The translations under genes and the position numbers were made by a program. Shown here piece by piece: positions 1 through 64,000 of a stretch of DNA of 64,000 bases. Positions within the stretch are counted from its first letter, which is position 1; every line of letters begins with the position of its first letter. The DNA comes from Tabrizicola sp. (lineage in GTDB: Bacteria > Pseudomonadota > Alphaproteobacteria > Rhodobacterales > Rhodobacteraceae): positions 60,976-124,975 of the forward strand of contig NZ_JAEULO010000018.1 in NCBI RefSeq assembly GCF_016793705.1. The letters run 5' to 3'. The notes below the pieces were generated by a model that made no database searches, was not told the origin of the DNA, and was given only the letters and a program-made list of their open reading frames with translations.

Positions 1-180
1 GATGTCGACCCCGGGCCCGGCCTGATCGGCCAGGACCAGCGCGTAAAGCGCCAGATGCCAGGAATGTTCGCCGGAATTCTCGGGCCGCGAGCCGTCGACC
101 AGCGTCGTCGCGCGCAGGACATGCTTCAGCCGGTCGGCCTCGTTCAGAAAGGCGAACTGCCGCTCCAGCCGGTCCGTCAC
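1..180 (-). CDS. HD-domain hydrolase (YfbR-like), N-terminal part only
   Basis: Only the first 60 codons lie in the window; the gene runs off the left edge. Reading the minus strand from a GTG at 180-178 gives a protein with the segment ENSGEHSWHLALYALVLAD. That matches the first histidine motif of HD-superfamily hydrolases of the YfbR/HDDC2 type, which are metal-dependent nucleotidases acting on deoxynucleoside monophosphates. The second half, with the HD pair, is outside, so activity cannot be checked. The start lies 4 nt past the stop of the upstream gene, suggesting co-transcription with the two genes before it. The GTG start is the only good in-frame candidate and has a weak ribosome binding site. 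Confidence 0.7.
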   Translation of the reverse strand, partial: MTDRLERQFAFLNEADRLKHVLRATTLVDGSRPENSGEHSWHLALYALVLADQAGPGVDI

Positions 181-184
181 CGCG

Positions 185-460
185 TCAATGGCCCGAGCTG
201 ATGTCGATGACCGGCTCCTCGGCAACCTCTTCCTCGACGACATCGCCACGCTTGGCGGCCAGCGCCCGCTCCAGGAAGGCGCGGCCCCGGCGTTCGGCGA
301 GGCGGACGCGGATCGAGGTGATATAGGCCTCCTGGAAGGTGGGCGAGGCCGCCATCAGCACCTGCGCCACCTTCTCGTAGAAGCGGTCGTCGCCAAGTTC
401 GGCCTCGGCGGCGAGCACGTCATCGGCCAGCTTGTCGGCCATGTCCTGTAGCACCGACAT
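185..460 (-). CDS. small conserved-looking protein of unknown function
   Basis: This 91-residue ORF starts at ATG 460-458, overlapping the upstream hydrolase stop as ATGA, so the two are translationally coupled. I do not recognise a named family. The protein is soluble with no membrane segment. Residues 1-70 look all-helical, with runs such as ADKLADDVLAAEAELGDD and RVRLAERRGRAFLERALAAK, followed by an acidic tail (EEEVAEEP). A longer reading that begins upstream in this frame is only the shadow of the hydrolase gene. The tight packing between the hydrolase and the HD-domain gene argues that it is real. Confidence 0.65.
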   Translation of the reverse strand: MSVLQDMADKLADDVLAAEAELGDDRFYEKVAQVLMAASPTFQEAYITSIRVRLAERRGRAFLERALAAKRGDVVEEEVAEEPVIDISSGH

Positions 461-1119
461 CAGCGCGTGGCCTCGGTCATCCGACGGCGGACATAGTCCG
501 AAACCGTCTGGATCATCGGCGTCATATGCGCTTCTTCGTCCTTGAAGAAATGGTCGGCGCCCTCGATCTCGGTATGGGTGATGGTGATCCCCTTCTGCTC
601 GTGCAGCTTGGAGACCAGCGTCTTGGTGTCCTTGGGCGGCGCCACCTTGTCGGCGGTGCCGTTGATGATCAGCCCGGACGAGGGGCAGGGGGCGAGGAAG
701 GAGAAGTCGTAAAGGTTCGCGGGGGGCGCGACCGAGACGAAGCCGGTGATCTCGGGCCGCCGCATCAGAAGCTGCATCCCGATCCAGGCGCCGAAGCTGA
801 AGCCCGCGACCCAGCATTGCTTGGAATTCTGGTTCATCGCCTGGAGGTAGTCCAGCGCGGAGGCCGCATCGCTGAGTTCCCCGATCCCCTGGTCGTATTC
901 GCCCTGCGACCTTCCGACGCCGCGGAAGTTGAAGCGCAGCACGGTAAAGCCAAGGTTGTAGAAGGCGTAATGCAGGTTGTAGACGACCTTGTTGTTCATC
1001 GTGCCGCCATAGGCGGGATGCGGATGCAGCACGATGGCGATGGGGGCGTCGCGGTCCTTTTGCGGGTGATAGCGGCCTTCCAGGCGTCCATCGGGGCCGG
1101 CGAAGATTACCTCGGGCAT
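460..1119 (-). CDS. alpha/beta hydrolase
   Basis: The 219-residue protein is a cytoplasmic alpha/beta hydrolase of the small dienelactone-hydrolase-like/YheT-like group. The nucleophile elbow is GFSFG (residues 106-110, Ser108). A probable acid is Asp157 in NGTADKVAPP, and the likely catalytic histidine is His190 in GADHFF. The N-terminal HPHPAYGGTMNN loop is typical of a group of uncharacterised bacterial hydrolases, and the substrate cannot be inferred. It is the first gene of a three-gene minus-strand unit and is divergent from iscR, so the region 1120-1298 holds both promoters. Length and motifs are complete. Confidence 0.85.
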   Translation of the reverse strand: MPEVIFAGPDGRLEGRYHPQKDRDAPIAIVLHPHPAYGGTMNNKVVYNLHYAFYNLGFTVLRFNFRGVGRSQGEYDQGIGELSDAASALDYLQAMNQNSKQCWVAGFSFGAWIGMQLLMRRPEITGFVSVAPPANLYDFSFLAPCPSSGLIINGTADKVAPPKDTKTLVSKLHEQKGITITHTEIEGADHFFKDEEAHMTPMIQTVSDYVRRRMTEATR

Positions 1120-1147
1120 TGCTCACTTCTCATGCGGGAGCGATTTC

Positions 1148-1183
1148 TTGACGCTTTCGCTCGGCTAAACTAGAACCGTTCTA
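1148..1183 (+). promoter_or_regulatory. suf operon promoter with overlapping IscR operator
   Basis: A TTGACG hexamer at 1148-1153 is followed by a 17-nt spacer and TAGAAC at 1171-1176. The -10 is the left half of a perfect 13-bp palindrome, TAGAA-CCG-TTCTA (1171-1183). A repressor bound there would cover the -10. In Rhodobacterales the palindrome upstream of iron-sulfur genes (Iron-Rhodo-box) has been assigned to IscR, and iscR starts at 1299, so autoregulation is the natural reading. Promoter strength and start site are inferred. Confidence 0.75.
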
Positions 1184-1298
1184 AAGTGGGCCAGGTCTGT
1201 TCCCGGCCGACTTTTTTCGGGGCCTGTTTGAGGTAATCTGCGCCGCGCGCGGCGTCAATGCGGTTGCGATTCCCCGATGCCGGGGGCAGGAGGGTGGA

Positions 1299-1775
1299 AT
1301 GAAGCTGTCGACCAAAGGTCGCTATGCGATGGTGGCGCTGGCGGATCTCGCGCTGGCCGAGGCGAAATCGGACGGTGACGAGCTTGTCTCGCTGGCCGCG
1401 ATCTCGAAACGGCAGGACATCAGCCTGCCCTATCTGGAGCAGCTTTTCGTCAAGCTGCGCCGCGCCGGCCTGGTCGAGGCGGTGCGCGGGCCGGGCGGGG
1501 GCTACAAGCTGGCCCGCAGCCCGAACGAGATCCGTATTTCCGAAGTGATGGAGGCGGTCGAGGAAACCGTCGACGCGATGCACACCGGGGCCGGGGCTTC
1601 TGGTGGCCTCTCGGGGTCGCGCGCGCAGTCGCTGACCAATCGACTGTGGGAAAGCCTGTCGGCCAACGTTTATGTCTTCCTGCATCAGGTGCGGCTTTCG
1701 GACGTGGTGAAGAACGACCTGACGCCATGCCCGGCGGTGCCCTCGCTCTTCCGGGTGGTCGATGAGCATGACTAG
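1299..1775 (+). CDS. iscR: IscR, Rrf2-family iron-sulfur regulator
   Basis: The 158-residue protein opens with MKLSTKGRYAMVALADLAL and has the winged-helix segment KRQDISLPYLEQLFVKLRRA of Rrf2/IscR regulators. In E. coli IscR three cysteines in one loop hold the [2Fe-2S] cluster. Here the equivalent loop (about residues 92-110) has none, and the only cysteine is Cys144 (LTPCPAVPS). This is the single-cysteine type described for Rhodobacter sphaeroides IscR, which still binds a cluster. It leads the suf operon and should repress it through the palindrome at 1171-1183. ATG 1299 follows an AGGAGGG-like ribosome site. Its last 14 nt overlap the next gene. Confidence 0.93.
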   Translation: MKLSTKGRYAMVALADLALAEAKSDGDELVSLAAISKRQDISLPYLEQLFVKLRRAGLVEAVRGPGGGYKLARSPNEIRISEVMEAVEETVDAMHTGAGASGGLSGSRAQSLTNRLWESLSANVYVFLHQVRLSDVVKNDLTPCPAVPSLFRVVDEHD

Positions 1776-2811
1776 GCTCTACCTCGACTGGAACGCGACC
1801 GCCCCGCTGCGCCCCGAGGCGAAGGCGGCGATGGCCGCGGCGATGGAGGTGGTGGGCAACCCCTCGTCCGTCCATGCCGAGGGGCGGGCGGCGAAGGCAT
1901 TGCTGGAGCGGTCGCGCGCAAAGGTCGCGGCGGCGCTGGGGGCCGAGGGGGCGGATATCGTCTTCACCTCCGGCGCAACCGAGGCGGCCGCTTTGGCCTG
2001 CGCGGGGCGGGGACTGGTCTGCGCGGGCCTGGAGCATGATGCGGTGGCGGCGTGGTGCGACGTCAGCCTGCCGGTGGACGGGCAGGGCAGGGTGGCGGTC
2101 GCGGAGCCCGCGCAGACCGCGCTTCAGCTGGCAAACAGCGAGACCGGGATATTGCAGGACCTGCAACCGGGACTTGCCGTCAGCGACCTGACGCAAGCCT
2201 TCGGCAAGGTGCCTTTCGCCTTCAACTGGCTTGGTTGCGAGATGGGCCTCATCTCCGCCCACAAGCTCGGCGGGCCGAAGGGAATCGGCGCGTTGGTGGT
2301 GCGGCAGGGGGTCGAGGTGCCGCCGCAGCTCAAGGGCGGCGGGCAGGAGATGGGCCGCCGGGCGGGGACCGAGAACCTGATCGGCATCGCCGGTTTTGCC
2401 GCCGCCACCGAGGCCGCCGCGCGGGATCTGGCGGCCGGGGTCTGGGACGAGGTCGCCGAACTTAGAAATATTCTAGAATCGCAGTTGTCGGCTGCGGCAA
2501 TCGGGACTATTTCAGTCGGGAATGGTTCGCCTAGATTGCCGAACACGCTCTGCCTGATCGCACCCGGCTGGCGGGGCGAGACCCAGGTGATGGCGATGGA
2601 CCTTGCGGGGTTTGCGGTGTCCGCGGGCTCGGCCTGTTCCTCCGGCAAGGTGCGGGCCAGCCGCGTGCTGACGGCCATGGGGTTCAGCGAATCCCTTGCC
2701 GCGCAGGCGATCCGGGTCTCCATCGGCCCGGGGGTGAGACAAGACGACGTGCTGCGGTTCGGCGATGCCTGGACTGCCGCCTATGCCAAGGCCCGGGCAC
2801 GGGCTGCCTGA
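1762..2811 (+). CDS. short NifS/IscS-like cysteine desulfurase
   Basis: A 349-residue class-V aminotransferase-fold, PLP-dependent enzyme expected to remove sulfur from cysteine for cluster assembly. The PLP lysine lies in [11 protein letters not shown] and the catalytic cysteine loop is [17 protein letters not shown], both intact. It is 30-50 residues shorter than usual IscS. The usual HxDAxQ segment that contacts PLP is altered to [10 protein letters not shown], keeping Asp and Gln but with Leu-Thr between. A second desulfurase, sufS, closes the same operon, so the division of labour is open. ATG 1762 overlaps iscR; ATG 1768 is an alternative start. A probable IscR box sits inside the gene at 2463-2475. 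Confidence 0.85.
2463..2475. promoter_or_regulatory. intragenic TAGAA-N3-TTCTA palindrome (putative IscR box)
   Basis: TAGAA-ATA-TTCTA is a perfect palindrome with the same arms and spacer length as the operator at 1171-1183. It lies inside the desulfurase gene, about 350 nt upstream of sufB. The codons spanning it (CTT AGA AAT ATT CTA GAA) include AGA, ATT and CTA, which are rare in this GC-rich genome. This suggests the DNA word, rather than the amino acids, is under selection. It could regulate an internal promoter for sufB onward, which is inference. Confidence 0.5.
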
Positions 2812-2824
2812 AAGGAAGACGCTG

Positions 2825-4342
2825 ATGACCGCGATTCTCGAAACCACCCCGGATCTGCGCGAGGGCGTCGATCGCGAGACGATCGAGACCGTGCAGGCCA
2901 TGGCCGGCAAGTACAAATACGGCTGGGAAACCGAGATCGAGACGGAATATGCCCCGAAGGGCCTTTCCGAAGACATCGTCCGCCTGATCAGCCAGAAGAA
3001 CGGCGAGCCGGAGTGGCTGCTGAACTGGCGGCTGGCCGCCTACCAGCGCTGGCTGAAGATGGAAGAGCCGCGTTGGGCGATGCTGAACTATCCCGAAATC
3101 GACTACCAGGACCAGTATTACTACGCCAAGCCGAAGAGCATGGCGCAAAAGCCGAAGTCCCTGGACGAGGTCGACCCCAAGCTGCTGGCGACCTATGCCA
3201 AGCTCGGGATTCCCCTGAAGGAACAGATGCTTCTGGCCGGAGTTGAAGGTGAGGCGGAGCCGCGCAAGGTGGCGGTGGATGCCGTCTTCGACAGCGTTTC
3301 GGTGGGCACCACCTTCAAGGCGGAACTGGCCAAGGCCGGGGTGATCTTCTGTTCGATCTCCGAAGCCGTGCGCGAGCATCCGGAACTGGTGAAGCAATAT
3401 CTCGGCTCGGTCGTGCCGCCGACCGACAACTTCTTCGCGACGCTGAATTCGGCGGTCTTCTCCGACGGTTCCTTCGTCTATGTGCCCCCGGGCGTCCGCT
3501 GCCCGATGGAGCTTTCGACCTATTTCCGCATCAACGCCGAGAACACCGGCCAGTTCGAACGCACGCTGATCGTCTGCGACGAGGGCGCCTATGTCAGCTA
3601 CCTGGAAGGCTGCACCGCGCCGAAGCGCGACACCCACCAGCTGCACGCGGCGGTGGTGGAGATCGTGATCCTGAAGGATGCCGAGGTGAAATATTCCACG
3701 GTGCAGAACTGGTATCCGGGCGACGAGAATGGCAAGGGCGGCATCTTCAACTTCGTGACGAAGCGCGCCGATTGCCGGGGCGACCGGGCCAAGGTGATGT
3801 GGACACAGGTGGAAACCGGGTCGGCGATCACCTGGAAATATCCCTCCTGCATCCTGCGCGGCGACGATGCGCAGGGCGAGTTCTACTCCATCGCCATCGC
3901 CAACAACGCCCAGCAGGCCGATACCGGGACCAAGATGGTCCACCTCGGCAAGCGGACCAAGTCGCGGATCGTGTCGAAGGGGATCTCGGCGGGCCGGGCG
4001 CAGAATACCTATCGCGGCCTCGTGTCGATGCACCCCAAGGCCAAGGACAGCCGCAATTATACCCAGTGCGACAGTCTCCTGATCGGCGACAAATGCGGGG
4101 CGCATACCGTGCCTTACATCGAGGTACGCAACAATTCCTCGCGCGTGGAACATGAGGCGACCACCTCCAAGGTCGATGATGACCAGCTGTTCTACTGCCG
4201 CAGCCGTGGCATGGATGAGGAAGAGGCGGTGGCCCTGGTGGTGAACGGCTTCTGCAAGGAAGTCCTGCAAGCCCTGCCGATGGAATTCGCGATGGAGGCG
4301 CAGAGCCTGGTCGCGATTTCGCTGGAAGGCTCGGTGGGGTGA
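2825..4342 (+). CDS. sufB: SufB, Fe-S cluster scaffold subunit
   Basis: The 505-residue protein is the SufB subunit of the SufBC2D scaffold, on which new Fe-S clusters are assembled in the cytoplasm. The SufB/SufD core is recognisable ([32 protein letters not shown]). The conserved cysteine equivalent to E. coli SufB Cys405 is Cys424 in [13 protein letters not shown]. The C-terminal motif [15 protein letters not shown] is also present. ATG 2825 was chosen over an upstream in-frame ATG because it follows GAAAGGAAG and matches the family start MTAIL. Its TGA shares one base with the ATG of the next gene. Length is normal for the family. Confidence 0.97.
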
Positions 4343-6012
4343 TGAAGGATCAGACGCGTTCTGAGGCGGAGTCGGCTGAGAATGCGATGCCGGTGAGACC
4401 TGCGGGCATGGCCCGCAAGGTGCTGTATTCGGCCATGAAGAACGAAGCGCCCTTCCTTCTGGAATGGATCGCTTATCACAAGGTGATCGGGTTCGACCGG
4501 ATCGTCATCTGCTCGAATCCCTCCAACGACGGAATGGAGGAAGTCCTTGCGGCTTTGGCAGAAGCGGGCGAGGTAACCCATCTGAAGACCGTTGTGAACA
4601 AAGGGGACTCCCCGCAACGCGTTGCTTCGATAGCCTTTTCGGATGAGATCGGCTATCGCGACGGCGACTGGTATCTCTGGCTGGACGCCGATGAGTTCCT
4701 GAATGTCCATGTCGGTGACGGAACCGTCGATGCTCTCATCCGGTACATGGGTACAAAGCAATGCGCGCTGATCAACTGGCGTGTGTTCGGGGCAAGTGGA
4801 CAGGCGCGCTTCGGCGGCCGCTTCGTCGATCCGGTCTTCAGCGGGGCGTCGCTGCCGGATTTCCTGCCAAACCTCGAGGTGAAATCGTTGTTCCGCTTTT
4901 CGCCGGGGATACGGGGATTTGCCCGCTACGGCATCAACCGACCGCTGATTGCCCGTGGGTCCGATATCCGCCTGGAGGATGTTCTGGTCGGCAACGGCCA
5001 TTCTGCCTCCGATCAGGTAAAAATGCATCACCGCTGGCTGAAGGGGGTGGATACCGGAGGCACCAGCCGCGTTCCGCTTGAAGAGTTCGGTTGGGCCGTC
5101 GCTCAGATCAACCACTACATCGTTCGAACCCCGGACTTGTTTGCACTGAAGCGGGTGCGGGGCCGCGGTTACAAGCCGGATGCGGCGGGGGCCGCCAATC
5201 TTCGTCATACGGAAGCGTTCTTCCACGAATATGACCGCAACGAGATGGAAGATCGGACGATCCTGAAATGGCAGGAGGCCGTGACCGAAGAGATGGCCCG
5301 CTTGCTGCGCCTTCCCGACGTTGCGCCTGCGGTTGCGGCGTCGGAGGCTTTGGTGAAGCGTGTCATGTTGCAGCTGGAAGAGCCTGATCTGCCGGCGGAG
5401 CCTGTTCCCGCCGAGCCTGCTGTCGCGCCGGAAGCCGCGCCTGTCAGCTTCAAGTTGACCCTTCCAACCGCGGAAGCCGCCATCCTGAAAGCTGCCTACA
5501 AGCGGGCGGATGTCATCCTGGAATACGGCAGCGGCGGGTCCACCGTCCTTGCCGCCGAGCTTGGCCGCACCGTGTTCAGTGTGGAAAGCGACAAGGCCTG
5601 GGCCGAGCGCCTCGCCGCGCATCTGCAACCGATCTCGGACAAGGCGGTGATCCATTACGCCAATATCGGACCGACGGGAGAGTGGGGCGTGCCGCTGAAG
5701 GCGCGGAAGCACCGCAGTTTTCCCGGCTATGCCCTGTCGGTCTGGGACCGTCCCGATTTCGTCGAGCCCGACCTGGTGCTGATCGACGGCCGCTTCCGCG
5801 CCTCATGCCTTGTTGCGGTGATGCTGCGCGCGACAAGGCCGGTCACGGTGCTTTTCGACGACTACAAGGACCGGCGCTATTACCACGGCGTCGAACGCCT
5901 GGCCCGCCTGGAGGAAATCGTGGGCCGCATGGCCCGCTTCACCGTCACCCCCGGCGCGATACCGCCCGAGATGGTCACCCAGGCCATCGGCTGGTTCTCC
6001 GATCTGCGCTGA
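4342..6012 (+). CDS. GT2-type glycosyltransferase fused to a methyltransferase-like domain
   Basis: A 556-residue protein with two domains. Residues about 25-300 are a family-2 glycosyltransferase of the Glyco_tranf_2_4 type, with KNEAPFLLEWIAYHK near the N-terminus and the metal/nucleotide-binding segment DADEFLNVHVGD. After a Pro/Ala/Glu-rich linker (about 350-370), residues about 375-556 carry a Rossmann methyltransferase-like segment with glycine motif LEYGSGGST (about 393-400) and an acidic VFSVESD strand end. A paralog of the first domain alone lies at 53199-54224. The gene sits between sufB and sufC, coupled to sufB by a one-base overlap, although no role in Fe-S assembly is known. Codon choice in its first half is less GC-biased than in its neighbours, hinting at later insertion. 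Substrate unknown. Confidence 0.8.
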   Translation: MKDQTRSEAESAENAMPVRPAGMARKVLYSAMKNEAPFLLEWIAYHKVIGFDRIVICSNPSNDGMEEVLAALAEAGEVTHLKTVVNKGDSPQRVASIAFSDEIGYRDGDWYLWLDADEFLNVHVGDGTVDALIRYMGTKQCALINWRVFGASGQARFGGRFVDPVFSGASLPDFLPNLEVKSLFRFSPGIRGFARYGINRPLIARGSDIRLEDVLVGNGHSASDQVKMHHRWLKGVDTGGTSRVPLEEFGWAVAQINHYIVRTPDLFALKRVRGRGYKPDAAGAANLRHTEAFFHEYDRNEMEDRTILKWQEAVTEEMARLLRLPDVAPAVAASEALVKRVMLQLEEPDLPAEPVPAEPAVAPEAAPVSFKLTLPTAEAAILKAAYKRADVILEYGSGGSTVLAAELGRTVFSVESDKAWAERLAAHLQPISDKAVIHYANIGPTGEWGVPLKARKHRSFPGYALSVWDRPDFVEPDLVLIDGRFRASCLVAVMLRATRPVTVLFDDYKDRRYYHGVERLARLEEIVGRMARFTVTPGAIPPEMVTQAIGWFSDLR

Positions 6013-6031
6013 GGCCACAAGGAAAGAAATC

Positions 6032-6787
6032 ATGCTTGAAATCAATAATCTGCACGTCAAACTTGAAGAAGAGGACAAGGTGATCCTGAACGGCGTCGAC
6101 CTGAAGATCGGCGCGGGCGAGGTCCATGCGATCATGGGGCCGAACGGATCGGGCAAGTCGACGCTCAGCTATGTGCTGTCCGGCCGCGACGGCTATGAGG
6201 TGACGGAAGGGTCGGCCACGCTCGACGGGCAGGAACTGCTGGAGATGGAGCCCGAGGAACGTGCGGCGGCGGGCCTCTTCCTGGCTTTCCAGTATCCGGT
6301 CGAAATCCCCGGCGTCGGCAACATGACCTTCCTGCGGACGGCGGTGAACGCCCAGCGGAAGGCGCGGGGCGAGGAGGAGCTGAGCGCGGGCGACTTCCTG
6401 AAGGTCGTGCGGGCGAAGGCAAAGACCCTGAAGATCGACGCCGAGATGCTGAAGCGCCCGGTTAACGTGGGCTTTTCCGGCGGCGAGAAGAAGCGCAACG
6501 AAATTTTGCAAATGGCGATGCTGGAGCCCCGGATGTGCATCCTGGACGAGACCGACTCGGGGTTGGACGTCGATGCGATGAAGCTGGTCGCGGACGGGGT
6601 GAACGCGCTGCGCAGCGAAGGCCGGTCCTTCCTGGTGATCACCCACTACCAGCGGCTTCTGGACCATATCCACCCCGACGTGGTGCATATCATGGCGGCG
6701 GGCCGGATCGTGAAGACCGGCGGGCCGGAACTGGCGCTGGAGGTTGAAACCAATGGCTATGCCGACATCCTGAGCGAGGTGGGCTGA
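6032..6787 (+). CDS. sufC: SufC, ABC-type ATPase of the SufBCD complex
   Basis: The 251-residue ATPase drives conformational change in SufBC2D during cluster assembly and, despite its ABC fold, is not a transporter. Walker A is GPNGSGKST (residues about 36-44), the signature is FSGGEKKRNEILQM, and Walker B/D-loop is CILDETDSGLDVDAMK. The segment FLAFQYPVEIPGV is the SufC Q-loop. ATG 6032 follows AAGGAAAG. The last base of the stop is the first base of the sufD ATG, so the two are coupled. Confidence 0.97.
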   Translation: MLEINNLHVKLEEEDKVILNGVDLKIGAGEVHAIMGPNGSGKSTLSYVLSGRDGYEVTEGSATLDGQELLEMEPEERAAAGLFLAFQYPVEIPGVGNMTFLRTAVNAQRKARGEEELSAGDFLKVVRAKAKTLKIDAEMLKRPVNVGFSGGEKKRNEILQMAMLEPRMCILDETDSGLDVDAMKLVADGVNALRSEGRSFLVITHYQRLLDHIHPDVVHIMAAGRIVKTGGPELALEVETNGYADILSEVG

Positions 6788-8082
6788 TGGCATTGCCGAA
6801 GGCGAAGGAAGACGCGCTGCAAGCGCGGCTGGCGGGGTTGCCGGCGCTGTCCGGCAAGGGATGGCTCGCGGCGGCACGGGGCGAGGCTCTGGCGCGCCTT
6901 GACGCCATGGGCCTGCCCGTCCGGCGCGACGAATACTGGCGCTACACCGATCCGGCCAGCCTGAACGCCCCCGAGGCGCCGGTCGCGCATCGCTTCGATG
7001 CCAGCGATGAAGCTCCGCCCTTCGACGGGATGGACCGGCTTAAGGTGGTCTTCGTGGACGGTGTCTTCGACCCGAAGGCCTCGGACGACCTGACGCTTGC
7101 GGGCGTGACCATCGAACGGCTGGCCGAGGCCGGGTCGAAGGACATCCACTGGGCGCAAGGCACCTATGGCATCCTTGAGGCGCGTGGCCAGACCCCGGTC
7201 GCCCGACCCTTCGCGGCGTTGAACACCGCCCATGCAACCGATGGTGTTCTGATCCATGTCACGGCCAGGGCGGCCAAGCCGGTTTCGCTGATTTATGTCC
7301 ATCAGTCAGAGACTTCCGACGCGATCCTCCACCATTGCGTGAAGCTGGACCCGGGGGCGGAGCTGACGCTTCTGGAAAACGGCCCTGCCGCGGCGCGCTT
7401 CTCCAAGGTGCTGGAGGTCGAGGTCGCCGACGGTGCCCGGTTCCACCATATCCGCCTGCAAGGCCGCGACCATGAACGCCGCGCCGTGACCCATGTCTTC
7501 GCCCGTCTCGGCACCAGGTCCGAGATGCGGTCCTTCACCCTCACCGCCAACGGTCGCCTGACCCGCAACGAGGCGGTGGTGGAGCTGACCGGGACCGAGG
7601 GCCGGGCGCATCTGGCGGGCGCGGCGGTCGGCGACGGCGAGTTCCATCACGACGATACGGTCTTCATCACCCATGCCGCCGAGGCTTGCGAAAGCCGGCA
7701 GGTGTTCAAGAAAGTGCTGATGAACGGGGCGACGGGGGTGTTCCAGGGCAAGATCCTGGTGAAACCCGGCGCGCAGAAGACCGACGGCTACCAGATCAGC
7801 CAGTCGCTGCTTCTGGACGAGGACAGCCAGTTCCTGGCCAAGCCCGAGCTGGAAATCTACGCCGACGATGTGAAATGCAGCCACGGCTCCACCTCCGGCG
7901 CCATCGACGAAACGGCGCTCTTCTACCTGCAATCGCGCGGGCTTCCGCGGCGGACGGCGCAGGCGCTTCTGGTTCTTGCCTTCCTCGCCGAGGCGATCCA
8001 GGAAATCGCCGACGAGGACATCGCCGAAGACATCCGCGCCCGGCTGGAACGCTGGCTGGCGCGGCACGGGACGAAGGGGTGA
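6787..8082 (+). CDS. sufD: SufD, Fe-S scaffold subunit
   Basis: The 431-residue partner of SufB shares its right-handed beta-helix core and C-terminal signature (CSHGSTSGAIDETALFYLQSRGL). Together with SufB and SufC it forms the cytoplasmic scaffold, and SufD is needed for iron entry in the E. coli system. The N-terminal segment RRDEYWRYTDPASL is typical of SufD. It starts by one-base overlap with sufC. Length is normal. Confidence 0.96.
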   Translation: MALPKAKEDALQARLAGLPALSGKGWLAAARGEALARLDAMGLPVRRDEYWRYTDPASLNAPEAPVAHRFDASDEAPPFDGMDRLKVVFVDGVFDPKASDDLTLAGVTIERLAEAGSKDIHWAQGTYGILEARGQTPVARPFAALNTAHATDGVLIHVTARAAKPVSLIYVHQSETSDAILHHCVKLDPGAELTLLENGPAAARFSKVLEVEVADGARFHHIRLQGRDHERRAVTHVFARLGTRSEMRSFTLTANGRLTRNEAVVELTGTEGRAHLAGAAVGDGEFHHDDTVFITHAAEACESRQVFKKVLMNGATGVFQGKILVKPGAQKTDGYQISQSLLLDEDSQFLAKPELEIYADDVKCSHGSTSGAIDETALFYLQSRGLPRRTAQALLVLAFLAEAIQEIADEDIAEDIRARLERWLARHGTKG

Positions 8083-8092
8083 GGGTGCGGGG

Positions 8093-8572
8093 ATGACCGT
8101 CACCACCGACCTCGTCGCCACCTGGGCCCGACCGCGCGCTATCCTGCGGCAGCACCTTGCGCGGGGGCAGTCGGAGCCGTTCGCACTCTCGCTTCTGTTG
8201 ATCTTCCTCGCGCTCGCCTTCATCGGCCAATGGCCCGTCGCCGCGCGCGAGGCTTTCCTTGCGGGCGAGCCCTCGGCCAGCCCCCGCATCATGGCGCGGG
8301 CTTTCGCCGTCCTTGCGACCATCCCGCTCTGGTATGGCCTTGCCGCACTGGGGCATATCGCAGCGCGGGCGATGGGGGGGCAGGGCACGTGGCATGGCGC
8401 GCGCATCGCACTGTTCTGGGCGCTTGCCTGCATCGGGCCGCTGCTGCTGCTGCAAGGCCTGGTTTCGGGCATGATCGGCCCCGGCCCGGCGCTGACGCTG
8501 GTGACGCTGTTGGTCGGCGCGGCCTTCCTCTGGCTCTGGGCCACCCTTCTGCACGAGGCAGAGCACGGATGA
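8093..8572 (+). CDS. Yip1-family-like membrane protein (first of pair)
   Basis: A 159-residue integral membrane protein with about four hydrophobic segments (for example PFALSLLLIFLALAFIGQW and ALTLVTLLVGAAFLWLWA). Its layout, a short soluble N-terminus followed by a compact helical bundle, resembles the Yip1/DUF1282 superfamily, though I see no decisive motif. ATG 8093 lies 10 nt past sufD. The last four bases overlap the next gene as ATGA. The pair sits between sufD and sufS on the same strand, so it is transcribed with the Fe-S genes. A role in that pathway is not known. Confidence 0.7.
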   Translation: MTVTTDLVATWARPRAILRQHLARGQSEPFALSLLLIFLALAFIGQWPVAAREAFLAGEPSASPRIMARAFAVLATIPLWYGLAALGHIAARAMGGQGTWHGARIALFWALACIGPLLLLQGLVSGMIGPGPALTLVTLLVGAAFLWLWATLLHEAEHG

Positions 8573-9157
8573 CGACCCTCACGCACCGCATCGGCGCGCT
8601 GGCGCGACTGACCCTGCAAGAGCCCCGGCAGGCGGCCCGCGCGCTTCTGGCCGAGGGCGTGCCGATGCGGGCACGGACGGCGGGGCTCTTGCTGGTGGCC
8701 GTCCTTTCGGCGCTTTTCGCCAGCCTTCAGGTCGGGCCGGGCCTCGCCGAACTCGACCCGTTCAGCCGCTTCATGCTGGCCAGCCCCCTCCGCGCCGCCG
8801 TCTTCCAGTGGCTCTTCCTGGCGCTTTCCGTCGTGCTGATCCACCGCGTCGGGCGGGCCTTCGGCGGAGACGGCAGCTTGCCCGATGCGCTTCTGGTCGT
8901 GGTCTGGTTGCAGCTGCCGATGCTGGCGCTGCAAGTCCTGCAACTCGCCGCCACGCTGGTCGCGCCGCCCCTGGCCGGGATCATCGGCCTTGGCGGCCTT
9001 GCGCTCTTCCTCTGGCTGATGACCGCCTTCGTTGCCGAACTGCACGGCTTCCGCTCGCGCGGGCGGGTGTTCCTGGGACTGGTGCTGACAGCGCTTGGCA
9101 CCGGGTTGATCCTGGGCATCGCGGCAGTCCTGATTCTTGGCCCGGAGGCCTTTGCCG

Positions 9158-9165
<8 letters not shown>
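8569..9165 (+). CDS. Yip1-family membrane protein (second of pair)
   Basis: A 198-residue protein with five predicted membrane helices, among them AGLLLVAVLSALFASLQVG and VFLGLVLTALGTGLILGIAA. The sequence around LPDALLVVVWLQLPMLALQ resembles Yip1-domain proteins of Rhodobacteraceae. It overlaps its predecessor as ATGA and sufS by 8 nt, so all are translationally linked. The two proteins probably form a heteromeric membrane unit, judged only from their coupling. A longer ORF in this frame that begins at 8230 is the shadow of the preceding gene. Confidence 0.75.
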
Positions 9166-10378
<1,213 letters not shown>

Positions 10379-10391
10379 TGCAGGTCGACCA

Positions 10392-10420
10392 TTGAAACCC
10401 CCGGCGCCTTCCGCTAAGGA
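10392..10420 (+). promoter_or_regulatory. tRNA-Arg promoter
   Basis: TTGAAA at 10392-10397, a 17-nt spacer, and TAAGGA at 10415-10420 lie just upstream of the tRNA at 10430. Spacing and position are right for a sigma-70 promoter starting close to the tRNA 5' end. The -10 is a weak match. Confidence 0.55.
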
Positions 10421-10429
10421 CGGCCCCAG

Positions 10430-10506
10430 GCACCCATAGCTCAGCTGGATAGAGCGTTGCCCTCCGAAGGCAAAGGTCGCACGTTCGAATCGTGCTGGGT
10501 GCGCCA
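10430..10506 (+). tRNA. tRNA-Arg (anticodon CCG)
   Basis: The acceptor stem GCACCCA pairs with TGGGTGC, followed by G and an encoded CCA (10504-10506). The D-arm contains AGCTCAGCTGGATAGAGC. The anticodon stem-loop TTGCC-CTCCGAA-GGCAA gives anticodon CCG, which reads the arginine codon CGG. The T-loop is GTTCGAATC. All arms are complete at 77 nt. I saw no duplicated 3' end that would mark an integrated element. Confidence 0.96.
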
Positions 10507-10560
10507 GCCCCTCCTGCCCGCTCCGGCCCGCCGTCGGCCAGTCGTCGGGCCTGCCTGACC

Positions 10561-11607
10561 TTGGACGCACCCTTGCCGCCACTGGCCCGAATAGCAGCAG
10601 GCCTTGGCCTGGGAACCCTGGGCGGGCTCGTCTTCTACGCCCTGTCGCTGCCCTTGCCCTGGATGCTGGGCGCGCTTTTCGCCACCATGACCGCCTCGGT
10701 CGCGGGGCTGCCGGTCGCGGGGCCGATGCGCCTTCGGCCCGCCATCGTCGCGGTGATCGGCGTGCTCCTCGGCTCGCGCTTCACCCCCGCCGTCATCGGC
10801 CAGGCGGGCGAGGCCTTGGTCACGCTGTCGATCCTGATGGTCTACCTCGCCGCCGTCGCCGCCGTCGTGGTGCCCTGGTACCGCTTCGTCGCGCGGGTCG
10901 ACTGGACAACCGCCTATTTCGCCGGAATGCCCGGCGGCCTGTCGGAAATGGTCGAACTCGGCGAGGCGAAGGGCGCCGACGTGCCCGCCATCGTGCTGGC
11001 GCATTCGCTGCGGATCGTGCTGACCATCGGGCTGATGGCGGTCCTCTTCCGCCTGGTGCTGGGCTATGACGTGGGCGCGGCGGGCAGTGCGGTCGCGGGA
11101 ACGGCGTTGGGGCTCACGGATGCCGCGGCACTGGCCGCCTGCGCCGTGCTGGGGGCGATCCTCGGTCCCCGTCTGCGGCTGCCTGCGCCGACCTTCCTTG
11201 GCCCGCTGATCCTCTCGGCCGCGATCCACATGGCCGGGCTCACCGAAAGCGCGCCGCCTGGCATGCTGATCAACGCGGCCCAGGTCGCGCTCGGCACCAT
11301 CCTCGGCTGCCGCTTCCTCGGGATCGACACCCGCATGCTGTTCCGCGCCGGGCTCCTGAGCCTCGGCGCCACCGTCCTGACGCTCTGCCTCGCGCTGGTC
11401 GGGGCCTTCGCCATGCAGGTGGGCGCAGGGGTCGGGATCGACCAGGCCCTGCTGGCGCTGGCGCCGGGGGGCTTGACCGAGATGGGCCTCATCGCACTCG
11501 CCATCCACGCCGACGTGGCCTTCGTCGCCCTGCATCACGTCGTGCGCATCCTGGTGGTCATCGTCGTGGCGCCCGTGCTGGTGCGGCTGGTGCAGCGCGA
11601 CCCGTAA
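10561..11607 (+). CDS. AbrB-family membrane protein (AbrB duplication type)
   Basis: A polytopic membrane protein of about 348 residues with two related halves, each carrying a glycine-rich segment (LPLPWMLGALFATMTAS and LPAPTFLGPLILSAAIH; AGMPGGLSEMVELGE and LAPGGLTEMGLIALA). This internal repeat marks the Gram-negative AbrB-duplication family, often mislabelled ammonia monooxygenase; its substrate is unknown. There is no good ATG near the N-terminus. The reading frame is open back into the tRNA, so I take TTG 10561 (LDAPLPPLARI), but the start is uncertain by up to about 20 codons. Confidence 0.75.
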   Translation: MDAPLPPLARIAAGLGLGTLGGLVFYALSLPLPWMLGALFATMTASVAGLPVAGPMRLRPAIVAVIGVLLGSRFTPAVIGQAGEALVTLSILMVYLAAVAAVVVPWYRFVARVDWTTAYFAGMPGGLSEMVELGEAKGADVPAIVLAHSLRIVLTIGLMAVLFRLVLGYDVGAAGSAVAGTALGLTDAAALAACAVLGAILGPRLRLPAPTFLGPLILSAAIHMAGLTESAPPGMLINAAQVALGTILGCRFLGIDTRMLFRAGLLSLGATVLTLCLALVGAFAMQVGAGVGIDQALLALAPGGLTEMGLIALAIHADVAFVALHHVVRILVVIVVAPVLVRLVQRDP

Positions 11608-11662
11608 GGCTCGGAACGCTTCCGCTTTCGCAGGGTCGTCGCGCAGCTGCCCCTTGCCTTCT

Positions 11663-11683
11663 TGCAAATGCTTCTCATTTACA
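11663..11683. promoter_or_regulatory. Mur/Fur-type operator before sitA
   Basis: TGCAAATG-CTTCT-CATTTACA is an almost perfect inverted repeat (one mismatch in eight arm positions). It strongly resembles the Mur (manganese-responsive Fur) boxes described upstream of alphaproteobacterial sit genes. A possible promoter, TTGCAA (11662-11667), 17 nt, TCTACT (11685-11690), overlaps it, so binding would block transcription. The downstream gene encodes a metal-binding transport protein, which supports the call. Confidence 0.75.
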
Positions 11684-11712
11684 TTCTACTCCGCCCAACC
11701 AAAGGAGCGTCC

Positions 11713-12606
11713 ATGCACCTTCCTCGCCGAGCCCTGATCCTCGCAAGCCTCCTCGCCCTGCCGCTCTCCGCGCAGGCGCAAGACCGGCTCAAGGTCGTCA
11801 CCACCTTCACCGTGATCGCCGACATGGCGCGCAACGTGGCGGGCGAGGGGGTGGATGTCGTCTCCGTCACCAAGCCCGGCGCCGAGATCCATGGCTACGA
11901 GCCCACACCGAAGGACATCGTCGCCGCCTCCGACGCCGACCTGATCCTGTGGAACGGCCTCGGCCTCGAACGCTGGTTCGAGCAGTTCCTCGGCAACCTC
12001 GGTGACGTGCCCTCGGCCACCCTGACCGACGGAATCGAGCCGATCTCGATCACCGGCGGCGATTACGACGGCAAGCCCAACCCCCATGCCTGGATGAGCC
12101 TCGCGAACGCCGCGATCTACGTCGACAACATCGCGGGTGCGCTGTCCGCCGCCGACCCCGAGAATGCCGCGACCTACAAGGCCAATGCCGAGACCTACAA
12201 GGCGACCCTCGCCGCCGCGCTCGACCCGCTGAAGGCCCAGATCGCCGCCCTGCCGGAAGACCGCCGCTGGCTCGCCACCTGTGAGGGTGCCTTCTCCTAC
12301 CTCGCGCGCGACCTTGGCCTTTCCGAGCTGTATCTCTGGCCGATCAACGCCGACCAGCAGGGCAGCCCCCGCCAGGTCCGGGCAGTGATCGACGGGGTGC
12401 GCGAGCATCAGATTCCCGCGGTCTTCTGCGAAAGCACCGTCTCCTCCGACCCCGCCGAACAGGTCGCCCGCGAAACCGGCGCGGCCTTCGGCGGCGTGCT
12501 TTACGTCGACAGCCTGTCAGACGAGGGCGGCCCGGTCCCGACCTATCTCGACCTGCTGAAAGTCACCACCGAAACCATCGCCCGCGGCCTGGCCCCGGCG
12601 GAGTGA
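11713..12606 (+). CDS. sitA: SitA, periplasmic Mn(II)/Fe(II)-binding protein
   Basis: The 297-residue cluster A-I (ZnuA/TroA/SitA) solute-binding protein delivers metal to the SitBCD transporter. It starts [23 protein letters not shown], a clear Sec signal peptide. Metal ligands of the family are visible as [18 protein letters not shown] and CESTVSS. There is no long His/Asp-rich loop of the kind seen in ZnuA, which favours Mn/Fe over Zn. ATG 11713 with ribosome site AAAGGAG was chosen over the upstream in-frame ATG 11662, which lies in the operator. It leads a four-gene operon under the Mur-like box. Confidence 0.92.
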
Positions 12607-12610
12607 GCAG

Positions 12611-13474
12611 ATGCGCGACCATCAGGCGAATACCGAAACCTCCGAAGGCATCTTCGCCGAAGGCGTCACCGTCACCTACCGCAACGGGTTGACCGCGCTG
12701 ACCGACGCCAGCTTCGAGATCCCCCACGGCACGATCACCGCCCTTGTCGGGGTGAACGGCGCCGGGAAATCCACCCTCTTCAAGGCGATCATGGGTTTCG
12801 TCCCCGTCGCCCGCGGCACGATCCGCCTTCTCGGCCTGCCCGTGCGCGAGGCGCTGCGCCGGAACCTCGTCGCCTATGTCCCCCAGGCCGAGGAGGTGGA
12901 CTGGTCCTTTCCCGTCCTGGTCGAGGATGTGGTCATGATGGGCCGCTACGGCCATATGGGGATGCTCCGTCGCCCCTCCGCCACCGACCGCGCCAAGGTG
13001 GATGAGGCGCTGGCGCGGGTGGGCCTGACCGACCTTCGTCACCGCCAGATCGGCGAGCTTTCGGGCGGCCAGAAGAAGCGCGTCTTCCTTGCCCGCGCGC
13101 TGGCACAGGAGGGCCGGATCATCCTCCTCGACGAACCCTTCACCGGCGTCGACGTGAAGACAGAAGAGCAGATCATCGCCCTTCTCCGCACGCTCCGCGA
13201 CGAGGGCCATGTCATGCTGGTCTCGACCCACAACCTTGGCTCGGTCCCCGATTTCTGCGACCGGACCGTGCTGGTGAAGGGCACCGTCCTTGCCCACGGG
13301 CCCACGGAAACCACCTTCACCCGTGACAACCTCGAACGCGCCTTCGGCGGCGTCCTGCGTCACTTCACCCTCGGCGGCACCGACCTGCACGAAGACGACG
13401 ACACCCGCGAGATCAGCATCCTGACCGACGACGAACGCCCCTTCGTGCAATACGGCCGGAAGGGCGACAGATGA
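12611..13474 (+). CDS. sitB: SitB, ATP-binding subunit of the Mn/Fe transporter
   Basis: The 287-residue ABC ATPase powers SitCD-mediated metal import. Walker A is GVNGAGKST, the signature is [15 protein letters not shown], Walker B is [12 protein letters not shown], and the H-loop is VSTHNLG. After the ATPase core a C-terminal tail ([18 protein letters not shown]) is rich in acidic residues. It begins 4 nt after sitA with a GGAG site. A stem-loop repeat separates it from sitC. Confidence 0.93.
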
Positions 13475-13485
13475 CCCGCCCCGTC

Positions 13486-13528
13486 TTTCATCTTTGCCCA
13501 AATATCCCCGCCGGAGGCTCTTCCCGCC
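13486..13528 (+). repeat. stem-loop intergenic repeat, subtype A
   Basis: Copy of the dispersed family with head TTTCAT, core AAATATCCCCGCCGGAGGC and a GGAGGC/GCCTC stem, lying between sitB and sitC in the direction of transcription. Relatives in this window are at 22152, 27908, 30496, 38262, 43451, 54236 and 57478. Confidence 0.7.
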
Positions 13529-13567
13529 TCGATGCCCTCCCCATCGCGGGGCATGGGAGCCAACTTC

Positions 13568-14398
13568 ATGCTTGAACCCTTCGCCTACGGCTACATGACC
13601 AACGCGATGTGGGTCTCGGCCCTCGTCGGCGGCGTCTGCGGCTTCCTGTCCGCCTATCTCATGCTCAAGGGCTGGTCGCTGATCGGCGACGCGCTTTCCC
13701 ATTCCGTCGTCCCCGGTGTCGCGGGGGCCTATATCCTCGGCCTCCCCTTCGCCCTCGGCGCCTTCCTCTCCGGGGGCCTCGCCGCCGCCGCCATGCTGTT
13801 TCTCGGCACCCGCACCGGGCTGAAGACCGACACCGTCATCGGCCTGATCTTCACCTCCTTCTTCGGCCTCGGCCTGTTCCTGATCTCGATCTACCCCACC
13901 TCCGTCTCGATCCAGACCATCACCATGGGCAATATCCTCGCCATCTCCCCCGGCGACACGGCTCAACTCGTGATCATCGGCGGGGTCTCCGCCGCGATCC
14001 TGCTGGTTCTCTGGAAGGACCTGATGGTCACCTTCTTCGATGAGGCCCATGCCCGCACCATCGGCCTGCGCCCCGATCTCCTGAAGCTCGTCTTCTTCAC
14101 CCTCCTCTCCGCCTCGACCGTCGCCGCGATGCAGACGGTGGGGGCCTTCCTTGTCGTTGCCATGGTCGTCACCCCCGGCGCCACCGCCTATCTCCTGACC
14201 GACCGCTTTCCCCGCCTCCTGACGCTGGCCGCCAGCATCGGGGCCACGACCGGCTTCGTGGGCGCCTACGTCAGCTACTTCCTCGACGGCGCTACCGGCG
14301 GCATCATCGTCCTCCTCCAGACGGCCCTTTTCGCGCTGGCCTTCGTCTTCGCCCCAAAACACGGCCTTCTCGCCGCGAAGCGGAGGGCAAGCGCATGA
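13568..14398 (+). CDS. sitC: SitC, permease of the Mn/Fe transporter
   Basis: A 276-residue ABC-3 family membrane permease of the ZnuB/TroC/SitC type with about eight hydrophobic helices. Family motifs include LMLKGWSLIGDALSHSVVPG near the N-terminus and GAFLVVAMVVTPGATAYLL, which lines the path. ATG 13568 is preferred because GGGAG lies 9 nt upstream and MLEPFAYGYM resembles family starts; ATG 13553 and 13532 are also in frame. It overlaps sitD by 4 nt (ATGA). Confidence 0.92.
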   Translation: MLEPFAYGYMTNAMWVSALVGGVCGFLSAYLMLKGWSLIGDALSHSVVPGVAGAYILGLPFALGAFLSGGLAAAAMLFLGTRTGLKTDTVIGLIFTSFFGLGLFLISIYPTSVSIQTITMGNILAISPGDTAQLVIIGGVSAAILLVLWKDLMVTFFDEAHARTIGLRPDLLKLVFFTLLSASTVAAMQTVGAFLVVAMVVTPGATAYLLTDRFPRLLTLAASIGATTGFVGAYVSYFLDGATGGIIVLLQTALFALAFVFAPKHGLLAAKRRASA

Positions 14399-15231
14399 TC
14401 GACGCGCTTCTCCAGCCCTTCCAGTTCCCGTTCATGCAGAACGCCTTCCTGATCGCGCTGATCGTGGCGGCGCCTTGCGCGCTTCTCTCCTGCTTCCTGG
14501 TGCTGAAGGGCTGGGCGCTGATGGGGGATGCGGTCAGCCATGCCGTCCTGCCCGGCATCGTGCTGGCCTACATGGCGGGCATCCCCCTGCTGGTCGGCGC
14601 CTTCGTGGCCGGCCTCGGTTCGGCGCTCCTGACCGGCTACCTTGCCGACAACAGCCGGATCAAGCGTGACACGGTGATGGGCGTGGTCTTCTCCGCGATG
14701 TTCGCCAGCGGAGTCGTGCTGATCACCGCCTTCCCGACCGATGTGCACCTCGACCACATCCTCTTCGGCAACATGCTCGGGGTGGGGCAGGGGGACCTGA
14801 TCACAGCCGCTGCCATCGCCGCCCCCGTGACCCTTGTCCTCGCGCTCAAATGGCGAGACCTGATGCTGCACGCCTTCGACCCGGCCCAGGCCCAGGTTTC
14901 GGGCCTGCCGGTGAAGCTTCTGCACTACGGCCTCCTCGCCATACTGGCGCTGACCATCGTCGCCACTTTGTCCTCCGTCGGCCTGATCCTTGCCATCGGC
15001 CTTCTGATTGCGCCGGGGGCGATCGCCTTCCTCATCGCCCGCAGCTTCGGCGCCATGCTGATCGCGGCGACCCTTGTCTGCCTCCTCGCCATGCTCGCCG
15101 GGCTCTGGGCCAGCTTCCATCTCGACTCGGCCCCCGCGCCGACCATCATCCTGATCCTGACCGGCCTCTTCCTCATGGCCTTCCTGCGCCGGGTGATCCT
15201 GACCCGCCGCGCCCAGGGTCCCACCGCCTGA
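14395..15231 (+). CDS. sitD: SitD, second permease of the Mn/Fe transporter
   Basis: A 278-residue ABC-3 permease paralogous to SitC (FLVLKGWALMGDAVSHAVLPG; LILAIGLLIAPGAIAFLIA). Two permease genes are characteristic of sitABCD, whereas znu systems have one. The pair probably forms a heterodimer in the inner membrane. It starts inside the end of sitC. It ends the operon; the next gene is 64 nt away with an unrelated product. Confidence 0.92.
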   Translation: MIDALLQPFQFPFMQNAFLIALIVAAPCALLSCFLVLKGWALMGDAVSHAVLPGIVLAYMAGIPLLVGAFVAGLGSALLTGYLADNSRIKRDTVMGVVFSAMFASGVVLITAFPTDVHLDHILFGNMLGVGQGDLITAAAIAAPVTLVLALKWRDLMLHAFDPAQAQVSGLPVKLLHYGLLAILALTIVATLSSVGLILAIGLLIAPGAIAFLIARSFGAMLIAATLVCLLAMLAGLWASFHLDSAPAPTIILILTGLFLMAFLRRVILTRRAQGPTA

Positions 15232-15295
15232 TCCGGCTTGCCGAAGCCCGGCCCAGCCTCTACCGATGGGCTGACACCGCAGGGACAGGCCTCTG

Positions 15296-16984
15296 ATGAC
15301 CGCCACGAATGCCGCAATCTGGTTTGCCACCGACGGCTACGATCCGGTCAAGAAGGGCATCAACGGTCGCCGCGTCGCGGGCGAAAGCTTCCTGCGCGGC
15401 TTCTTCGCCCATGGCGAGGTGGACGAATACGTCTCCTTCGCCCATTCCCGGTCCGACCATGCCGCCTTTGCCGACCTCGCCCGCGCCAGCGGCGTGACCG
15501 CCCCCCTGCGCGGGGTACGTCTCGACACGCCGATGGCGCTGCGTCCGGTCGATGTGGTGCACTACCCCGCGCCGATCTCGTCGACAGAGCTGTGGCGTCG
15601 CGCCCCGGAGGGCGCCGCGGCCTGGGCGCTCTGCGGCATCACCCATACCACCGCCACGCGCAACGTCATGCAGTGCCTTTTCGACCTGCGCTCGGCCCCG
15701 CAAATGCCCTGGGACGCGGTGATCTGCACTTCGAAGGCGGTGCAGGCTTCGGTTCGCCGCCTGATGGAACTGGCCGAGGCGCATCTTTCCCAACGCTTTT
15801 CCGGCGCGATCCTGCCTGCGCGCCCGCTGCTGCCGGTGATCCCGCTCGGGGTGGATTGCGCCGCGTTCCAGCCCGACGCCGCCTCCGGTTCGGCCCTCCG
15901 CGACCGCATCGGCGCCGGTCCCGGCGACTTGGTCGCCGTCTCCATCGCCCGGCTTACCCCCGACGAGAAATTCGACCCGCTGCCGCTGTTCCTGGCGATG
16001 GAAGAAGCGGCCGCGACCTGGCGCGCCGAGGGCGGCGGCAAGCTCCACCTCGTTCTCTGCGGCCAGTTCTCCGAACCCCTCTGGCAGGAGGTCTTTGCCA
16101 CCGCCGCCGCCCGGCTGATGCCCTCCTGCGGCTACCGCCTGCTCGACGGCGCCGATCCCGCCGAGCGCAGGGCGACGCTCTCCGGCGGCGATGTCTTCGT
16201 CTTTCCCATCGACAACCTTCAGGAAACCTTCGGTCTCGCCCCCGTGGAAGCGATGGCGGCGGGCCTGCCGGTCATCGTCTCGGACTGGGACGGGATGAAG
16301 GACACCGTGACGCCCGACGTGGGCTTCCGCATCCCGACCGAACTGCCGCGCACGGGGGTTTCGAGCTATGTGAGCCACCGCTACCTCGGCGGCACCGACA
16401 GCTACCTGCAATACCTCAGCCAGCTCTCGGCGATGACCCCGATCGACGTCGCCGCCCTGGCCCGCGCGCTGGCGACGCTGGCGCGCGACCCCGCCTTGCG
16501 GGCGCGGATGGGCGCCGCCGCGCGCGACAGGGCGCGGCGGCTCTACGACTGGTCGGCGGTGATCCCGCAGATGCAGGCGCTCTGGGGCGAACAGGCAGCG
16601 ATGCTGGCCCACGCCCGCGCGAAAGGCGGCCCCGCGCTTGCCCCGCGCGAGCCCGGGCTGATCCCGGTCGGCCCCGCCGTCGAGGAGATGTTCGCCGCCT
16701 ACCCGACCGCCTTCGCCGCCCCGGACCGCCGCCTGGCTGCCACCGGGACAAGCGGCCGCGCCTCCGCCGCCGAGACCTTCGAACTCCGGAACTACGTCGC
16801 CCGCCGCCGCCTGCTGGAAGACCCGGCCCGGATCGAGACAATCCTTGCCGCCTATGCCGCCACCGGCCCGGGGGGGGCCACCGAGGCCGAGATCGCCGCC
16901 GCCACCCGCCTGCCCACCGCCATGATCGCCCGGGCCTCGCTCTGGCTCCTGAAATATCACTTCCTGCAACAGGTGCCGGGATGA
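15296..16984 (+). CDS. family-1/4 glycosyltransferase with C-terminal extension
   Basis: A 562-residue GT-B-fold glycosyltransferase. The nucleotide-sugar E-x7-E region is plain in QETFGLAPVEAMAAGLPVIV, followed by SDWDGMKDTV. The N-terminal part has an uncommon start (AAIWFATDGYDPVKKGINGRRVAGESFLRG) that I do not associate with a named subfamily. Residues about 440-562 form an extension beyond the usual 380-420-residue length, with the winged-helix-like stretch GGATEAEIAAATRLPTAMI. It overlaps an SDR gene by 4 nt, so the two products probably act on one glycan or metabolite. Acceptor unknown. Confidence 0.75.
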   Translation: MTATNAAIWFATDGYDPVKKGINGRRVAGESFLRGFFAHGEVDEYVSFAHSRSDHAAFADLARASGVTAPLRGVRLDTPMALRPVDVVHYPAPISSTELWRRAPEGAAAWALCGITHTTATRNVMQCLFDLRSAPQMPWDAVICTSKAVQASVRRLMELAEAHLSQRFSGAILPARPLLPVIPLGVDCAAFQPDAASGSALRDRIGAGPGDLVAVSIARLTPDEKFDPLPLFLAMEEAAATWRAEGGGKLHLVLCGQFSEPLWQEVFATAAARLMPSCGYRLLDGADPAERRATLSGGDVFVFPIDNLQETFGLAPVEAMAAGLPVIVSDWDGMKDTVTPDVGFRIPTELPRTGVSSYVSHRYLGGTDSYLQYLSQLSAMTPIDVAALARALATLARDPALRARMGAAARDRARRLYDWSAVIPQMQALWGEQAAMLAHARAKGGPALAPREPGLIPVGPAVEEMFAAYPTAFAAPDRRLAATGTSGRASAAETFELRNYVARRRLLEDPARIETILAAYAATGPGGATEAEIAAATRLPTAMIARASLWLLKYHFLQQVPG

Positions 16985-17703
16985 CCCGCAGGGTCCTGAT
17001 CACCGGCGCCGGGGCCGGTATCGGCCGCGCCACCGCCCGGCTCTTCCTCGCTGAAGGCTGGGAGGTCACGCTCCTCGGCCGCCGCCGCGCTGCGCTGGAG
17101 GAGACCGCCGAGGGCTACACCGCCCGCATCCTGACCGCCGATGTCGGCGATCCGGCGCAGGTCGACGCCGCCTTCGCCGAGCTTCCCCGTCTCGACGTCC
17201 TTTTCAACAACGCGGGCATTGCCGCCCCCGCCGCGCCCATCGACGAAATCCCGGTCGAGACATGGCTGGAAGTCAGTCGCACCAACATCACCGGCATGTT
17301 CCTCTGCGCCCGCGCCGCCTTCGGCCTGATGCGCCGGCAGTCCCCGCGTGGCGGCCGCATCATCAACAACGGCTCGATCTCGGCGCATGTGCCCCGGCCC
17401 GGAAGCACCCCCTATACCATGTCGAAACATGCCGTGACCGGCCTGACCCGCACCCTTGGCCTCGACGGCCGCGCCTTCGACATCGCCTGCGCGCAGATCG
17501 ACATCGGCAACGCGCTGACCGACATGGCCTCGGCCTTCACGACCGGCGTGCCCCAGGCGAATGGCGAAACCCGCGTGGAACCCGTGATGGACGTCGGCCA
17601 TGTCGCGGCCATGGTGCTGCACATGGCCAGCCTGCCGCTCGACGTGAACACGCCCTTCGTGACGATCATGGCCCGCGACATGCCCTATATCGGGCGTGGC
17701 TGA
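16981..17703 (+). CDS. short-chain dehydrogenase/reductase
   Basis: A 240-residue classical SDR. The NAD(P) motif is TGAGAGIG (residues 8-15), the structural motif is NNAG, and the active site has Ser in NNGSISA and Tyr/Lys in PYTMSKHAVTG. An Arg pair (LLGRRRAA) after beta-2 suggests NADP(H), which is inference. Translationally coupled to the upstream glycosyltransferase through ATGA. It is an ordinary SDR by length and motifs; the substrate cannot be told. Confidence 0.85.
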   Translation: MTRRVLITGAGAGIGRATARLFLAEGWEVTLLGRRRAALEETAEGYTARILTADVGDPAQVDAAFAELPRLDVLFNNAGIAAPAAPIDEIPVETWLEVSRTNITGMFLCARAAFGLMRRQSPRGGRIINNGSISAHVPRPGSTPYTMSKHAVTGLTRTLGLDGRAFDIACAQIDIGNALTDMASAFTTGVPQANGETRVEPVMDVGHVAAMVLHMASLPLDVNTPFVTIMARDMPYIGRG

Positions 17704-17767
17704 CCAGACCCGCCGACCAGGTTCAGGAATTCCCGGATACCTGGTTTCCGTCCCCGGACGCCCCGGT

Positions 17768-18118
17768 TCAGGTGAAACTGTGCGGCAAGTCGCGCAGAAG
17801 GCTCATCACGCGCGGATCATGCAGCGCATAATAGATCGCTTTCCCCTCGCGCCGCGTGCTCACCAGCCCCTCAAGCCGCAGCCGGGCGAGCTGCTGGCTG
17901 ACGGCGGCCTGGCGCTGGCCGAGAAGCCCCTCCAGTTCGGTCACCGACTTCTCGCCGCCCGCGAGATGGCACAGGATCAGCAGCCGTCCCTCATGGCTCA
18001 TCGCCTTCAGGAAGGCCGCGATCTCCTCGGCCCGCCCGGTCATCCATGGGGCGATCTCGTGATCCTCCACCCGGGCCGGGCCTGCATCGACGCGCTCCAT
18101 CCTCATTACACCACCCAC
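17768..18118 (-). CDS. ArsR-family transcriptional regulator
   Basis: A 116-residue winged-helix protein. The helix-turn-helix is GLLGQRQAAVSQQLARLRLEG, followed by the wing RREGKAIYYALHD, the standard ArsR/SmtB layout. The LILCHLAGGEKSV segment puts one Cys in helix 3. This resembles thiol-sensing members such as BigR/YgaV rather than CxC metal sensors, but a second conserved cysteine is not present. The N-terminal 25 residues are an extension, so the start could be ATG 18118, 18109 or 18103. The regulated gene is not evident: the convergent SDR and divergent PHP gene are the neighbours. Confidence 0.8.
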   Translation of the reverse strand: MGGVMRMERVDAGPARVEDHEIAPWMTGRAEEIAAFLKAMSHEGRLLILCHLAGGEKSVTELEGLLGQRQAAVSQQLARLRLEGLVSTRREGKAIYYALHDPRVMSLLRDLPHSFT

Positions 18119-18248
18119 ACAACCTCACATTGCAAACCGATAGCATGTGCCGCAGGCCACCACGACAGTCCCTTGCGAGGCGCGCCGCCGCCGGGCAAGG
18201 TTCCGCCGAAGCGCGGGGCCGTCCCGCCGCTCTGCCGAAGGATCCACA

Positions 18249-19196
18249 ATGCGACCCTCTGCCTTTACCGCCCCCGGCCGCTTCTGGCGCGGCAACCTGC
18301 ACACCCATTCCACCCGCTCCGACGGCGTGCTCTCGCCCGAGGAGGTCTGCCGCCGCTACCGGGCCGAAGGCTATGACTTCCTGGCGATCACCGACCATTT
18401 CATCGGTATCTACGGCTATCCGATGGTCGATACCCGCCCCTTCCGCACCGAGGGTTTCACCACCCTGATCGGCGCCGAGCTGCATTCCGGCGCGCAGTCG
18501 AACGGCGAGCTGTGGCATATCCTCGCCGTGGGCCTGCCCGACGATTTCGCGCCGCCCGCGACGACCAGCTTCATCGCCGAGCCGGGGCAGGAGACCGGGC
18601 CCGAGATCGCCGCCCGCGCCGTCGCCGCCGGGGCCTTCGTCGCCGTGGCCCATCCGCAATGGTCCGGCCTGACGCTGGCCGACGCCCGAACCATCGAGGC
18701 CGCCCATGCGGTCGAGATCTACAACCACGGCTGCGCGACCGGCTGCGACCGTCCGGACGGGGCAGGGATCGCCGACCTGCTGCTGACCGAGGGCCGCAGG
18801 CTCAGCCTTATCGCCACGGACGACGCGCATTTCCACGAGCCCGACCATTTCGGCGGCTGGGTCATGGTCAAGGCCACCGAGAACACGCCCGAGGCGCTGC
18901 TCGCCGCCCTCAAGCGCGGCGACTTCTACTCCAGCCAGGGTCCGCAGATCCATGACGTGTATCTTGATGGCGGCAAGGCGGTGGTCGAATGCTCGGCCGC
19001 CGTCTCGGTGGTGGCGATGGGCTGGGGCACCGGCGCGCAGGGCGTGCACGGCCATTCGATGACCCGCTGCGAGGTTCCGCTCGACCGTCTGCTCGGCAGC
19101 CCCTGGGTCCGGGTCTCGGTCATCGACGCCGCAGGCCGCCGCGCCTGGTCCAACCCGATCTGGCGTGAAGCGGGAAAGAACCCGCGCATCCTGTGA
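18249..19196 (+). CDS. PHP-domain metal-dependent phosphoesterase
   Basis: A 315-residue protein with the PHP superfamily metal motifs: HTHSTRSDG near residue 18, AITDH, AVAHPQWSG and ATDDAHFHEPD. These place it with the stand-alone phosphoesterases (trpH/YciV-like and related), which hydrolyse phosphate esters using two or three metal ions. ATG 18249 starts just before the first motif. The in-frame extension back to 18147 is proline/arginine-rich and probably untranslated. Divergent from the ArsR gene. Substrate unknown. Confidence 0.85.
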   Translation: MRPSAFTAPGRFWRGNLHTHSTRSDGVLSPEEVCRRYRAEGYDFLAITDHFIGIYGYPMVDTRPFRTEGFTTLIGAELHSGAQSNGELWHILAVGLPDDFAPPATTSFIAEPGQETGPEIAARAVAAGAFVAVAHPQWSGLTLADARTIEAAHAVEIYNHGCATGCDRPDGAGIADLLLTEGRRLSLIATDDAHFHEPDHFGGWVMVKATENTPEALLAALKRGDFYSSQGPQIHDVYLDGGKAVVECSAAVSVVAMGWGTGAQGVHGHSMTRCEVPLDRLLGSPWVRVSVIDAAGRRAWSNPIWREAGKNPRIL

Positions 19197-19257
19197 AACC
19201 ACTTCGGCCTGCGTCCGGGTCAGCCCGGGGCGCGGGCCCCATCCGCCAGCGGCAGAG

Positions 19258-19413
19258 TCAGGCCAGCGACCCTTTCTGGGTAAGGAACACCGGGACCCGG
19301 GCCTTCGCCGGATCGGTCCGATATCCCTTCAGCCGTTCGATCCGCCGCAGCGCCGGATCTTCGCGCCACATCGCTCGGAAACACCAGGTCAGGACTGCTC
19401 TCGAACCGCTCAT
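19258..19413 (-). CDS. small basic protein, unknown
   Basis: A 51-residue ORF that begins MSGSRAVLTWCFRAMWREDP and ends TQKGSLA. The ATG at 19413-19411 follows a strong GGGGAGAG site on the minus strand. Codon positions look coding, and the product is basic with one Cys and two Trp. I do not recognise a family. A longer in-frame reading begins at 19560 but lacks a comparable ribosome site. Confidence 0.45.
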   Translation of the reverse strand: MSGSRAVLTWCFRAMWREDPALRRIERLKGYRTDPAKARVPVFLTQKGSLA

Positions 19414-19700
19414 GTCTCTCTCCCCAGGATGGCTTTGGTTAATGAAATTCTCCCGCATAAGTTGTGCCGCAGATGGCCGATCCAAGGAAATTCGGGGAAA
19501 GATGATGGCGGGATCGTGGAAAGGGGCGCGATCCCCGAACGATCGGACGGAATCCGCCACGCTGTTGCGCGGCCCGAGGCGGGACCGGCAGCACTGAACG
19601 ACAGGCCAGGCCAGACCGCGACCCGGACTGCCATGTCCGCAGCGCCTCCGCCCTTGCGTCTCGCCCGCCCGCGGTCGACACTGCTTCGGCAGGAGGACCG
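19414..19700. other. intergenic stretch, no gene seen
   Basis: No convincing coding region. It contains the upstream region of the small minus-strand ORF and, at its right end, the AGGAGG site of the YdeI-like gene. One weak inverted repeat, GGGATCG/CGATCCC with a 12-nt loop, lies at 19510-19535. Confidence 0.4.
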
Positions 19701-20336
19701 ATGCCCGACCGCGTCATGATCACCGACCCCGAGGTCTTCTTCGCTGAAGGTTGCGGCCGCTGCGACCGCTTCGCCACGCCGGACTGCTCCACCCGCCGCT
19801 GGCTGTCCGGCCTCCTCGCGCTGCGCCGCCTCGCGCAGGACGCGGGCCTTGAGGAAACCGCGAAATGGGGCCATCCCTGCTACATGCATGCAGGCCGCAA
19901 CATCGCGATCATGGGCGCCTTCCGTGACGACTTCCGCCTGACCTTCTTCAACGCCGCCCTGATGCAGGACCCCGAGGGTGTGCTGGAGAAACAGGGCCCG
20001 AACACCCGGCACCCCGACTGCCTTCGCTTCACCGACAACGCCGCCCCCGCCGCGCTGGCGCCGGTGATCCGCGCCTATCTGGCCGAGGCGATGAGATACG
20101 CCGACCAGGGCCTCCTGCCGCTGAAGGAGCGCTCCGAGATCGACCTGCCCCCCGAACTGGTCGAAGCGCTGGATGCCGATCCCGAGCTGGCCGAGGCCTT
20201 CGCCGCCCTCACCCCCGGACGGCAGAAAAGCTGGGCGCTGCATCTGACCAGCACCAAGACCCCGGCGACCCGGCTTTCCCGGATCGCGAAGGGCCGCGCG
20301 AAGATCCTCGCGGGCAAGGGCGCCACCGAATACTGA
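19701..20336 (+). CDS. YdeI/OmpD-associated family protein (DUF1801-containing type)
   Basis: A 211-residue protein with the segment WGHPCYMHAGRNIAIMGAFRDDFRLTFFNAAL, characteristic of the YdeI/DUF1801 fold, and a C-terminal YdeI-type region (ALTPGRQKSWALHLTSTKTPATR). Members are small cytoplasmic proteins; some are called bacteriocin-protection proteins, but their biochemical role is not settled. ATG 19701 follows AGGAGG. A GTCGGGGC/GCCCCGAC hairpin lies just past its end. A DUF1801-only relative lies at 38325-38705. Confidence 0.8.
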   Translation: MPDRVMITDPEVFFAEGCGRCDRFATPDCSTRRWLSGLLALRRLAQDAGLEETAKWGHPCYMHAGRNIAIMGAFRDDFRLTFFNAALMQDPEGVLEKQGPNTRHPDCLRFTDNAAPAALAPVIRAYLAEAMRYADQGLLPLKERSEIDLPPELVEALDADPELAEAFAALTPGRQKSWALHLTSTKTPATRLSRIAKGRAKILAGKGATEY

Positions 20337-20348
20337 CCGCGCCCGTAG

Positions 20349-20366
20349 GTCGGGGCTTGCCCCGAC
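20349..20366. terminator. hairpin between YdeI-like gene and hutU
   Basis: GTCGGGGC-TT-GCCCCGAC is a perfect 8-bp stem with a 2-nt loop, sitting between convergent genes and so able to act in both directions. It lacks a T-run. The word is also a frequent intergenic repeat in GC-rich alphaproteobacteria. Confidence 0.55.
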
Positions 20367-20452
20367 TCTCCGATGGTTGACATTCTCTGAACACCCACAC
20401 CCAACCCCCTGATTCCGCTATGAACCAAGGGCCTGTCCTGCGTGGACAGCCC

Positions 20453-22126
20453 TCAGTTCCCCAATATCCCCGGCAGCCGCAACCCATGCTCCTTCGCGCA
20501 GGCGATGGCGGTCTCATACCCCGCATCCGCGTGCCGCCAGACGCCAGAGGCCGGGTCATTCCACAAGACCCTTTCCAGCCGCTTCGCCGCCTCCGGCGTC
20601 CCGTCCGCCAGGATCACCACCCCGGCGTGCTGGGAGAACCCCATCCCCACGCCCCCGCCGTGATGCAGGCTGACCCAGGTCGCCCCCGAGGCGGTGTTGA
20701 CCAGCGCGTTCAGGAGCGGCCAGTCGGAAACCGCATCCGACCCGTCCCGCATCGCCTCGGTCTCGCGGTTCGGGCTCGCCACCGACCCCGAATCCAGATG
20801 GTCGCGTCCGATCACGATCGGCGCCTTCAGCTCGCCCGAGGCCACCATCTCGTTGAACATCAGCCCCGCCCGGTGCCGGTCGCCGAGGCCGATCCAGCAG
20901 ATGCGCGCGGGCAACCCCTGGAAGGCGATCCGCTCGCCCGCCATGTCCAGCCAGCGGTGCAGATGGGCGTTCTCGGGGAAGAGCCGCTTCATCGCCGCGT
21001 CGGTCTTGCGGATATCCTCCGGGTCGCCGGAGAGGGCACACCAGCGGAACGGCCCGATCCCCTTGCAGAAGAGCGGACGGATATAGGCGGGCACGAAACC
21101 GGGGAAGGCGAAAGCCTCGGCGAACCCCTCGTCCTTAGCGACCTGCCGGATGTTGTTGCCGTAGTCCAGCGTCGGCACGCCCGCGTTCCAGAATCCGACC
21201 ATCGCCTCGACATGCACCCGCATCGAGGCGCGCGCGGCCTTTTCCACCGCCGCCGGATCGGTCTCCTGCTTCGCCCGCCATTCCGCGACGGACCACCCCG
21301 CCGGGCAATAGCCGTGCAGCGGATCGTGGGCCGAGGTCTGGTCGGTCACGATGTCGGGCCGCACGCCCCGCTTCAATAGTTCCGGGAAGACCTCCGCCGC
21401 GTTGCCGAGGAGCCCCACCGACTTCGCCTCGCCCTTCGCGGTCCACTCCGCGATCAGGGCCAGCGCCTCGTCCAGCGTCTTCGCCTTGGCGTCGACGTAG
21501 CGGGTACGCAGGCGGAAGTCGATCCGCGTCTCGTCGACCTCCACCGCCAGGCATGAGGCCCCGGCCATCACCGCCGCCAAAGGCTGCGCGCCACCCATGC
21601 CGCCAAGGCCACCGGTCAGGATCCATTTGCCCTTGAGATCTCCGCCATAGTGCTGGCGACCCGCCTCGGCGAAGGTCTCGTAGGTGCCCTGCACGATGCC
21701 TTGCGTGCCGATATAGATCCAGGACCCTGCGGTCATCTGGCCATACATCATCAGGCCCTTCTTATCCAACTCGTTGAAATGCGCCCAGGTCGCCCAATGC
21801 GGCACGAGGTTCGAGTTCGCGATCAGCACTCGCGGCGCGTCCGTGTGGGTGCGCACGATGGCGATGGGTTTGCCGGACTGGACGACCAGAGTCTCGTCGG
21901 CCTCCAGGTCCTTCAGGCCGGCGACGATGCGGTCGAAATCCTCCCAGGTCCGCGCCGCCCGGCCGATCCCGCCATAGACCACCAGCTCATGCGGATTTTC
22001 GGCCACGTCCGGGTGCAGGTTGTTCATCAGCATCCGCATCGCGGCCTCGCCGGCCCAGGTCTTCGCGGTCTTCTCGGGGCCGGTCGGCGGGTAGATGTCG
22101 CGCAGGTTGTGGCGGGGGTTGGTCAT
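20453..22126 (-). CDS. hutU: HutU, urocanate hydratase
   Basis: The 557-residue urocanase converts urocanate to 4-imidazolone-5-propionate using tightly bound NAD+ as electrophile. Visible hallmarks are the N-terminal [12 protein letters not shown], the glycine-rich NAD site [14 protein letters not shown], the conserved [17 protein letters not shown], and [16 protein letters not shown]. Length is normal. It is the last gene of the minus-strand hut unit (hutI-hutH-hutU), separated from hutH by a stem-loop repeat that overlaps the hutH stop. Confidence 0.97.
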
Positions 22127-22151
22127 GGTCAGGCTCCATCGCTGGTGGAGG

Positions 22152-22206
22152 CCCCGGGGGCGCTTCGCCCCCCGGACCCCCAGAGGATACTTTCAGACAG
22201 AAAATG
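22152..22206 (-). repeat. stem-loop intergenic repeat, subtype B
   Basis: Read on the minus strand: head CATTTTCTGTCTG, core AAGTATCC, then GGGGGTCCGGGGGGCG and a GGGGGCG/CGCCCCC stem. The hutH stop codon (22195-22193) lies inside the head, so the last residues of HutH are encoded by the repeat. It lies between hutH and hutU in the direction of transcription. Confidence 0.75.
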
Positions 22207-23737
22207 CAGATAGGTCCGGCATCGGGATGCCGGTGGCTTGGGAGAGGGTGCCTGCCGCCACCAGCGCTGCGGCTTTCGCAAGGTCGGGGGCGAGATAGCG
22301 GTCGTCCTCCAGCGCGCGAACCTCGGTGCGCAGCGCGCGGACGGCGGCTTGCAGGGGGGCGGAGGTCTTCAGCGGTGCGCGGAACTCCACCCCTTGCGCG
22401 GCGCACATCGCCTCGACCCCGAGGATCACGTTCAGGTTCTTCACCATCCGGCGCAGGCGGCGCGCGCCGTGGGCGGCCATGCTGACATGGTCCTCCTGGT
22501 TGGCGGAGGTCGGAGTCGAGTCGATCACGGTCGGATGCGCCAGGTGCTTGTTTTCGCTCATCAAGGCGGCGGTGGTGACTTCGGCGATCATCAGGCCGGA
22601 GTTCAGGCCGGGCTTCGGCGTCAGGAAGGCGGGCAGGTCGAACGACAGCGTCGGGTCGACCATCAGCGCCACCCGCCGCTGGGCAATCGCGCCGATTTCG
22701 GCAAGCGCCATGGCGATCATGTCGGCGGCAAAGCCCACCGGCTCGGCATGGAAGTTGCCGCCACTGACGATCTGGCCGTCCGATAGCACCAGGGGGTTGT
22801 CGGTCGCGGCATTGGCTTCGGTCTGCAGGGTGCGCGCGGCCATGCGCAGCACGTCCATCGCGGCGCCCGTCACCTGCGGCTGGCAGCGGATGCAGTAGGG
22901 GTCTTGCACGCGGGTATCGCCTTCGCGGTGGCTTTCGCGGATTTCGCTGCCCGCCAGGAGGGCGCGCATGGTGGTGGCCGCGTCGATCTGCCCCGGCTGG
23001 CCGCGAAGCGCATGGATTTCCGCTTCCAGCGGCGCGGTGGAGCCCATGATGGCGTCGGTCGAGAGCGCCGAGATCACCAGCGCCTCGCGCGCGGCCTGCC
23101 AGCCCTGGAAGAGGCCGGCGAGCGCGTAGGCCGTGGAGAACTGGGTGCCGTTGATCAGCGCCAGCCCTTCTTTCGCTCCAAGGCGGATGGGTGAAATGCC
23201 TTTCATCGCAAGCGCTTCCGCGCCGGGCCTCACCTGACCGTCGACCGTGGCCTCGCCATGGCCGATCATCACGGCGGTCATGTGAGCCAGGGGCGCGAGG
23301 TCTCCGCTGGCGCCGACCGAGCCCTGGTCGGGGATCACCGGGGTGACACGGTGTTCCAGCATCGCCTCGATGCAGGCCACCACTTCGGGGCGCACGCCAG
23401 AGGCCCCGCGCCCGAGCGACAGAAGTTTCAGCACCATCATCAGCCGCGCCACGTCTTCCGGCATCGTCGCGCCCACGCCGCAGCAATGGCTGAGGATCAG
23501 GTTTTTCTGAAGCGTGGCAGTGTCTTCCGGCGCGATCTTGATGCTGGCCAGCTTGCCGAAGCCGGTGTTCACCCCGTAGACCGCCGTACCGCCATTCGCC
23601 GCTGCCGCGATGTGGCTTGCCGCCCGTTCGATGCCGGGACGGGCGCTGTCGGCCAGCCGGGCCGGCAGCTTGCCGCGGAAGATGCGCTCAAGCTGCGCCA
23701 GCGTGACCTGGCCGGGGATCAGGATTTCAGGCGTCAA
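22193..23737 (-). CDS. hutH: HutH, histidine ammonia-lyase
   Basis: The 514-residue enzyme eliminates ammonia from L-histidine to give urocanate. The self-forming MIO electrophile comes from Ala143-Ser144-Gly145 in [11 protein letters not shown]. The active-site tyrosine lies in VYGVNTGFG near the N-terminus. I place the start at TTG 23737 because [13 protein letters not shown] aligns with family starts; the in-frame sequence before it is the shadow of hutI, whose stop lies 11 nt inside. No ATG is available near this point. The final codons run into a stem-loop repeat. Confidence 0.95.
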
Positions 23738-24920
23738 GACGGCCTCCGAAGATGCGTTTGGAAAGTGGCGTTGCGCCGATGCGGTAGGCGAGTTCCGCCG
23801 GGTGGTCGGCGTCCCAGATGCAGAGATCGGCCCGCAGGCCCGGCACGATGCGGCCCCGGTTGGCAAGGCCGAGGGCCTTCGCCGCATGGGCGGTGGTGCC
23901 CAGCAGCGCTTCCTCCGGCGTCAGGCGGAAGAGGGTGCAAGCCATGTTCATCGCCAGCGTCAAGGAAGCCAGCGGCGAGGAGCCGGGGTTGAGGTCGGTC
24001 GCCACCGCCATCGGCACCCCTGCGGCGCGCAGGGCGGCGATCGGGGGCGCCTGCGTCTCGCGCAGGGTGTAGAACGCGCCCGGCAGGATCACGGCGACGG
24101 TGCCCGCCGCTTTCATCGCGGCGATCCCTTCGGGCGAAAGATATTCCAGATGGTCCGCCGACAACGCCCCGCGCTGCGCCGCGAAGGCGGCCCCACCCTG
24201 GTCGGTCAACTGCTCGGCATGGAGCTTCACCGGCAGGCCAAGCGCGCGGGCCTCGGCGAACAAAGGCGCCAGTTCCTCGACCGAGAAGGCGATGGTTTCG
24301 CAGAAGGCATCGACCGCATCGACCAGCCCCTCGGCATGGGCCGCCCGCAGCGAGGGGATCGCCACCTCGGCAATATAACCCTTTGCATTGCCCTTGAATT
24401 CCGGCGGGATGGCGTGGGCGGCAAGATGCGTCGTCTTCACTGTCACCGGGCATTCTTGCCCGATCCGGCGCGCGACGCGCAGCATCTTCAGCTCGTCCGC
24501 AACCGTCAGCCCATAGCCCGATTTCACCTCGATGGTCGTGGCACCCGAAGTGATCAGCTGGTCGACGCGGGGCAGGGCGCGCGCCAGCAGCTCCGCCTCC
24601 GAAGCCGCCCGCGTCGCCGTCACGGTCGAGAGAATCCCGCCCCCGGCGCGGGCGACCTCCTCATAGCTCGCCCCCTTCAGCCGCAGCTCGAACTCCACCG
24701 CCCGGTGGCCGCCGAAGACCGCATGGGTGTGGCAGTCGATCAGGCCGGGAGTGACAAGCCTGCCCGCGGCGTCATGCCCGGGAAGCGACCGATAGGCGGC
24801 AGGCAGGTCGGCCATCGGCCCCGCCCAGGCGATCCGCTCGCCCTCCAGCGCCACGGCAGCGTCGGGGATCAGGCCGTAGCCATTCGTCATCGTCGCAAGG
24901 GTGGCATGGGTCAGGAGCAT
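23727..24920 (-). CDS. hutI: HutI, imidazolonepropionase
   Basis: The 397-residue amidohydrolase-superfamily enzyme opens the imidazolone ring to N-formimino-L-glutamate. Metal and substrate residues are seen in [34 protein letters not shown] and [16 protein letters not shown]. Length is normal. First gene of the minus-strand hut unit; its stop overlaps the hutH TTG start. The palindrome at 24952-24965 lies about 30 nt upstream of its ATG and is the probable HutC operator. Confidence 0.97.
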
Positions 24921-24951
24921 CGGCTTGCCTTATGCGTGGTGTAATGGCTAA

Positions 24952-24965
24952 TATGTCTAGACATA
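24952..24965. promoter_or_regulatory. hut operator palindrome (probable HutC site)
   Basis: TATGTCTAGACATA is a perfect 14-bp palindrome in the 66-nt gap between divergent hutI and hutF. It resembles the AT-rich symmetric sites bound by GntR-family HutC, and hutC follows hutF. Its central position would let one regulator control both transcripts. Binding is inferred. Confidence 0.7.
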
Positions 24966-24986
24966 ATGCAAGTCAAGTGAGTCGCC

Positions 24987-26336
24987 ATGATCCTGCACGC
25001 CGAATCCGCTCTGCTGCCCGAGGGCTGGGCAAGCGACGTCCGTATCGTGATCGAGGACGGTCGCATTGCCTCGGTCAACCATGGCCACGCGCCCGAGGGG
25101 CTGGCCTACGGCTGTCTTGTCCCGGCACCGGTGAACCTGCACTCCCACACCTTCCAGCGGGCGATGGCCGGAATGACCGAGGCGCGAACCGCGGGGCAGG
25201 ACAGTTTCTGGACCTGGCGCGCGCTGATGTATCGCTTCCTCCAAAGGCTCTCGCCCGAGGATGTGCAGGCGATCGCGGCGCAAGCGATGGTGGAGATGGC
25301 GGAGAGCGGCTTCTCGGCGGTATGCGAGTTTCACTACCTGCACCACCCGGTCGGCGGTGGCACTTATGCCGATCCGGCGGAGATGTCGGCCCGGATCGCG
25401 GCGGCGGCGGGTGAGACCGGGCTGGGGCTGACCCATCTGCCGGTGATCTACGAACAGGGCGGAGTCGATGGTCGTGCGCTGGCCGGGGGGCAGTTGCGCT
25501 TCGGTTCCTCGCCCGAGGTCTATGCCGCCATCCTTGAAGGGGCGCGGGCGGCGTTGTCGGTTCTGCCCGACGCCGGGCTAGGCGTCGCACCGCATTCGCT
25601 GCGGGCGGTCAGCCGGGCGACGCTGGACAAGGTCGCGGGCATGGTGCCCGGCGGGCCGGTGCACATCCACATCGCCGAGCAGGTCGCCGAAGTGACTGAA
25701 GTCCAGGCCGCCTGGGGCGCGCGTCCCGTCGACTGGGCGCTGGCAAACCTGCCCCTCGACGCGCGCTGGTGCATGATCCACGCCACTCAGATGACCTCCT
25801 CCGAAACCGCCGCGCTGGCGAGGACCGGGGCCGTCGCGGGCCTCTGCCCGATCACCGAGGCGAACCTCGGCGATGGCATTTTCGACGGCCCCGGCTGGAT
25901 GGCGGCGGACGGCGCCTTCGGGGTCGGGACGGACAGCAACGTCCGCATCTCGCTGGCCGAGGAGTTGCGGCTGCTGGAGTATTCCCAGCGCCTCAACCAC
26001 AAGGCGCGGGCTGTCATGGCCGACGCCCGGTCTACCGGGCGCTTCCTGTGGGAGCGGGCGCTGAAGGGCGGCGCGCAGGCGGCGGGGCGGACCAGTGGCC
26101 GCATCGAGGTCGGGCAATGGGCTGACCTTGTTGCGCTCGATACCGGCGATCTGCGGCTGGAGGGGGTTCAGGGAGACCAGCTGCTTGACGCCTTCCTCTT
26201 CGCCGGGCGCGACGGCCTTGTGACCGACCTCTGGTCCGCCGGGCGCCACATCGTCCGCGAGGGCCGCCACATCGCCCGAGACGCCGTGGAGGCCCGCTTC
26301 CGCGCCACCATGCGCCGCCTGCGCGAGGCGCTGTGA
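24987..26336 (+). CDS. hutF: HutF, N-formimino-L-glutamate deiminase
   Basis: The 449-residue amidohydrolase-superfamily enzyme removes ammonia from N-formimino-L-glutamate to give N-formyl-L-glutamate. It defines the five-step histidine pathway used by Pseudomonas and many alphaproteobacteria. Metal ligands appear in VNLHSHTFQRAMAG, HIHIAEQ and GVGTDSNVRIS, and the ending ARFRATMRRLREAL is typical. The next enzyme, HutG (N-formylglutamate amidohydrolase), is not in the window. The stop overlaps the hutC start as GTGA. Confidence 0.95.
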   Translation: MILHAESALLPEGWASDVRIVIEDGRIASVNHGHAPEGLAYGCLVPAPVNLHSHTFQRAMAGMTEARTAGQDSFWTWRALMYRFLQRLSPEDVQAIAAQAMVEMAESGFSAVCEFHYLHHPVGGGTYADPAEMSARIAAAAGETGLGLTHLPVIYEQGGVDGRALAGGQLRFGSSPEVYAAILEGARAALSVLPDAGLGVAPHSLRAVSRATLDKVAGMVPGGPVHIHIAEQVAEVTEVQAAWGARPVDWALANLPLDARWCMIHATQMTSSETAALARTGAVAGLCPITEANLGDGIFDGPGWMAADGAFGVGTDSNVRISLAEELRLLEYSQRLNHKARAVMADARSTGRFLWERALKGGAQAAGRTSGRIEVGQWADLVALDTGDLRLEGVQGDQLLDAFLFAGRDGLVTDLWSAGRHIVREGRHIARDAVEARFRATMRRLREAL

Positions 26337-27019
26337 CACTGGGCTGGGAGGACATCCGCGCCGAAGTGCTGCGCCGCATCCGGGCGCGCGACTGGCCTCC
26401 CGGTGCGCTGATCCCGGGCGAGGAGGCGCTGGCCGAGGAATTCGGCGTGGCCCGCGCCACGGTGAACCGCGCCCTGCGCGACCTTGCCGAGGCCGGGGTG
26501 ATCGAGCGCAAGAAGCGGGCCGGGACGCGGGTCGCCGAGCTGCCGGTCAGGCGGGCACGGCTGGAGATCCCGGTGATCCGGCTGGATGTACTGGGCCGCG
26601 GGCTGACCTATGACTTCAAGCTTCTGGCCGACCGTCTGACCCCTGCGCCGGTGCCGGTGACGGCCAGGCTTGGTCTGCCCGAGGGCACCCAGATGCGCTG
26701 CCTTGAAACGCTGCATCTGGCGGGCGGCAGGCCATATGTTCTGGAAAGCCGCTGGCTGAATCCCGCCGCGCTTCCCGTACCGACGCCCGATTTCGCCAGG
26801 GTCAGCGCGAATGAGTGGCTGGTGACGCATGTCAGCCTCGTCTCTGGCGATATCGCCTTCACCGCCGAACCGGCCGGCGCGCGCGAGGCGGACGTGCTGG
26901 GCGTAGCCCCCGGCACGGCGCTTCTGGTGGCGGAACGGACGACCCATGGCACCGCCGGGCCGGTGACGCTGGTGCGGCTCGCCCATGCGCCGGGGCATCG
27001 GGTGCAGATGACGTTCTAG
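26333..27019 (+). CDS. hutC: HutC, GntR-family repressor of histidine utilisation
   Basis: A 228-residue protein with an N-terminal GntR winged helix (EEALAEEFGVARATVNRALRDLAEAGVIERKKRAGTRV, residues about 30-67, split here only for description) and a C-terminal UTRA effector domain (ETLHLAGGRPYVLESRWLN). HutC proteins release DNA on binding urocanate. GTG 26333 is the start, coupled to the hutF stop. It should act at 24952-24965. Confidence 0.92.
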   Translation: MTLGWEDIRAEVLRRIRARDWPPGALIPGEEALAEEFGVARATVNRALRDLAEAGVIERKKRAGTRVAELPVRRARLEIPVIRLDVLGRGLTYDFKLLADRLTPAPVPVTARLGLPEGTQMRCLETLHLAGGRPYVLESRWLNPAALPVPTPDFARVSANEWLVTHVSLVSGDIAFTAEPAGAREADVLGVAPGTALLVAERTTHGTAGPVTLVRLAHAPGHRVQMTF

Positions 27020-27033
27020 CGGGGGGCAGCGCT

Positions 27034-27879
27034 TCAGCCGAAGTTCCGCGCGACCAGTTGCGTCAGCCTGCGGTGCAGGGGCAGGGTCCGGTGCCGGATG
27101 TGGATCGCCGCAAAGACCGGCTGGCGCAGGTCCGGCGCATCCTCCACCGCCATGAAGCGGCCCCCCGCCACAAGATCGGCGGCGGTCTTTTCCAGCACAT
27201 AGCCCGACCCGCCCATCGCCGTCAGCAGCGACACGACGGAACCCGACTGCCCGACCGAAACCGCCGCCGTGGCAAGGTCCGGCGTCAGCTGGCGATGCAT
27301 CTCCTCGAAGGCGGGAGAAAAATGCGCGAACACGAAGCGGGCGGGCGTGACTTCGGCCAGTCTCGCGGTCTCGGTCGAGATCATGCGGTAGGTCACGTCG
27401 CCCACGCTTTCGAAATGCAGGTCGGGGTGGGGCTTGGGGCTGAACATCACCGCGAAGTCGAGGATCCCTGTCAGAAGGTCGGCGCACATCTGGTTGGAAT
27501 AATCCGGCTCGATGTAGAAGGCGGTCTCGGGCAGGACCGCACGGAACCGCGCCACCCAGTCGCCCAGATAGACCGCCGCAAGGTCGTTCTGGATGCCAAG
27601 CCGCATCAGCTGCGAGGCGCCTTGCGGGATCTGGATGCGACGCCGCGCCTCGTTCCATTCGTGGCGCAGGGCGCGGGCATGGGGCTCGAACCGCTTGCCC
27701 TCGGGCGTGAGGTCGGTCCCGGCGCGCGAGCGGTCGAAGAGCCTTGACCCGACGGCCTGTTCCAGGGCGGTCACGCGGGCAGAGACGGTGGACTGGGTGA
27801 TCCGAAGCCGCTCCGCCGTGCGGTGGAAGCTGCGGGTTTCCGCCAGGTCAAGGAAGGTTTCGAGAAGGTCGATCTGCAT
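27034..27879 (-). CDS. LysR-family regulator of the adjacent amine-type cluster
   Basis: A 281-residue LysR-type regulator. The N-terminal helix-turn-helix is SFHRTAERLRITQSTVSARV and the rest is an effector-binding domain. ATG 27879 (MQIDLLETFLDLAE) was preferred to the in-frame GTG 27894 because it is the standard LysR start. It is divergent from the six-gene plus-strand cluster that begins at 28058, and the 178-nt gap holds a stem-loop repeat and a TGATCGA/TCGATCA inverted repeat. Control of that cluster is the natural inference; the inducer is unknown. Confidence 0.85.
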   Translation of the reverse strand: MQIDLLETFLDLAETRSFHRTAERLRITQSTVSARVTALEQAVGSRLFDRSRAGTDLTPEGKRFEPHARALRHEWNEARRRIQIPQGASQLMRLGIQNDLAAVYLGDWVARFRAVLPETAFYIEPDYSNQMCADLLTGILDFAVMFSPKPHPDLHFESVGDVTYRMISTETARLAEVTPARFVFAHFSPAFEEMHRQLTPDLATAAVSVGQSGSVVSLLTAMGGSGYVLEKTAADLVAGGRFMAVEDAPDLRQPVFAAIHIRHRTLPLHRRLTQLVARNFG

Positions 27880-27907
27880 TGCGGGCCGTGACACCTGGTG
27901 GTGAGTG

Positions 27908-27960
27908 CCGGGGGTTTCACACCCCCGGACCCCCGTGGGATATTTGGAGACAGAAAATGG
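27908..27960 (-). repeat. stem-loop intergenic repeat, subtype B
   Basis: Minus-strand reading: head CCATTTTCTGTCTCC, core AAATATCCCAC, GGGGGTCCGGGGG, then stem GGGGGT/ACCCCC region closed around GTGTGAA. It lies in the divergent promoter region between the LysR gene and the first dehydrogenase gene. Near-identical in layout to the copy at 57478-57534. Confidence 0.75.
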
Positions 27961-27965
27961 TCTCC

Positions 27966-27984
27966 TGATCGAGTTTGTCGATCA
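27966..27984. promoter_or_regulatory. inverted repeat, candidate LysR-type operator
   Basis: TGATCGA-GTTTG-TCGATCA has perfect 7-bp arms and a 5-nt spacer. It lies in the gap between the divergent LysR gene and the FAD-dehydrogenase gene, just past the repeat. Position and symmetry suit a LysR recognition site. Assignment is inferred from context only. Confidence 0.5.
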
Positions 27985-28057
27985 ATAGCCCGGTTCCGCC
28001 CGAATTGAAAGCGGGCGCGTGGCGGCGGATAGTGTCGCAAGGTTCGGGAGGGCGGTC

Positions 28058-30484
28058 ATGGCGGAATTTGCGCAAGCGCGGGTGGTGATCATCGGCGGCG
28101 GGGCGGTGGGGGCCTCGGCGCTTTACCATCTGGCGAAGGCCGGTTGGACCGATGCGCTGCTGCTGGAGAAGAATGAGCTGACAGCGGGGTCCACCTGGCA
28201 CGCGGCGGGCAACGTGCCGACGTTTTCCGCCAGCTGGTCGATCATGAACATGCAGCGCTATTCGGCCAGCCTTTACCGGGGGCTTGGCGAGGCGGTGGAC
28301 TATCCGATGAACTACCATGTCACCGGCTCGGTGCGGCTGGGCCATAGCCGCGAGCGGTTGCAGGAATTCAAGCGCGTCGTCGGCATGGGCCGCTATCAGG
28401 GGATGGACCTGACGATCCTCGGCCCGGGCGAGATCCGCTCGAAATATCCCTTCCTGGAAACCCACGACCTGACCGGCGCGCTTTACGATCCCTATGACGG
28501 CGACATCGACCCCGCGCAGCTGACGCAGGCCTTGGCCGCCGGGGCGCGCAAGCTCGGCGCGCGGATCGAACGCTTCTGCCCGGTGACGGCGGCGCGCTGG
28601 ACCGGCTCGGAATGGGTGCTGACGACCCCGAAGGGCGAGGTCCGGGCCGAATATGTGGTGAACGCCGGCGGCTACTATGCCGCCCATGTCGGCGCGATGT
28701 TCGGGCGCCGCGTCCCGATGATGGTGATGAGCCACCAGTACATGCTGTTCGACACCATCCCCGAGCTGGAGGCCTGGTCGAAGGAGGTTGGCCACAAGCT
28801 GCCGCTCCTGCGCGACGTGGACTCCTCCTACTATCTCCGGCAGGAGAAGATGGGCTTCAACCTCGGCCCCTACGAGAACCCCTGCCGCGCGCATTGGGCC
28901 ACGCCCGACGACCCGATGCCGGAAGACTTCAGCTTCCAGCTGTTCCCCGACGACCTCGAGCGGCTGGAGTGGCACATCAACGACGCGATGGCGCGGGTGC
29001 CCTTGCTGGCACAGGCCAACCTGACCAAGGTGATCAACGGCCCGATCCCCTATACCCCCGACGGCAACCCGCTGATCGGCCCGATGCCCGGCGTGCCGAA
29101 CGCCTTCGAGGCCTGCGTCTTCACCTTCGGCATCTGCCAGGCGGGCGGCGCGGGCAAGGTGCTGGCGGAATGGGTGACCGAAGGCGGCACCGAATGGGAT
29201 ATGTGGTCCTGCGACCCCCGGCGATTCACGGGGTGGGAGGATCACGACTATCTTGTCGCCAAGGGCAAGGAGGTCTACGGCCACGAATACGGCATGCATT
29301 TCCCGATGGCCCGCTGGCCCGCCGCGCCCGACCGCAAGCTTTCGCCAGTGCATGACAAACTGAAGGCTCTCGGCGCGCAGTTCGCCCCCTACAACGGTTG
29401 GGAGCGCGCGGAATGGTTCGCCGCCACCGGCGACGACACCTCCTGGGAGGAGACCCAGACCTGGGGCCGCAGCGGTCCCTGGGAGAAGCGGATCAAGGCC
29501 GAATGCGAAGCGGTGCGTGACGGGGTGGGGGTGCTGGATCTGCCGGGTTTCACCCGCCTGCGGCTCGCAGGGCCGGGCGCGCGAGCGCATCTCGCCAGCC
29601 TCACCGCCTCGAAACTGCCGCAGCCGGGGCGCACGGGACTGCTGTATTTCGCCGACGACCGCGGCCGCATCGTCACCGAGATGACCTGCCTGCCGTTCTC
29701 CGACGAAGACGTGGGCGTGATCACCGCTGCGGTCGCGCAGTCCCACGACGCCGACATCCTGCGCAAGGGCCTGCCGGAAGGTGTCACGCTGGAAGACTGG
29801 ACCGACAGGATCCACTGCTTCATCGTCACCGGCCCCAAGGCGCGCGACCTGCTCGCCGGGATCGCCGAGGCCGACCTGACACTGCCCTGGCTCTCGGTGC
29901 AGTATTTCGCCAAGGTCGCGGGCAGGGACGTGGCGCTGGTCCGCGTCTCCTTCGCGGGGGAACTCGGCTGGGAAATCCACTGCGACCGGGACGATGCGGC
30001 GCAGATCTATGACGCGCTGCTGGCTGCGGGCGCCAAGCCCTTCGGCATGAAGGCGCTGAACGCGCTCCGCATCGAAAAGGGCTACCGGGCGTGGAAGGGC
30101 GATCTCTCGACCGACTATTCCCTCCTGGAAGGCGGGCTGGAGCGCTTCATCGACTGGGGCCACGACTTTCCCGGCAAGGCCGCGCTCGCCGCCGAGAAGC
30201 AGCGCGGCGTGAGGAAGCGCTTCGTCTCGCTGAAGGTGGAGGCAAGGGACTGCGACGCGCCCTATATGTCGACCCTCTGGCAGGATGGACAGGTGGTGGG
30301 TGAAACCACCTCGGGCGCCTGGGGCTATCGGGTCGGGCATTCGCTGGCGCTGGGGATGCTGCGGGCCGACCTGGCGGTGCCGGGGACCGAGGTCGAGGTG
30401 GAAATCTTCGGCGACCGGGTGAAGGCCGTGGTCCTGCCGGACGGCCCGGCCTGGGACGCGAAGAACGAGCGGATTCGCGCGTGA
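28058..30484 (+). CDS. FAD-dependent dehydrogenase with GcvT domain (dimethylglycine/sarcosine dehydrogenase-like), copy 1
   Basis: An 808-residue two-domain protein. The N-terminal FAD-binding domain has VVIIGGGAVGASALYHL and the GSTWHAAG motif, whose His carries covalent FAD in dimethylglycine dehydrogenases. The C-terminal GcvT/aminomethyltransferase domain (from about residue 480; SFAGELGWEIHCD, LRIEKGYRAWKGDLS) normally passes the one-carbon unit to tetrahydrofolate. The family N-demethylates dimethylglycine, sarcosine or related amines. ATG 28058 follows GGGAGGG. It leads a six-gene plus-strand cluster. Which methylamine it uses cannot be read from sequence. Confidence 0.88.
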   Translation: MAEFAQARVVIIGGGAVGASALYHLAKAGWTDALLLEKNELTAGSTWHAAGNVPTFSASWSIMNMQRYSASLYRGLGEAVDYPMNYHVTGSVRLGHSRERLQEFKRVVGMGRYQGMDLTILGPGEIRSKYPFLETHDLTGALYDPYDGDIDPAQLTQALAAGARKLGARIERFCPVTAARWTGSEWVLTTPKGEVRAEYVVNAGGYYAAHVGAMFGRRVPMMVMSHQYMLFDTIPELEAWSKEVGHKLPLLRDVDSSYYLRQEKMGFNLGPYENPCRAHWATPDDPMPEDFSFQLFPDDLERLEWHINDAMARVPLLAQANLTKVINGPIPYTPDGNPLIGPMPGVPNAFEACVFTFGICQAGGAGKVLAEWVTEGGTEWDMWSCDPRRFTGWEDHDYLVAKGKEVYGHEYGMHFPMARWPAAPDRKLSPVHDKLKALGAQFAPYNGWERAEWFAATGDDTSWEETQTWGRSGPWEKRIKAECEAVRDGVGVLDLPGFTRLRLAGPGARAHLASLTASKLPQPGRTGLLYFADDRGRIVTEMTCLPFSDEDVGVITAAVAQSHDADILRKGLPEGVTLEDWTDRIHCFIVTGPKARDLLAGIAEADLTLPWLSVQYFAKVAGRDVALVRVSFAGELGWEIHCDRDDAAQIYDALLAAGAKPFGMKALNALRIEKGYRAWKGDLSTDYSLLEGGLERFIDWGHDFPGKAALAAEKQRGVRKRFVSLKVEARDCDAPYMSTLWQDGQVVGETTSGAWGYRVGHSLALGMLRADLAVPGTEVEVEIFGDRVKAVVLPDGPAWDAKNERIRA

Positions 30485-30495
30485 CGGCGGGCGGA

Positions 30496-30544
30496 CCGGG
30501 GGCCAGCCCCCGGACCCCCGGGATATTTGGACCAGTATGAAAGA
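30496..30544 (-). repeat. stem-loop intergenic repeat, hybrid subtype
   Basis: Minus-strand reading: head CTTTCATACTGGTCC (as in subtype A), core AAATATCCC, then GGGGGTCCGGGGGC and a perfect CCGGGGGC/GCCCCCGG stem (as in subtype B). It combines modules of both subtypes and sits between the two dehydrogenase genes, opposite to their transcription. Confidence 0.75.
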
Positions 30545-30552
30545 CCAGAGTG

Positions 30553-32994
30553 ATGGCTGAGGTTCCGACGAAAGCGCGGGCGGTGGTGATCGGGGGCGGG
30601 GTCTCGGGCTGTTCGGTGGCCTATCACCTCGCCAAGGCGGGCTGGACCGATGTGGTTCTCCTGGAGCGGCGCAAGCTGACCTCCGGCACGACCTGGCATG
30701 CTGCGGGGCTGATTGGCCAGCTGCGTGGGTCGGCGAACATGACCCGGCTCGCCAAGTATTCAGCCGATCTCTATCGCGGGCTGGAGGCCGAGACCGGCGT
30801 CGCCACCGGCATGAAGCAGGTCGGCTCGATCTCGGTCGCGCTGACCAGAGAGCGGCACGAGGAACTGCTGCGGCAGGCGACCGTCGCGCGGATCTTCGAC
30901 GTGGAGGTGCATGAGATTTCACCCGCCGAGGCCAAGGCGAAATATCCCCACCTGAACATCGACGGCGTGGTCGGTGCTGTGGCGCTGCCGCTCGACGGCC
31001 AATGCGACCCCGCCAATATCGCGATGGCCTTGGCCAAGGGCGCGCGGATGCGGGGGGCGAAGATCTTCGAGGGCGCTCTGGTGACGAAGGTCACGACCGC
31101 CGGGGGCCGCGTCACCGGCGTCGACTATGAAACAGACGCGGGTCCGGGGCATATCGAGGCCGATGTGATCGTCAACTGCGGCGGGATGTGGGGCAGGGAC
31201 CTTGCGCTCCAGAACGGCGTCACGCTGCCGCTTCATGCCTGCGAGCATTTCTACCTGATCACCGAACCCGTCGCCGGGCTGGACCCGAATACCCCCGTCC
31301 TCCGCGTGCCGGACGAATGTGCCTATTACAAGCAGGACGCCGGGAAGATGATGCTCGGCGCCTTCGAGCCGAAGGCGAAACCCTGGGGCATGGAGGGCAT
31401 CCGCAAGGACTTCGAGTTCGACACCCTGCCCGAGGACTGGGATCATTTCATGCCCATCCTGGAACATGCGATGCACCGGATGCCGCTCTTCCAGACCGCG
31501 GGCATTCACACCTTCTTCAACGGACCGGAAAGCTTCACCCCCGACGACCGCTACTACCTGGGCGAGGCGCCCGAGGTGAAGGGCTACTGGATCGCCGCCG
31601 GATACAATTCCATCGGCATCGTCTCGTCTGGCGGCGCGGGGCAGGCGCTGGCGCACTGGATCACCGAAGGCGAGCCGCCCTTCGACCTCTGGGAAGTCGA
31701 CATCCGCCGCGCGCAGCCGTTCCAGAAGAACCGCAAGTATCTGAAAGAGCGGGTGTCGGAGACGCTGGGCCTTCTCTACGCCGACCACTTCCCCTACCGG
31801 CAGGTCGTCACCTCTCGCGGCGTCCGGCGCAGCCCGATCCATGATCACCTTGCCGCCCGTGGCGCGGTCTTCGGCGAGGTCGCCGGTTGGGAGCGCGCGA
31901 ACTGGTTCGCGAACGAAGGGCAGGAGCGGGAGTATCGCTATTCCTGGAAACGGCAGAACTGGTTCGACAACAGCCGCGCCGAACACATGGCGGTCCGCGA
32001 GGCGGCAGGTCTGTTCGACATGACCTCGTTCGGCAAGATCAGGATCGAGGGCCGGGATGCCTGCGCATTCCTGAACCGCATCTCCTCGGCGCAGATGGAT
32101 CTGGCCGAAGGGCGGATTGTCTATACCATGTTCCTCAATGAAAATGGGGGGATAGAGGCCGATCTTACCGTGGCGCGCCTTGGCGAGACTGCCTTCCTTG
32201 CTGTCGTCCCCGGCGCCACCCTGCAACGCAACCTCGCCTGGATGCGGGCCAATGTCGGCGACGACTTCGCGGTGATCACCGATGTCACTGCTGCCGAGTC
32301 GGTCCTCTGCCTGATGGGTCCGCAGTCCCGTGACGTGCTGGCCAAGGTTTCGCCCAACGACTTCAGCAACACCGCGCACCCCTTTGGTAAAGCAAAGGAA
32401 ATCGAGATCGGTATGGGCCTCGCCCGCGCCCATCGCGTGACCTATGTCGGCGAGTTGGGCTGGGAGCTGTATATACCGACCGACCAGACCGCCCATGTCT
32501 TCGAGGCAATCATGGAGGCCGCTCCCGACCTCAAGCTCTGCGGCCTCCACACGCTCGACAGCTGCCGGATCGAGAAGGCCTACCGCCACTGGGGCCATGA
32601 CATCACCGATGAGGATCACGTCCTGGACGCGGGCCTCGGCTTCACCGTCAGCCGCAAGAAACCTGCCTTCATCGGGCGCGAGGCGGTGCTCCGCCGCGAA
32701 CAGCAGGGCCTCGACCGCAAGCTGCTGCAATTCCGCCTCAAGGACCCCGAGCCGCTGCTCTTCCACAACGAAGCCATTGTCCGCGATGGCAAAATCGTCG
32801 GCCCCGTCACCTCCGGCGCCTATGGCCACCACCTCGGCGGGGCCATCGGCATGGGCTATGTCCCTGCCAAAGGCCAGAGCGATGAAGAGATCCTGTCGTC
32901 CACTTACGAAGTCGAAGTCGCGGGCCAGCGGCATGAGGCCATCGCCAGCCTCGCCCCGATGTACGACCCGAAATCCGAAAGGATCCGCGCATGA
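30553..32994 (+). CDS. FAD-dependent dehydrogenase with GcvT domain, copy 2
   Basis: An 813-residue paralog of the preceding gene with the same architecture: FAD motif VVIGGGVSGCSVAYHLAKAG, covalent-flavin motif GTTWHAAGLIG, and a GcvT domain ending around TSGAYGHHLGGAIGMGYV. The two copies differ clearly, for example in the loop after the WHAAG motif, so they probably act on successive substrates rather than being a recent duplication. ATG 30553 is used; the preceding GTG is in frame. It overlaps the next gene by 4 nt (ATGA). Confidence 0.88.
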   Translation: MAEVPTKARAVVIGGGVSGCSVAYHLAKAGWTDVVLLERRKLTSGTTWHAAGLIGQLRGSANMTRLAKYSADLYRGLEAETGVATGMKQVGSISVALTRERHEELLRQATVARIFDVEVHEISPAEAKAKYPHLNIDGVVGAVALPLDGQCDPANIAMALAKGARMRGAKIFEGALVTKVTTAGGRVTGVDYETDAGPGHIEADVIVNCGGMWGRDLALQNGVTLPLHACEHFYLITEPVAGLDPNTPVLRVPDECAYYKQDAGKMMLGAFEPKAKPWGMEGIRKDFEFDTLPEDWDHFMPILEHAMHRMPLFQTAGIHTFFNGPESFTPDDRYYLGEAPEVKGYWIAAGYNSIGIVSSGGAGQALAHWITEGEPPFDLWEVDIRRAQPFQKNRKYLKERVSETLGLLYADHFPYRQVVTSRGVRRSPIHDHLAARGAVFGEVAGWERANWFANEGQEREYRYSWKRQNWFDNSRAEHMAVREAAGLFDMTSFGKIRIEGRDACAFLNRISSAQMDLAEGRIVYTMFLNENGGIEADLTVARLGETAFLAVVPGATLQRNLAWMRANVGDDFAVITDVTAAESVLCLMGPQSRDVLAKVSPNDFSNTAHPFGKAKEIEIGMGLARAHRVTYVGELGWELYIPTDQTAHVFEAIMEAAPDLKLCGLHTLDSCRIEKAYRHWGHDITDEDHVLDAGLGFTVSRKKPAFIGREAVLRREQQGLDRKLLQFRLKDPEPLLFHNEAIVRDGKIVGPVTSGAYGHHLGGAIGMGYVPAKGQSDEEILSSTYEVEVAGQRHEAIASLAPMYDPKSERIRA

Positions 32995-33821
32995 GCCTGG
33001 CCGCGCGCCATCAGGCCTTTCACGACCTGCACCAGCAGGGCTGTTTCGTCATCCCGAACCCTTGGGACAGGGGCTCTGCACAGATGATGGCGGCGCTGGG
33101 GGCCAGGGCGCTGGCGACCAGTTCCGCCGCCCATGCCTTCACTCTCGGCCGCCCCGACCTCGGTGGCGTCACCCGCGACGAGGCGTTGGCCCATGCGCAG
33201 GACCTGATCGCCGCGACGCCGCTCCCCGTCTCCGGCGATTTCGAGAACGGCTTCGGCGACAGCCCCGAGGACGTGGCCGAAACCGTCCGCCTGTCGGCTG
33301 AGGTGGGCCTGTCCGGCATCAGCGTCGAGGATACGCAGATGATCCCCGGCAACGCGCCCTACGCCTTTGATCTGGCGGTGGAACGCATCAAGGCCGGGGC
33401 CGCCGCTGCCCGCGCGCTGGGGCGTCCCTTCATCTTCTGCGCCCGCGCTGACGGGGTGATGCACGGCACCTATGACCTGACCGAAGCCATCCGCCGATTG
33501 CAGGCTTTCGAGGCCGCCGGGGCGGATCTCCTCTACATCCCCGTGCCCCCCGGACCCGCCGAGTTGAAGCAGATCGTTGCCTCCGTGACCAAGCCGGTGA
33601 ACGCCCTCGCCGCCGGGCCGCTCAAACAGCTTACCGTCGCCGAACTCGCGACAATCGGCGTCCGCCGTATCTCCCTCGGCAGCCAGATCGCTCGCCTCAC
33701 CCATGCCGCGATCCGCGACAGCGTGACCGCCATGCTGAACCACGGCAGCTTTGCCCCCCTCGCCACCACCGCCAGTGGCGACGAGATCGACGCGCTTCTC
33801 CTGAAAGGAGCCTCCCAATGA
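32991..33821 (+). CDS. isocitrate lyase/PEP mutase superfamily enzyme
   Basis: A 276-residue TIM-barrel protein with the superfamily signature at SGDFENGFGDSPEDV (the DxExGxG-like metal loop) and SVEDTQMIPG. Family members cleave or form C-C or C-P bonds next to a carboxylate (methylisocitrate lyase, PEP phosphonomutase, oxaloacetate decarboxylase, carboxyvinyl-carboxyphosphonate synthase). The isocitrate-lyase KKCGH loop is absent, so it is not a classical isocitrate lyase. Coupled by ATGA overlaps to genes on both sides, which ties it to amine catabolism. Reaction unknown. Confidence 0.8.
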   Translation: MSLAARHQAFHDLHQQGCFVIPNPWDRGSAQMMAALGARALATSSAAHAFTLGRPDLGGVTRDEALAHAQDLIAATPLPVSGDFENGFGDSPEDVAETVRLSAEVGLSGISVEDTQMIPGNAPYAFDLAVERIKAGAAAARALGRPFIFCARADGVMHGTYDLTEAIRRLQAFEAAGADLLYIPVPPGPAELKQIVASVTKPVNALAAGPLKQLTVAELATIGVRRISLGSQIARLTHAAIRDSVTAMLNHGSFAPLATTASGDEIDALLLKGASQ

Positions 33822-35380
33822 CCGACATGCCCGACATCGGCGAGACCTGCGAACCCGCCCGCGCCCGCCGCAGCGGAGGCCGACAGGCTCGCGTGGCCTT
33901 GCGCGCCGCACCCCTCGCCGACGATGTGAAACCCGTCCGCGCGGGTCTGCCCGGCGGCCAGTACAAGCCCCTGACCGAGGCCGGAGTCCGGCAGATCCAT
34001 GCCGCAGCACTGGACGCGCTGGAACAGATCGGCCTGAGCCAGGCCCCACCCTCCGGCGTCAAGCTTCTGACCGAAGCGGGCGCGATCCAGGGCGACGACG
34101 GCCGCATCCGCTTTCCCCGCGCGCTGGTCGAGGACATGCTGGCCAAGGCTGCCCGCAACATCACGCTCCACGCCCGCGACCCGAAGCATGATCTGCACCT
34201 GACCGGGACCAACGTCCACTACGGCACCGCGGGCGCGGCGGTGCATATCGTCGACCCCATTACCCTCGACTACCGGGAGTCGACCGCGCAGGACCTCTAT
34301 GACGCGGCGCGTCTCGTCGACAATCTCGACAACATCCACTTCTACCAGCGCACGATGGTCTGCCGGGACGTCACCGACAACAAGGAGATGGACCTCAACA
34401 CGCTCTATGGCAGCCTTGCGGGCACCGTGAAACACGTCGGCACCTCGTTCTCCGACCCCTCCCACGTGGCCGATTGCTTCGAGATGCTGCACATGGTCGC
34501 CGGGGGCGAGGAGAAGTGGCTGGAACGCCCCTTCGTCTCGAACTCCAACTGCTTCGTCGTCCCGCCGATGAAGTTTGCCGAGGAGAGCTGCATCACGATG
34601 GAGGATTGCATCCGCCGCGGCATGCCGATGCTGCTTTTGTCGGCAGGGCAGGCCGGGGCCACCGCGCCCGCGCCGATCGCGCTGACCATCGTGCAGGCGG
34701 TCGCGGAATGTCTGGCGGGCGTGGTCTATGTCAACGCGATCAAGCCCGGTGCCCCGGCGATTTTCGGCACCTGGCCCTTCGTTTCCGATCTGAGAACAGG
34801 CGCCATGTCCGGGGGCAGCGCGGAACAGGCGCTCCTCACCGCGGGCTGCGCTCAGATGCACCGCTTCTACGACCTGCCGGGTGGCGCTGCGAGCGGCATC
34901 AGCGACTCGAAGCTCCCCGACATGCAGGCGGGATGGGAGCAGGGCATCACCAACGCCCTCGCCGGTCTCGCGGGGCTGAATATGTGCTACGAGGCAGTGG
35001 GGATGCATGCCTCGCTTCTCGGCTTCTGCCTGGAATCGCTGGTCCTCGGCGACGACCTCCTCGGCCAGGCCATGCGGTTGGTGCGCGGCATCGACGTGAC
35101 GCCCGACTCGACCTCCATCGAGGCGATGAAGGACGTCTGCCTCGGCGGCCCCGGCCACTATCTCGGCTCGGACCAGACCTTGAGGCTGATGCAGACCGAG
35201 TACATCTACCCCGCTGTCGGCAACCGCATGTCGCCGAAGGAGTGGAACGAGGCCGGGAAGCCGCTGCTCCTCGATACGGCCATCGCCCGGAAGAATTCAA
35301 TCCTCGCGAAAGCCGGCTGCCGCATTGAGCCGGAGATCGACGCAGCGATCCGCAAGCGGTTCAACATCCACTTCAGGTAG
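33818..35380 (+). CDS. MttB-family (non-pyrrolysine) trimethylamine/betaine methyltransferase-like protein
   Basis: A 520-residue member of the trimethylamine methyltransferase MttB superfamily (NVHYGTAGAAVHIVDP, SNSNCFVVPPMKFAEESC, LPGGAASGISDSKLPDMQAGWE). The methanogen enzyme needs a pyrrolysine read from an in-frame TAG. This gene has none and so belongs to the non-Pyl branch, whose studied members demethylate glycine betaine, proline betaine or carnitine through a corrinoid protein. No corrinoid-protein or corrinoid:folate methyltransferase gene is in the window. ATG 33818 follows AAAGGAG and overlaps the upstream stop. Confidence 0.88.
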   Translation: MTDMPDIGETCEPARARRSGGRQARVALRAAPLADDVKPVRAGLPGGQYKPLTEAGVRQIHAAALDALEQIGLSQAPPSGVKLLTEAGAIQGDDGRIRFPRALVEDMLAKAARNITLHARDPKHDLHLTGTNVHYGTAGAAVHIVDPITLDYRESTAQDLYDAARLVDNLDNIHFYQRTMVCRDVTDNKEMDLNTLYGSLAGTVKHVGTSFSDPSHVADCFEMLHMVAGGEEKWLERPFVSNSNCFVVPPMKFAEESCITMEDCIRRGMPMLLLSAGQAGATAPAPIALTIVQAVAECLAGVVYVNAIKPGAPAIFGTWPFVSDLRTGAMSGGSAEQALLTAGCAQMHRFYDLPGGAASGISDSKLPDMQAGWEQGITNALAGLAGLNMCYEAVGMHASLLGFCLESLVLGDDLLGQAMRLVRGIDVTPDSTSIEAMKDVCLGGPGHYLGSDQTLRLMQTEYIYPAVGNRMSPKEWNEAGKPLLLDTAIARKNSILAKAGCRIEPEIDAAIRKRFNIHFR

Positions 35381-35403
35381 CGCGCACAACGCTTGGAAAA
35401 GAA

Positions 35404-36309
35404 ATGCAAATGCACTACGGCTATATTGGTCTCGGCAACCTCGGCGGCCATCTTGCTGTCAGCCTTTTGCAGGCGGGACACCGCGTCACGGTCTATGACC
35501 GCAACCCGGCACTCGCCGAACGCCATGCCGCGCTGGGGGCCACCATCGCGCCCTCGGTCTCCGCGCTGGCAGAGCAGGTGGACCATGTCTTCACCTGCCT
35601 GCCGAACCCCGCCGTCTCCGAGGCGGTGCTGGCCGAACTGATGACCGGGCTGAAACCGGGCGCGACCTGGATCGAGAACTCCACCCTCGGCCGCGACGAC
35701 GTGCTGCGCCTCGCGGGCCTCGCGCGGATCGGGCAGGTGCGCCTCCTGGAGGCGCCGGTGACGGGCGGAGTCCACCTTGCCGCGCGGGGGGAGATCACCG
35801 TGCTTCTGGGCGGCGATCAGGACCTGGTGGACCTCCACCGCCCGGCGCTGTCGGTCATCGGCAAGCGGCTTTTCCACATGGGGCCGCTCGGCTCGGCGGC
35901 GATCATCAAGGTCATCACCAACATGCTGGCCTTCATCCACCTCAAGGCGACCTCCGAGGCGCTGATGCTGGCCAAGCGCGGCGGGCTGGACCTTGGGCAG
36001 GCCTGGCAGGCGATTGCTGCCAGTTCCGGAAACAGTTTCGTCCATGAAACCGAAGGCGCGCTGATCCTGAACGGCTCCTACGACATCGCCTTCAACATCG
36101 ACCTGGCGCTGAAGGACCTCGGGTTTGCGCTTGGCTTCGGCAAGGAATTCGGTGTGCCGCTGGACCTCGCCTCGATCACCAACCAGACCTATATCGCGGC
36201 CAGGGCGGCCTATGGCGGCGCCGCGCAATCGCCGATGATCGCGAAGCTGCTGGAAGATCTGCTGGGCACCGACCTGCGCGCCGAAGGCTTCCCGGCGCGG
36301 CTGGAGTGA
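35404..36309 (+). CDS. NAD(P)-dependent 3-hydroxyisobutyrate dehydrogenase-family protein
   Basis: A 301-residue beta-hydroxyacid dehydrogenase. The Rossmann motif is GYIGLGNLGGHLA near residue 5, the substrate-binding loop is EAPVTGGVHLAARG, and the catalytic lysine lies in GSAAIIKVITNML. The family oxidises small beta-hydroxy acids or reduces semialdehydes (3-hydroxyisobutyrate, tartronate semialdehyde). It starts 23 nt after the MttB-like gene, so it probably handles a product of that pathway. ATG 35410 is an alternative start. Confidence 0.85.
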   Translation: MQMHYGYIGLGNLGGHLAVSLLQAGHRVTVYDRNPALAERHAALGATIAPSVSALAEQVDHVFTCLPNPAVSEAVLAELMTGLKPGATWIENSTLGRDDVLRLAGLARIGQVRLLEAPVTGGVHLAARGEITVLLGGDQDLVDLHRPALSVIGKRLFHMGPLGSAAIIKVITNMLAFIHLKATSEALMLAKRGGLDLGQAWQAIAASSGNSFVHETEGALILNGSYDIAFNIDLALKDLGFALGFGKEFGVPLDLASITNQTYIAARAAYGGAAQSPMIAKLLEDLLGTDLRAEGFPARLE

Positions 36310-36392
36310 GCGCTTGAGGGCGCTCAGGACGCAGGTTAAGGTTCGGTAAACGCCCGCGGCCAAGTGCTTGATTTCGCTGCGGGTCCTCTTCT

Positions 36393-36407
36393 TGTCCACC
36401 GTGGACA
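36393..36407. promoter_or_regulatory. perfect palindrome upstream of the PLP enzyme gene
   Basis: TGTCCAC-C-GTGGACA is a perfect 15-bp odd palindrome, 15 nt upstream of the ATG at 36422, in a 112-nt gap. A GAGCGC/GCGCTC stem lies earlier in the same gap. Either an operator or a translation-controlling hairpin is possible; no regulator is assigned. Confidence 0.4.
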
Positions 36408-36421
36408 CCCTGGAGCCCGCC

Positions 36422-37528
36422 ATGACCGCCGACGCTGACGCCCGCATCGCCCGCCTCCTCCACCACCGCAAGGCGGGCCTCGCCCTGGGCGAGCCGGTCG
36501 TGCCCCCGATCTCGGTCGCGACCACCTTCCACCTGCCCGAGGCGCAGGGGGCCGCCCATTACTACGGCCGCTCCGGCCAGCCGACCTGGGACGCCGTCGA
36601 GGCGCAGCTGTCCATCCTGGAGGCCGCCGAGACGGTCGCCTTCCCCTCCGGCATGGCCGCGATCACGGCGGCGCTGGTCTGCAGCCTGAAGGCGGGGGCG
36701 AAGGTGATGCTCCCCGCCGACGGCTACTACGTCACCCGCCTCCTCGGCCGTGACCTGTTGCAGGTCTATGGGGTCGAGGTGGCGCGGGTCCCGACGGCGC
36801 AGATGGAGGTGGAGGACTTCACCGGCTTCGACGTGATCTACATCGAGACCCCCTCGAATCCCGGCCTCGACACGGTGGGCATCGCGACCCTCGCGCGGAA
36901 GGCCCATGCCGCCGGGGCGCTGCTGATCGCCGACAACACGACGATGACGCCGCTTCTCCAGCGCCCGCTGGACCTTGGCGCCGACCTGGTGGTCGCCGCC
37001 GACACCAAGGCCCCGGCGGGCCATTCCGACGCGCTTTTCGGCCATGTCGCCGGGCGGGACCCGAACCTGATGGCCCGCATCCGCGAATGGCGGCGGCAGT
37101 CGGGGTCGGTCCCGGGGCCGTTCGAGGCCTATCTCGTCCATCGCGGCCTGGAGACGCTGGAGGTCCGCCTGACCCGGATGTGCGCCTCGGCGACGGTGAT
37201 CGCCGGACGGCTGGCAGCCCATCCCAAGGTGCGGGGATTGCGCTATCCCGGCCTGCCGGGCGATCCATCGCACAGGTCGGTCGGAGGGCAGATGGCCAAC
37301 GGCGGCTTCCTGATCGGCTTCGAACTGGCGGATGAGGCAGCGGCGGAGGCCTTCCTCGCCCGCTGTCCGCTGATCGAGCAGGCCACCAGCTTCGGGGGCG
37401 TCCACACCGCTGCCGAACGCCGGTCGCGCTGGGGCGATGCGGTGGCTGAGGGGTTCATCCGGCTTTCGGTCGGGGTCGAGCCGGTGGAGACCCTGTGGTC
37501 CACCATCGAGGCGGCACTGGCGGCGTAG
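36422..37528 (+). CDS. Cys/Met-metabolism PLP-dependent enzyme (cystathionine gamma-lyase/synthase family)
   Basis: A 368-residue fold-type I PLP enzyme. The family pattern is present: YYGRSGQPTWDAVEAQL, SGMAAITAALVCSL, YIETPSNPGL, and the PLP lysine in AADTKAPAGHSD, where the common SxTKYxxGHSD has Ala-Pro in place of Tyr-x. The C-terminal region RLSVGVEPVETLW is standard. Whether it is a gamma-lyase, gamma-synthase or sulfhydrylase cannot be decided. ATG 36422 was chosen because the upstream in-frame extension covers a palindrome. It may belong to the preceding cluster or be independent, given the 112-nt gap. Confidence 0.82.
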   Translation: MTADADARIARLLHHRKAGLALGEPVVPPISVATTFHLPEAQGAAHYYGRSGQPTWDAVEAQLSILEAAETVAFPSGMAAITAALVCSLKAGAKVMLPADGYYVTRLLGRDLLQVYGVEVARVPTAQMEVEDFTGFDVIYIETPSNPGLDTVGIATLARKAHAAGALLIADNTTMTPLLQRPLDLGADLVVAADTKAPAGHSDALFGHVAGRDPNLMARIREWRRQSGSVPGPFEAYLVHRGLETLEVRLTRMCASATVIAGRLAAHPKVRGLRYPGLPGDPSHRSVGGQMANGGFLIGFELADEAAAEAFLARCPLIEQATSFGGVHTAAERRSRWGDAVAEGFIRLSVGVEPVETLWSTIEAALAA

Positions 37529-37530
37529 GC

Positions 37531-37583
37531 CCCAAATTTCTTGAGGAAGAAATTTGACAAATTCCTTGCTCAAGGAATTTGGG
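37531..37583. terminator. long bidirectional hairpin between convergent genes
   Basis: CCCAAATTTCTTGAG (37531-37545) pairs with CTCAAGGAATTTGGG (37569-37583) with one mismatch in 15. The intervening 23 nt can form a second, shorter AAATTT/AAATT pairing. It is AT-rich against a GC-rich background and sits exactly between the ends of the PLP gene (+) and an SDR gene (-). Probable two-way transcription terminator. Confidence 0.7.
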
Positions 37584-37590
37584 TCCGGGC

Positions 37591-38247
37591 TTACAAGGCG
37601 TCGAGAATCCGCGCCGCCTCGGCCTGCACATCGGCGAGCTTCGTCCGGTCTTCTCCCGGGAAGAACCGCGCGCGGGTGGCGGTGGGCAGGCCTGCGGGCG
37701 CGGCGATGACCACCCTCGGCCCATGTTTCGCCGTCTCGGCCTGCCAGCTGCGCGCCAGCGCGATCTGGGCGGCTTTCGTCGCGCCATAGGCGCCGAAGAA
37801 CGGCTGTCCGGCGCGGGGATCATCGAGGAAGAGGGCCGTCCCCTCATGCGCGCGCAGAAGCGGTTCGACCATCGGGATCAGCATCCCCGACGCGCGGGCG
37901 TTGGTCGAAAGCGACTTCTCCCAGTCCTTCTGGTCGACATGGCCCGCCGGGGCCAGCGGTGCCGCATGGATCGCGGCATGGACCCAGAGGCCGAGCCCGC
38001 CCCAGCGGTCGTGGATGCTGCGGCACAGGTGGCGCATCGCATCGTCGTTGGTCACATCCATCGGCGCGAGCGTCAGGCTGCCCGCCCCCGGCAGGCCCGC
38101 GCGCCTGACCCGGTCGTCGAGGTCCTCAAGCCCGCCAACGGTGCGGGCAACGGCCACGACGTGCCAACCCCGAAGCGCCAGTTGCTCGGCGATAGCCGAG
38201 CCGAGGCCACGCGAGGCTCCGGTGACGAGGGCGATCTTCTGGGTCAT
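37591..38247 (-). CDS. short-chain dehydrogenase/reductase
   Basis: A 218-residue SDR: TGASRGLG cofactor motif, catalytic Tyr/Lys in YGATKAAQIALARSW. The usual NNAG is replaced by WVHAAIHAAP, and the serine position carries LFLDDP, so a classical Ser-Tyr-Lys triad is not fully visible and the enzyme may be atypical. ATG 38247 is used; the in-frame extension to 38328 would translate the stem-loop repeat at 38262-38307 and is rejected. It is the last gene of the minus-strand run that starts with radA. Confidence 0.8.
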   Translation of the reverse strand: MTQKIALVTGASRGLGSAIAEQLALRGWHVVAVARTVGGLEDLDDRVRRAGLPGAGSLTLAPMDVTNDDAMRHLCRSIHDRWGGLGLWVHAAIHAAPLAPAGHVDQKDWEKSLSTNARASGMLIPMVEPLLRAHEGTALFLDDPRAGQPFFGAYGATKAAQIALARSWQAETAKHGPRVVIAAPAGLPTATRARFFPGEDRTKLADVQAEAARILDAL

Positions 38248-38261
38248 GCGTTTGTCCTTCT

Positions 38262-38307
38262 GGAGGCGTCGGAGCCTCCGGCGGGGATATTTGTCCCAGT
38301 ATGAAAG
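38262..38307 (-). repeat. stem-loop intergenic repeat, subtype A
   Basis: Minus-strand reading: head TTTCATACTGGGAC, core AAATATCCCCGCCGGAGGC, then GCCTCC closing a GGAGGC stem. It lies between the DUF1801 gene and the SDR gene, in the direction of transcription. Best preserved subtype A copy. Confidence 0.75.
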
Positions 38308-38324
38308 GGCAAGGGGGAGGGTCT

Positions 38325-38705
38325 TCAACCCTTGCGGCCATATCCCGCAGCGATCTCGGCCTGGCGGGTCTCGATGATCTGGCGCAGGAGCGCGTCGGGC
38401 AGCGGCCGATCGGGGGTGAAGAGGACGCCGGACTTGGAGGTCTTGAACGGGGAGCAGTCGATCCGGGGGATGACGCTGCCGGAATGGGGGTAGAGGCCGA
38501 GGTGTTTGGCGAATGCCGCGTAGCCCGCGACCATCTTGCCCTTCGGGCCGGGTTGGCGGAAGCCAGGCATGGCGTAGGACATGACCTCAATGTGGTCGGG
38601 GAGAAGCGCATTGAGCCGTGCTCGGAGGTCGGTCAAAGCGTCCCGCTGATCAGGGGGCAGGGCGGCGATATAGGCGTCGACCGATGCGGGATCGGCGGGG
38701 CTCAC
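38325..38705 (-). CDS. DUF1801-domain protein
   Basis: A 126-residue protein with the DUF1801 pattern: DLRARLNALLPDHIEVMSYAMPGF, then GYAAFAKHLGLYPHSG and a C-terminal LPDALLRQIIETR. Relatives (including the frataxin-like Fra protein of Bacillus) have been proposed as iron chaperones or binding proteins, but most are uncharacterised. GTG 38705-38703 starts it, overlapping the purF stop as GTGA, so it is translated with purF. Confidence 0.82.
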   Translation of the reverse strand: MSPADPASVDAYIAALPPDQRDALTDLRARLNALLPDHIEVMSYAMPGFRQPGPKGKMVAGYAAFAKHLGLYPHSGSVIPRIDCSPFKTSKSGVLFTPDRPLPDALLRQIIETRQAEIAAGYGRKG

Positions 38706-40165
38706 TCCGCCGCCTTCATCTCGAAGCCTTCCTCGATCTTGTCGGAGGGAGCCACCGGGTAGTCGCCGGAGAAGCAGGCGTCGCAGAAGCGGGGGTTGGC
38801 GGGATCGCGGCCTGCGGCCTCACCGGCGGCGCGGTAGAGGCCGTCGAGCGAGATGAACTTCAGGCTGTCCACCCCGATCCAGTCGCGCATCTCGTCCTCG
38901 GACATCGTCGCAGCGAGGAGTTTCGAGCGTTCCGGCGTGTCCACCCCGTAGAAACAGGGCCAGGCGGTGGGGGGCGAGGCGATGCGGAAATGGACCTCTG
39001 CCGCGCCGGCCTCGAGGATCATGTCCTTGATCTTGCGGCTGGTGGTGCCGCGCACGACCGAGTCGTCAACCAGGATCACCCGCTTGCCCTTGATCAGCGC
39101 GCGGTTGACGTTCAGCTTCAGCCGCACGCCCATGTTGCGGATATGGTCGGTGGGCTCGATGAAGGTGCGGCCCATGTACTGGTTGCGGATGATCCCCATC
39201 GCGTAGGGGATGCCGCTTTCCTGGCTGAAGCCGATGGCCGCAGGGGTGCCGCTGTCGGGGACCGGGCAGACGAGGTCGGCATCCACCGGGGCCTCGCGCG
39301 CCAGTTCCACGCCGATCTGGCGGCGGGTTTCATAGACCGACCGGCCGCCGATGATGCTGTCGGGGCGCGAGAAATAGACATTCTCGAAGATGCAGAAGCG
39401 CGGTTTCGCCGGGGTGAAGGGGCGGGTCGATTCCACCTTGTTGCCCTCGATCACCACCATCTCGCCCGGCTCGATCTCGCGGACGAATTCCGCGCCGATG
39501 ATGTCGAGCCCGCAGGTTTCCGACGACAGTGCCCAGCCGGTATCACCGACGCGGCCCAGGACCAGAGGCCGCACGCCCAAGGGGTCGCGGACGCCGATCA
39601 GCTTGGTGCGGGTCATGGCGACCACGCTGAACGCGCCCTCCACCCGGCGCAGCGCGTCCTTGATCCGCTCGGACAGGTTCTTCTGGATCGACCGCGCCAT
39701 CAGGTGAATGATGCATTCGCTGTCGGACGAGGACTGGAAGATCGACCCGCGCTCGATCAACTCGCGCCGCAGGGCCGCCGCGTTGGTGAGGTTGCCGTTG
39801 TGCGCGATGGCGCAGCCGCCCATCGAGAACTCGCCGAAGAAGGGCTGCACGTCGCGGATCGCCGTTGCGCCCTTGGATCCGGCGGTGGAATAGCGCACAT
39901 GACCGATGGCGAGCGACCCCGGCAGCGTGTCCATCACGTCGGCCTTGGTGAAGTTGTCGCGGACATAGCCGAAGCGGCGGGCCGAGTTGAAGCCATGCTC
40001 GGGGTGATAGCAGACGATCCCCCCGGCCTCTTGCCCGCGGTGTTGCAGGGCATGCAGGCCAAGCGCCACGAAATTCGACGCATCGGCCACGCCGACCACG
40101 CCGAAAATGCCGCATTCCTCCTTCAGCTTGTCGTCATCGAAGGGGTGCGAGCGGAAGGGGGCCAT
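38702..40165 (-). CDS. purF: PurF, amidophosphoribosyltransferase
   Basis: The 487-residue enzyme commits PRPP to purine synthesis, making phosphoribosylamine with glutamine nitrogen. The mature N-terminal nucleophile is Cys18 in LKEECGIFGVVG, preceded by a 17-residue propeptide, as in B. subtilis-type enzymes that carry propeptide and Fe-S cluster. Additional C-terminal cysteines are present (WPCFYGV, FCDACFSGD). The PRPP loop is VILVDDSVVRGTTS. It follows cvpA on the same strand, a conserved bacterial linkage. Confidence 0.97.
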   Translation of the reverse strand: MAPFRSHPFDDDKLKEECGIFGVVGVADASNFVALGLHALQHRGQEAGGIVCYHPEHGFNSARRFGYVRDNFTKADVMDTLPGSLAIGHVRYSTAGSKGATAIRDVQPFFGEFSMGGCAIAHNGNLTNAAALRRELIERGSIFQSSSDSECIIHLMARSIQKNLSERIKDALRRVEGAFSVVAMTRTKLIGVRDPLGVRPLVLGRVGDTGWALSSETCGLDIIGAEFVREIEPGEMVVIEGNKVESTRPFTPAKPRFCIFENVYFSRPDSIIGGRSVYETRRQIGVELAREAPVDADLVCPVPDSGTPAAIGFSQESGIPYAMGIIRNQYMGRTFIEPTDHIRNMGVRLKLNVNRALIKGKRVILVDDSVVRGTTSRKIKDMILEAGAAEVHFRIASPPTAWPCFYGVDTPERSKLLAATMSEDEMRDWIGVDSLKFISLDGLYRAAGEAAGRDPANPRFCDACFSGDYPVAPSDKIEEGFEMKAAE

Positions 40166-40248
40166 GCGTCCGAATCCTGTCAGAAGCCTTGGCCCGCTCT
40201 TTACGGCAGCCGTCCGGGGCTGTCACGCCCCGAAACGCCGGTCGGGCT

Positions 40249-40872
40249 TCACGGATTGGTGGCAGGCGCCTCGGTCGTGGGCGCGGGGGCTTCGGGCGTG
40301 ACCGGCGCCGGCGCGGTGCCGGTGGCGCAGACATTGGTCAGCTCGTTGTAACGCTCGACGATCCAGCCCGGCGCATCCGAGGGGATGTTGTCGTCGATCT
40401 GGGCCTGGAAATTGGCGAAGACGAGCGCGGTGCGGCTGTTGTCGATCATCTCGATCCGCTGATCGCTGAGGACCCGGTCGTAGACGATGAAAGCGATGGC
40501 GATCAGCAGGACGCCCCGCGCCGCCCCGAACAGGAAGCCGAGCGCCTGGTCGATCCCGCCAAGCGCCGAGCGCTGCACCGCGCCGGAGAAGAGCGGCGTG
40601 AAGAGCGCAGCGACGATCAGGCCGATGACGAAGACACCCGCGAAGGCGGCAACGACCGACAATTCGCAGCTGTCGGACAGGAACTCGCCGACGACCGGCA
40701 GCTCCTTGACCAGCGGCTGCACGCCGGGCGCGAAGTAATAGGCGGCGATGGCGGCGCCGATCCAGCCGAGGATCGCCATCAACTCCCGCACCAGACCGCG
40801 CGAGAAGGCGAGAATGGCCGAAATGATGATGATGAGCGCCGCGCCCCCATCAACTGCGGTCAGGTTTTCCAT
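40249..40872 (-). CDS. cvpA: CvpA-family membrane protein
   Basis: A 207-residue inner-membrane protein with four hydrophobic helices in the first 150 residues (ALIIIISAILAFSRGLVRE; LMAILGWIGAAIAAYYFAP; VVAAFAGVFVIGLIVAALF). The FSRGLVRE and LGGIDQALGFLFGAARGVLL segments are the CvpA hallmarks. Named for colicin V production in E. coli; its true function is unresolved. The C-terminal 25 residues are a Pro/Ala/Thr-rich tail. It lies between radA and purF on one strand. Confidence 0.92.
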   Translation of the reverse strand: MENLTAVDGGAALIIIISAILAFSRGLVRELMAILGWIGAAIAAYYFAPGVQPLVKELPVVGEFLSDSCELSVVAAFAGVFVIGLIVAALFTPLFSGAVQRSALGGIDQALGFLFGAARGVLLIAIAFIVYDRVLSDQRIEMIDNSRTALVFANFQAQIDDNIPSDAPGWIVERYNELTNVCATGTAPAPVTPEAPAPTTEAPATNP

Positions 40873-40906
40873 CGCTTACGTCCCCATTCCGTTCTTTTCA
40901 AAGGGC

Positions 40907-42262
40907 TTATCCTGCCCCGAACATTTCGCCCACAAACGCCGTCAGGTCCGCCATCTGCCGGACCGTCAGCCCTGCCGTCCCTTCGATCTTTGAATGGGAT
41001 GGCACAGTTGCCTGTGAGAAACCAAGTTTCGAGGCTTCTTTCAACCTGTTTTCCGTCTGGCCCACGGGGCGCAGCGCGCCGGAGAGGCTGATTTCTCCGA
41101 AAAGCACCATGTCTGGCGGGATCGCCACATCCTCGCGGGCCGAAAGGAGCGCCCCGGCGACGGCAAGGTCGGCGGCGGGTTCGCTGACCCTCAGGCCGCC
41201 CGCGACGTTCAGAAAAACGTCCAGCCCCGCGAAGGGAATGCCGCAGCGGGCCTCGAGCACGGCGAGGATGGTCGAGACGCGGCCCGAGTCGAGGCCCACA
41301 ACCGTCCGGCGCGGGCTGGCGAGGGTGGAGGGGGCGACAAGCGCCTGGATCTCGGTCAGGACCGGGCGGGTGCCTTCGATCCCGGAGAAGACCGCCGAAC
41401 CCGGCGCGGGCTGGTCGCGGTTCGACAGGAACAGGGCCGAAGGGTTCGGCACTTCGGCCAGCCCCCCGCCGGTCATCTCGAAGACGCCGATCTCGTCCGC
41501 CGGGCCGAAGCGGTTCTTCACCGCGCGTAGGATGCGGAACTGGTGGCCGCGCTCGCCCTCGAAGTAGAGCACGGTGTCGACCATGTGTTCGACCACGCGG
41601 GGGCCGGCGATCTGGCCCTCCTTGGTGACATGGCCGACCAGCACCACCGCCACGCCGCGCCGCTTGGCGAAGGTGACAAGCTCATGCGCCGCCGCGCGGA
41701 CCTGTGAGACCGAGCCGGGCGCCGCCTCGACCTGGTCCAGCCACATGGTCTGGATGGAATCGATGATCGCCAGTGCCGGGCGTTCGGCGTCGAGCGTGGT
41801 CAGGATGTCGCGCAGGTTGGTCTCGGCGCCGAGGTGGACGGCGGCGTCGGTGAGGCCGAGACGTTGGGCGCGCATCCGCACCTGGGCAGAGGCTTCCTCG
41901 CCGGAGATATAGAGGCACTTCAACCCTTTGCGCGCGAAACTTGCGGCAGCTTGCAGCAGGAGCGTGGACTTGCCGATACCGGGGTCGCCGCCGACCAGGA
42001 TCGCCGAGGCCGGGACCAGCCCGCCGCCCAGCACCCGGTCCAGTTCATCAATGCCCGACGAGGCGCGGGGCGGCGGGGCTTCCTCGGTCGCCAGATCGGT
42101 CAGCGGAATCGCCCGGCCCTTGGCCCCCAGCGCCTTCGGGCCGGTGGAAAGAGGCGCCTCCTCGACGATGGTGTTCCACCCGCCACAGGCGTCGCATTTG
42201 CCGGCCCATTTGCGATAGGCGGCGCCGCAGACAGTGCAGGTGAACGAGACATTCTGTTTCAT
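40907..42262 (-). CDS. radA: RadA, DNA repair/recombination ATPase
   Basis: The 451-residue DnaB-like/RecA-like helicase processes branched recombination intermediates. Domains in order: zinc finger with Cys9, Cys12, Cys23 and Cys26; RecA core with Walker A GGDPGIGKST and the RadA-specific KNRFG motif; C-terminal Lon-protease-like domain (PFAGLDVFLNVAGGLRVSEPAADLAVA). Length and order are normal. First gene of the radA-cvpA-purF run. Confidence 0.97.
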   Translation of the reverse strand: MKQNVSFTCTVCGAAYRKWAGKCDACGGWNTIVEEAPLSTGPKALGAKGRAIPLTDLATEEAPPPRASSGIDELDRVLGGGLVPASAILVGGDPGIGKSTLLLQAAASFARKGLKCLYISGEEASAQVRMRAQRLGLTDAAVHLGAETNLRDILTTLDAERPALAIIDSIQTMWLDQVEAAPGSVSQVRAAAHELVTFAKRRGVAVVLVGHVTKEGQIAGPRVVEHMVDTVLYFEGERGHQFRILRAVKNRFGPADEIGVFEMTGGGLAEVPNPSALFLSNRDQPAPGSAVFSGIEGTRPVLTEIQALVAPSTLASPRRTVVGLDSGRVSTILAVLEARCGIPFAGLDVFLNVAGGLRVSEPAADLAVAGALLSAREDVAIPPDMVLFGEISLSGALRPVGQTENRLKEASKLGFSQATVPSHSKIEGTAGLTVRQMADLTAFVGEMFGAG

Positions 42263-42269
42263 GAGGCGC

Positions 42270-42303
42270 GACAGTGCCGGGACTTTTGGGCAGTATCAAG
42301 GCG
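42270..42303 (-). repeat. possible decayed copy of the stem-loop repeat head
   Basis: The minus strand reads CTTGATACTGCCCAAAAGTCCCGGC, similar to the subtype A head and core TTTCATACTGG-CCAAATATCCCCGC but without the stem. It lies between radA and the secreted-protein gene. Low confidence. Confidence 0.3.
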
Positions 42304-42361
42304 AAGGAACGAGCAGATTGCGTGCGATCCTTCTGACAGATTTGCCGTGGAGGGTGATGGT

Positions 42362-42994
42362 ATGACGTGTGAACGGAAGCGGAAATTCGGAATGTGGCGC
42401 TTGACGATTGTTGTCGCATGTGTGGCCAGTCCAGCCGCGACCCAGACGATGTGCACGGTCGAAACAGGATTGGTGCCGCCCTGCATGGTCGGGACCTGGG
42501 TTGGGTCCAGCGACATGGCCGAGCGGATGGAGATGATGTTTGCAGGCCTGCCCGAAAACGTCCGCGCCCACGCAATGGAGAGTTCCGGCCGGGCGCTCTT
42601 CATCCGGATCGAGCGGGACGGCTGGTTTGTCACTTCTACCCTCAGCGCCGGTGCCGATATCACTTTCCTGACCGATTCCGGTTCGGCCGGCGAGATGGAG
42701 GTGGCGCTGAGGACGACGGGCGGAACGGGGTTCTTCACCGCCGGCAGCGGTGACACTCTCGCCTTCTGTTCGATGACCGGGGGCTTCGCGACGGTGACGA
42801 TGGATGGGTCTCCAGCGCCCGTTGTGCCCGACGGTGACGTGTCCGTGATGCCGATGCGACAAAGCTGTTCAGGCGATGAGTTGCTGATGTTCGTCGACCT
42901 GCCGCCGCCGATGGGCACGGTCACCTATACTCTGGACCGCGTTCCCGAGGCCGACATCCCGCCAGAATTGCGGGACATGTTGCCCACCCGCTGA
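42362..42994 (+). CDS. secreted protein of unknown function
   Basis: A 210-residue protein with a Sec-type signal (basic MTCERKRKFGMWR, then LTIVVACVASPAATQ). The mature part has four cysteines (TMCTVETGLVPPCMVG, LAFCSMTGG, QSCSGDE), suggesting two disulfides in the periplasm. It has alternating Gly/Thr/Ser beta-strand-like stretches. No named family is recognised. ATG 42362 has GGAGGG 7 nt upstream. It stands alone on the plus strand between radA and the pqiA-like gene. Confidence 0.7.
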   Translation: MTCERKRKFGMWRLTIVVACVASPAATQTMCTVETGLVPPCMVGTWVGSSDMAERMEMMFAGLPENVRAHAMESSGRALFIRIERDGWFVTSTLSAGADITFLTDSGSAGEMEVALRTTGGTGFFTAGSGDTLAFCSMTGGFATVTMDGSPAPVVPDGDVSVMPMRQSCSGDELLMFVDLPPPMGTVTYTLDRVPEADIPPELRDMLPTR

Positions 42995-42997
42995 CCT

Positions 42998-43423
42998 TCA
43001 GGCCGCAGGCTTCGATTTCCATGAGATCAGGATCGAGGCCAGCACGCAGGCGGTGAAGAGGTAGAGCCCCCAGGCGGTTTCCACCGTCACATGGCCCGCG
43101 CCCTTCACGATGACGATGTAGAGCGCGATCAGGAAGACATCGGCCATCGCCAGTTTTCCGAGGATTTCCAGCGCCGGAAGGGTCTTCGGGGAAAGCAGGT
43201 TCCAGTGCAGAAGCGCGAGGCCGATGGTCTTGGCATAGGGCGCGAAGATGGCGAGGAAGGTGACGAGGAGGGCTAGGCCTGCGTCGGATTCCCATAGCGA
43301 TTGCAGGCCGGTGATGACGCTGATCTCGTCCATCCCGAAGATCGGCAGGATCGCGGCGCGGAGGAGGGGGGCGAACCAGGCGACGGGGAAGAGGATGAGG
43401 AGGGTGAGGTTCAGGTACTTCAT
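42998..43423 (-). CDS. PqiA-domain membrane protein (single domain)
   Basis: A 141-residue inner-membrane protein with four hydrophobic segments (LNLTLLILFPVAWFAPLLRAA; LALLVTFLAIFAPYAKTIGLA; ALYIVIVKGAG; GLYLFTACVLASILISW). It resembles one half of PqiA, whose full-length form has two such domains and zinc-ribbon cysteines. Those cysteines are missing here. PqiA works with MCE proteins in lipid transport to the outer membrane, which fits the neighbouring mlaF and mlaE genes on the same strand. Confidence 0.75.
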   Translation of the reverse strand: MKYLNLTLLILFPVAWFAPLLRAAILPIFGMDEISVITGLQSLWESDAGLALLVTFLAIFAPYAKTIGLALLHWNLLSPKTLPALEILGKLAMADVFLIALYIVIVKGAGHVTVETAWGLYLFTACVLASILISWKSKPAA

Positions 43424-43450
43424 CGTTGTTTCCCGTGACCGGCGGCGGTC

Positions 43451-43500
43451 TGGAGGGTTTCACACCCTTCAGACCTCCTGTGGAGTATTTCTTCAAGGAG
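43451..43500 (-). repeat. stem-loop intergenic repeat, diverged
   Basis: Minus-strand reading: CTCCTTGAAG head, core AAATACTCCACAGGAGGTC, then a GGGTGTGAAACCC stem. It lies between mlaF and the pqiA-like gene in the direction of transcription. Module order matches subtype B, with several substitutions. Confidence 0.55.
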
Positions 43501-43529
43501 CGAGCGCAATTTGAATCAAGGTTTAGCGG

Positions 43530-44276
43530 TCAGCGGACGGATTCGATCGGCCCATCCGCCCGCCCGTGGATGAACTGCTGCACGTAAGCGTCTGGCGTCG
43601 CGTCCATTTCCTCGACGGGCCCGGTCCAGCGGATCACCCCGCCGTGCAGCATCGCGACGTTGTCGGCAATCGCGCGGACCGAGGACATGTCGTGCGTGAT
43701 GGTCATCGCCGTTGCCCCCATCTCCACCACGATCTCGCGGATCAGGTCGTTGATGACGCCCGCCATGATCGGGTCCAGCCCCGTGGTCGGCTCGTCGAAG
43801 AAGATGATCTCCGGTTCCGCCGCGATGGCGCGGGCGAGGCCGACGCGCTTCTGCATCCCCCCCGACAACTCGGCGGGGTAAAGGTCGGCGGTCTCGGGCT
43901 TCAACCCGACGCGGCGCAGCTTCTCCACCGCCACCTCGCGCGCCTGCGCCTTGGGCAGGGCCTTCGGGCCGCGGACCAGGCGGAAGGCGACGTTCTCCCA
44001 GACACGCAGCGAGTCGAAGAGCGCCCCGCCCTGGAACAGCATCCCGAAGCGGGCGAGGAAGGCGTCGCGGTCGCCTGTCGTCACATCCTGCCCGTCCAGC
44101 GTGATCGTCCCGCTGTCGGGTCGCACGAGGCCGAGGATGCATTTCAAGAGCACCGACTTGCCCGTGCCCGAGCCGCCGATGATTACCATCGAGGTCCCCG
44201 AGGCGATGGAGAGGTTCACCCCCTGCAACACCCGGTTCTCGCCGAACCGCTTGTGGACATCGCGAAGCTCGATCAT
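43530..44276 (-). CDS. mlaF: MlaF, ATPase of the Mla/MCE lipid transporter
   Basis: The 248-residue ABC ATPase of the Mla-type system moves phospholipids between outer and inner membrane. Walker A is IGGSGTGKS, signature LSGGMQKRVGLARA, Walker B IIFFDEPTTGLDP, H-loop ITHDMSS. The GTGKSVLLK and GGALFDSL segments are characteristic of MlaF rather than importer ATPases. ATG 44276 overlaps the mlaE stop as ATGA. MlaD (the MCE subunit), MlaB and MlaC are not in the window. Confidence 0.92.
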   Translation of the reverse strand: MIELRDVHKRFGENRVLQGVNLSIASGTSMVIIGGSGTGKSVLLKCILGLVRPDSGTITLDGQDVTTGDRDAFLARFGMLFQGGALFDSLRVWENVAFRLVRGPKALPKAQAREVAVEKLRRVGLKPETADLYPAELSGGMQKRVGLARAIAAEPEIIFFDEPTTGLDPIMAGVINDLIREIVVEMGATAMTITHDMSSVRAIADNVAMLHGGVIRWTGPVEEMDATPDAYVQQFIHGRADGPIESVR

Positions 44277-45052
44277 GACGAGAAGAACACCTCGGTCAGG
44301 ACGTAGTTCGCCGCGAGGATCAGGACCGAGGCCGAGACCACGGCGGATTTCGTCGCCGCCCCCACGCCCTGCGCCCCCCGGGCCGAATTCATCCCGTGAT
44401 AGCAACCCATCAGCGCCACGATGAAACCGAAGACCGCGCCCTTGACCAGCCCGGAACCCACGTCCCAGGCCTCCAGAAAATCGACCGTATTCTTGAGGTA
44501 GGCGGCGGAGTTGAAGTCGAGCCTTGTGATGCCGACCAGCCAGCCGCCCATGATGCCGATGGCATCGCCGGTGGCGACCAGCACCGGCATTGCCAGGGTC
44601 GCGGCCACGACACGGGGAACGGCCAGGTATTTCAGTGGGTTGGTGGACAATGTGACCAAAGCGTCGATCTGCTCCGTCACCTTCATCGTGCCGATCTCGG
44701 CTGCGATGGACGACGCCACCCGCGCGGCGACCATCAGGCCCCCGAGTACCGGGCCAAGCTCGCGCGTCATGCCGATGGCGACGATGGAGGGCACGACGGA
44801 TTCGGCGTTGAAGCGTGACCCGCCGGCATAGATCTGCAAGGCCAGCGCACCGCCGGTGAAGATCGCGGTCAGGCCGACGACGGGCAGCGAATACCAGCCG
44901 ATCTGCAGGAGCGAGACGCCGAGTTCGCGCAGGTAGAAGGGCGGACGCAGCAAATGCCCAAGGATGGAGGCGGCGAAAAGCGCCACACGGCCCACGGCGG
45001 CGATGGCCTGCAACACCGGGCGGCCGATGCCGCCAAGGGTGCCGGAAATCAT
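44273..45052 (-). CDS. mlaE: MlaE, permease of the Mla/MCE lipid transporter
   Basis: The 259-residue MlaE/DUF140 permease pairs with MlaF. Family motifs are [36 protein letters not shown] and [15 protein letters not shown], with about five helices. It overlaps alr upstream and mlaF downstream by 4 nt each, forming a tightly coupled alr-mlaE-mlaF unit. Length is normal. Confidence 0.93.
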
Positions 45053-46098
45053 GCCGGACGTTCCTGATAGCGGCGGGTATAACGCGCGCCAAGCGCCGTC
45101 AGCAGTTCGTAGCCGATGGTGCTTGCAATGTCGGCCAGCACATCGACCGGCTGGTTCGGGCCGATGATGTCGAGACTTCTCGGTACTTCGGGCAGGTCGG
45201 TGATGTCGACGGTGATCATGTCCATCGAGACCCGGCCCACCAGTGGGCAGGCGGTGTCGCCATCCCAGAGCTGCGCCCGGTTCGACAAGGTGCGCGGCAG
45301 CCCGTCGGCATAGCCCGCCGCAAGCGTGGCGATGACCGAGGGGCGCGTCGCGGTCCAGCTCGCGGCATAGCCCACCGTTTCGCCCTCGCTCACCTCGCGG
45401 GTCTGGATCACCGGCAGCGAGAGGGTCAGCGCCGGGATCGCCGCCTCATAGGGCCGCCCGCCAAAAAGCCCCACGCCGGGGCGGGTCAGGTCGAAATGAT
45501 AGCGCGGCCCGAGGAGGATGCCCCCCGTCGCCGCAAGGCTGCGCGGCAGGCCGGTGCCGTCGGTCATCTCGTGGAAGGCCTTGAGCTGCGCCTCGTTCAG
45601 CGCATGATCCGGCTCGTCGGCGCAGGCGAGGTGGCTCATGAGCAGCTCCGGCCCGGCCTCGACCAGGATCGGCGCGACCGCCTGCCATTCCAGCATCTCG
45701 ACGCCCAGCCGGTTCATCCCGGTGTCGAGCTGCACCCCGAACGGATGGCCGGGCAGCGATTCGAGGTGCCGGGTGATCTGGTCCAGGCTGTTCAGCATCG
45801 GCGTCAGGTCGAGATCGTGGATCATCTCGGTATCGCCGGCCATATGGCCGGACAGGACCGCGATCTGCGGCCCCGGCCCCAGCGCCTGACGGACTGCCGC
45901 GCCTTCCTCGGCCGCGGCGACAAAGAAGCGCCGGGCGCCCGCATTGGCCAGCGCGCGGGCCACCCGGGTCACGCCCAGCCCGTAGGCGTCGGCCTTCACC
46001 ACGGCAGCCGTCTGCACGCCGCCGCCGGTCATCCGGTCCAGCGCGCGCCAGTTCGCCGCAATGGCGTCGAGGTCGATGGTCAGGGTTCCGGTTGCCAT
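45049..46098 (-). CDS. alr: Alr, alanine racemase
   Basis: The 349-residue PLP enzyme makes D-alanine for peptidoglycan. The PLP lysine is Lys35 in [10 protein letters not shown]. The second catalytic residue, Tyr, lies in [15 protein letters not shown], and [14 protein letters not shown] is the dimer-interface motif. Length is at the short end of the family. First gene of the alr-mlaE-mlaF unit and divergent from the P-type ATPase gene. Confidence 0.95.
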
Positions 46099-46210
46099 GC
46101 GGCTGTTTCGACCGGGGCGAAGGCCTGGTCAAGGGGGAAACTCCCGGCGGGGCGGGCGCTTGCCCTTTCCCGCCCCCTGCGCGACGGTGGGACGAACGCA
46201 GGAGGCCGGT

Positions 46211-48112
46211 GTGAGCACACAGTCCCACGACCATGAAGAAGACGAGGAAGCGGGGCTCTATCTGACCGTCCTGTGCTGGGCGGGCCTGGGCCTTGCGGCG
46301 CTTCATGCCTTCCTGCAACCGCTGCCGCAGGGGCTGGTCTGGGCCTCGCTCGGCCTCGCCTACCTGACGGGCGGCATCCCGCCCTTGCGCACCGCGCTTT
46401 CCGAGTTGTGGCACGAGCGGCGGCTCGACATCGACCTCCTCATGGTGGTGGCGGCCCTTGCGGCGGCTGCGGTCGGCGCGGCGCTGGAGGGGGCGGTGCT
46501 GCTGGCGCTGTTTTCGCTCTCGCATACGCTGGAGCACCGCTCGATGGGCAAGGCCCGCCGCGCGGTCGAGGCGCTGATGCATCTCCGGCCCGAGACGGCG
46601 CTTCTCGAAGGCCCCGAGGGTGTGGTCGAGGTGCCGGTCGCAGATCTGGTCCCCGGCGAGCGGGTGATCCTGCGCCCCGGCGCGCGGGTGCCGGTGGACG
46701 GGCGCGTCGTCGTGGGTTCGGGGCATCTGGACGAAAGCACCGTCACCGGCGAATCGGCGCCGGTCCGCAAGGTGCCGGGCGATCCGGTCCACGAGGCAAC
46801 GGTGAACCTCGACGGCGTCCTCACGGTCGAGGTCCTGCGCGGACTGGAGAGCAGCACCGTTGCGCAGATGATCAGGCTCGTTACCGAGGCACAGGCACAG
46901 AAGGCACCCTCAGAGCGGTTCTCCGACTGGTTCGGTCAGCGTTACACCATCGCCGTCTTCGTCGGGTCCTTCCTGTCGTGGTTCGCCTTCCGCTTCATCG
47001 GCCACGCCCCCGGCGAAGCGCTTTACCGCGCGGCGACGCTTCTCGTCGCGGCCAGCCCTTGCGCGGTGGTGATCTCGGTCCCCGCAGCGATTCTCTCGGC
47101 CTTGTCGGCGGCGGCGCGGGGCGGGGTGCTCTTCAAGGGCGGCGCGGCGCTGGAGGGCCTGGCCGAGGTCAGGACCTTCGCCTTCGACAAGACCGGCACG
47201 CTGACCACCGGCCTTGCCTCGGTGACGAATGTCGTCGCGCTGGAGGGGGACGAGGCGGCCTTCCTCGCGCTGGCCGCCGGGCTTGAGGCGCAGTCCGAAC
47301 ACCCCATCGCCGCGGCCATCCGGCGCGAGGGGGGTGAACGCGGGGTCGCGCCGGTTCCGGTGGACGACGTTCGCGCCCATCCCAGCGAGGGGATCACCGG
47401 GCAGGATGCCGAGGGGCCGGTCTGGGCCGGAAACGCACGGATGCTGGCGGCGATGGGGGCGACACTCCCCGAGACCCTCGCCCCGCTTGCGGACGGGTCC
47501 GAAACGCTGGTCCTCGTCGGTCGCGGCTCCCGCGTCCTGGGCGGGGTGACAGTTGCCGACGAACCCCGCGCCACCGCCGCCGAGGCCTTACACGACCTGA
47601 AGGCGGGGGGCCGCACCGATATCCTCATGATGACGGGCGACCGCGCCCCGGTGGCCGCCCGGATCGGCGCGCAACTCGGCCTCGCACCAGGGGAAATCCA
47701 TGCGGGCCTCCTGCCGGGCGACAAGGTGAAGCTGGTCGATGGCGCCGCGCAGCGTGGCAAGGTCGCCTTCATCGGCGACGGGGTGAACGACGCTGCCGCC
47801 CTCGCACGCGCCGATGTCGGCGTGGCGATGGGGGTCGCAGGCAGCGAGGTCGCCCTGCAAGCCGCCGATGTCGCGCTGATGGCCGAGGATCTGCGCAAAC
47901 TCGCCGCCGCCCGCGCGCTCTCCCGCCGCGCGGCAGGGGTGATCCGGCAGAATCTCGCGATCTCCATCGGGGCAATGGCGCTTCTGGTCACGGGCAGCCT
48001 GTTCTTCGACCTGCCGCTGCCGCTTGCCGTACTGGGCCATGAGGGCGGCACGCTTCTCGTCGTGCTGAACGGGTTACGCCTCTTGGCCGACCCGATCCGG
48101 GCGCGGTCCTAG
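46211..48112 (+). CDS. P1B-4-type heavy-metal ATPase
   Basis: A 633-residue metal-exporting P-type ATPase. Asp326 in FDKTGTLTTG is phosphorylated. The membrane metal motif is Ser282-Pro283-Cys284 and the last helices contain HEGGT (His610). SPC together with HEGGT marks the P1B-4 group, whose members export Co(II), Fe(II) or Zn(II). There is no N-terminal HMA domain, only a short His/acidic start (SHDHEEDEEAG). GTG 46211 with GGAGG upstream is the start; an in-frame ATG at 46061 lies inside alr on the other strand. It splits the usual dnaB-alr neighbourhood and meets dnaB tail to tail with a 4-nt overlap. Confidence 0.9.
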   Translation: MSTQSHDHEEDEEAGLYLTVLCWAGLGLAALHAFLQPLPQGLVWASLGLAYLTGGIPPLRTALSELWHERRLDIDLLMVVAALAAAAVGAALEGAVLLALFSLSHTLEHRSMGKARRAVEALMHLRPETALLEGPEGVVEVPVADLVPGERVILRPGARVPVDGRVVVGSGHLDESTVTGESAPVRKVPGDPVHEATVNLDGVLTVEVLRGLESSTVAQMIRLVTEAQAQKAPSERFSDWFGQRYTIAVFVGSFLSWFAFRFIGHAPGEALYRAATLLVAASPCAVVISVPAAILSALSAAARGGVLFKGGAALEGLAEVRTFAFDKTGTLTTGLASVTNVVALEGDEAAFLALAAGLEAQSEHPIAAAIRREGGERGVAPVPVDDVRAHPSEGITGQDAEGPVWAGNARMLAAMGATLPETLAPLADGSETLVLVGRGSRVLGGVTVADEPRATAAEALHDLKAGGRTDILMMTGDRAPVAARIGAQLGLAPGEIHAGLLPGDKVKLVDGAAQRGKVAFIGDGVNDAAALARADVGVAMGVAGSEVALQAADVALMAEDLRKLAAARALSRRAAGVIRQNLAISIGAMALLVTGSLFFDLPLPLAVLGHEGGTLLVVLNGLRLLADPIRARS

Positions 48113-49611
48113 AATCCCACGTCCGGCCCGCCCTGACCCTGCCAGGGCCGGGCGAGGTTGCCGAAGCGGGTGAAGCGGCCCTCGAACGAAAGCTCCACCG
48201 TGCCGATCGGGCCGTGGCGCTGCTTGCCGATGATGACCTCGGCCTTGCCATGCACCGATTCCATCAGCGCCTGCCACTGCGCCATCTTCTCCAGCTCGTG
48301 GTCGCCCGGCTTCTCGCGCTCGCGGTAATATTCCTCGCGGAACACGAACATCACCACGTCGGCGTCCTGCTCGATCGACCCCGATTCCCGCAGGTCGGAA
48401 AGCTGCGGGCGCTTGTCGTCGCGGCTTTCAACGGCGCGGGAAAGCTGCGACAGCGCGATGACCGGGATGTTCAGTTCCTTCGCAATCGCCTTCAGCCCCT
48501 GTGTGATCTCGCTGACTTCCTGCACCCGGTTGTCCTTGGACGAGCCCTTCAGAAGCTGCAGGTAGTCGACGATCAGCACGTCCAGCCCATGGGTGCGCTT
48601 CAGCCGCCGCGCCCGGGCCGCGACCTGGCTGATCGGCAGGGCGGGCGTGTCGTCGATATACAGCGGACAGGCCTCCAGCGCCTTCGCGGCCTCGACGAAG
48701 CGGCGGAACTCCTGTTCAGTCATGTCGCCCCGGCGGATCTGTTCGGACGGCACTTCGGCGGCTTCGGAGAGGATTCGCGCGGCCAGCTGTTCGGCGCTCA
48801 TCTCCAGGCTGAAAAACCCGACCACGCCGCCTTCGACAGACCCTTCGGTGCCATCCGGCAACCGGCCCCGCTTGTGCGCCTTGGCGATGTTGAAGGCGAT
48901 GTTGGTGGCAAGCGAGGTCTTGCCCATCGACGGACGCCCCGCAAGGATCAGAAGGTCGGAAGAGTGCAGCCCGCCCAGTTTCTTGTCCATGTCGATCAGG
49001 CCGGTGGAGATGCCCGCCAGCCCGCCGTCGCGCTGGTAGGCGGCATTGGCCACGTTAACAGCGTCCGTTACTGCCTTGAGAAAGCTCTGGAACCCACGTT
49101 CGGCAACACCCTGCTCGCCCAGCTTGTAGAGCCGCTGCTCCGCCTCGATGATCTGGTCCTTCGGCTCTGACGCCACCTCGACTTTCGCCGCCTGCGCCGC
49201 GATGTCGCGACCCAGCTGGATCAGTTCGCGCCGCACCGCGAGGTCGTAGATCATCTGCGCATAGTCCCGCGCGGCATAGGCCGAGATCGCCGCTCCGGCG
49301 AGCCGAACCAGGTAGGCAGGCCCGCCCAGCTGTTTCAGCCCGTCGTCATCCTCCAGGAACGCCTTCAGCGTGACGGGCGAGGCCAGCGCGTTCTTCTGGA
49401 TGCGCGCGGCGGCGATCTCGAAGATGCGATGGTGCACGGGATCGAAGAAATGCTCGGCCCGGACCAGCGACGAGATGCGGTCGAACACATCGTTGTTTGT
49501 CAAAATTGCGCCCAGCAGCTGCTGCTCGGCCTCGATATTGTGCGGCAGGACCTCGGCGTCGGGTGCGGGTTGCGCCGGAACCATGGGTCGTAGCGCGGTG
49601 ATCTCGGTCAT
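48109..49611 (-). CDS. dnaB: DnaB, replicative DNA helicase
   Basis: The 500-residue hexameric helicase unwinds DNA at the replication fork. N-terminal domain: [19 protein letters not shown]. RecA-like core: Walker [11 protein letters not shown], Walker [11 protein letters not shown], arginine finger and DNA loop region [20 protein letters not shown]. No intein interrupts the Walker region, a common insertion site. ATG 49611 was taken; the in-frame upstream extension is arginine-rich and lacks family similarity. Confidence 0.97.
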
Positions 49612-49831
49612 CTCTGCCTCCTGCCGGCGCCTTCTCTGCCCGATCCGCAGGGTGGTCCGCAATCCCGGAACAACTCTGTGGAAAAGGTGGGGCGACTCGC
49701 ATCTGATTGTTTGCTCTGGCGGTCAGCCTACCACATCTTGACCGCTCGCGTGCGATGTAACGATTCCTTGTCAGTTTTCCCCAGATCGGCCCACAGACCT
49801 GCCCCCCGCTATTTCGGCGGTTGCCGCAGCG

Positions 49832-50512
49832 TCAGGCAGGTTTCCGCGCGTCCTGCCAGGCGCGCGGCGCCCTGAGGAAGTTTTCCACTTCCGCCAGCGT
49901 CGCGGCATCGAAGGCGCCTTGCGCCCGGGCCTCGGCCAGCACGTCCCACCAGGTGCAGAGGTGGTGCAGCTTCACCCCATGTGCGCCGAGCTTCGCCTCG
50001 GTGTCGGCGAAAATGCCATAGTAGAAGATCACCGCCGTATGGCCGCAACTGGCCCCCGTCTCGCGGATCGCGTCGACGAAGCTCAGCTTCGAGCCGCCGT
50101 CGGTTGTCAGGTCCTCGACCAGCAGCACTCGCTGACCTTCGGTCATCGCGCCCTCGATCCGCGCGTTGCGGCCATAGCCCTTGGGCTTCTTGCGGACATA
50201 GGTCATCGGCAGCGCCAGCCGCTCGGCCACCAGAGCCGCGAAGGGGATGCCCGCCGTCTCGCCGCCCGCGATGTTGTCGAAGGCTTCGAATCCCGCCTCG
50301 CGCATCACCGTCACGGCCAGGAAGTCCATCAGGGTCGACCGGATGCGCGGGTAGCTGATCAGCTTGCGGCAGTCGATGTAGGTGGGGCTGGGCAGGCCCG
50401 AGGCGAGCGTGAAGGGCGTCTCGGCGTTGAAATGCACCGCCTTGATTTCCAGCAGTGCGCGCGCGGTGAGGCGGGCAATTTCGTCCTTGGGCGGGAAGGT
50501 CGAGGGGATCAT
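49832..50512 (-). CDS. pyrE: PyrE, orotate phosphoribosyltransferase
   Basis: The 226-residue enzyme converts orotate and PRPP to OMP in pyrimidine synthesis. The PRPP-binding motif is [14 protein letters not shown], and the flexible catalytic loop is [15 protein letters not shown]. The Thr-Ser-Gly-like N-terminal region is [15 protein letters not shown]. It lies downstream of pyrC on the same strand, with an 83-nt gap that holds a repeated hairpin-forming sequence. Confidence 0.95.
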
Positions 50513-50535
50513 TCTGCGGTCCTTTCGGGCGGGGC

Positions 50536-50599
50536 TCGTCGTGCGCCTTCGGCTTCTCCTCGCAAGCGACGAGTGACGAAGTCATCGAGGAGCGGTCAG
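50536..50599. repeat. repeat copy in the pyrC-pyrE gap
   Basis: Shares a 20-nt identical block (TCGTGCGCCTTCGGCTTCTC) and a GACGAAGTC block, both followed by gaGGAGCGG-like ends, with 63392-63477. CTCGTCG (50536-50542) pairs with CGACGAG (50568-50574). A second dispersed family, distinct from the AAATATCC repeats. It overlaps the last codon of pyrC. Confidence 0.65.
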
Positions 50600-51636
50600 G
50601 TCACGACGTGCCAATGCACGGGGAATCCGGGGTCGAAGACGGTCACGGGCCCGGCCTCCGAGACGATCTTCGCAGGCCACACGCAGGGCTCGACCCGCTT
50701 CTCCAGCGTGACCGTGCCCTTGTTCACCGGCAGCCGGTAGAAGGCCGGGCCGTTCCGCGAAGCAAACCCCTCCAGCTTGTCCAGCGCGCCCTCTTCCTCG
50801 AAGACATGCGCCAGCAGCGACAGCGTGTTCGTCGCCGTGAAGCAGCCCGCGCAGCCGCAGGCATGTTCCTTCAGCGCATCGACATGCGGGGCGCTGTCGG
50901 TCCCCAAAAAATACCGGGGCGAGCCCGAGGTCGCGGCCTTGCGCAGCGCCAGCCGGTGCTTTTCGCGCTTCGCCACCGGCAGGCAATAGTAATGTGGCTT
51001 GATCCCGCCCGCGAGGATATGGTTGCGGTTGATGATCAGGTGATGCGTCGTGATCGTCGCGGCCAATTTGTCCCCGCCCTCCGCCGCATAGGCCACGCCC
51101 TCTTCGGTGGTGATATGCTCCATCACCACCCGCAGCTCGGGCAAGCGGCGGCGCAGGGGGGCCAGGATCGTGTCAATGAACACCGCCTCGCGGTCGAAGA
51201 TATCGACGCTGCTGTCCGTCACCTCACCATGCGCACAAAGCGGCAGGCCGATCCGCGCCATCGTCTCCAGGACCGGCATCACCTTCCCCAGATCGCGCAC
51301 GCCCGAATGGCTGTTGGTCGTCGCCCCCGCCGGGTAAAGCTTCACCGCCTTGACCAGGCCCGACGCCGCTGCACGCTCCACATCCGCCGGGTCGGTGCCC
51401 TCGGTCAGGTAGAGCGTCATCAAGGGCTCGAACCCCATCCCCTGCGGCAGGGCGGCCAGGATGCGGTCGCGATACCCCACCGCATCGTCCAGCGTCACCA
51501 CCGGCGGCACCAGGTTCGGCATGATGATCGCGCGGGCGAAATGCCGGGCGGTTTCCGGCAGCACCGCCTGCAGCATCGCGCCGTCGCGCAGGTGCAGGTG
51601 CCAGTCGTCGGGGCGGGGCAGGGTGATCGCTTGCAT
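50596..51636 (-). CDS. pyrC: PyrC, dihydroorotase
   Basis: The 346-residue class II dihydroorotase closes the dihydroorotate ring. Metal ligands: [13 protein letters not shown] near the N-terminus, the carboxylated lysine in [19 protein letters not shown], and [13 protein letters not shown] with the catalytic Asp. ATG 51636 is used; the in-frame ATG at 51714 lies next to the divergent lprI-like promoter. Upstream of pyrE. Confidence 0.95.
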
Positions 51637-51725
51637 GACCCGGCAGGTAACGCAAACCCGCCCCTGTTTCCAGTGGCATCGCGCGGCCCGATGCGACAGG
51701 ATCGCCGCAGACAACGGAGTTCAGG

Positions 51726-52124
51726 ATGTTCCGCGCGTTTCTCGTCTTCACCTGCCTCACGCTTCCCGCCGCCGCGCAAGACATCGACTGCGCGAATGCC
51801 GTCACCCAGCAGGACATGAACCAATGTGCCTACGAGGACTGGGAAGCCGCCGATGCAGAGCTGAACGCCGCCTACAAACGCGCCATGACGCTTCTTGCCG
51901 GATGGGACGCCGACCTGCCCGAGACCGAAAAGGGCGCCGCCACCGCGTTGAAAGAGGCGCAACGCGCCTGGATCACCTTCCGCGACAAGGCCTGCGAGGT
52001 CGAGGGCTACGCGATGCGGGGCGGGTCGGCCGAGCCGCTTGTCGTTTACGGCTGTATGCGCCAGTTGACCGAAGACCGCGCCGGGCAGTTGAATGCCCTC
52101 GTCGACGCCTACGGCAATTTCTAG
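51726..52124 (+). CDS. LprI/DUF1311-family exported protein
   Basis: A 132-residue protein with signal peptide MFRAFLVFTCLTLPAAAQ and mature start DIDCANAVTQQDMNQCAYEDWEAADAELN. The paired cysteines (IDCAN, NQCAY, KACEVEG, YGCMRQ) and the RAWITFRDKACE motif are the DUF1311/LprI pattern. LprI of Mycobacterium inhibits lysozyme; for proteobacterial members this is only suggestive. Periplasmic. It ends in a 4-nt convergent overlap with the next gene. Confidence 0.88.
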   Translation: MFRAFLVFTCLTLPAAAQDIDCANAVTQQDMNQCAYEDWEAADAELNAAYKRAMTLLAGWDADLPETEKGAATALKEAQRAWITFRDKACEVEGYAMRGGSAEPLVVYGCMRQLTEDRAGQLNALVDAYGNF

Positions 52125-53038
52125 GCCGTCTCGCCTGTCAGTTCCGCCAGCCGCCGGGCAAACCTTGGCGCGTTCAGCCGCGACGTGACCGACCGGCAGA
52201 TCTTGATCTCGCGCTTCGGATGCCCCGAGAGCCGTGCCGCCGCCAGCACCGCGCCGAGGTAGCTGCCGTTCGACCGCCGCCCGCGCCAGAGCCAGGAGAA
52301 ACGGTCGGCCGACATCTTCCCCTCCATCGCCGCTTCCAGGATCCGGTCCAGCACCTTCATCTCGCGCAAGGTGTCCTCGGTCCCCTCGCCGGTATAGCGG
52401 GCGTTGAGAGGCGTCACCCAGGGCCGCTGGAACAGCGCCGCGTGCATCGCGTCGGGCTGGTGCAGCGGGTCATGGATCAGCCAGACTTTCGCAGCACTTT
52501 CCGTCATGTCCGGCGCATAGCCGTAACGCCCGCGGAAGTTGATCCGCCGGGCGATCCGGTGGCGCTCGTCCCATCCCGCCAGCGCCGGGTCCAGCGTCGC
52601 GCGCGGGGCGACCAGCACCAGTTCCGCCTGCGGCGCGGTGATCGAATAGGCCGCCGCCGCATAGCCCGCGGCCCCCGCGCCGTAGAACACCACGCGGTCG
52701 AAATCCTCGAGGAACCCGTCATCGGCCAGCCGGTCGAAATAGCGGAACACCGCCGGGTCGCGCCACCAGGTCTCGCCCTCGGCGAGGATGGTCAGGATCG
52801 ACCACCCCCGGTTCAGCGCCAGGTCGAAATGCTCGGGCAGCTTGGTCTCGCGCTCGCGCAGGCTTGCTGCATCCTCGAATGTGACCAGAAGCATCGGCTG
52901 CTCTTCGGCGAAGAAGGCATAGTGCTTGTCCCCCAGCGGCAGAAAATCGCCATCTCCCTCTGCGATCTTCAGCATCGGGCGCTGCCAGTCGGGCGGCCGG
53001 GCGGGGTTCGTCATGGTCAGGGCGTCGACTTTGGTCAT
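52121..53038 (-). CDS. unrecognised protein with alpha/beta-hydrolase-like GxGxxG segment
   Basis: A 305-residue soluble protein. Homologs in Rhodobacteraceae are, as I recall, often labelled phosphoadenosine phosphosulfate reductase, but no PAPS-reductase motif or CGLH-type cysteine is visible. The segment VVFYGAGAAGYAAAAYS has the shape of a hydrolase nucleophile elbow with Ala in place of Ser. Later segments ATLDPALAGWDERH and KVWLIHDPLHQPD follow that fold's strand pattern. It may be a non-catalytic hydrolase-fold protein (inference). Start could also be ATG 53014. Next to a GT2 glycosyltransferase on the same strand. Confidence 0.6.
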   Translation of the reverse strand: MTKVDALTMTNPARPPDWQRPMLKIAEGDGDFLPLGDKHYAFFAEEQPMLLVTFEDAASLRERETKLPEHFDLALNRGWSILTILAEGETWWRDPAVFRYFDRLADDGFLEDFDRVVFYGAGAAGYAAAAYSITAPQAELVLVAPRATLDPALAGWDERHRIARRINFRGRYGYAPDMTESAAKVWLIHDPLHQPDAMHAALFQRPWVTPLNARYTGEGTEDTLREMKVLDRILEAAMEGKMSADRFSWLWRGRRSNGSYLGAVLAAARLSGHPKREIKICRSVTSRLNAPRFARRLAELTGETA

Positions 53039-53198
53039 CTTCGGGCTCGGTTCCCGGACTCTGGCGAGAGATTGCGACCTCTACAAGGCCTTGAGGTGGA
53101 AACATTCGCCCATGATTCGCTCTTCAAGCGTGCTTTCGCGCATCATTGAGCGGCAGTAACAACCAAAGGTTGCAATGCCGCCGCAATCCGTACCCAGC

Positions 53199-54224
53199 TC
53201 AGGAACGACCGATGTGGGGCTTCCAGATCGACTCGGCCTCGGTACGGTCCAGGACCCGCGTGGGTCCCGACATGAGAAGCTGACCGTAGAGACTGCGCCA
53301 GGCATCCTCTGCCATCAGCGCCCGGAAGCGCGCGTGACGCCAGTCCACCGACGCGCTGTGCAGCGCCCCGAGCGCCGGATCGGACAGCAGCCCGGCACGC
53401 AGGCCGCGGCTGTCCAGTTTCAGGATCGAGCGGTCCTCCTCGGCACTGAAGTTCCGGTCCACCCAGTAGCCTGCATCAAGGCCTGCATCGGCGTGCACCG
53501 CCCGCCCACGGTCGCGCTTCAGAAGGAAACTTTGCACCGCCCCCAGGGGATAGTGGTTCAGCTGCACCAGCGCGGTATGGTCCCGCCCGACGTCCGAGAA
53601 GATCCGCCCCCGGTGGAACCCTGCCGGAAGCGTGCGCCCGGACCCGTCGAACCAGCGCTGCCCTGCCATCCGCCCTGCGACGGGCGCGCGCGGGCGATGC
53701 ACGCCCAACTTGGCATAGCTGCCGTCATTCCGGACCAGTGTCTTGAACATGAGCGCCCGCCAGGGCCAGTGCAGCAGCGTCGGCGCGGCGCGGGTAAAGG
53801 TCTCGGTCACCGCGTCATCGCGGTAGTCCACCACCCCCGCATTGCCGAAGAGCCTCCAGGTCAGGGTGATCGCCGTCGCCCCGGGCAGCGTCGCCAGCAG
53901 CGCGGGGATCGTCCGGTCGCCGACATGGACGTTCACGAATTCGTCGATGTCGAGCGGCAAAAGCCAGTCCGCCATCGTCACCAGCGGATGCCGGTCCGCC
54001 TGCTTCAGCGCTGCCCATTGCGGCCCCTCGGAATGGGGGCCGGGATTGCGGACATGCGCGAGCCAGCCAAGCTCTGCCAGCCGGTCCAGCATGGCTTCGG
54101 TGCCGTCATCGCAATCGTTGGAAAAGACGAGGAAATCCGTGACGCCACAGGCCCGGTGATGCGCCAGCCATTCCAAGAGGAAGGCGCCCTCGTTCTTCAC
54201 GCACAGGACGACCGTGATCTTCAC
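53199..54224 (-). CDS. GT2-type glycosyltransferase
   Basis: A 341-residue glycosyltransferase of the Glyco_tranf_2_4 type: VVLCVKNEGAFLLEWLAHH at the N-terminus, the DxD-containing LDIDEFVNVHVGDRTIPAL, and WRLFGNAG. It is a paralog of the N-terminal domain of the fusion protein in the suf operon (4342-6012): both share KNE-FLLEW, DEF-NVHVGD and W-R-FG. It has no methyltransferase part. Cytoplasmic, probably acting on a surface polysaccharide or glycolipid; the acceptor is unknown. Confidence 0.82.
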   Translation of the reverse strand: MKITVVLCVKNEGAFLLEWLAHHRACGVTDFLVFSNDCDDGTEAMLDRLAELGWLAHVRNPGPHSEGPQWAALKQADRHPLVTMADWLLPLDIDEFVNVHVGDRTIPALLATLPGATAITLTWRLFGNAGVVDYRDDAVTETFTRAAPTLLHWPWRALMFKTLVRNDGSYAKLGVHRPRAPVAGRMAGQRWFDGSGRTLPAGFHRGRIFSDVGRDHTALVQLNHYPLGAVQSFLLKRDRGRAVHADAGLDAGYWVDRNFSAEEDRSILKLDSRGLRAGLLSDPALGALHSASVDWRHARFRALMAEDAWRSLYGQLLMSGPTRVLDRTEAESIWKPHIGRS

Positions 54225-54235
54225 CGCAGCAGCGC

Positions 54236-54273
54236 TTTCATACTGGCCAAAATATCCCCGCCGGAGGCCCCGT
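54236..54273 (+). repeat. stem-loop intergenic repeat, subtype A
   Basis: Head TTTCATACTGGCC, core AAAATATCCCCGCCGGAGGC, followed by a GTCGCCCGACAAGGGCGC stem region. It lies between the GT2 gene and gcdH, opposite to their transcription. Confidence 0.7.
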
Positions 54274-54328
54274 CGCCCGACAAGGGCGCGCCGGTCAGGG
54301 GGTTAGCATGACCGGCGCCAGGGCCAAA

Positions 54329-55549
54329 TCAGAAAAACGCCTGCAACCCGGTGATCGCCCGGCCCAGGATCAGCGCGTGGACGTCATGCGTGCCTTCGTA
54401 GGTGTTCACCGTCTCCAGGTTCACCATGTGACGCATGACCTGGAAATCCTCCTGGATGCCGTTGCCGCCATGCATGTCGCGCGCCCAGCGGGCCGCCTCC
54501 AGCGCCTTGCCGCAGTTGTTGCGCTTGACGATGGAAATCATCTCCGGCGCCGCATTGGCCTCGTCCAGCAGCCGCCCGACGCGCAAGGACGCCTGCAGGC
54601 CCAGCGAAATCTCGGTCAGCATGTTCGCCAGTTTCAGCTGGTAGATCTGCATCCCGGCCAAGGGCTTGCCGAACTGCTTGCGGTCAAGGCCGTACTGCCG
54701 CGTGGCCGCCATGCAGAACTCCGCCGCGCCCATCACACCCCAGGCGATGCCATAGCGCGCCCGGTTCAGGCAGCCGAACGGCCCCTTCAGCCCTTCGACG
54801 AACGGCAAGAGCGCGTCTTCGCCAACTTCCACATCCTTCAGCACGATCTCGCCGGTGATCGACGCCCGCAGCGAAAGCTTCCCCCCCACCTTCGGCGCCG
54901 ACAGCCCCGTGGTGCCCTTGTCCAGCACAAAACCCTTGATCTTGCCGCCATGCGCCTCGGACTTGGCCCAGACCACGAACACGTCCGCAATCGGTGCATT
55001 GGAGATCCACATCTTCGCGCCGTTCAGCACATAGCCGTTCGCGGTCTTCTTCGCCGTGGTCTTCATCCCCGCCGGGTCCGACCCCGCATCGGGCTCGGTC
55101 AGGCCGAAACAGCCGATCCACTCGCCGGCGGCCAGCTTCGGCAGATACTTCTTCCGCTGTGCCTCGGTGCCATAGGCATAGATCGGATACATCACCAGCG
55201 AGGACTGCACCGACATCATCGACCGATAGCCCGAATCGACCCGCTCGACTTCCCGCGCGACCAGCCCGTAGGCGACATAGGACGCCCCCAGCCCGCCGTA
55301 TTCCTCGGGGATCGTCACGCCCAGAAGTCCCATCTCCCCCATCTCGCGGAAGATCGCCGGATCGGTCGTCTCGTCGCGATAGGCCGCGATGACCCGGCTT
55401 TGCAGCTTTTCCTGCGCATAGGCGCGGGCCGCATCGCGCAGCATCCGCTCTTCCTCGGTCAGCTGGTCGTTCAGCCGGAACGGGTCTTCCCAGTCGAAGC
55501 GCCCCAGATCGGGGGCATCCTTGGCTTTCAGTTTCGGTTTGTCGGACAT
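54329..55549 (-). CDS. gcdH: GcdH, glutaryl-CoA dehydrogenase
   Basis: The 406-residue acyl-CoA dehydrogenase oxidises and decarboxylates glutaryl-CoA to crotonyl-CoA in lysine, tryptophan and benzoate breakdown. FAD and substrate motifs: [32 protein letters not shown], and the catalytic base Glu385 in [17 protein letters not shown]. The [10 protein letters not shown] block and the N-terminal [17 protein letters not shown] are specific to glutaryl-CoA dehydrogenase within the superfamily. It is divergent from a LysR regulator, a common arrangement for this gene. Confidence 0.94.
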
Positions 55550-55622
55550 GGGGCCCTCCTTCTTTGCGCGGGATCATTGCAGAAAAGGGCAGGGCAGGCT
55601 ATCGAAAGCCCTGCACGGGTTC

Positions 55623-55637
55623 ATGAGGGAAACTCAT
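55623..55637. promoter_or_regulatory. inverted repeat before the LysR start
   Basis: ATGAG-GGAAA-CTCAT has perfect 5-bp arms and ends one base before the LysR ATG, in the 89-nt divergent region with gcdH. LysR proteins often bind such sites near their own start. Binding is inferred. Confidence 0.4.
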
Positions 55638-55638
55638 A

Positions 55639-56574
55639 ATGCTGCCCCGCCGCTACCTGCCGCCAATCCCGGCCCTGATGGCGCTCGAAGCCGTCGATCG
55701 CCTCGGCACCGCCTCCGCCGCAGCCGGGGAACTCAACCTCACCCAGGGCGCCATCAGCCGCGCCCTGCAGGGCCTGGAACAACAGCTCGGCGTCCAGCTC
55801 CTCCACCGCGAACGCCAGCGCCTGCGCCTGACGCCCGCAGGCCACGACTACGTCGCCGACGTGCGGAAAGCCCTGCACCTCCTCGCCTCCGCCAGCATTA
55901 CACTGCGCGCCAACCCCACCGGCGGTTCCCTGAACCTCGCGATCCTGCCCGCCTTCGGGATGCACTGGCTCGCCCCCCGCCTCGCCCGTTTCGCGCAAAG
56001 CCATCCGGAGGTCACCGTCAACCTCTCCACCCGCCTGCGCCCCTTCGACTTCACCGGCTCCAGCTTCGACGCCGCCATCCACTACGGAAGGCAGGACTGG
56101 CCCGGTGCCGACAGCCTGAAACTCATGGACGAGGACATCCTCGCCGTCGCCGCCCCCGGCTTCCCCCCGCTGAGCCAGGCCACCGACATCCTCCGCCATC
56201 CGCTCCTGCAACTGGAAAGCCGCATCGGTGACTGGGGCCGCTGGCTCGCCCACCACGGCCACGCGGGCCTCCGCCCCCCCGGCATGATGTTCGACCAGTT
56301 CGCCACCCTCACGCAAGGCGCCATCCACGGCATGGGCGCGGCCCTCATCCCGACTTTCCTGATCCAGCGCGAGCTCGCCGAAGGCCGCCTCATCCCCGTC
56401 TTCGGCCCGCCGATCCGCGCGCTCGGCTCCTACCACCTCGTCTGGCCCAACGCCCTGCCCGAACGCGCGCCCCTGCGGTCCCTACGACTATGGTTGCAGG
56501 CCGAAATCGCCGATCCCGCCTTGACCCGCACACCTCCGCCCACCACTGTTGCCGCAAGACCGGAGGCCCCGTGA
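55639..56574 (+). CDS. LysR-family regulator (GcvA-like), probable gcdH regulator
   Basis: A 311-residue LysR protein starting MLPRRYLPPIPALMALEAV, with helix-turn-helix TASAAAGELNLTQGAISRAL and the LRLTPAGHDYVADV continuation typical of the GcvA/AmpR-like branch. It is divergent from gcdH, as in other proteobacteria where such a regulator controls glutaryl-CoA dehydrogenase. The C-terminal tail is Pro/Thr-rich. The last four bases overlap the moxR GTG start, an unexpected coupling to a different functional unit. Confidence 0.88.
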   Translation: MLPRRYLPPIPALMALEAVDRLGTASAAAGELNLTQGAISRALQGLEQQLGVQLLHRERQRLRLTPAGHDYVADVRKALHLLASASITLRANPTGGSLNLAILPAFGMHWLAPRLARFAQSHPEVTVNLSTRLRPFDFTGSSFDAAIHYGRQDWPGADSLKLMDEDILAVAAPGFPPLSQATDILRHPLLQLESRIGDWGRWLAHHGHAGLRPPGMMFDQFATLTQGAIHGMGAALIPTFLIQRELAEGRLIPVFGPPIRALGSYHLVWPNALPERAPLRSLRLWLQAEIADPALTRTPPPTTVAARPEAP

Positions 56575-57476
56575 CCCCAGTTCCGCCCAGCATCGACGCC
56601 GTCGAAACGCTCCTCACCGGGCAGGGCTACGTCGCCTCCCGCGCGCTCGCCACCGTCGTCTTCCTTTCGCTCAAACTCGGCCGCCCGCTCTTCCTCGAAG
56701 GCGAGGCCGGCACCGGCAAGACCGAGATCGCCAAGACCCTTGCCACCGCGCTCAACCGCCGCCTGATCCGCCTGCAATGCTATGAAGGCCTCGACGCCGC
56801 CTCCGCCGTCGCCGAATGGAACTTCGCCGCCCAGATGATCGCCATCCGCACCGCGGAAGGCGCCACCGACCGAGACACCCTGCAAGCCGAGCTTTTCACC
56901 GAAGACTACCTGATCACCCGTCCGCTTCTCGCCGCCATGCGCCCGCAACCCGGCGGCGCGCCCGTCCTCCTCATCGACGAGATCGACCGCACCGACGAAC
57001 CCTTCGAGGCCTTCCTCCTCGAAGCCCTCTCCGACTTCCAGGTCACGATCCCCGAACTCGGCACGATCAAAGCCCCCGAACCCCCCATCGTCATCCTCAC
57101 CTCGAACCGCACGCGCGAGGTGCATGACGCGCTGAAACGCCGCTGCCTCTACCACTGGGTCGACTACCCCTCCTTCGACCGCGAGCTTGCCATCCTCAAT
57201 GCCCGCGCCCCCGAGGCCCAGGCCCAGCTCTCGCGTGAAGTGGTCGCCTTCGTCCAGAAGCTGCGCCGCGAGGACCTGTTCAAACGCCCCGGCGTGGCCG
57301 AGACGATCGACTGGGCCAAATGCCTCCTCGCGCTCGACGTCATCGCGCTGTCGCCCGAGGTCATCTCTGACACCCTCGGCGCGATCCTGAAATACCAGGA
57401 CGACATCCAGAAACTGCAAGGCCTGGAGGCGAAACGCCTCCTCGACGAGGTCAAGCGCGAACTGGTCCCGGCATGA
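56571..57476 (+). CDS. MoxR-family AAA+ ATPase (CoxD-like)
   Basis: A 301-residue MoxR ATPase: Walker A EGEAGTGKT (residues about 43-51), Walker B VLLIDEIDRTDEPFEAF, sensor 1 VILTSNRTREVHDALKRRC. Together with a VWA protein these ATPases act as chaperones that insert metals or remodel enzymes; CoxD in aerobic CO dehydrogenase clusters sulfurylates the Mo-Cu centre. GTG 56571 overlaps the preceding LysR stop. The VWA gene follows after a stem-loop repeat, supporting a functional pair. Confidence 0.9.
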   Translation: MTPVPPSIDAVETLLTGQGYVASRALATVVFLSLKLGRPLFLEGEAGTGKTEIAKTLATALNRRLIRLQCYEGLDAASAVAEWNFAAQMIAIRTAEGATDRDTLQAELFTEDYLITRPLLAAMRPQPGGAPVLLIDEIDRTDEPFEAFLLEALSDFQVTIPELGTIKAPEPPIVILTSNRTREVHDALKRRCLYHWVDYPSFDRELAILNARAPEAQAQLSREVVAFVQKLRREDLFKRPGVAETIDWAKCLLALDVIALSPEVISDTLGAILKYQDDIQKLQGLEAKRLLDEVKRELVPA

Positions 57477-57477
57477 T

Positions 57478-57534
57478 CCATTTTCTGTCCGGAAATATCC
57501 CACGGGGGGTCCGGGGGGTGTGAAACCCCCCGGG
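57478..57534 (+). repeat. stem-loop intergenic repeat, subtype B
   Basis: Head CCATTTTCTGTCCGG starts one base after the moxR stop; core AAATATCCCAC, GGGGGGTCCGGGGGG, then a GGGGGG/CCCCCC stem around TGTGAAA. In the direction of transcription, between moxR and the VWA gene. Confidence 0.75.
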
Positions 57535-57546
57535 GTCAGCCACCCC

Positions 57547-58797
57547 ATGCCGACCTATCCCGATCTCACCCTCCCAGAAGACGGCAAGCTCGCGCAGAAC
57601 ATCGCCCATTTCGCCCGCGCCTTGCGCAAGGCGGGTCTCCCCGTCGGCCCCGGCCGCATCCTCGACGCCGTCCGCGCCGTCGCCGCGGCAGGCTTCGACC
57701 GGCGCGAGGATTTCTACTTCACCCTGCAAGCCATCTTCGTCTCCCGCCCCGAGGAGCGCAGCACTTTCGCCCAGGTTTTCCGCCTGTTCTGGCGCGACCC
57801 GCGCTACCTCGACCAGATGATGTCGCTCCTGCTGCCGCAGGTCCACGGCGTGCAGGAAGACCGGATCGCCCAGGCCGCCGAGAAACGCGCCGCCGAGGCC
57901 CTGCTCGACGGCCAGCTTCCGCCCCCGCCCAAATCCGACAGCGAAGGCGAGCAGATCGAGATCGATGCCAGCGCCACCATGTCTTCGGAAGAACGCCTGA
58001 AGACCCTCGATTTCGAGCAGATGTCGACCGATGAGATCGCCGCCGCCAAATGGATGCTGGCGAAGCTCTCGCTCCCCGTCCAGCCGCTGAAGACCCGCCG
58101 CTCCGCCCCCTCCACCCTGACCGCCCGCATCGACGCCCGCCGCACACTCCGCGAAGCCATGCGCACCGCCGGCGAACTGACCGTCCTGAAACACAAGGCC
58201 CCGGTCCCGCGCTGGCCGAACCTTGTCGTCCTCTGCGACATCTCCGGCAGCATGGCCGATTACTCCCGCATGGTCCTGCATTTCGTCCATGCCGTCGCCA
58301 ACCGGAAAGGGCAGGGCTGGGCCAGGGTCCATGCCTTCACCTTCGGCACAAGGCTCACCAACATCACCCGCCACCTCGGCGCCCGCGATGTGGATGCCGC
58401 GCTCAAGGCCGCCGGGGCCGAGGCGCAGGACTGGTCCGGCGGTACCCGCATCGGCCAGTCGCTCCACGCTTTCAACCGCGACTGGTCGCGCCGGGTGCTG
58501 GGGCAGGGGGCCGTGGTCCTCCTCATCACCGACGGGCTCGACCGCGACGACACCAGCGTTCTTGCCAAGGAAGCCGAGCGCCTGCATCTCTCCTGCCGCA
58601 GGCTCATCTGGCTCAATCCGCTCCTGCGCTGGACCGGCTTTGCCCCGAAGGCTACCGGCATCCGCGCGCTTCTCCCGCATGTCGACAGCTTCCGCGCCGG
58701 GCATTCCATCGCCTCGCTGGAGGCTCTGGGTCGCGCGCTCTCTGAACCCTCCGACCATGGCGAACGTGACCGGCTCCTTGCGCTCATCCGCAACTAG
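57547..58797 (+). CDS. VWA-domain protein (CoxE-like)
   Basis: A 416-residue protein with a C-terminal von Willebrand A domain. The MIDAS motif is DISGSM (Asp231), with Thr in SGGTRIGQSL and Asp in ITDGLDRDD. The N-terminal half (ARALRKAGLPVGPGRILDAVRAV; RSTFAQVFRLFWRD) is typical of CoxE-like partners of MoxR ATPases. ATG 57547 was selected; the in-frame upstream part would translate the repeat. It functions with the upstream ATPase in cofactor or enzyme maturation, by family analogy. Confidence 0.9.
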   Translation: MPTYPDLTLPEDGKLAQNIAHFARALRKAGLPVGPGRILDAVRAVAAAGFDRREDFYFTLQAIFVSRPEERSTFAQVFRLFWRDPRYLDQMMSLLLPQVHGVQEDRIAQAAEKRAAEALLDGQLPPPPKSDSEGEQIEIDASATMSSEERLKTLDFEQMSTDEIAAAKWMLAKLSLPVQPLKTRRSAPSTLTARIDARRTLREAMRTAGELTVLKHKAPVPRWPNLVVLCDISGSMADYSRMVLHFVHAVANRKGQGWARVHAFTFGTRLTNITRHLGARDVDAALKAAGAEAQDWSGGTRIGQSLHAFNRDWSRRVLGQGAVVLLITDGLDRDDTSVLAKEAERLHLSCRRLIWLNPLLRWTGFAPKATGIRALLPHVDSFRAGHSIASLEALGRALSEPSDHGERDRLLALIRN

Positions 58798-58944
58798 GCG
58801 GCTCTCCGCGCAAGTTATGCTCTGGCAAGTCGGTGATATCGCATATCAGGCGGATGCGCCCTTTGTTATGCCTGTCGGGGCAAACGGGAACCGGACCGAC
58901 TCGTGCAGGTTGTCCCGCAAGCCCTTCAGGAAAAGGACTGGTTC

Positions 58945-61284
58945 ATGAGAAAGCTTCTGGTATCGACGACGGCCCTTTCGGTGGCCATCAGCCCGCTCGC
59001 CACCGTGCCCAGCTTCGGGCAGGTGATGAACGAAGACGGATCGGTCAGCGGACCGGATGGCGCGGTGCTTTGCGTGCCGACCGCCGATGCCGCCTGCGAT
59101 CTGGATGCGATCATCGCCCAGCTTGAGGCTGACGCCGCCGCAGCCGCTGCCGCCGAGGCGGAGGCCGCTGCCGCCCAGGCTGCCGAGGAAGCCGCAGCCG
59201 CCGCAGCCGCCGCCCAGGCCGAAGCTGACGCGAAGGCCCAGGCCGAAGCCGAGGCTGCCGCCGCCGCCGAAGCCGCCGCCGCTGCCGAGGCGGAAGCCCA
59301 GGCGCAGGCCCAGGCCGAAGCGGATGCTGCCGCCGCGGCCGCCTCCGCCCAGGCGGAAGCCGAAGCCCAGGCGCAGGCCGAGGCCGAAGCCGCCGCCGCC
59401 AAGGCCGCCGAGGAGCAGGCCGCTGCCGAAGCCGCCGCTCAGGCCGCTGCCGAGGCCGAAGCCGCTGCCGCCGAAGCTGCGGCCCAGGAAGCCGCCCCCG
59501 CCGAGGAGCCCGCCGTCGAGGAGGCCGCTCCGGCGGACGAGCCCGTCGTTGAAGAGGCTGCCCCTGCGGAAGAGCCTGCCGTCGACGAAGACGCTCCGGC
59601 CGAGGAGCCCGTTGTCGACGAAGCTGCCCCCACCGAGGAGCCCGCTGTCGAGGAAGCCGTTCCGGCGGAGGAGCCTGCCGTTGAAGAGACAGCCCCCGCG
59701 GAAGAGCCGGTGGTGAATGAAGCCCCTGCCGAGGAACCCGCCGCCGAGGAAGCCGCTCCGGCGGCAGAGCCTGCCGTTGAACCGGAAGCGGTGGAAGAGC
59801 CCGCCGCCCAGGAGCCAGCGGTCGTCGAGGACCCCGCCGCGCAAGAGGAGCCTGCTGCCGAAGAACCCGCCACCGAACCGGCAGACGGGTCAGAGGACGG
59901 GGCGGCGATTCCGGCTGACGCCGTCATCGACTCGGCCACCGGCGAAGCCATCGACCCCGCCGTGGCCGCCGCAGCCGTGGCCGCTGCCGAGGCCGAACTG
60001 GTGGCGCCCTCGGGCGAGATCGTCGATCCCGCCGCTGGCCTGAAGGTGGCCGAGCCTGACCCGGCCCTGATGGCCGAACCGGTGGAAGCCCCGGTCGTGA
60101 CCGAGACAGAGGTCGAAAGCCTGACCCAGCTCCTCACTGCCGATCCGACCGCCATCGACCCCTCGTCGCTCGGCGCCGCCGCCCTTGTCGCCACGGCGCC
60201 CTCGGAAGACGCGGCGGCCGTCGTTCCCGAGGCCGATCCCGCCTCGTTGGTGGCGGACGTGACCGAAACGCTCACCGACGCCAACACCCGGACCTCGGCT
60301 CAGGAATTTGCCGCCGCGCCGAAAGCGCTTGGCGACGGCAAGAAGAGCGGCCTCTCCGATCTGGAGAAAGCCGGTCTCCTCGTCCTCGGCGCCCTCGCCG
60401 TCGGCGCGATCATCAAGAACAACCGCGAGGCCGCCGCCGAGACCACCGTCTCGACGATGGGCGACAGCCGCGTGGTGTCGAACACCGGCGACCGGGTCAT
60501 CGTGCTGCAACCCGACGGCACCTACCGCGTGCTGAAGGACGACGACACCGTGATCCGGCGCCCCGGCTCGACCGTGCGGACCGAGACCTTCAGGGACGGC
60601 TCCACTCGCACCATCGTCCAGCGCGGCGACGGCACCCAGGTGGTGACGATCCGCGACGCGACGGGCCGGGTCCTGCGCCGCGCCACCTATGACGACCTCG
60701 GCCGCGAGATCGTGCTGATCGACGATCTGGCGACCGAGGACCCGGTCTACATCCGCGACCTGCCGAAGCCGAAGAAGCGCATCGTCATCTCCTCCAAGGA
60801 CGAGGATGCCGCCCTGAAACGCGAGCTGGCCGCGCTGGAAGCCGACCGCGCCGGCCGCAAGTTCTCGCTCCGCCAGATCCGCGAGATTCCGGAAGTCCGC
60901 GCGCTCGCCGCCACCATCGATGTCGAGCCCGTGACCTTCGCCTCCGGCTCTGCCGCCGTGGCCGCCAAGGAAGCGCGCAACCTCGCCGACCTCGGCCGCG
61001 TCATGCAGGAGTTGCTGGCCGACAATCCGCGCGAGGTCTTCCTGATCGAGGGCCACACCGACGCGACCGGCAAGGCGGCGATGAACCTCGCGCTCTCCGA
61101 CCGCCGCGCGGAATCGGTGGCGCTGGCCCTGACCGAATACTTCGACATCCCGCCGGAGAACATGGTCGTCCAGGGCTACGGCGAGACGGAGCTTCTGATC
61201 GACACCCAGGAAAGCGAAGCCGCCAACCGCCGGGTCGAGGTCCGGGTGATCACGCCCCTCCTGCGGCGCGCCGATCGCGGCTGA
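58945..61284 (+). CDS. OmpA-domain envelope protein with long Ala/Glu-rich region
   Basis: A 779-residue protein. Residues 1-26 are a signal peptide. Residues about 55-190 are almost wholly Ala, Glu, Gln and Asp, a likely long charged helix or coiled coil. Residues about 190-320 are a Glu-Glu-Pro-Ala-Val repeat (units such as EEAAPAEEPAV). A hydrophobic segment, AGLLVLGALAVGAIIK, lies near 480. The C-terminus (about 670-775) is an OmpA-like peptidoglycan-binding domain with IEGHTDATGK, LSDRRAESV and NRRVEVRV. It has no beta-barrel domain, so it may span the periplasm and tether membrane to cell wall. ATG 58945 follows AGGAAAAGGA. A GC-rich terminator follows. Confidence 0.85.
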   Translation: MRKLLVSTTALSVAISPLATVPSFGQVMNEDGSVSGPDGAVLCVPTADAACDLDAIIAQLEADAAAAAAAEAEAAAAQAAEEAAAAAAAAQAEADAKAQAEAEAAAAAEAAAAAEAEAQAQAQAEADAAAAAASAQAEAEAQAQAEAEAAAAKAAEEQAAAEAAAQAAAEAEAAAAEAAAQEAAPAEEPAVEEAAPADEPVVEEAAPAEEPAVDEDAPAEEPVVDEAAPTEEPAVEEAVPAEEPAVEETAPAEEPVVNEAPAEEPAAEEAAPAAEPAVEPEAVEEPAAQEPAVVEDPAAQEEPAAEEPATEPADGSEDGAAIPADAVIDSATGEAIDPAVAAAAVAAAEAELVAPSGEIVDPAAGLKVAEPDPALMAEPVEAPVVTETEVESLTQLLTADPTAIDPSSLGAAALVATAPSEDAAAVVPEADPASLVADVTETLTDANTRTSAQEFAAAPKALGDGKKSGLSDLEKAGLLVLGALAVGAIIKNNREAAAETTVSTMGDSRVVSNTGDRVIVLQPDGTYRVLKDDDTVIRRPGSTVRTETFRDGSTRTIVQRGDGTQVVTIRDATGRVLRRATYDDLGREIVLIDDLATEDPVYIRDLPKPKKRIVISSKDEDAALKRELAALEADRAGRKFSLRQIREIPEVRALAATIDVEPVTFASGSAAVAAKEARNLADLGRVMQELLADNPREVFLIEGHTDATGKAAMNLALSDRRAESVALALTEYFDIPPENMVVQGYGETELLIDTQESEAANRRVEVRVITPLLRRADRG

Positions 61285-61303
61285 CGCCACCCCCGACCAA
61301 AGT

Positions 61304-61340
61304 CGCGCCGCAGGCCCCCCTGCGGCGCGTTCATTTCTGT
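61304..61340 (+). terminator. rho-independent-like terminator after the OmpA-domain gene
   Basis: CGCGCCGCAG (61304-61313) pairs perfectly with CTGCGGCGCG (61320-61329) around a 6-nt loop, followed by TTCATTTCT. It separates the OmpA-domain gene from the XdhC-family gene. Confidence 0.75.
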
Positions 61341-61374
61341 GGCAATGATCCCGGCCCGGACGCATAATCCGCAC

Positions 61375-62361
61375 ATGACCCGCGCCGATCACGATCTGAT
61401 CCCCGAGGCCGCCCTCGCCTGGCACCGCGCCGGAAAGGGGGCCGCCCTCGCCACCGTGATCGAGACCTGGGGTTCCGCCCCCCGCCAGGCAGGCAGCCAG
61501 CTCGCCATTTCTGGCGACGGCGAGATGACGGGCTCCGTCTCCGGCGGCTGCGTCGAGGGCGCGGTGATCACCGAGGCGCTCGACGCCCTGGATGACCGCA
61601 AATCCCGCATCCTGACCTTCGGCGTCAGCGACGAGACCGCCTTCGCCGCCGGCCTCGCCTGCGGCGGCACCATCCGCGTCCTCGTCGAACCCGTGGGCGA
61701 GGGGGCGGAAGCCCTGCCCGAACCCCTGCTCGAATCCCTGACCGCCGCCCGTGCCGCGCCCCGCGCCCTGGCCATCGTCACCACCCCGTCCACCTGGGAA
61801 CGGCGCCTCGTCCCCCCCGGCCAGGACCCCGCCACCGACGCCCGCTTCAAGTCCGACCGCTCCGGCATGGAGGAGGACGGCCGCTTCATCGCCATCCACA
61901 ACCCGCCGCTCCGCCTCATCGTCATCGGCGCGGTTCACATCGCCCAGCCGCTGCTCGCCATCGCCCGCACCTGTGGCTATGCCCCCACCCTGGTCGAGCC
62001 CCGCGCCGCCTTCGGCTCCGCCGCTCGCTTCCCCGGCGAGACCATCCTCGACGACTGGCCCGACGAGGCCCTCGCCAGGCTCCAACCCGACGCCCGCACC
62101 GCGATCGTCACCCTGACCCACGATCCCAAGCTCGACGACCCCGCGATCCGCTTCGCCCTCACGTCCCCCGCCTTCTATCTCGGCTGCCTCGGCTCCACCC
62201 GCACCCATGCCAGGCGCGTCGAGCGGCTGACCGAGGCCGGTTTCACTCCCGACCAGATCGCGAAGATTCGCGCGCCCGTCGGCCTGAACATCGGCGCCCG
62301 GTCTCCGGCGGAAATCGCCGTCTCGATCATGGCGCAGATCACCGAAACCCTGCGGACCTGA
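61375..62361 (+). CDS. XdhC/CoxF-family molybdenum-cofactor insertion protein
   Basis: A 328-residue XdhC-family protein. The N-terminal XdhC domain has TWGSAPRQAGSQLAIS and VSGGCVEGAV, whose Cys is conserved. The C-terminal Rossmann domain has LIVIGAVHIAQPLLAI and YLGCLGSTRTHARRV. Members bind molybdopterin cofactor, assist its sulfuration and hand it to xanthine-dehydrogenase/CO-dehydrogenase-type hydroxylases. ATG 61375 was chosen. Its stop shares a base with the next ATG, and that gene also binds molybdopterin. Confidence 0.9.
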   Translation: MTRADHDLIPEAALAWHRAGKGAALATVIETWGSAPRQAGSQLAISGDGEMTGSVSGGCVEGAVITEALDALDDRKSRILTFGVSDETAFAAGLACGGTIRVLVEPVGEGAEALPEPLLESLTAARAAPRALAIVTTPSTWERRLVPPGQDPATDARFKSDRSGMEEDGRFIAIHNPPLRLIVIGAVHIAQPLLAIARTCGYAPTLVEPRAAFGSAARFPGETILDDWPDEALARLQPDARTAIVTLTHDPKLDDPAIRFALTSPAFYLGCLGSTRTHARRVERLTEAGFTPDQIAKIRAPVGLNIGARSPAEIAVSIMAQITETLRT

Positions 62362-63362
62362 TGCGCTTCGGCCCGATCCCCCTGACGGAAGCCGAAGGCG
62401 CGATCCTCGCCCATTCCGTCGCCCTGCCCGAAGGCCGCCTGCGCAAGGGCTGCACCCTTGGTCCGGTCGAGGTCGCGCGGCTCCGCGCAAGCGGGCGGTC
62501 CGAGGTCATCGCCGCGCGCCTCGACCCCGATGACCTGCACGAGGACGCCGCGGCCCTCGCCATCGCAAAAGCCCTTGTCCCCGACCCCGAGGCTTCGGGC
62601 CTTGATCTCCGCCCCGTCGGCACGGGCCGGGTGAACCTGCATGCCCGCAGCGCCGGAGTGGTCGAAGTCGTCGCTTCCCGCGTCGACGCGCTGAACCTTG
62701 TCGATCCGATGATCACGCTGGCCACCGTGCCGCGCTGGCAAAGGGTGAAGGCGGACGAAATGGTCGCGACCGTCAAGGTCATCGCCTATGGCGTTGCGCG
62801 CGCCTCGGTCGATACCGCCCGCGCCGCCGGAACACGGGCTTTGGCGTTGCATCATCCCCGGCTCTCCCGCGTGGCGCTGGTCGAAACCCACACCGACCCC
62901 GCAGCCCGCCCGGCGAAGATGACGGCGATCACCGGCCGCCTCTCCACGCTGGGCGCCGGGTTGACCACCCACTTGCACAGCCCGCACCGCGAGGCCGACC
63001 TCGCCCTGACCCTCGCCGGTCTCACAGGGGCCGAGCTGATCCTGATCCTCACCGCCTCCGCCACTTCCGACCCCGTGGACGTGGCCCCCGCCGCCGTCCG
63101 CAGGGCGGGGGGCCGGGTCGACCGCTTCGGCATGCCGGTCGATCCCGGCAACCTCCTCTTCCTCGGCAGTCTTGGGGAAACCCCGGTCATCGGCCTGCCA
63201 GGATGCGTCCGCAGCCCCGCACTGAACGGGGCCGACTGGGTGATGGAGCGGCTGATCTGCGGTGTGCCCGTGACGGCGGTGGACATCGCCGGAATGGGAG
63301 TTGGGGGCCTGCTGAAGGAGATCCCGACGCGGGGACGGCCGCGCGAGGCGAAGCACGAATGA
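62361..63362 (+). CDS. molybdopterin-binding domain protein
   Basis: A 333-residue protein of the MoeA/MogA-like molybdopterin-binding superfamily. The C-terminal half has ELILILTASATSDPVDVAP, resembling the TGGTGxxPxD loop, and GLPGCVRSPALNGADWVM, the GxPG loop. The N-terminus (FGPIPLTEAEGAILAHSV) resembles the start of MoeA-type proteins associated with xdhC genes. It lacks full MoeA domain architecture. Coupled by one base to the XdhC-family gene, so probably part of cofactor supply to one Mo enzyme. Confidence 0.85.
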   Translation: MRFGPIPLTEAEGAILAHSVALPEGRLRKGCTLGPVEVARLRASGRSEVIAARLDPDDLHEDAAALAIAKALVPDPEASGLDLRPVGTGRVNLHARSAGVVEVVASRVDALNLVDPMITLATVPRWQRVKADEMVATVKVIAYGVARASVDTARAAGTRALALHHPRLSRVALVETHTDPAARPAKMTAITGRLSTLGAGLTTHLHSPHREADLALTLAGLTGAELILILTASATSDPVDVAPAAVRRAGGRVDRFGMPVDPGNLLFLGSLGETPVIGLPGCVRSPALNGADWVMERLICGVPVTAVDIAGMGVGGLLKEIPTRGRPREAKHE

Positions 63363-63365
63363 AAA

Positions 63366-63384
63366 CGGGGGCAGATTGCCCCCG
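63366..63384 (+). terminator. hairpin after the molybdopterin-binding gene
   Basis: CGGGGGCA-GAT-TGCCCCCG forms a perfect 8-bp stem starting 3 nt past the stop codon, without a T-run. It lies in the convergent gap with infC. Confidence 0.6.
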
Positions 63385-63391
63385 CAGACGA

Positions 63392-63477
63392 CGCTTCGTC
63401 CGTCCCCTCCTCGTGCGCCTTCGGCTTCTCGTCGGTGGTTCCCCACTGCGAGGCGCGACGAAGTCGACGACGAGCGG
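63392..63477. repeat. repeat copy between the molybdopterin-binding gene and infC
   Basis: Carries the TCGTGCGCCTTCGGCTTCTC block (63411-63430) and GACGAAGTC...GACGAGCGG (63458-63477), shared with 50536-50599. GCTTCGTC near its left end pairs with GACGAAG near its right end. It lies next to the infC stop. Confidence 0.6.
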
Positions 63478-63489
63478 ACCTGCGGCGCC

Positions 63490-64000
63490 TTACTTCGGCG
63501 CGACCATCATCACCATCTGGCGGCCTTCCAGCTTGGGGAAGGATTCGATCTTGCCGATCTCGGCCACATCGGCCTCGACCCGTTTCAGCAGCTCCAGCCC
63601 AAGCTCCTGGTGCGCCATCTCGCGGCCCCGGAAGCGCAGGGTGACTTTCACCTTGTCGCCTTCCTCCAGGAACTTCACCACCGAGCGCATCTTCACGTCA
63701 TAGTCATGCGTGTCGGTGCCCGGCCGGAACTTGATTTCCTTGATCTCGATGATCTTCTGCTTCTTGCGGGCCTCGGCCTCGCGCTTCTGCGTCTCGTATT
63801 TGAACTTGCCGAAGTCCATGATCTTGCAGACCGGCGGCACGGCGGTCGGCGAGATTTCCACCAGGTCCAGTCCGGCTTCCTCGGCCATCTGCATCGCGCG
63901 GGCAGGGGTCACGACCCCGACATTCTCGCCATCCGCACCGATCAGGCGGATTTCCGGAGCGCGGATGCGGTCGTTGATGCGGGGACCGGTTTCGCGTTGC
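63490..64000 (-). CDS. infC: InfC, translation initiation factor IF-3, N-terminus cut by window edge
   Basis: About 169 codons are present; the start lies beyond the right edge. The visible N-terminal domain reads [20 protein letters not shown], then [25 protein letters not shown] in two adjoining segments. The C-terminal domain has [33 protein letters not shown] and [13 protein letters not shown], all IF-3 hallmarks. IF-3 binds the 30S subunit and checks initiator tRNA and start codon. The short ATG reading that begins at 63912 is not the true start because the frame remains open and homologous upstream. Confidence 0.96.

Follow-up and report, generated by a model that had tools for sequence, protein, structure and literature searches.

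Among the compounds through which algae and bacteria exchange carbon and nitrogen, betaines hold an important place. The aerobic, cobalamin-dependent demethylation of glycine betaine by MtgBCD was described in R. pomeroyi DSS-3 in 2025 (PMC12478193). In the available text of that paper, the genes for the later demethylation steps often lie near mtgBCD, SPO2134 (MtgB2) rises in abundance on N-osmolytes, glycine betaine among them, and up to seven PF06253 open reading frames occur per genome, which may serve other methylated compounds. The MtgB of D. hafniense (PDB 2qne/9yce), an anaerobe according to the same text, belongs to the same family. R. pomeroyi also carries a megaplasmid cluster (L205) with a LysR gene, an MttB gene and two FAD genes in one run.

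Layout of the cluster

The window, the whole 64,000-nucleotide stretch of Tabrizicola sp. DNA that was analysed, contains the following features.

27034..27894, minus strand: LysR-type regulator (R), HTH_1 and LysR_substrate (Pfam), divergent from A
27916..28033, plus strand: between the R and A genes, two weak matches to a sigma-70-like promoter, from a consensus scan only
28058..30484, plus strand: A, DAO and GcvT folate-domain demethylase, dimethylglycine-dehydrogenase-like, 808 aa (Pfam)
30553..32994, plus strand: B, second FAD and GcvT demethylase, 813 aa (Pfam)
32991..33821, plus strand: C, PEP mutase/isocitrate lyase superfamily protein, optional member, 276 aa (PF13714)
33818..35380, plus strand: D, predicted MttB-superfamily (non-Pyl) corrinoid methyltransferase, 520 aa (PF06253)
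34898..34997, plus strand: Rfam PYLIS_3 match inside D, 43.8 bits against a gathering cut-off of 38
35404..36309, plus strand: E, beta-hydroxyacid dehydrogenase (HIBADH/threonate dehydrogenase superfamily), 301 aa (Pfam)
36422..37528, plus strand: F, cystathionine gamma-lyase family PLP enzyme, optional member, ATG start (NF005758)

All six open reading frames A to F lie on the plus strand and have the domains (Pfam) that an earlier, sequence-only reading had named. Its chain of ATGA overlaps is present at B-C and C-D only, A and B being 68 nt apart, and its 23-nt spacing between D and E is correct; E and F are 112 nt apart, with an in-frame TTG at 36368 upstream of the ATG start of F. The R-A intergenic region measures 163 bp. 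The consensus scan found three sigma-70-like sites in 10.9 kb against 0.8 expected, which is not evidence of function. Directly before the LysR gene in the window stand hutU, hutH, hutI, hutF and hutC, all above their family-model cut-offs.

The cluster shares with R. pomeroyi MtgBCD an MttB-superfamily methyltransferase, split MtgC and MtgD and demethylation genes that are often co-located (PMC12478193, available text). It differs in that the MttB gene shares an operon with two FAD/GcvT genes and the gene of a hydroxyacid dehydrogenase, next to a divergent LysR gene, and the available text of that paper mentions no partner such as E, C, F, or the betaine-aldehyde-dehydrogenase-like (X) and choline-dehydrogenase-like (GMC) proteins of relatives. 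Among the literature matches listed, that paper, in its available text, is the only one close to an MttB with such partners. In L205 the two FAD genes are homologous to A and B and the MttB is 45% identical to D; its skeleton enzymes differ from those of the window, being a class III aminotransferase and a TPP enzyme that scores best against the sulfoacetaldehyde acetyltransferase model.

The demethylases, the methyltransferase and the accessory enzymes

A and B are 31% identical, and each has the DAO, FAO_M, GCV_T and GCV_T_C domains (Pfam) of the dimethylglycine/sarcosine dehydrogenase family, bearing out the description of two diverged FAD/GcvT genes. Both align over nearly their whole length with mitochondrial DMGDH (5l46) and N,N-dimethylglycine oxidase (1pj5): A scores 532-540 bits to DMGDH chains and 296-298 to the oxidase, and B 436-440 and 385-389. 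The WHAAG motif lies at residue 47 of A and 48 of B, and its histidine is presumably the site of covalent FAD attachment in both. The position of B next to A and D may suggest a sarcosine-dehydrogenase-like role for it. The same genome bin (completeness 94.5, contamination 4.48) has a second betaine-type cluster on contig C64, with MttB, LysR, an aminotransferase, two FAD/GcvT genes and a proV-family transporter gene, and one of its proteins (locus L151) reaches 654-657 bits to DMGDH. Since this score is higher than that of A, the dimethylglycine enzyme may be a protein other than A, unless C64 is a contaminant; a similar protein was found at 70% in one of 43 other genomes searched, and otherwise at 44% or less among the matches listed.

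D matches PF06253 (MTTB) with about 365 bits (364.5; cut-off 25) over profile positions 1-489 of 500, and is 28.6% identical to D. hafniense MtgB 2qne over 465 residues. With 331 bits it falls below the 525 cut-off of the Pyl-dependent trimethylamine methyltransferase model TIGR02369, outside that family. A pyrrolysine enzyme was ruled out, as the sequence-only reading had it, by an open frame without TAG and by Ile361 (codon ATC), which stands where the MttB 7xcl has Pyl334. The PYLIS_3 match begins exactly at the Ile361 codon, aligned with the modified residue 334 of 7xcl, and is read as probable coding homology, not recoding. The available text of PMC9842639 and PMC8604678 yielded no substrate-pocket residues to test.

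MtgC-like and MtgD-like proteins are encoded elsewhere in the same genome, on contigs other than the window's: the former has two B12-binding domains and a DUF1638 gene next to its own, and the latter, sought in this genome alone, is a pterin-binding protein. The gene beside mtgD had no Pfam match at 0.001, and its identity as MetF2 was dropped on that ground. Among 390 genomes of the order, D is present in 239 (E <= 1e-120) and MtgC in 354 (E <= 1e-60); all 239 D-positive genomes have MtgC, and none of the 36 MtgC-negative genomes has D.

In a tree of D homologues, the window clade (group 1) is sister to group 2, in which A stands beside D in only one of nine rows. In genomes G249 and G120 about 27 kb separate the group 2 D from mtgC, and in G249 a 185-aa OMP beta-barrel gene adjoins D, with trpC/trpD homologues between D and mtgC. 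In R. pomeroyi, SPO2133 is a 178-aa outer membrane protein, SPO2150/2151 are trpD/trpC and SPO2160 is mtgC. Because the OMP gene, trp genes and mtgC are arranged as in R. pomeroyi, the sister clade of D fits the SPO2134 (MtgB2) group, a placement made from the tree and the published locus tags.

Among the accessory enzymes, family models scanned for substrate names gave no equivalog above its cut-off for E, C or X. C matches PEP_mutase (PF13714) with 236.6 bits against a cut-off of 31.5, stays below the equivalog cut-offs for PrpB (71.5 against 354) and PEP mutase (36 against 320), and its nearest relative of solved structure, 4lsb, bears only the name 'lyase/mutase'. E has NAD_binding_2 and NAD_binding_11 domains (Pfam) and a K169-x3-N173 motif, passes no NCBIfam equivalog (threonate dehydrogenase 158 against 350, HIBADH 139 against 292), and is closest among solved structures to 2-hydroxymethylglutarate dehydrogenase 3cky (135 bits); the Asp in its YDRN suggests a preference for NAD. 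F reaches 259.4 bits to Cys_Met_Meta_PP (cut-off 27) and passes the cystathionine gamma-lyase equivalog NF005758 with 504 bits against 440.

Conservation of the module

Counts by tblastn were made over the 51 relatives' loci with full flanks, out of 80 loci, a LysR homologue having at least 40% identity. LysR was found in 50 of the 51, E in 49, and A and B in 46 each; F is present in 22 and C in 7. The co-occurrence that the sequence-only reading had proposed to check is thus found in relatives, and also in other orders, for a unit bounded otherwise than the six genes: LysR lies inside it, and C and F are optional. C was rejected as a defining enzyme and, being present in 7 of 51 loci, cannot define the substrate, so the lyase is lost as a pointer to it. 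LysR and D stand without A and B in five loci with full flanks, one from Loktanella and four from uncultured Rhodobacteraceae, and four of the five keep E.

Outside the order, D occurs in 37 of 380 genomes of the class. Of 25 of these 37 loci, examined through open reading frames named by blastp, 20 have A (at 38% in two of them) and 13 have B. An A-B-D or A-D arrangement persists in other orders, as in S. meliloti Ak57 pSymB, with LysR-A-B-D (A 74%, D 75%, B matched in pieces), and in Shinella (L204), with LysR-A-B-C-D.

The substrate and its alternatives

The chemistry is read as corrinoid plus FAD/folate stepwise N-demethylation. With a probability of about 0.5, the module carries out the LysR-controlled removal of three N-methyl groups from a betaine, most likely glycine betaine or a choline-like precursor. 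D would take the first methyl off the quaternary nitrogen and hand it on to MtgC, a corrinoid protein encoded elsewhere in the genome, from which MtgD would transfer it to tetrahydrofolate; A would remove the second as methylene-folate, and B the third, leaving a primary amine. In relatives, the GMC and aldehyde dehydrogenases would convert a choline-like precursor to glycine betaine, with glycine as the end product, and E, optionally with C and F, may act on a side intermediate. Stepwise demethylation by MttB and two FAD/GcvT enzymes, as first proposed, is the natural reading, and the neighbourhood is conserved beyond close relatives. The domains, the presence of MtgC in every D-positive genome of the order and the synteny with SPO2134 speak for it. 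We know of no place for E in the glycine betaine pathway, which counts against that substrate, as do the mere 28.6% identity of D to the proven MtgB of D. hafniense, the GMC and ALDH homologues of relatives, well below the BetA/BetB cut-offs, and the five of 25 D loci outside the order with neither A nor B. The literature likewise gave no biochemistry for D's group, and the available text of PMC12478193 reports no mtgB mutant. The earlier statement that no such pathway is described was only partly true, since MtgBCD glycine betaine demethylation appears in that text and D's sister clade fits one of its two MtgB.

A larger hydroxylated betaine is kept as a candidate on account of the alcohol, aldehyde and hydroxyacid dehydrogenases that repeatedly neighbour the module. 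From such neighbours in relatives the earlier idea of a substrate beyond glycine betaine, having lost its lyase, gains some support. That the same three steps act on a larger hydroxylated quaternary ammonium compound is credible at rather less than even odds, and that this constitutes an undescribed aerobic cobalamin-dependent pathway is a slightly more tentative claim. A primary alcohol would be taken to the acid by the BADH-like ALDH together with an alcohol dehydrogenase of the GMC or MDR type, E would oxidise a hydroxy-acid group of the HO-CH2-CH(R)-COO- type, D, A and B would strip the nitrogen, and in some genomes an enolase-superfamily enzyme, cleaving or dehydrating the acid, or C or F would finish the skeleton. 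Besides the near-constant E, the full-flank loci add X in 34, an MDR alcohol dehydrogenase in 11 and GMC in 8 of 51. Among all 80 loci GMC occurs in 10, starting 15-73 nt after E in seven and 944 nt after E in one, and lying upstream with an enolase-superfamily gene in two; that GMC and ALDH miss the BetA/BetB cut-offs also favours a larger compound. D-B-A-regulator-E-X are assembled in another order at L171, but this is the only one of 13 A-B-D loci examined outside the order with E or X. An E homologue is on 14 plasmid records, and in the stretches around E on the five examined no MttB gene was found; four have E with ALDH and GMC or choline-dehydrogenase genes, namely those of Ensifer and Pseudooceanicola (with enolase-superfamily genes), a Rhizobium plasmid with the same set (GMC and enolase parts only partly matching) and the SC52 plasmid (with a TmpA/gamma-butyrobetaine-dioxygenase-like gene). 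The fifth E region, that of Ruegeria THAF33 (41% identity), has neither ALDH nor GMC, and the one X relative examined elsewhere, in Rhizobium binae (62.5%), lies beside an ABC transporter, an aminotransferase and a deacetylase, without E or GMC. The aldehyde (X), GMC, MDR dehydrogenase and enolase-superfamily genes of relatives have no match anywhere in the window (E <= 1e-10), and the SPO2134 group rises on glycine betaine in the available text of PMC12478193, both of which weigh against the larger compound.

The neighbouring hut genes bring histidine betaine (hercynine) to mind, with the module feeding histidine to the hut operon. At least one hut gene accompanies 24 of the 80 loci (21 of 51 with full flanks), in some relatives (L100, L103, L107) with the block in opposite orientation, but such adjacency fits a single ancestral placement followed by inversion, the only hut-like match in the other-order loci examined is one HAL-like gene (38%, L168), and E, X and GMC would have no role, making this substrate very improbable. 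DGTA and DGTS, algal betaine lipids, are glyceryl ethers of hydroxymethyl-trimethyl-beta-alanine and trimethylhomoserine, respectively. From this chemistry, a deacylated head group of either would be a long shot as substrate: that of DGTA would presumably carry the 2-hydroxymethyl acid form used by E's nearest solved relative, and with DGTS we suppose that F could act on homoserine; no paper on a pathway of betaine-lipid catabolism was among the literature matches listed. It is also improbable, though less so, that no single pathway exists and that A-B-D is a unit to which E (with X and GMC), C and F were separately recruited for unrelated tasks. The sparse C and F, E without MttB on the plasmids, and the five loci with LysR and D but neither A nor B would agree with this, but E is beside D in 49 of 51 loci, and the sole plasmid match to C (72,556 records, E <= 1e-60) lies directly 5' of D.

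Returning to the betaine demethylation module favoured here, the cluster ties one widespread MttB clade to recurrent partners, and this tie narrows the substrates to a short list and offers a handle for genetics. Should glycine betaine be the substrate, the cluster would represent, in Rhodobacter relatives, the new pathway organised as an operon next to a LysR gene; should it be another methylated compound, a widespread route for its catabolism would have been missed so far.

Gene layout and conserved neighbourhood

20453-27019: hutU, hutH, hutI, hutF and hutC, all exceeding their NCBIfam cut-offs
27034-27894, divergent from gene A: LysR gene, part of the unit
28058-37528, + strand: A and B, FAD/GcvT demethylases; C, PEP-mutase superfamily; D, MttB superfamily; E, beta-hydroxyacid dehydrogenase; F, Cys/Met-metabolism PLP enzyme

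All six ORFs are open at the positions first claimed by the sequence-only reading, and their domains agree with the families it named. The ATGA chaining it proposed for A to D holds at B-C and C-D and fails at A-B, where a 68-nt gap was found; E does lie 23 nt downstream of D, and 112 nt separate E from F. The hut block stops 14 nt short of the convergent LysR gene, and 24 of 80 relatives have hut genes beside the cluster, with inverted orientation in some.

These 80 loci are the best of at least 561 relatives with D in a scan of named genomes, a sample skewed to close kin because only the best-scoring relatives were retained; the closest named relatives of D among them are Tabrizicola, Rhodobacter and further Rhodobacteraceae. 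Many of the loci are ended by contig edges. With counts given for all 80 and then for the 51 with complete 10-kb flanks, D (80) is accompanied by E (74; 49), B (69; 46), A (61; 46), LysR (61; 50), a BADH-like aldehyde dehydrogenase, ALDH (52; 34), F (39; 22), hut genes (24; 21), an MDR alcohol dehydrogenase (18; 11), C (10; 7) and a choline-dehydrogenase-like GMC gene (10; 8). The LysR gene belongs to the conserved unit, and C and F are optional members. Five full-flank loci (one from Loktanella, four from uncultured Rhodobacteraceae) are without A or B; LysR and D are retained there, as is E in four of the five.

Beyond Rhodobacterales, D was found at E <= 1e-100 in 37 of 380 alphaproteobacterial genomes. 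The surroundings of the best D were read in 25 of these, several as short stretches: 20 have A, at 38% in two of them, 13 have B and five have neither. Sinorhizobium meliloti Ak57 pSymB carries LysR-A-B-D, with B matched piecewise, and Shinella sp. PSBB067 carries LysR-A-B-C-D, the gene order of the window. Conservation outside close relatives, on which the sequence-only reading depended, is seen in other orders. A homocysteine-S-methyltransferase-family gene lies within the cluster in L053 and L054 (by PF02574) and in L090 and L191 (by tblastn or blastp), and a 20-kb locus (L163, genome G665) has three MttB-like genes, two of which (27-28% to D) flank an A-B-D run.

Protein D and the MtgBCD system

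The source genome (3.8 Mb, 73 contigs, completeness 94.5, contamination 4.48) encodes seven PF06253 proteins, and D scores lowest (365 bits vs 625-788). Over 465 aligned residues, D is 28.6% identical to Desulfitobacterium hafniense MtgB. Ile361 (ATC, 34898) aligns with modified residue 334, pyrrolysine, of the 7xcl MttB, and its codon supplies the first base of an Rfam PYLIS_3 match (34898-34997; 43.8 bits vs gathering 38). Since D has no in-frame stop, this match appears to reflect coding homology, seemingly what the model detects in this non-Pyl mttB gene.

In a D tree of 81 rows, group 1 (30 rows, including the window) is sister to group 2 (nine Rhodobacteraceae rows), and D of other orders falls outside. 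In group 2, A, B and E are mostly missing, and A adjoins D only in L054; a C homologue is near D in L050, L054 and L057. Clustering is also incomplete in group 1, as L046 is without A, B and E; its genome, G192, carries both groups (L046 and L051).

Growth of R. pomeroyi on glycine betaine and its methionine synthesis require MtgC (SPO2160) and MtgD (SPO1863), the PF06253 proteins SPO2108 and SPO2134 (MtgB2) are raised in N-osmolyte-grown cells, and up to seven PF06253 ORFs occur, possibly acting on other compounds (PMC12478193). Two genomes that we infer to be Ruegeria-like, G249 and G120, have group 2 D about 27 kb from mtgC. In G249, D is next to an OMP beta-barrel gene (185 aa), and the stretch from D to mtgC includes trpC/trpD homologues. 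This arrangement parallels the outer membrane protein SPO2133 (178 aa; PMC9938194) and trpD/trpC (SPO2150/2151; PMC10041152); group 2 therefore fits SPO2134, by synteny with the published locus tags. The source genome encodes an MtgC-like protein, its gene next to that of a DUF1638 protein, as well as an MtgD-like pterin-binding protein. MetF2 was rejected as the identity of the mtgD-neighbour gene, which gave no Pfam match. Across 390 genomes of the order, D (E <= 1e-120) is present in 239 and MtgC (E <= 1e-60) in 354; all 36 MtgC-negative genomes lack D. The genomes of this sample are related, so that the Fisher value for this association overstates independence.

Substrate of the module

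The sequence evidence provides good support for a module that would carry out stepwise N-demethylation by corrinoid and FAD/folate chemistry. Its core is a variant of the system described in 2025; for the conserved oxidative partners, no description was found in the literature searched. Glycine betaine or a choline-like precursor is the substrate with a probability of roughly one half. Another betaine, probably hydroxylated, is a somewhat less probable candidate. For a hydroxylated compound of larger size than glycine betaine, the main support is the oxidative partners recurring around E or the cluster in relatives (E, ALDH, GMC, enolase-superfamily and MDR genes). This evidence comes from relatives; of the possible partner enzymes, the window itself holds only E, C and F. 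E falls below equivalog cut-offs, its closest solved relative being 2-hydroxymethylglutarate dehydrogenase. Three ALDHs scanned from beside E in relatives reach 389-409 bits vs the BADH cut-off of 669, and three GMC proteins 392-462 bits vs 732 for BetA. Among the ten GMC loci, the gene starts 15-73 nt past E in seven and 944 nt past E in one, and in two it is upstream together with an enolase-superfamily gene; six of the 80 loci have a hydantoinase/oxoprolinase gene (PF05378 and PF01968 in L101) after GMC. L101 also has its MDR gene between A and B. Fourteen plasmid records have an E homologue, and five were read in context: in those of Ensifer and Pseudooceanicola, ALDH, GMC and enolase-superfamily genes accompany E, a Rhizobium plasmid has the same set with GMC and enolase pieces matching partly, and SC52 has E, ALDH, choline dehydrogenase and a TmpA/gamma-butyrobetaine-dioxygenase-like gene. 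The stretch around E in the Ruegeria THAF33 plasmid has neither ALDH nor GMC, an MttB gene is absent from all five E stretches, and one ALDH relative lies elsewhere, in an unrelated locus with an ABC transporter and an aminotransferase.

Other MttB loci were also read.

R. pomeroyi megaplasmid (L205), 6965-17261: LysR, MttB, class III aminotransferase, two FAD oxidoreductases, TPP enzyme
Source genome, contig C15 (L143), 8760-12292: MttB gene overlapping a 674-aa gene
Source genome, contig C64 (L142, 1979-13877, and L216): second MttB cluster with its own MttB, LysR and class III aminotransferase

The best model for the megaplasmid TPP enzyme is sulfoacetaldehyde acetyltransferase (401 vs cut-off 620), and a taurine-betaine route is our guess for that cluster. 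The 674-aa product best matches a mycofactocin FadH/OYE-family oxidoreductase (356 vs cut-off 793); with its MttB it is possibly another demethylation pair.

The C64 cluster further holds a proV-family ABC transporter ATPase and two FAD/GcvT genes, one encoding L151. Both A and B show the dimethylglycine dehydrogenase (DMGDH) domain order, and score 532-540 and 436-440 bits against DMGDH chains; L151 outscores A at 654-657 bits, which counts against a simple reading of A. An L151-like protein at 70% was seen in one of 43 other genomes among the matches listed. With a bin contamination of 4.48, C64 could be foreign DNA. Alternatively, the C64 cluster could be the main betaine route of the strain, and if so, the cluster in the window would be freed for another substrate.
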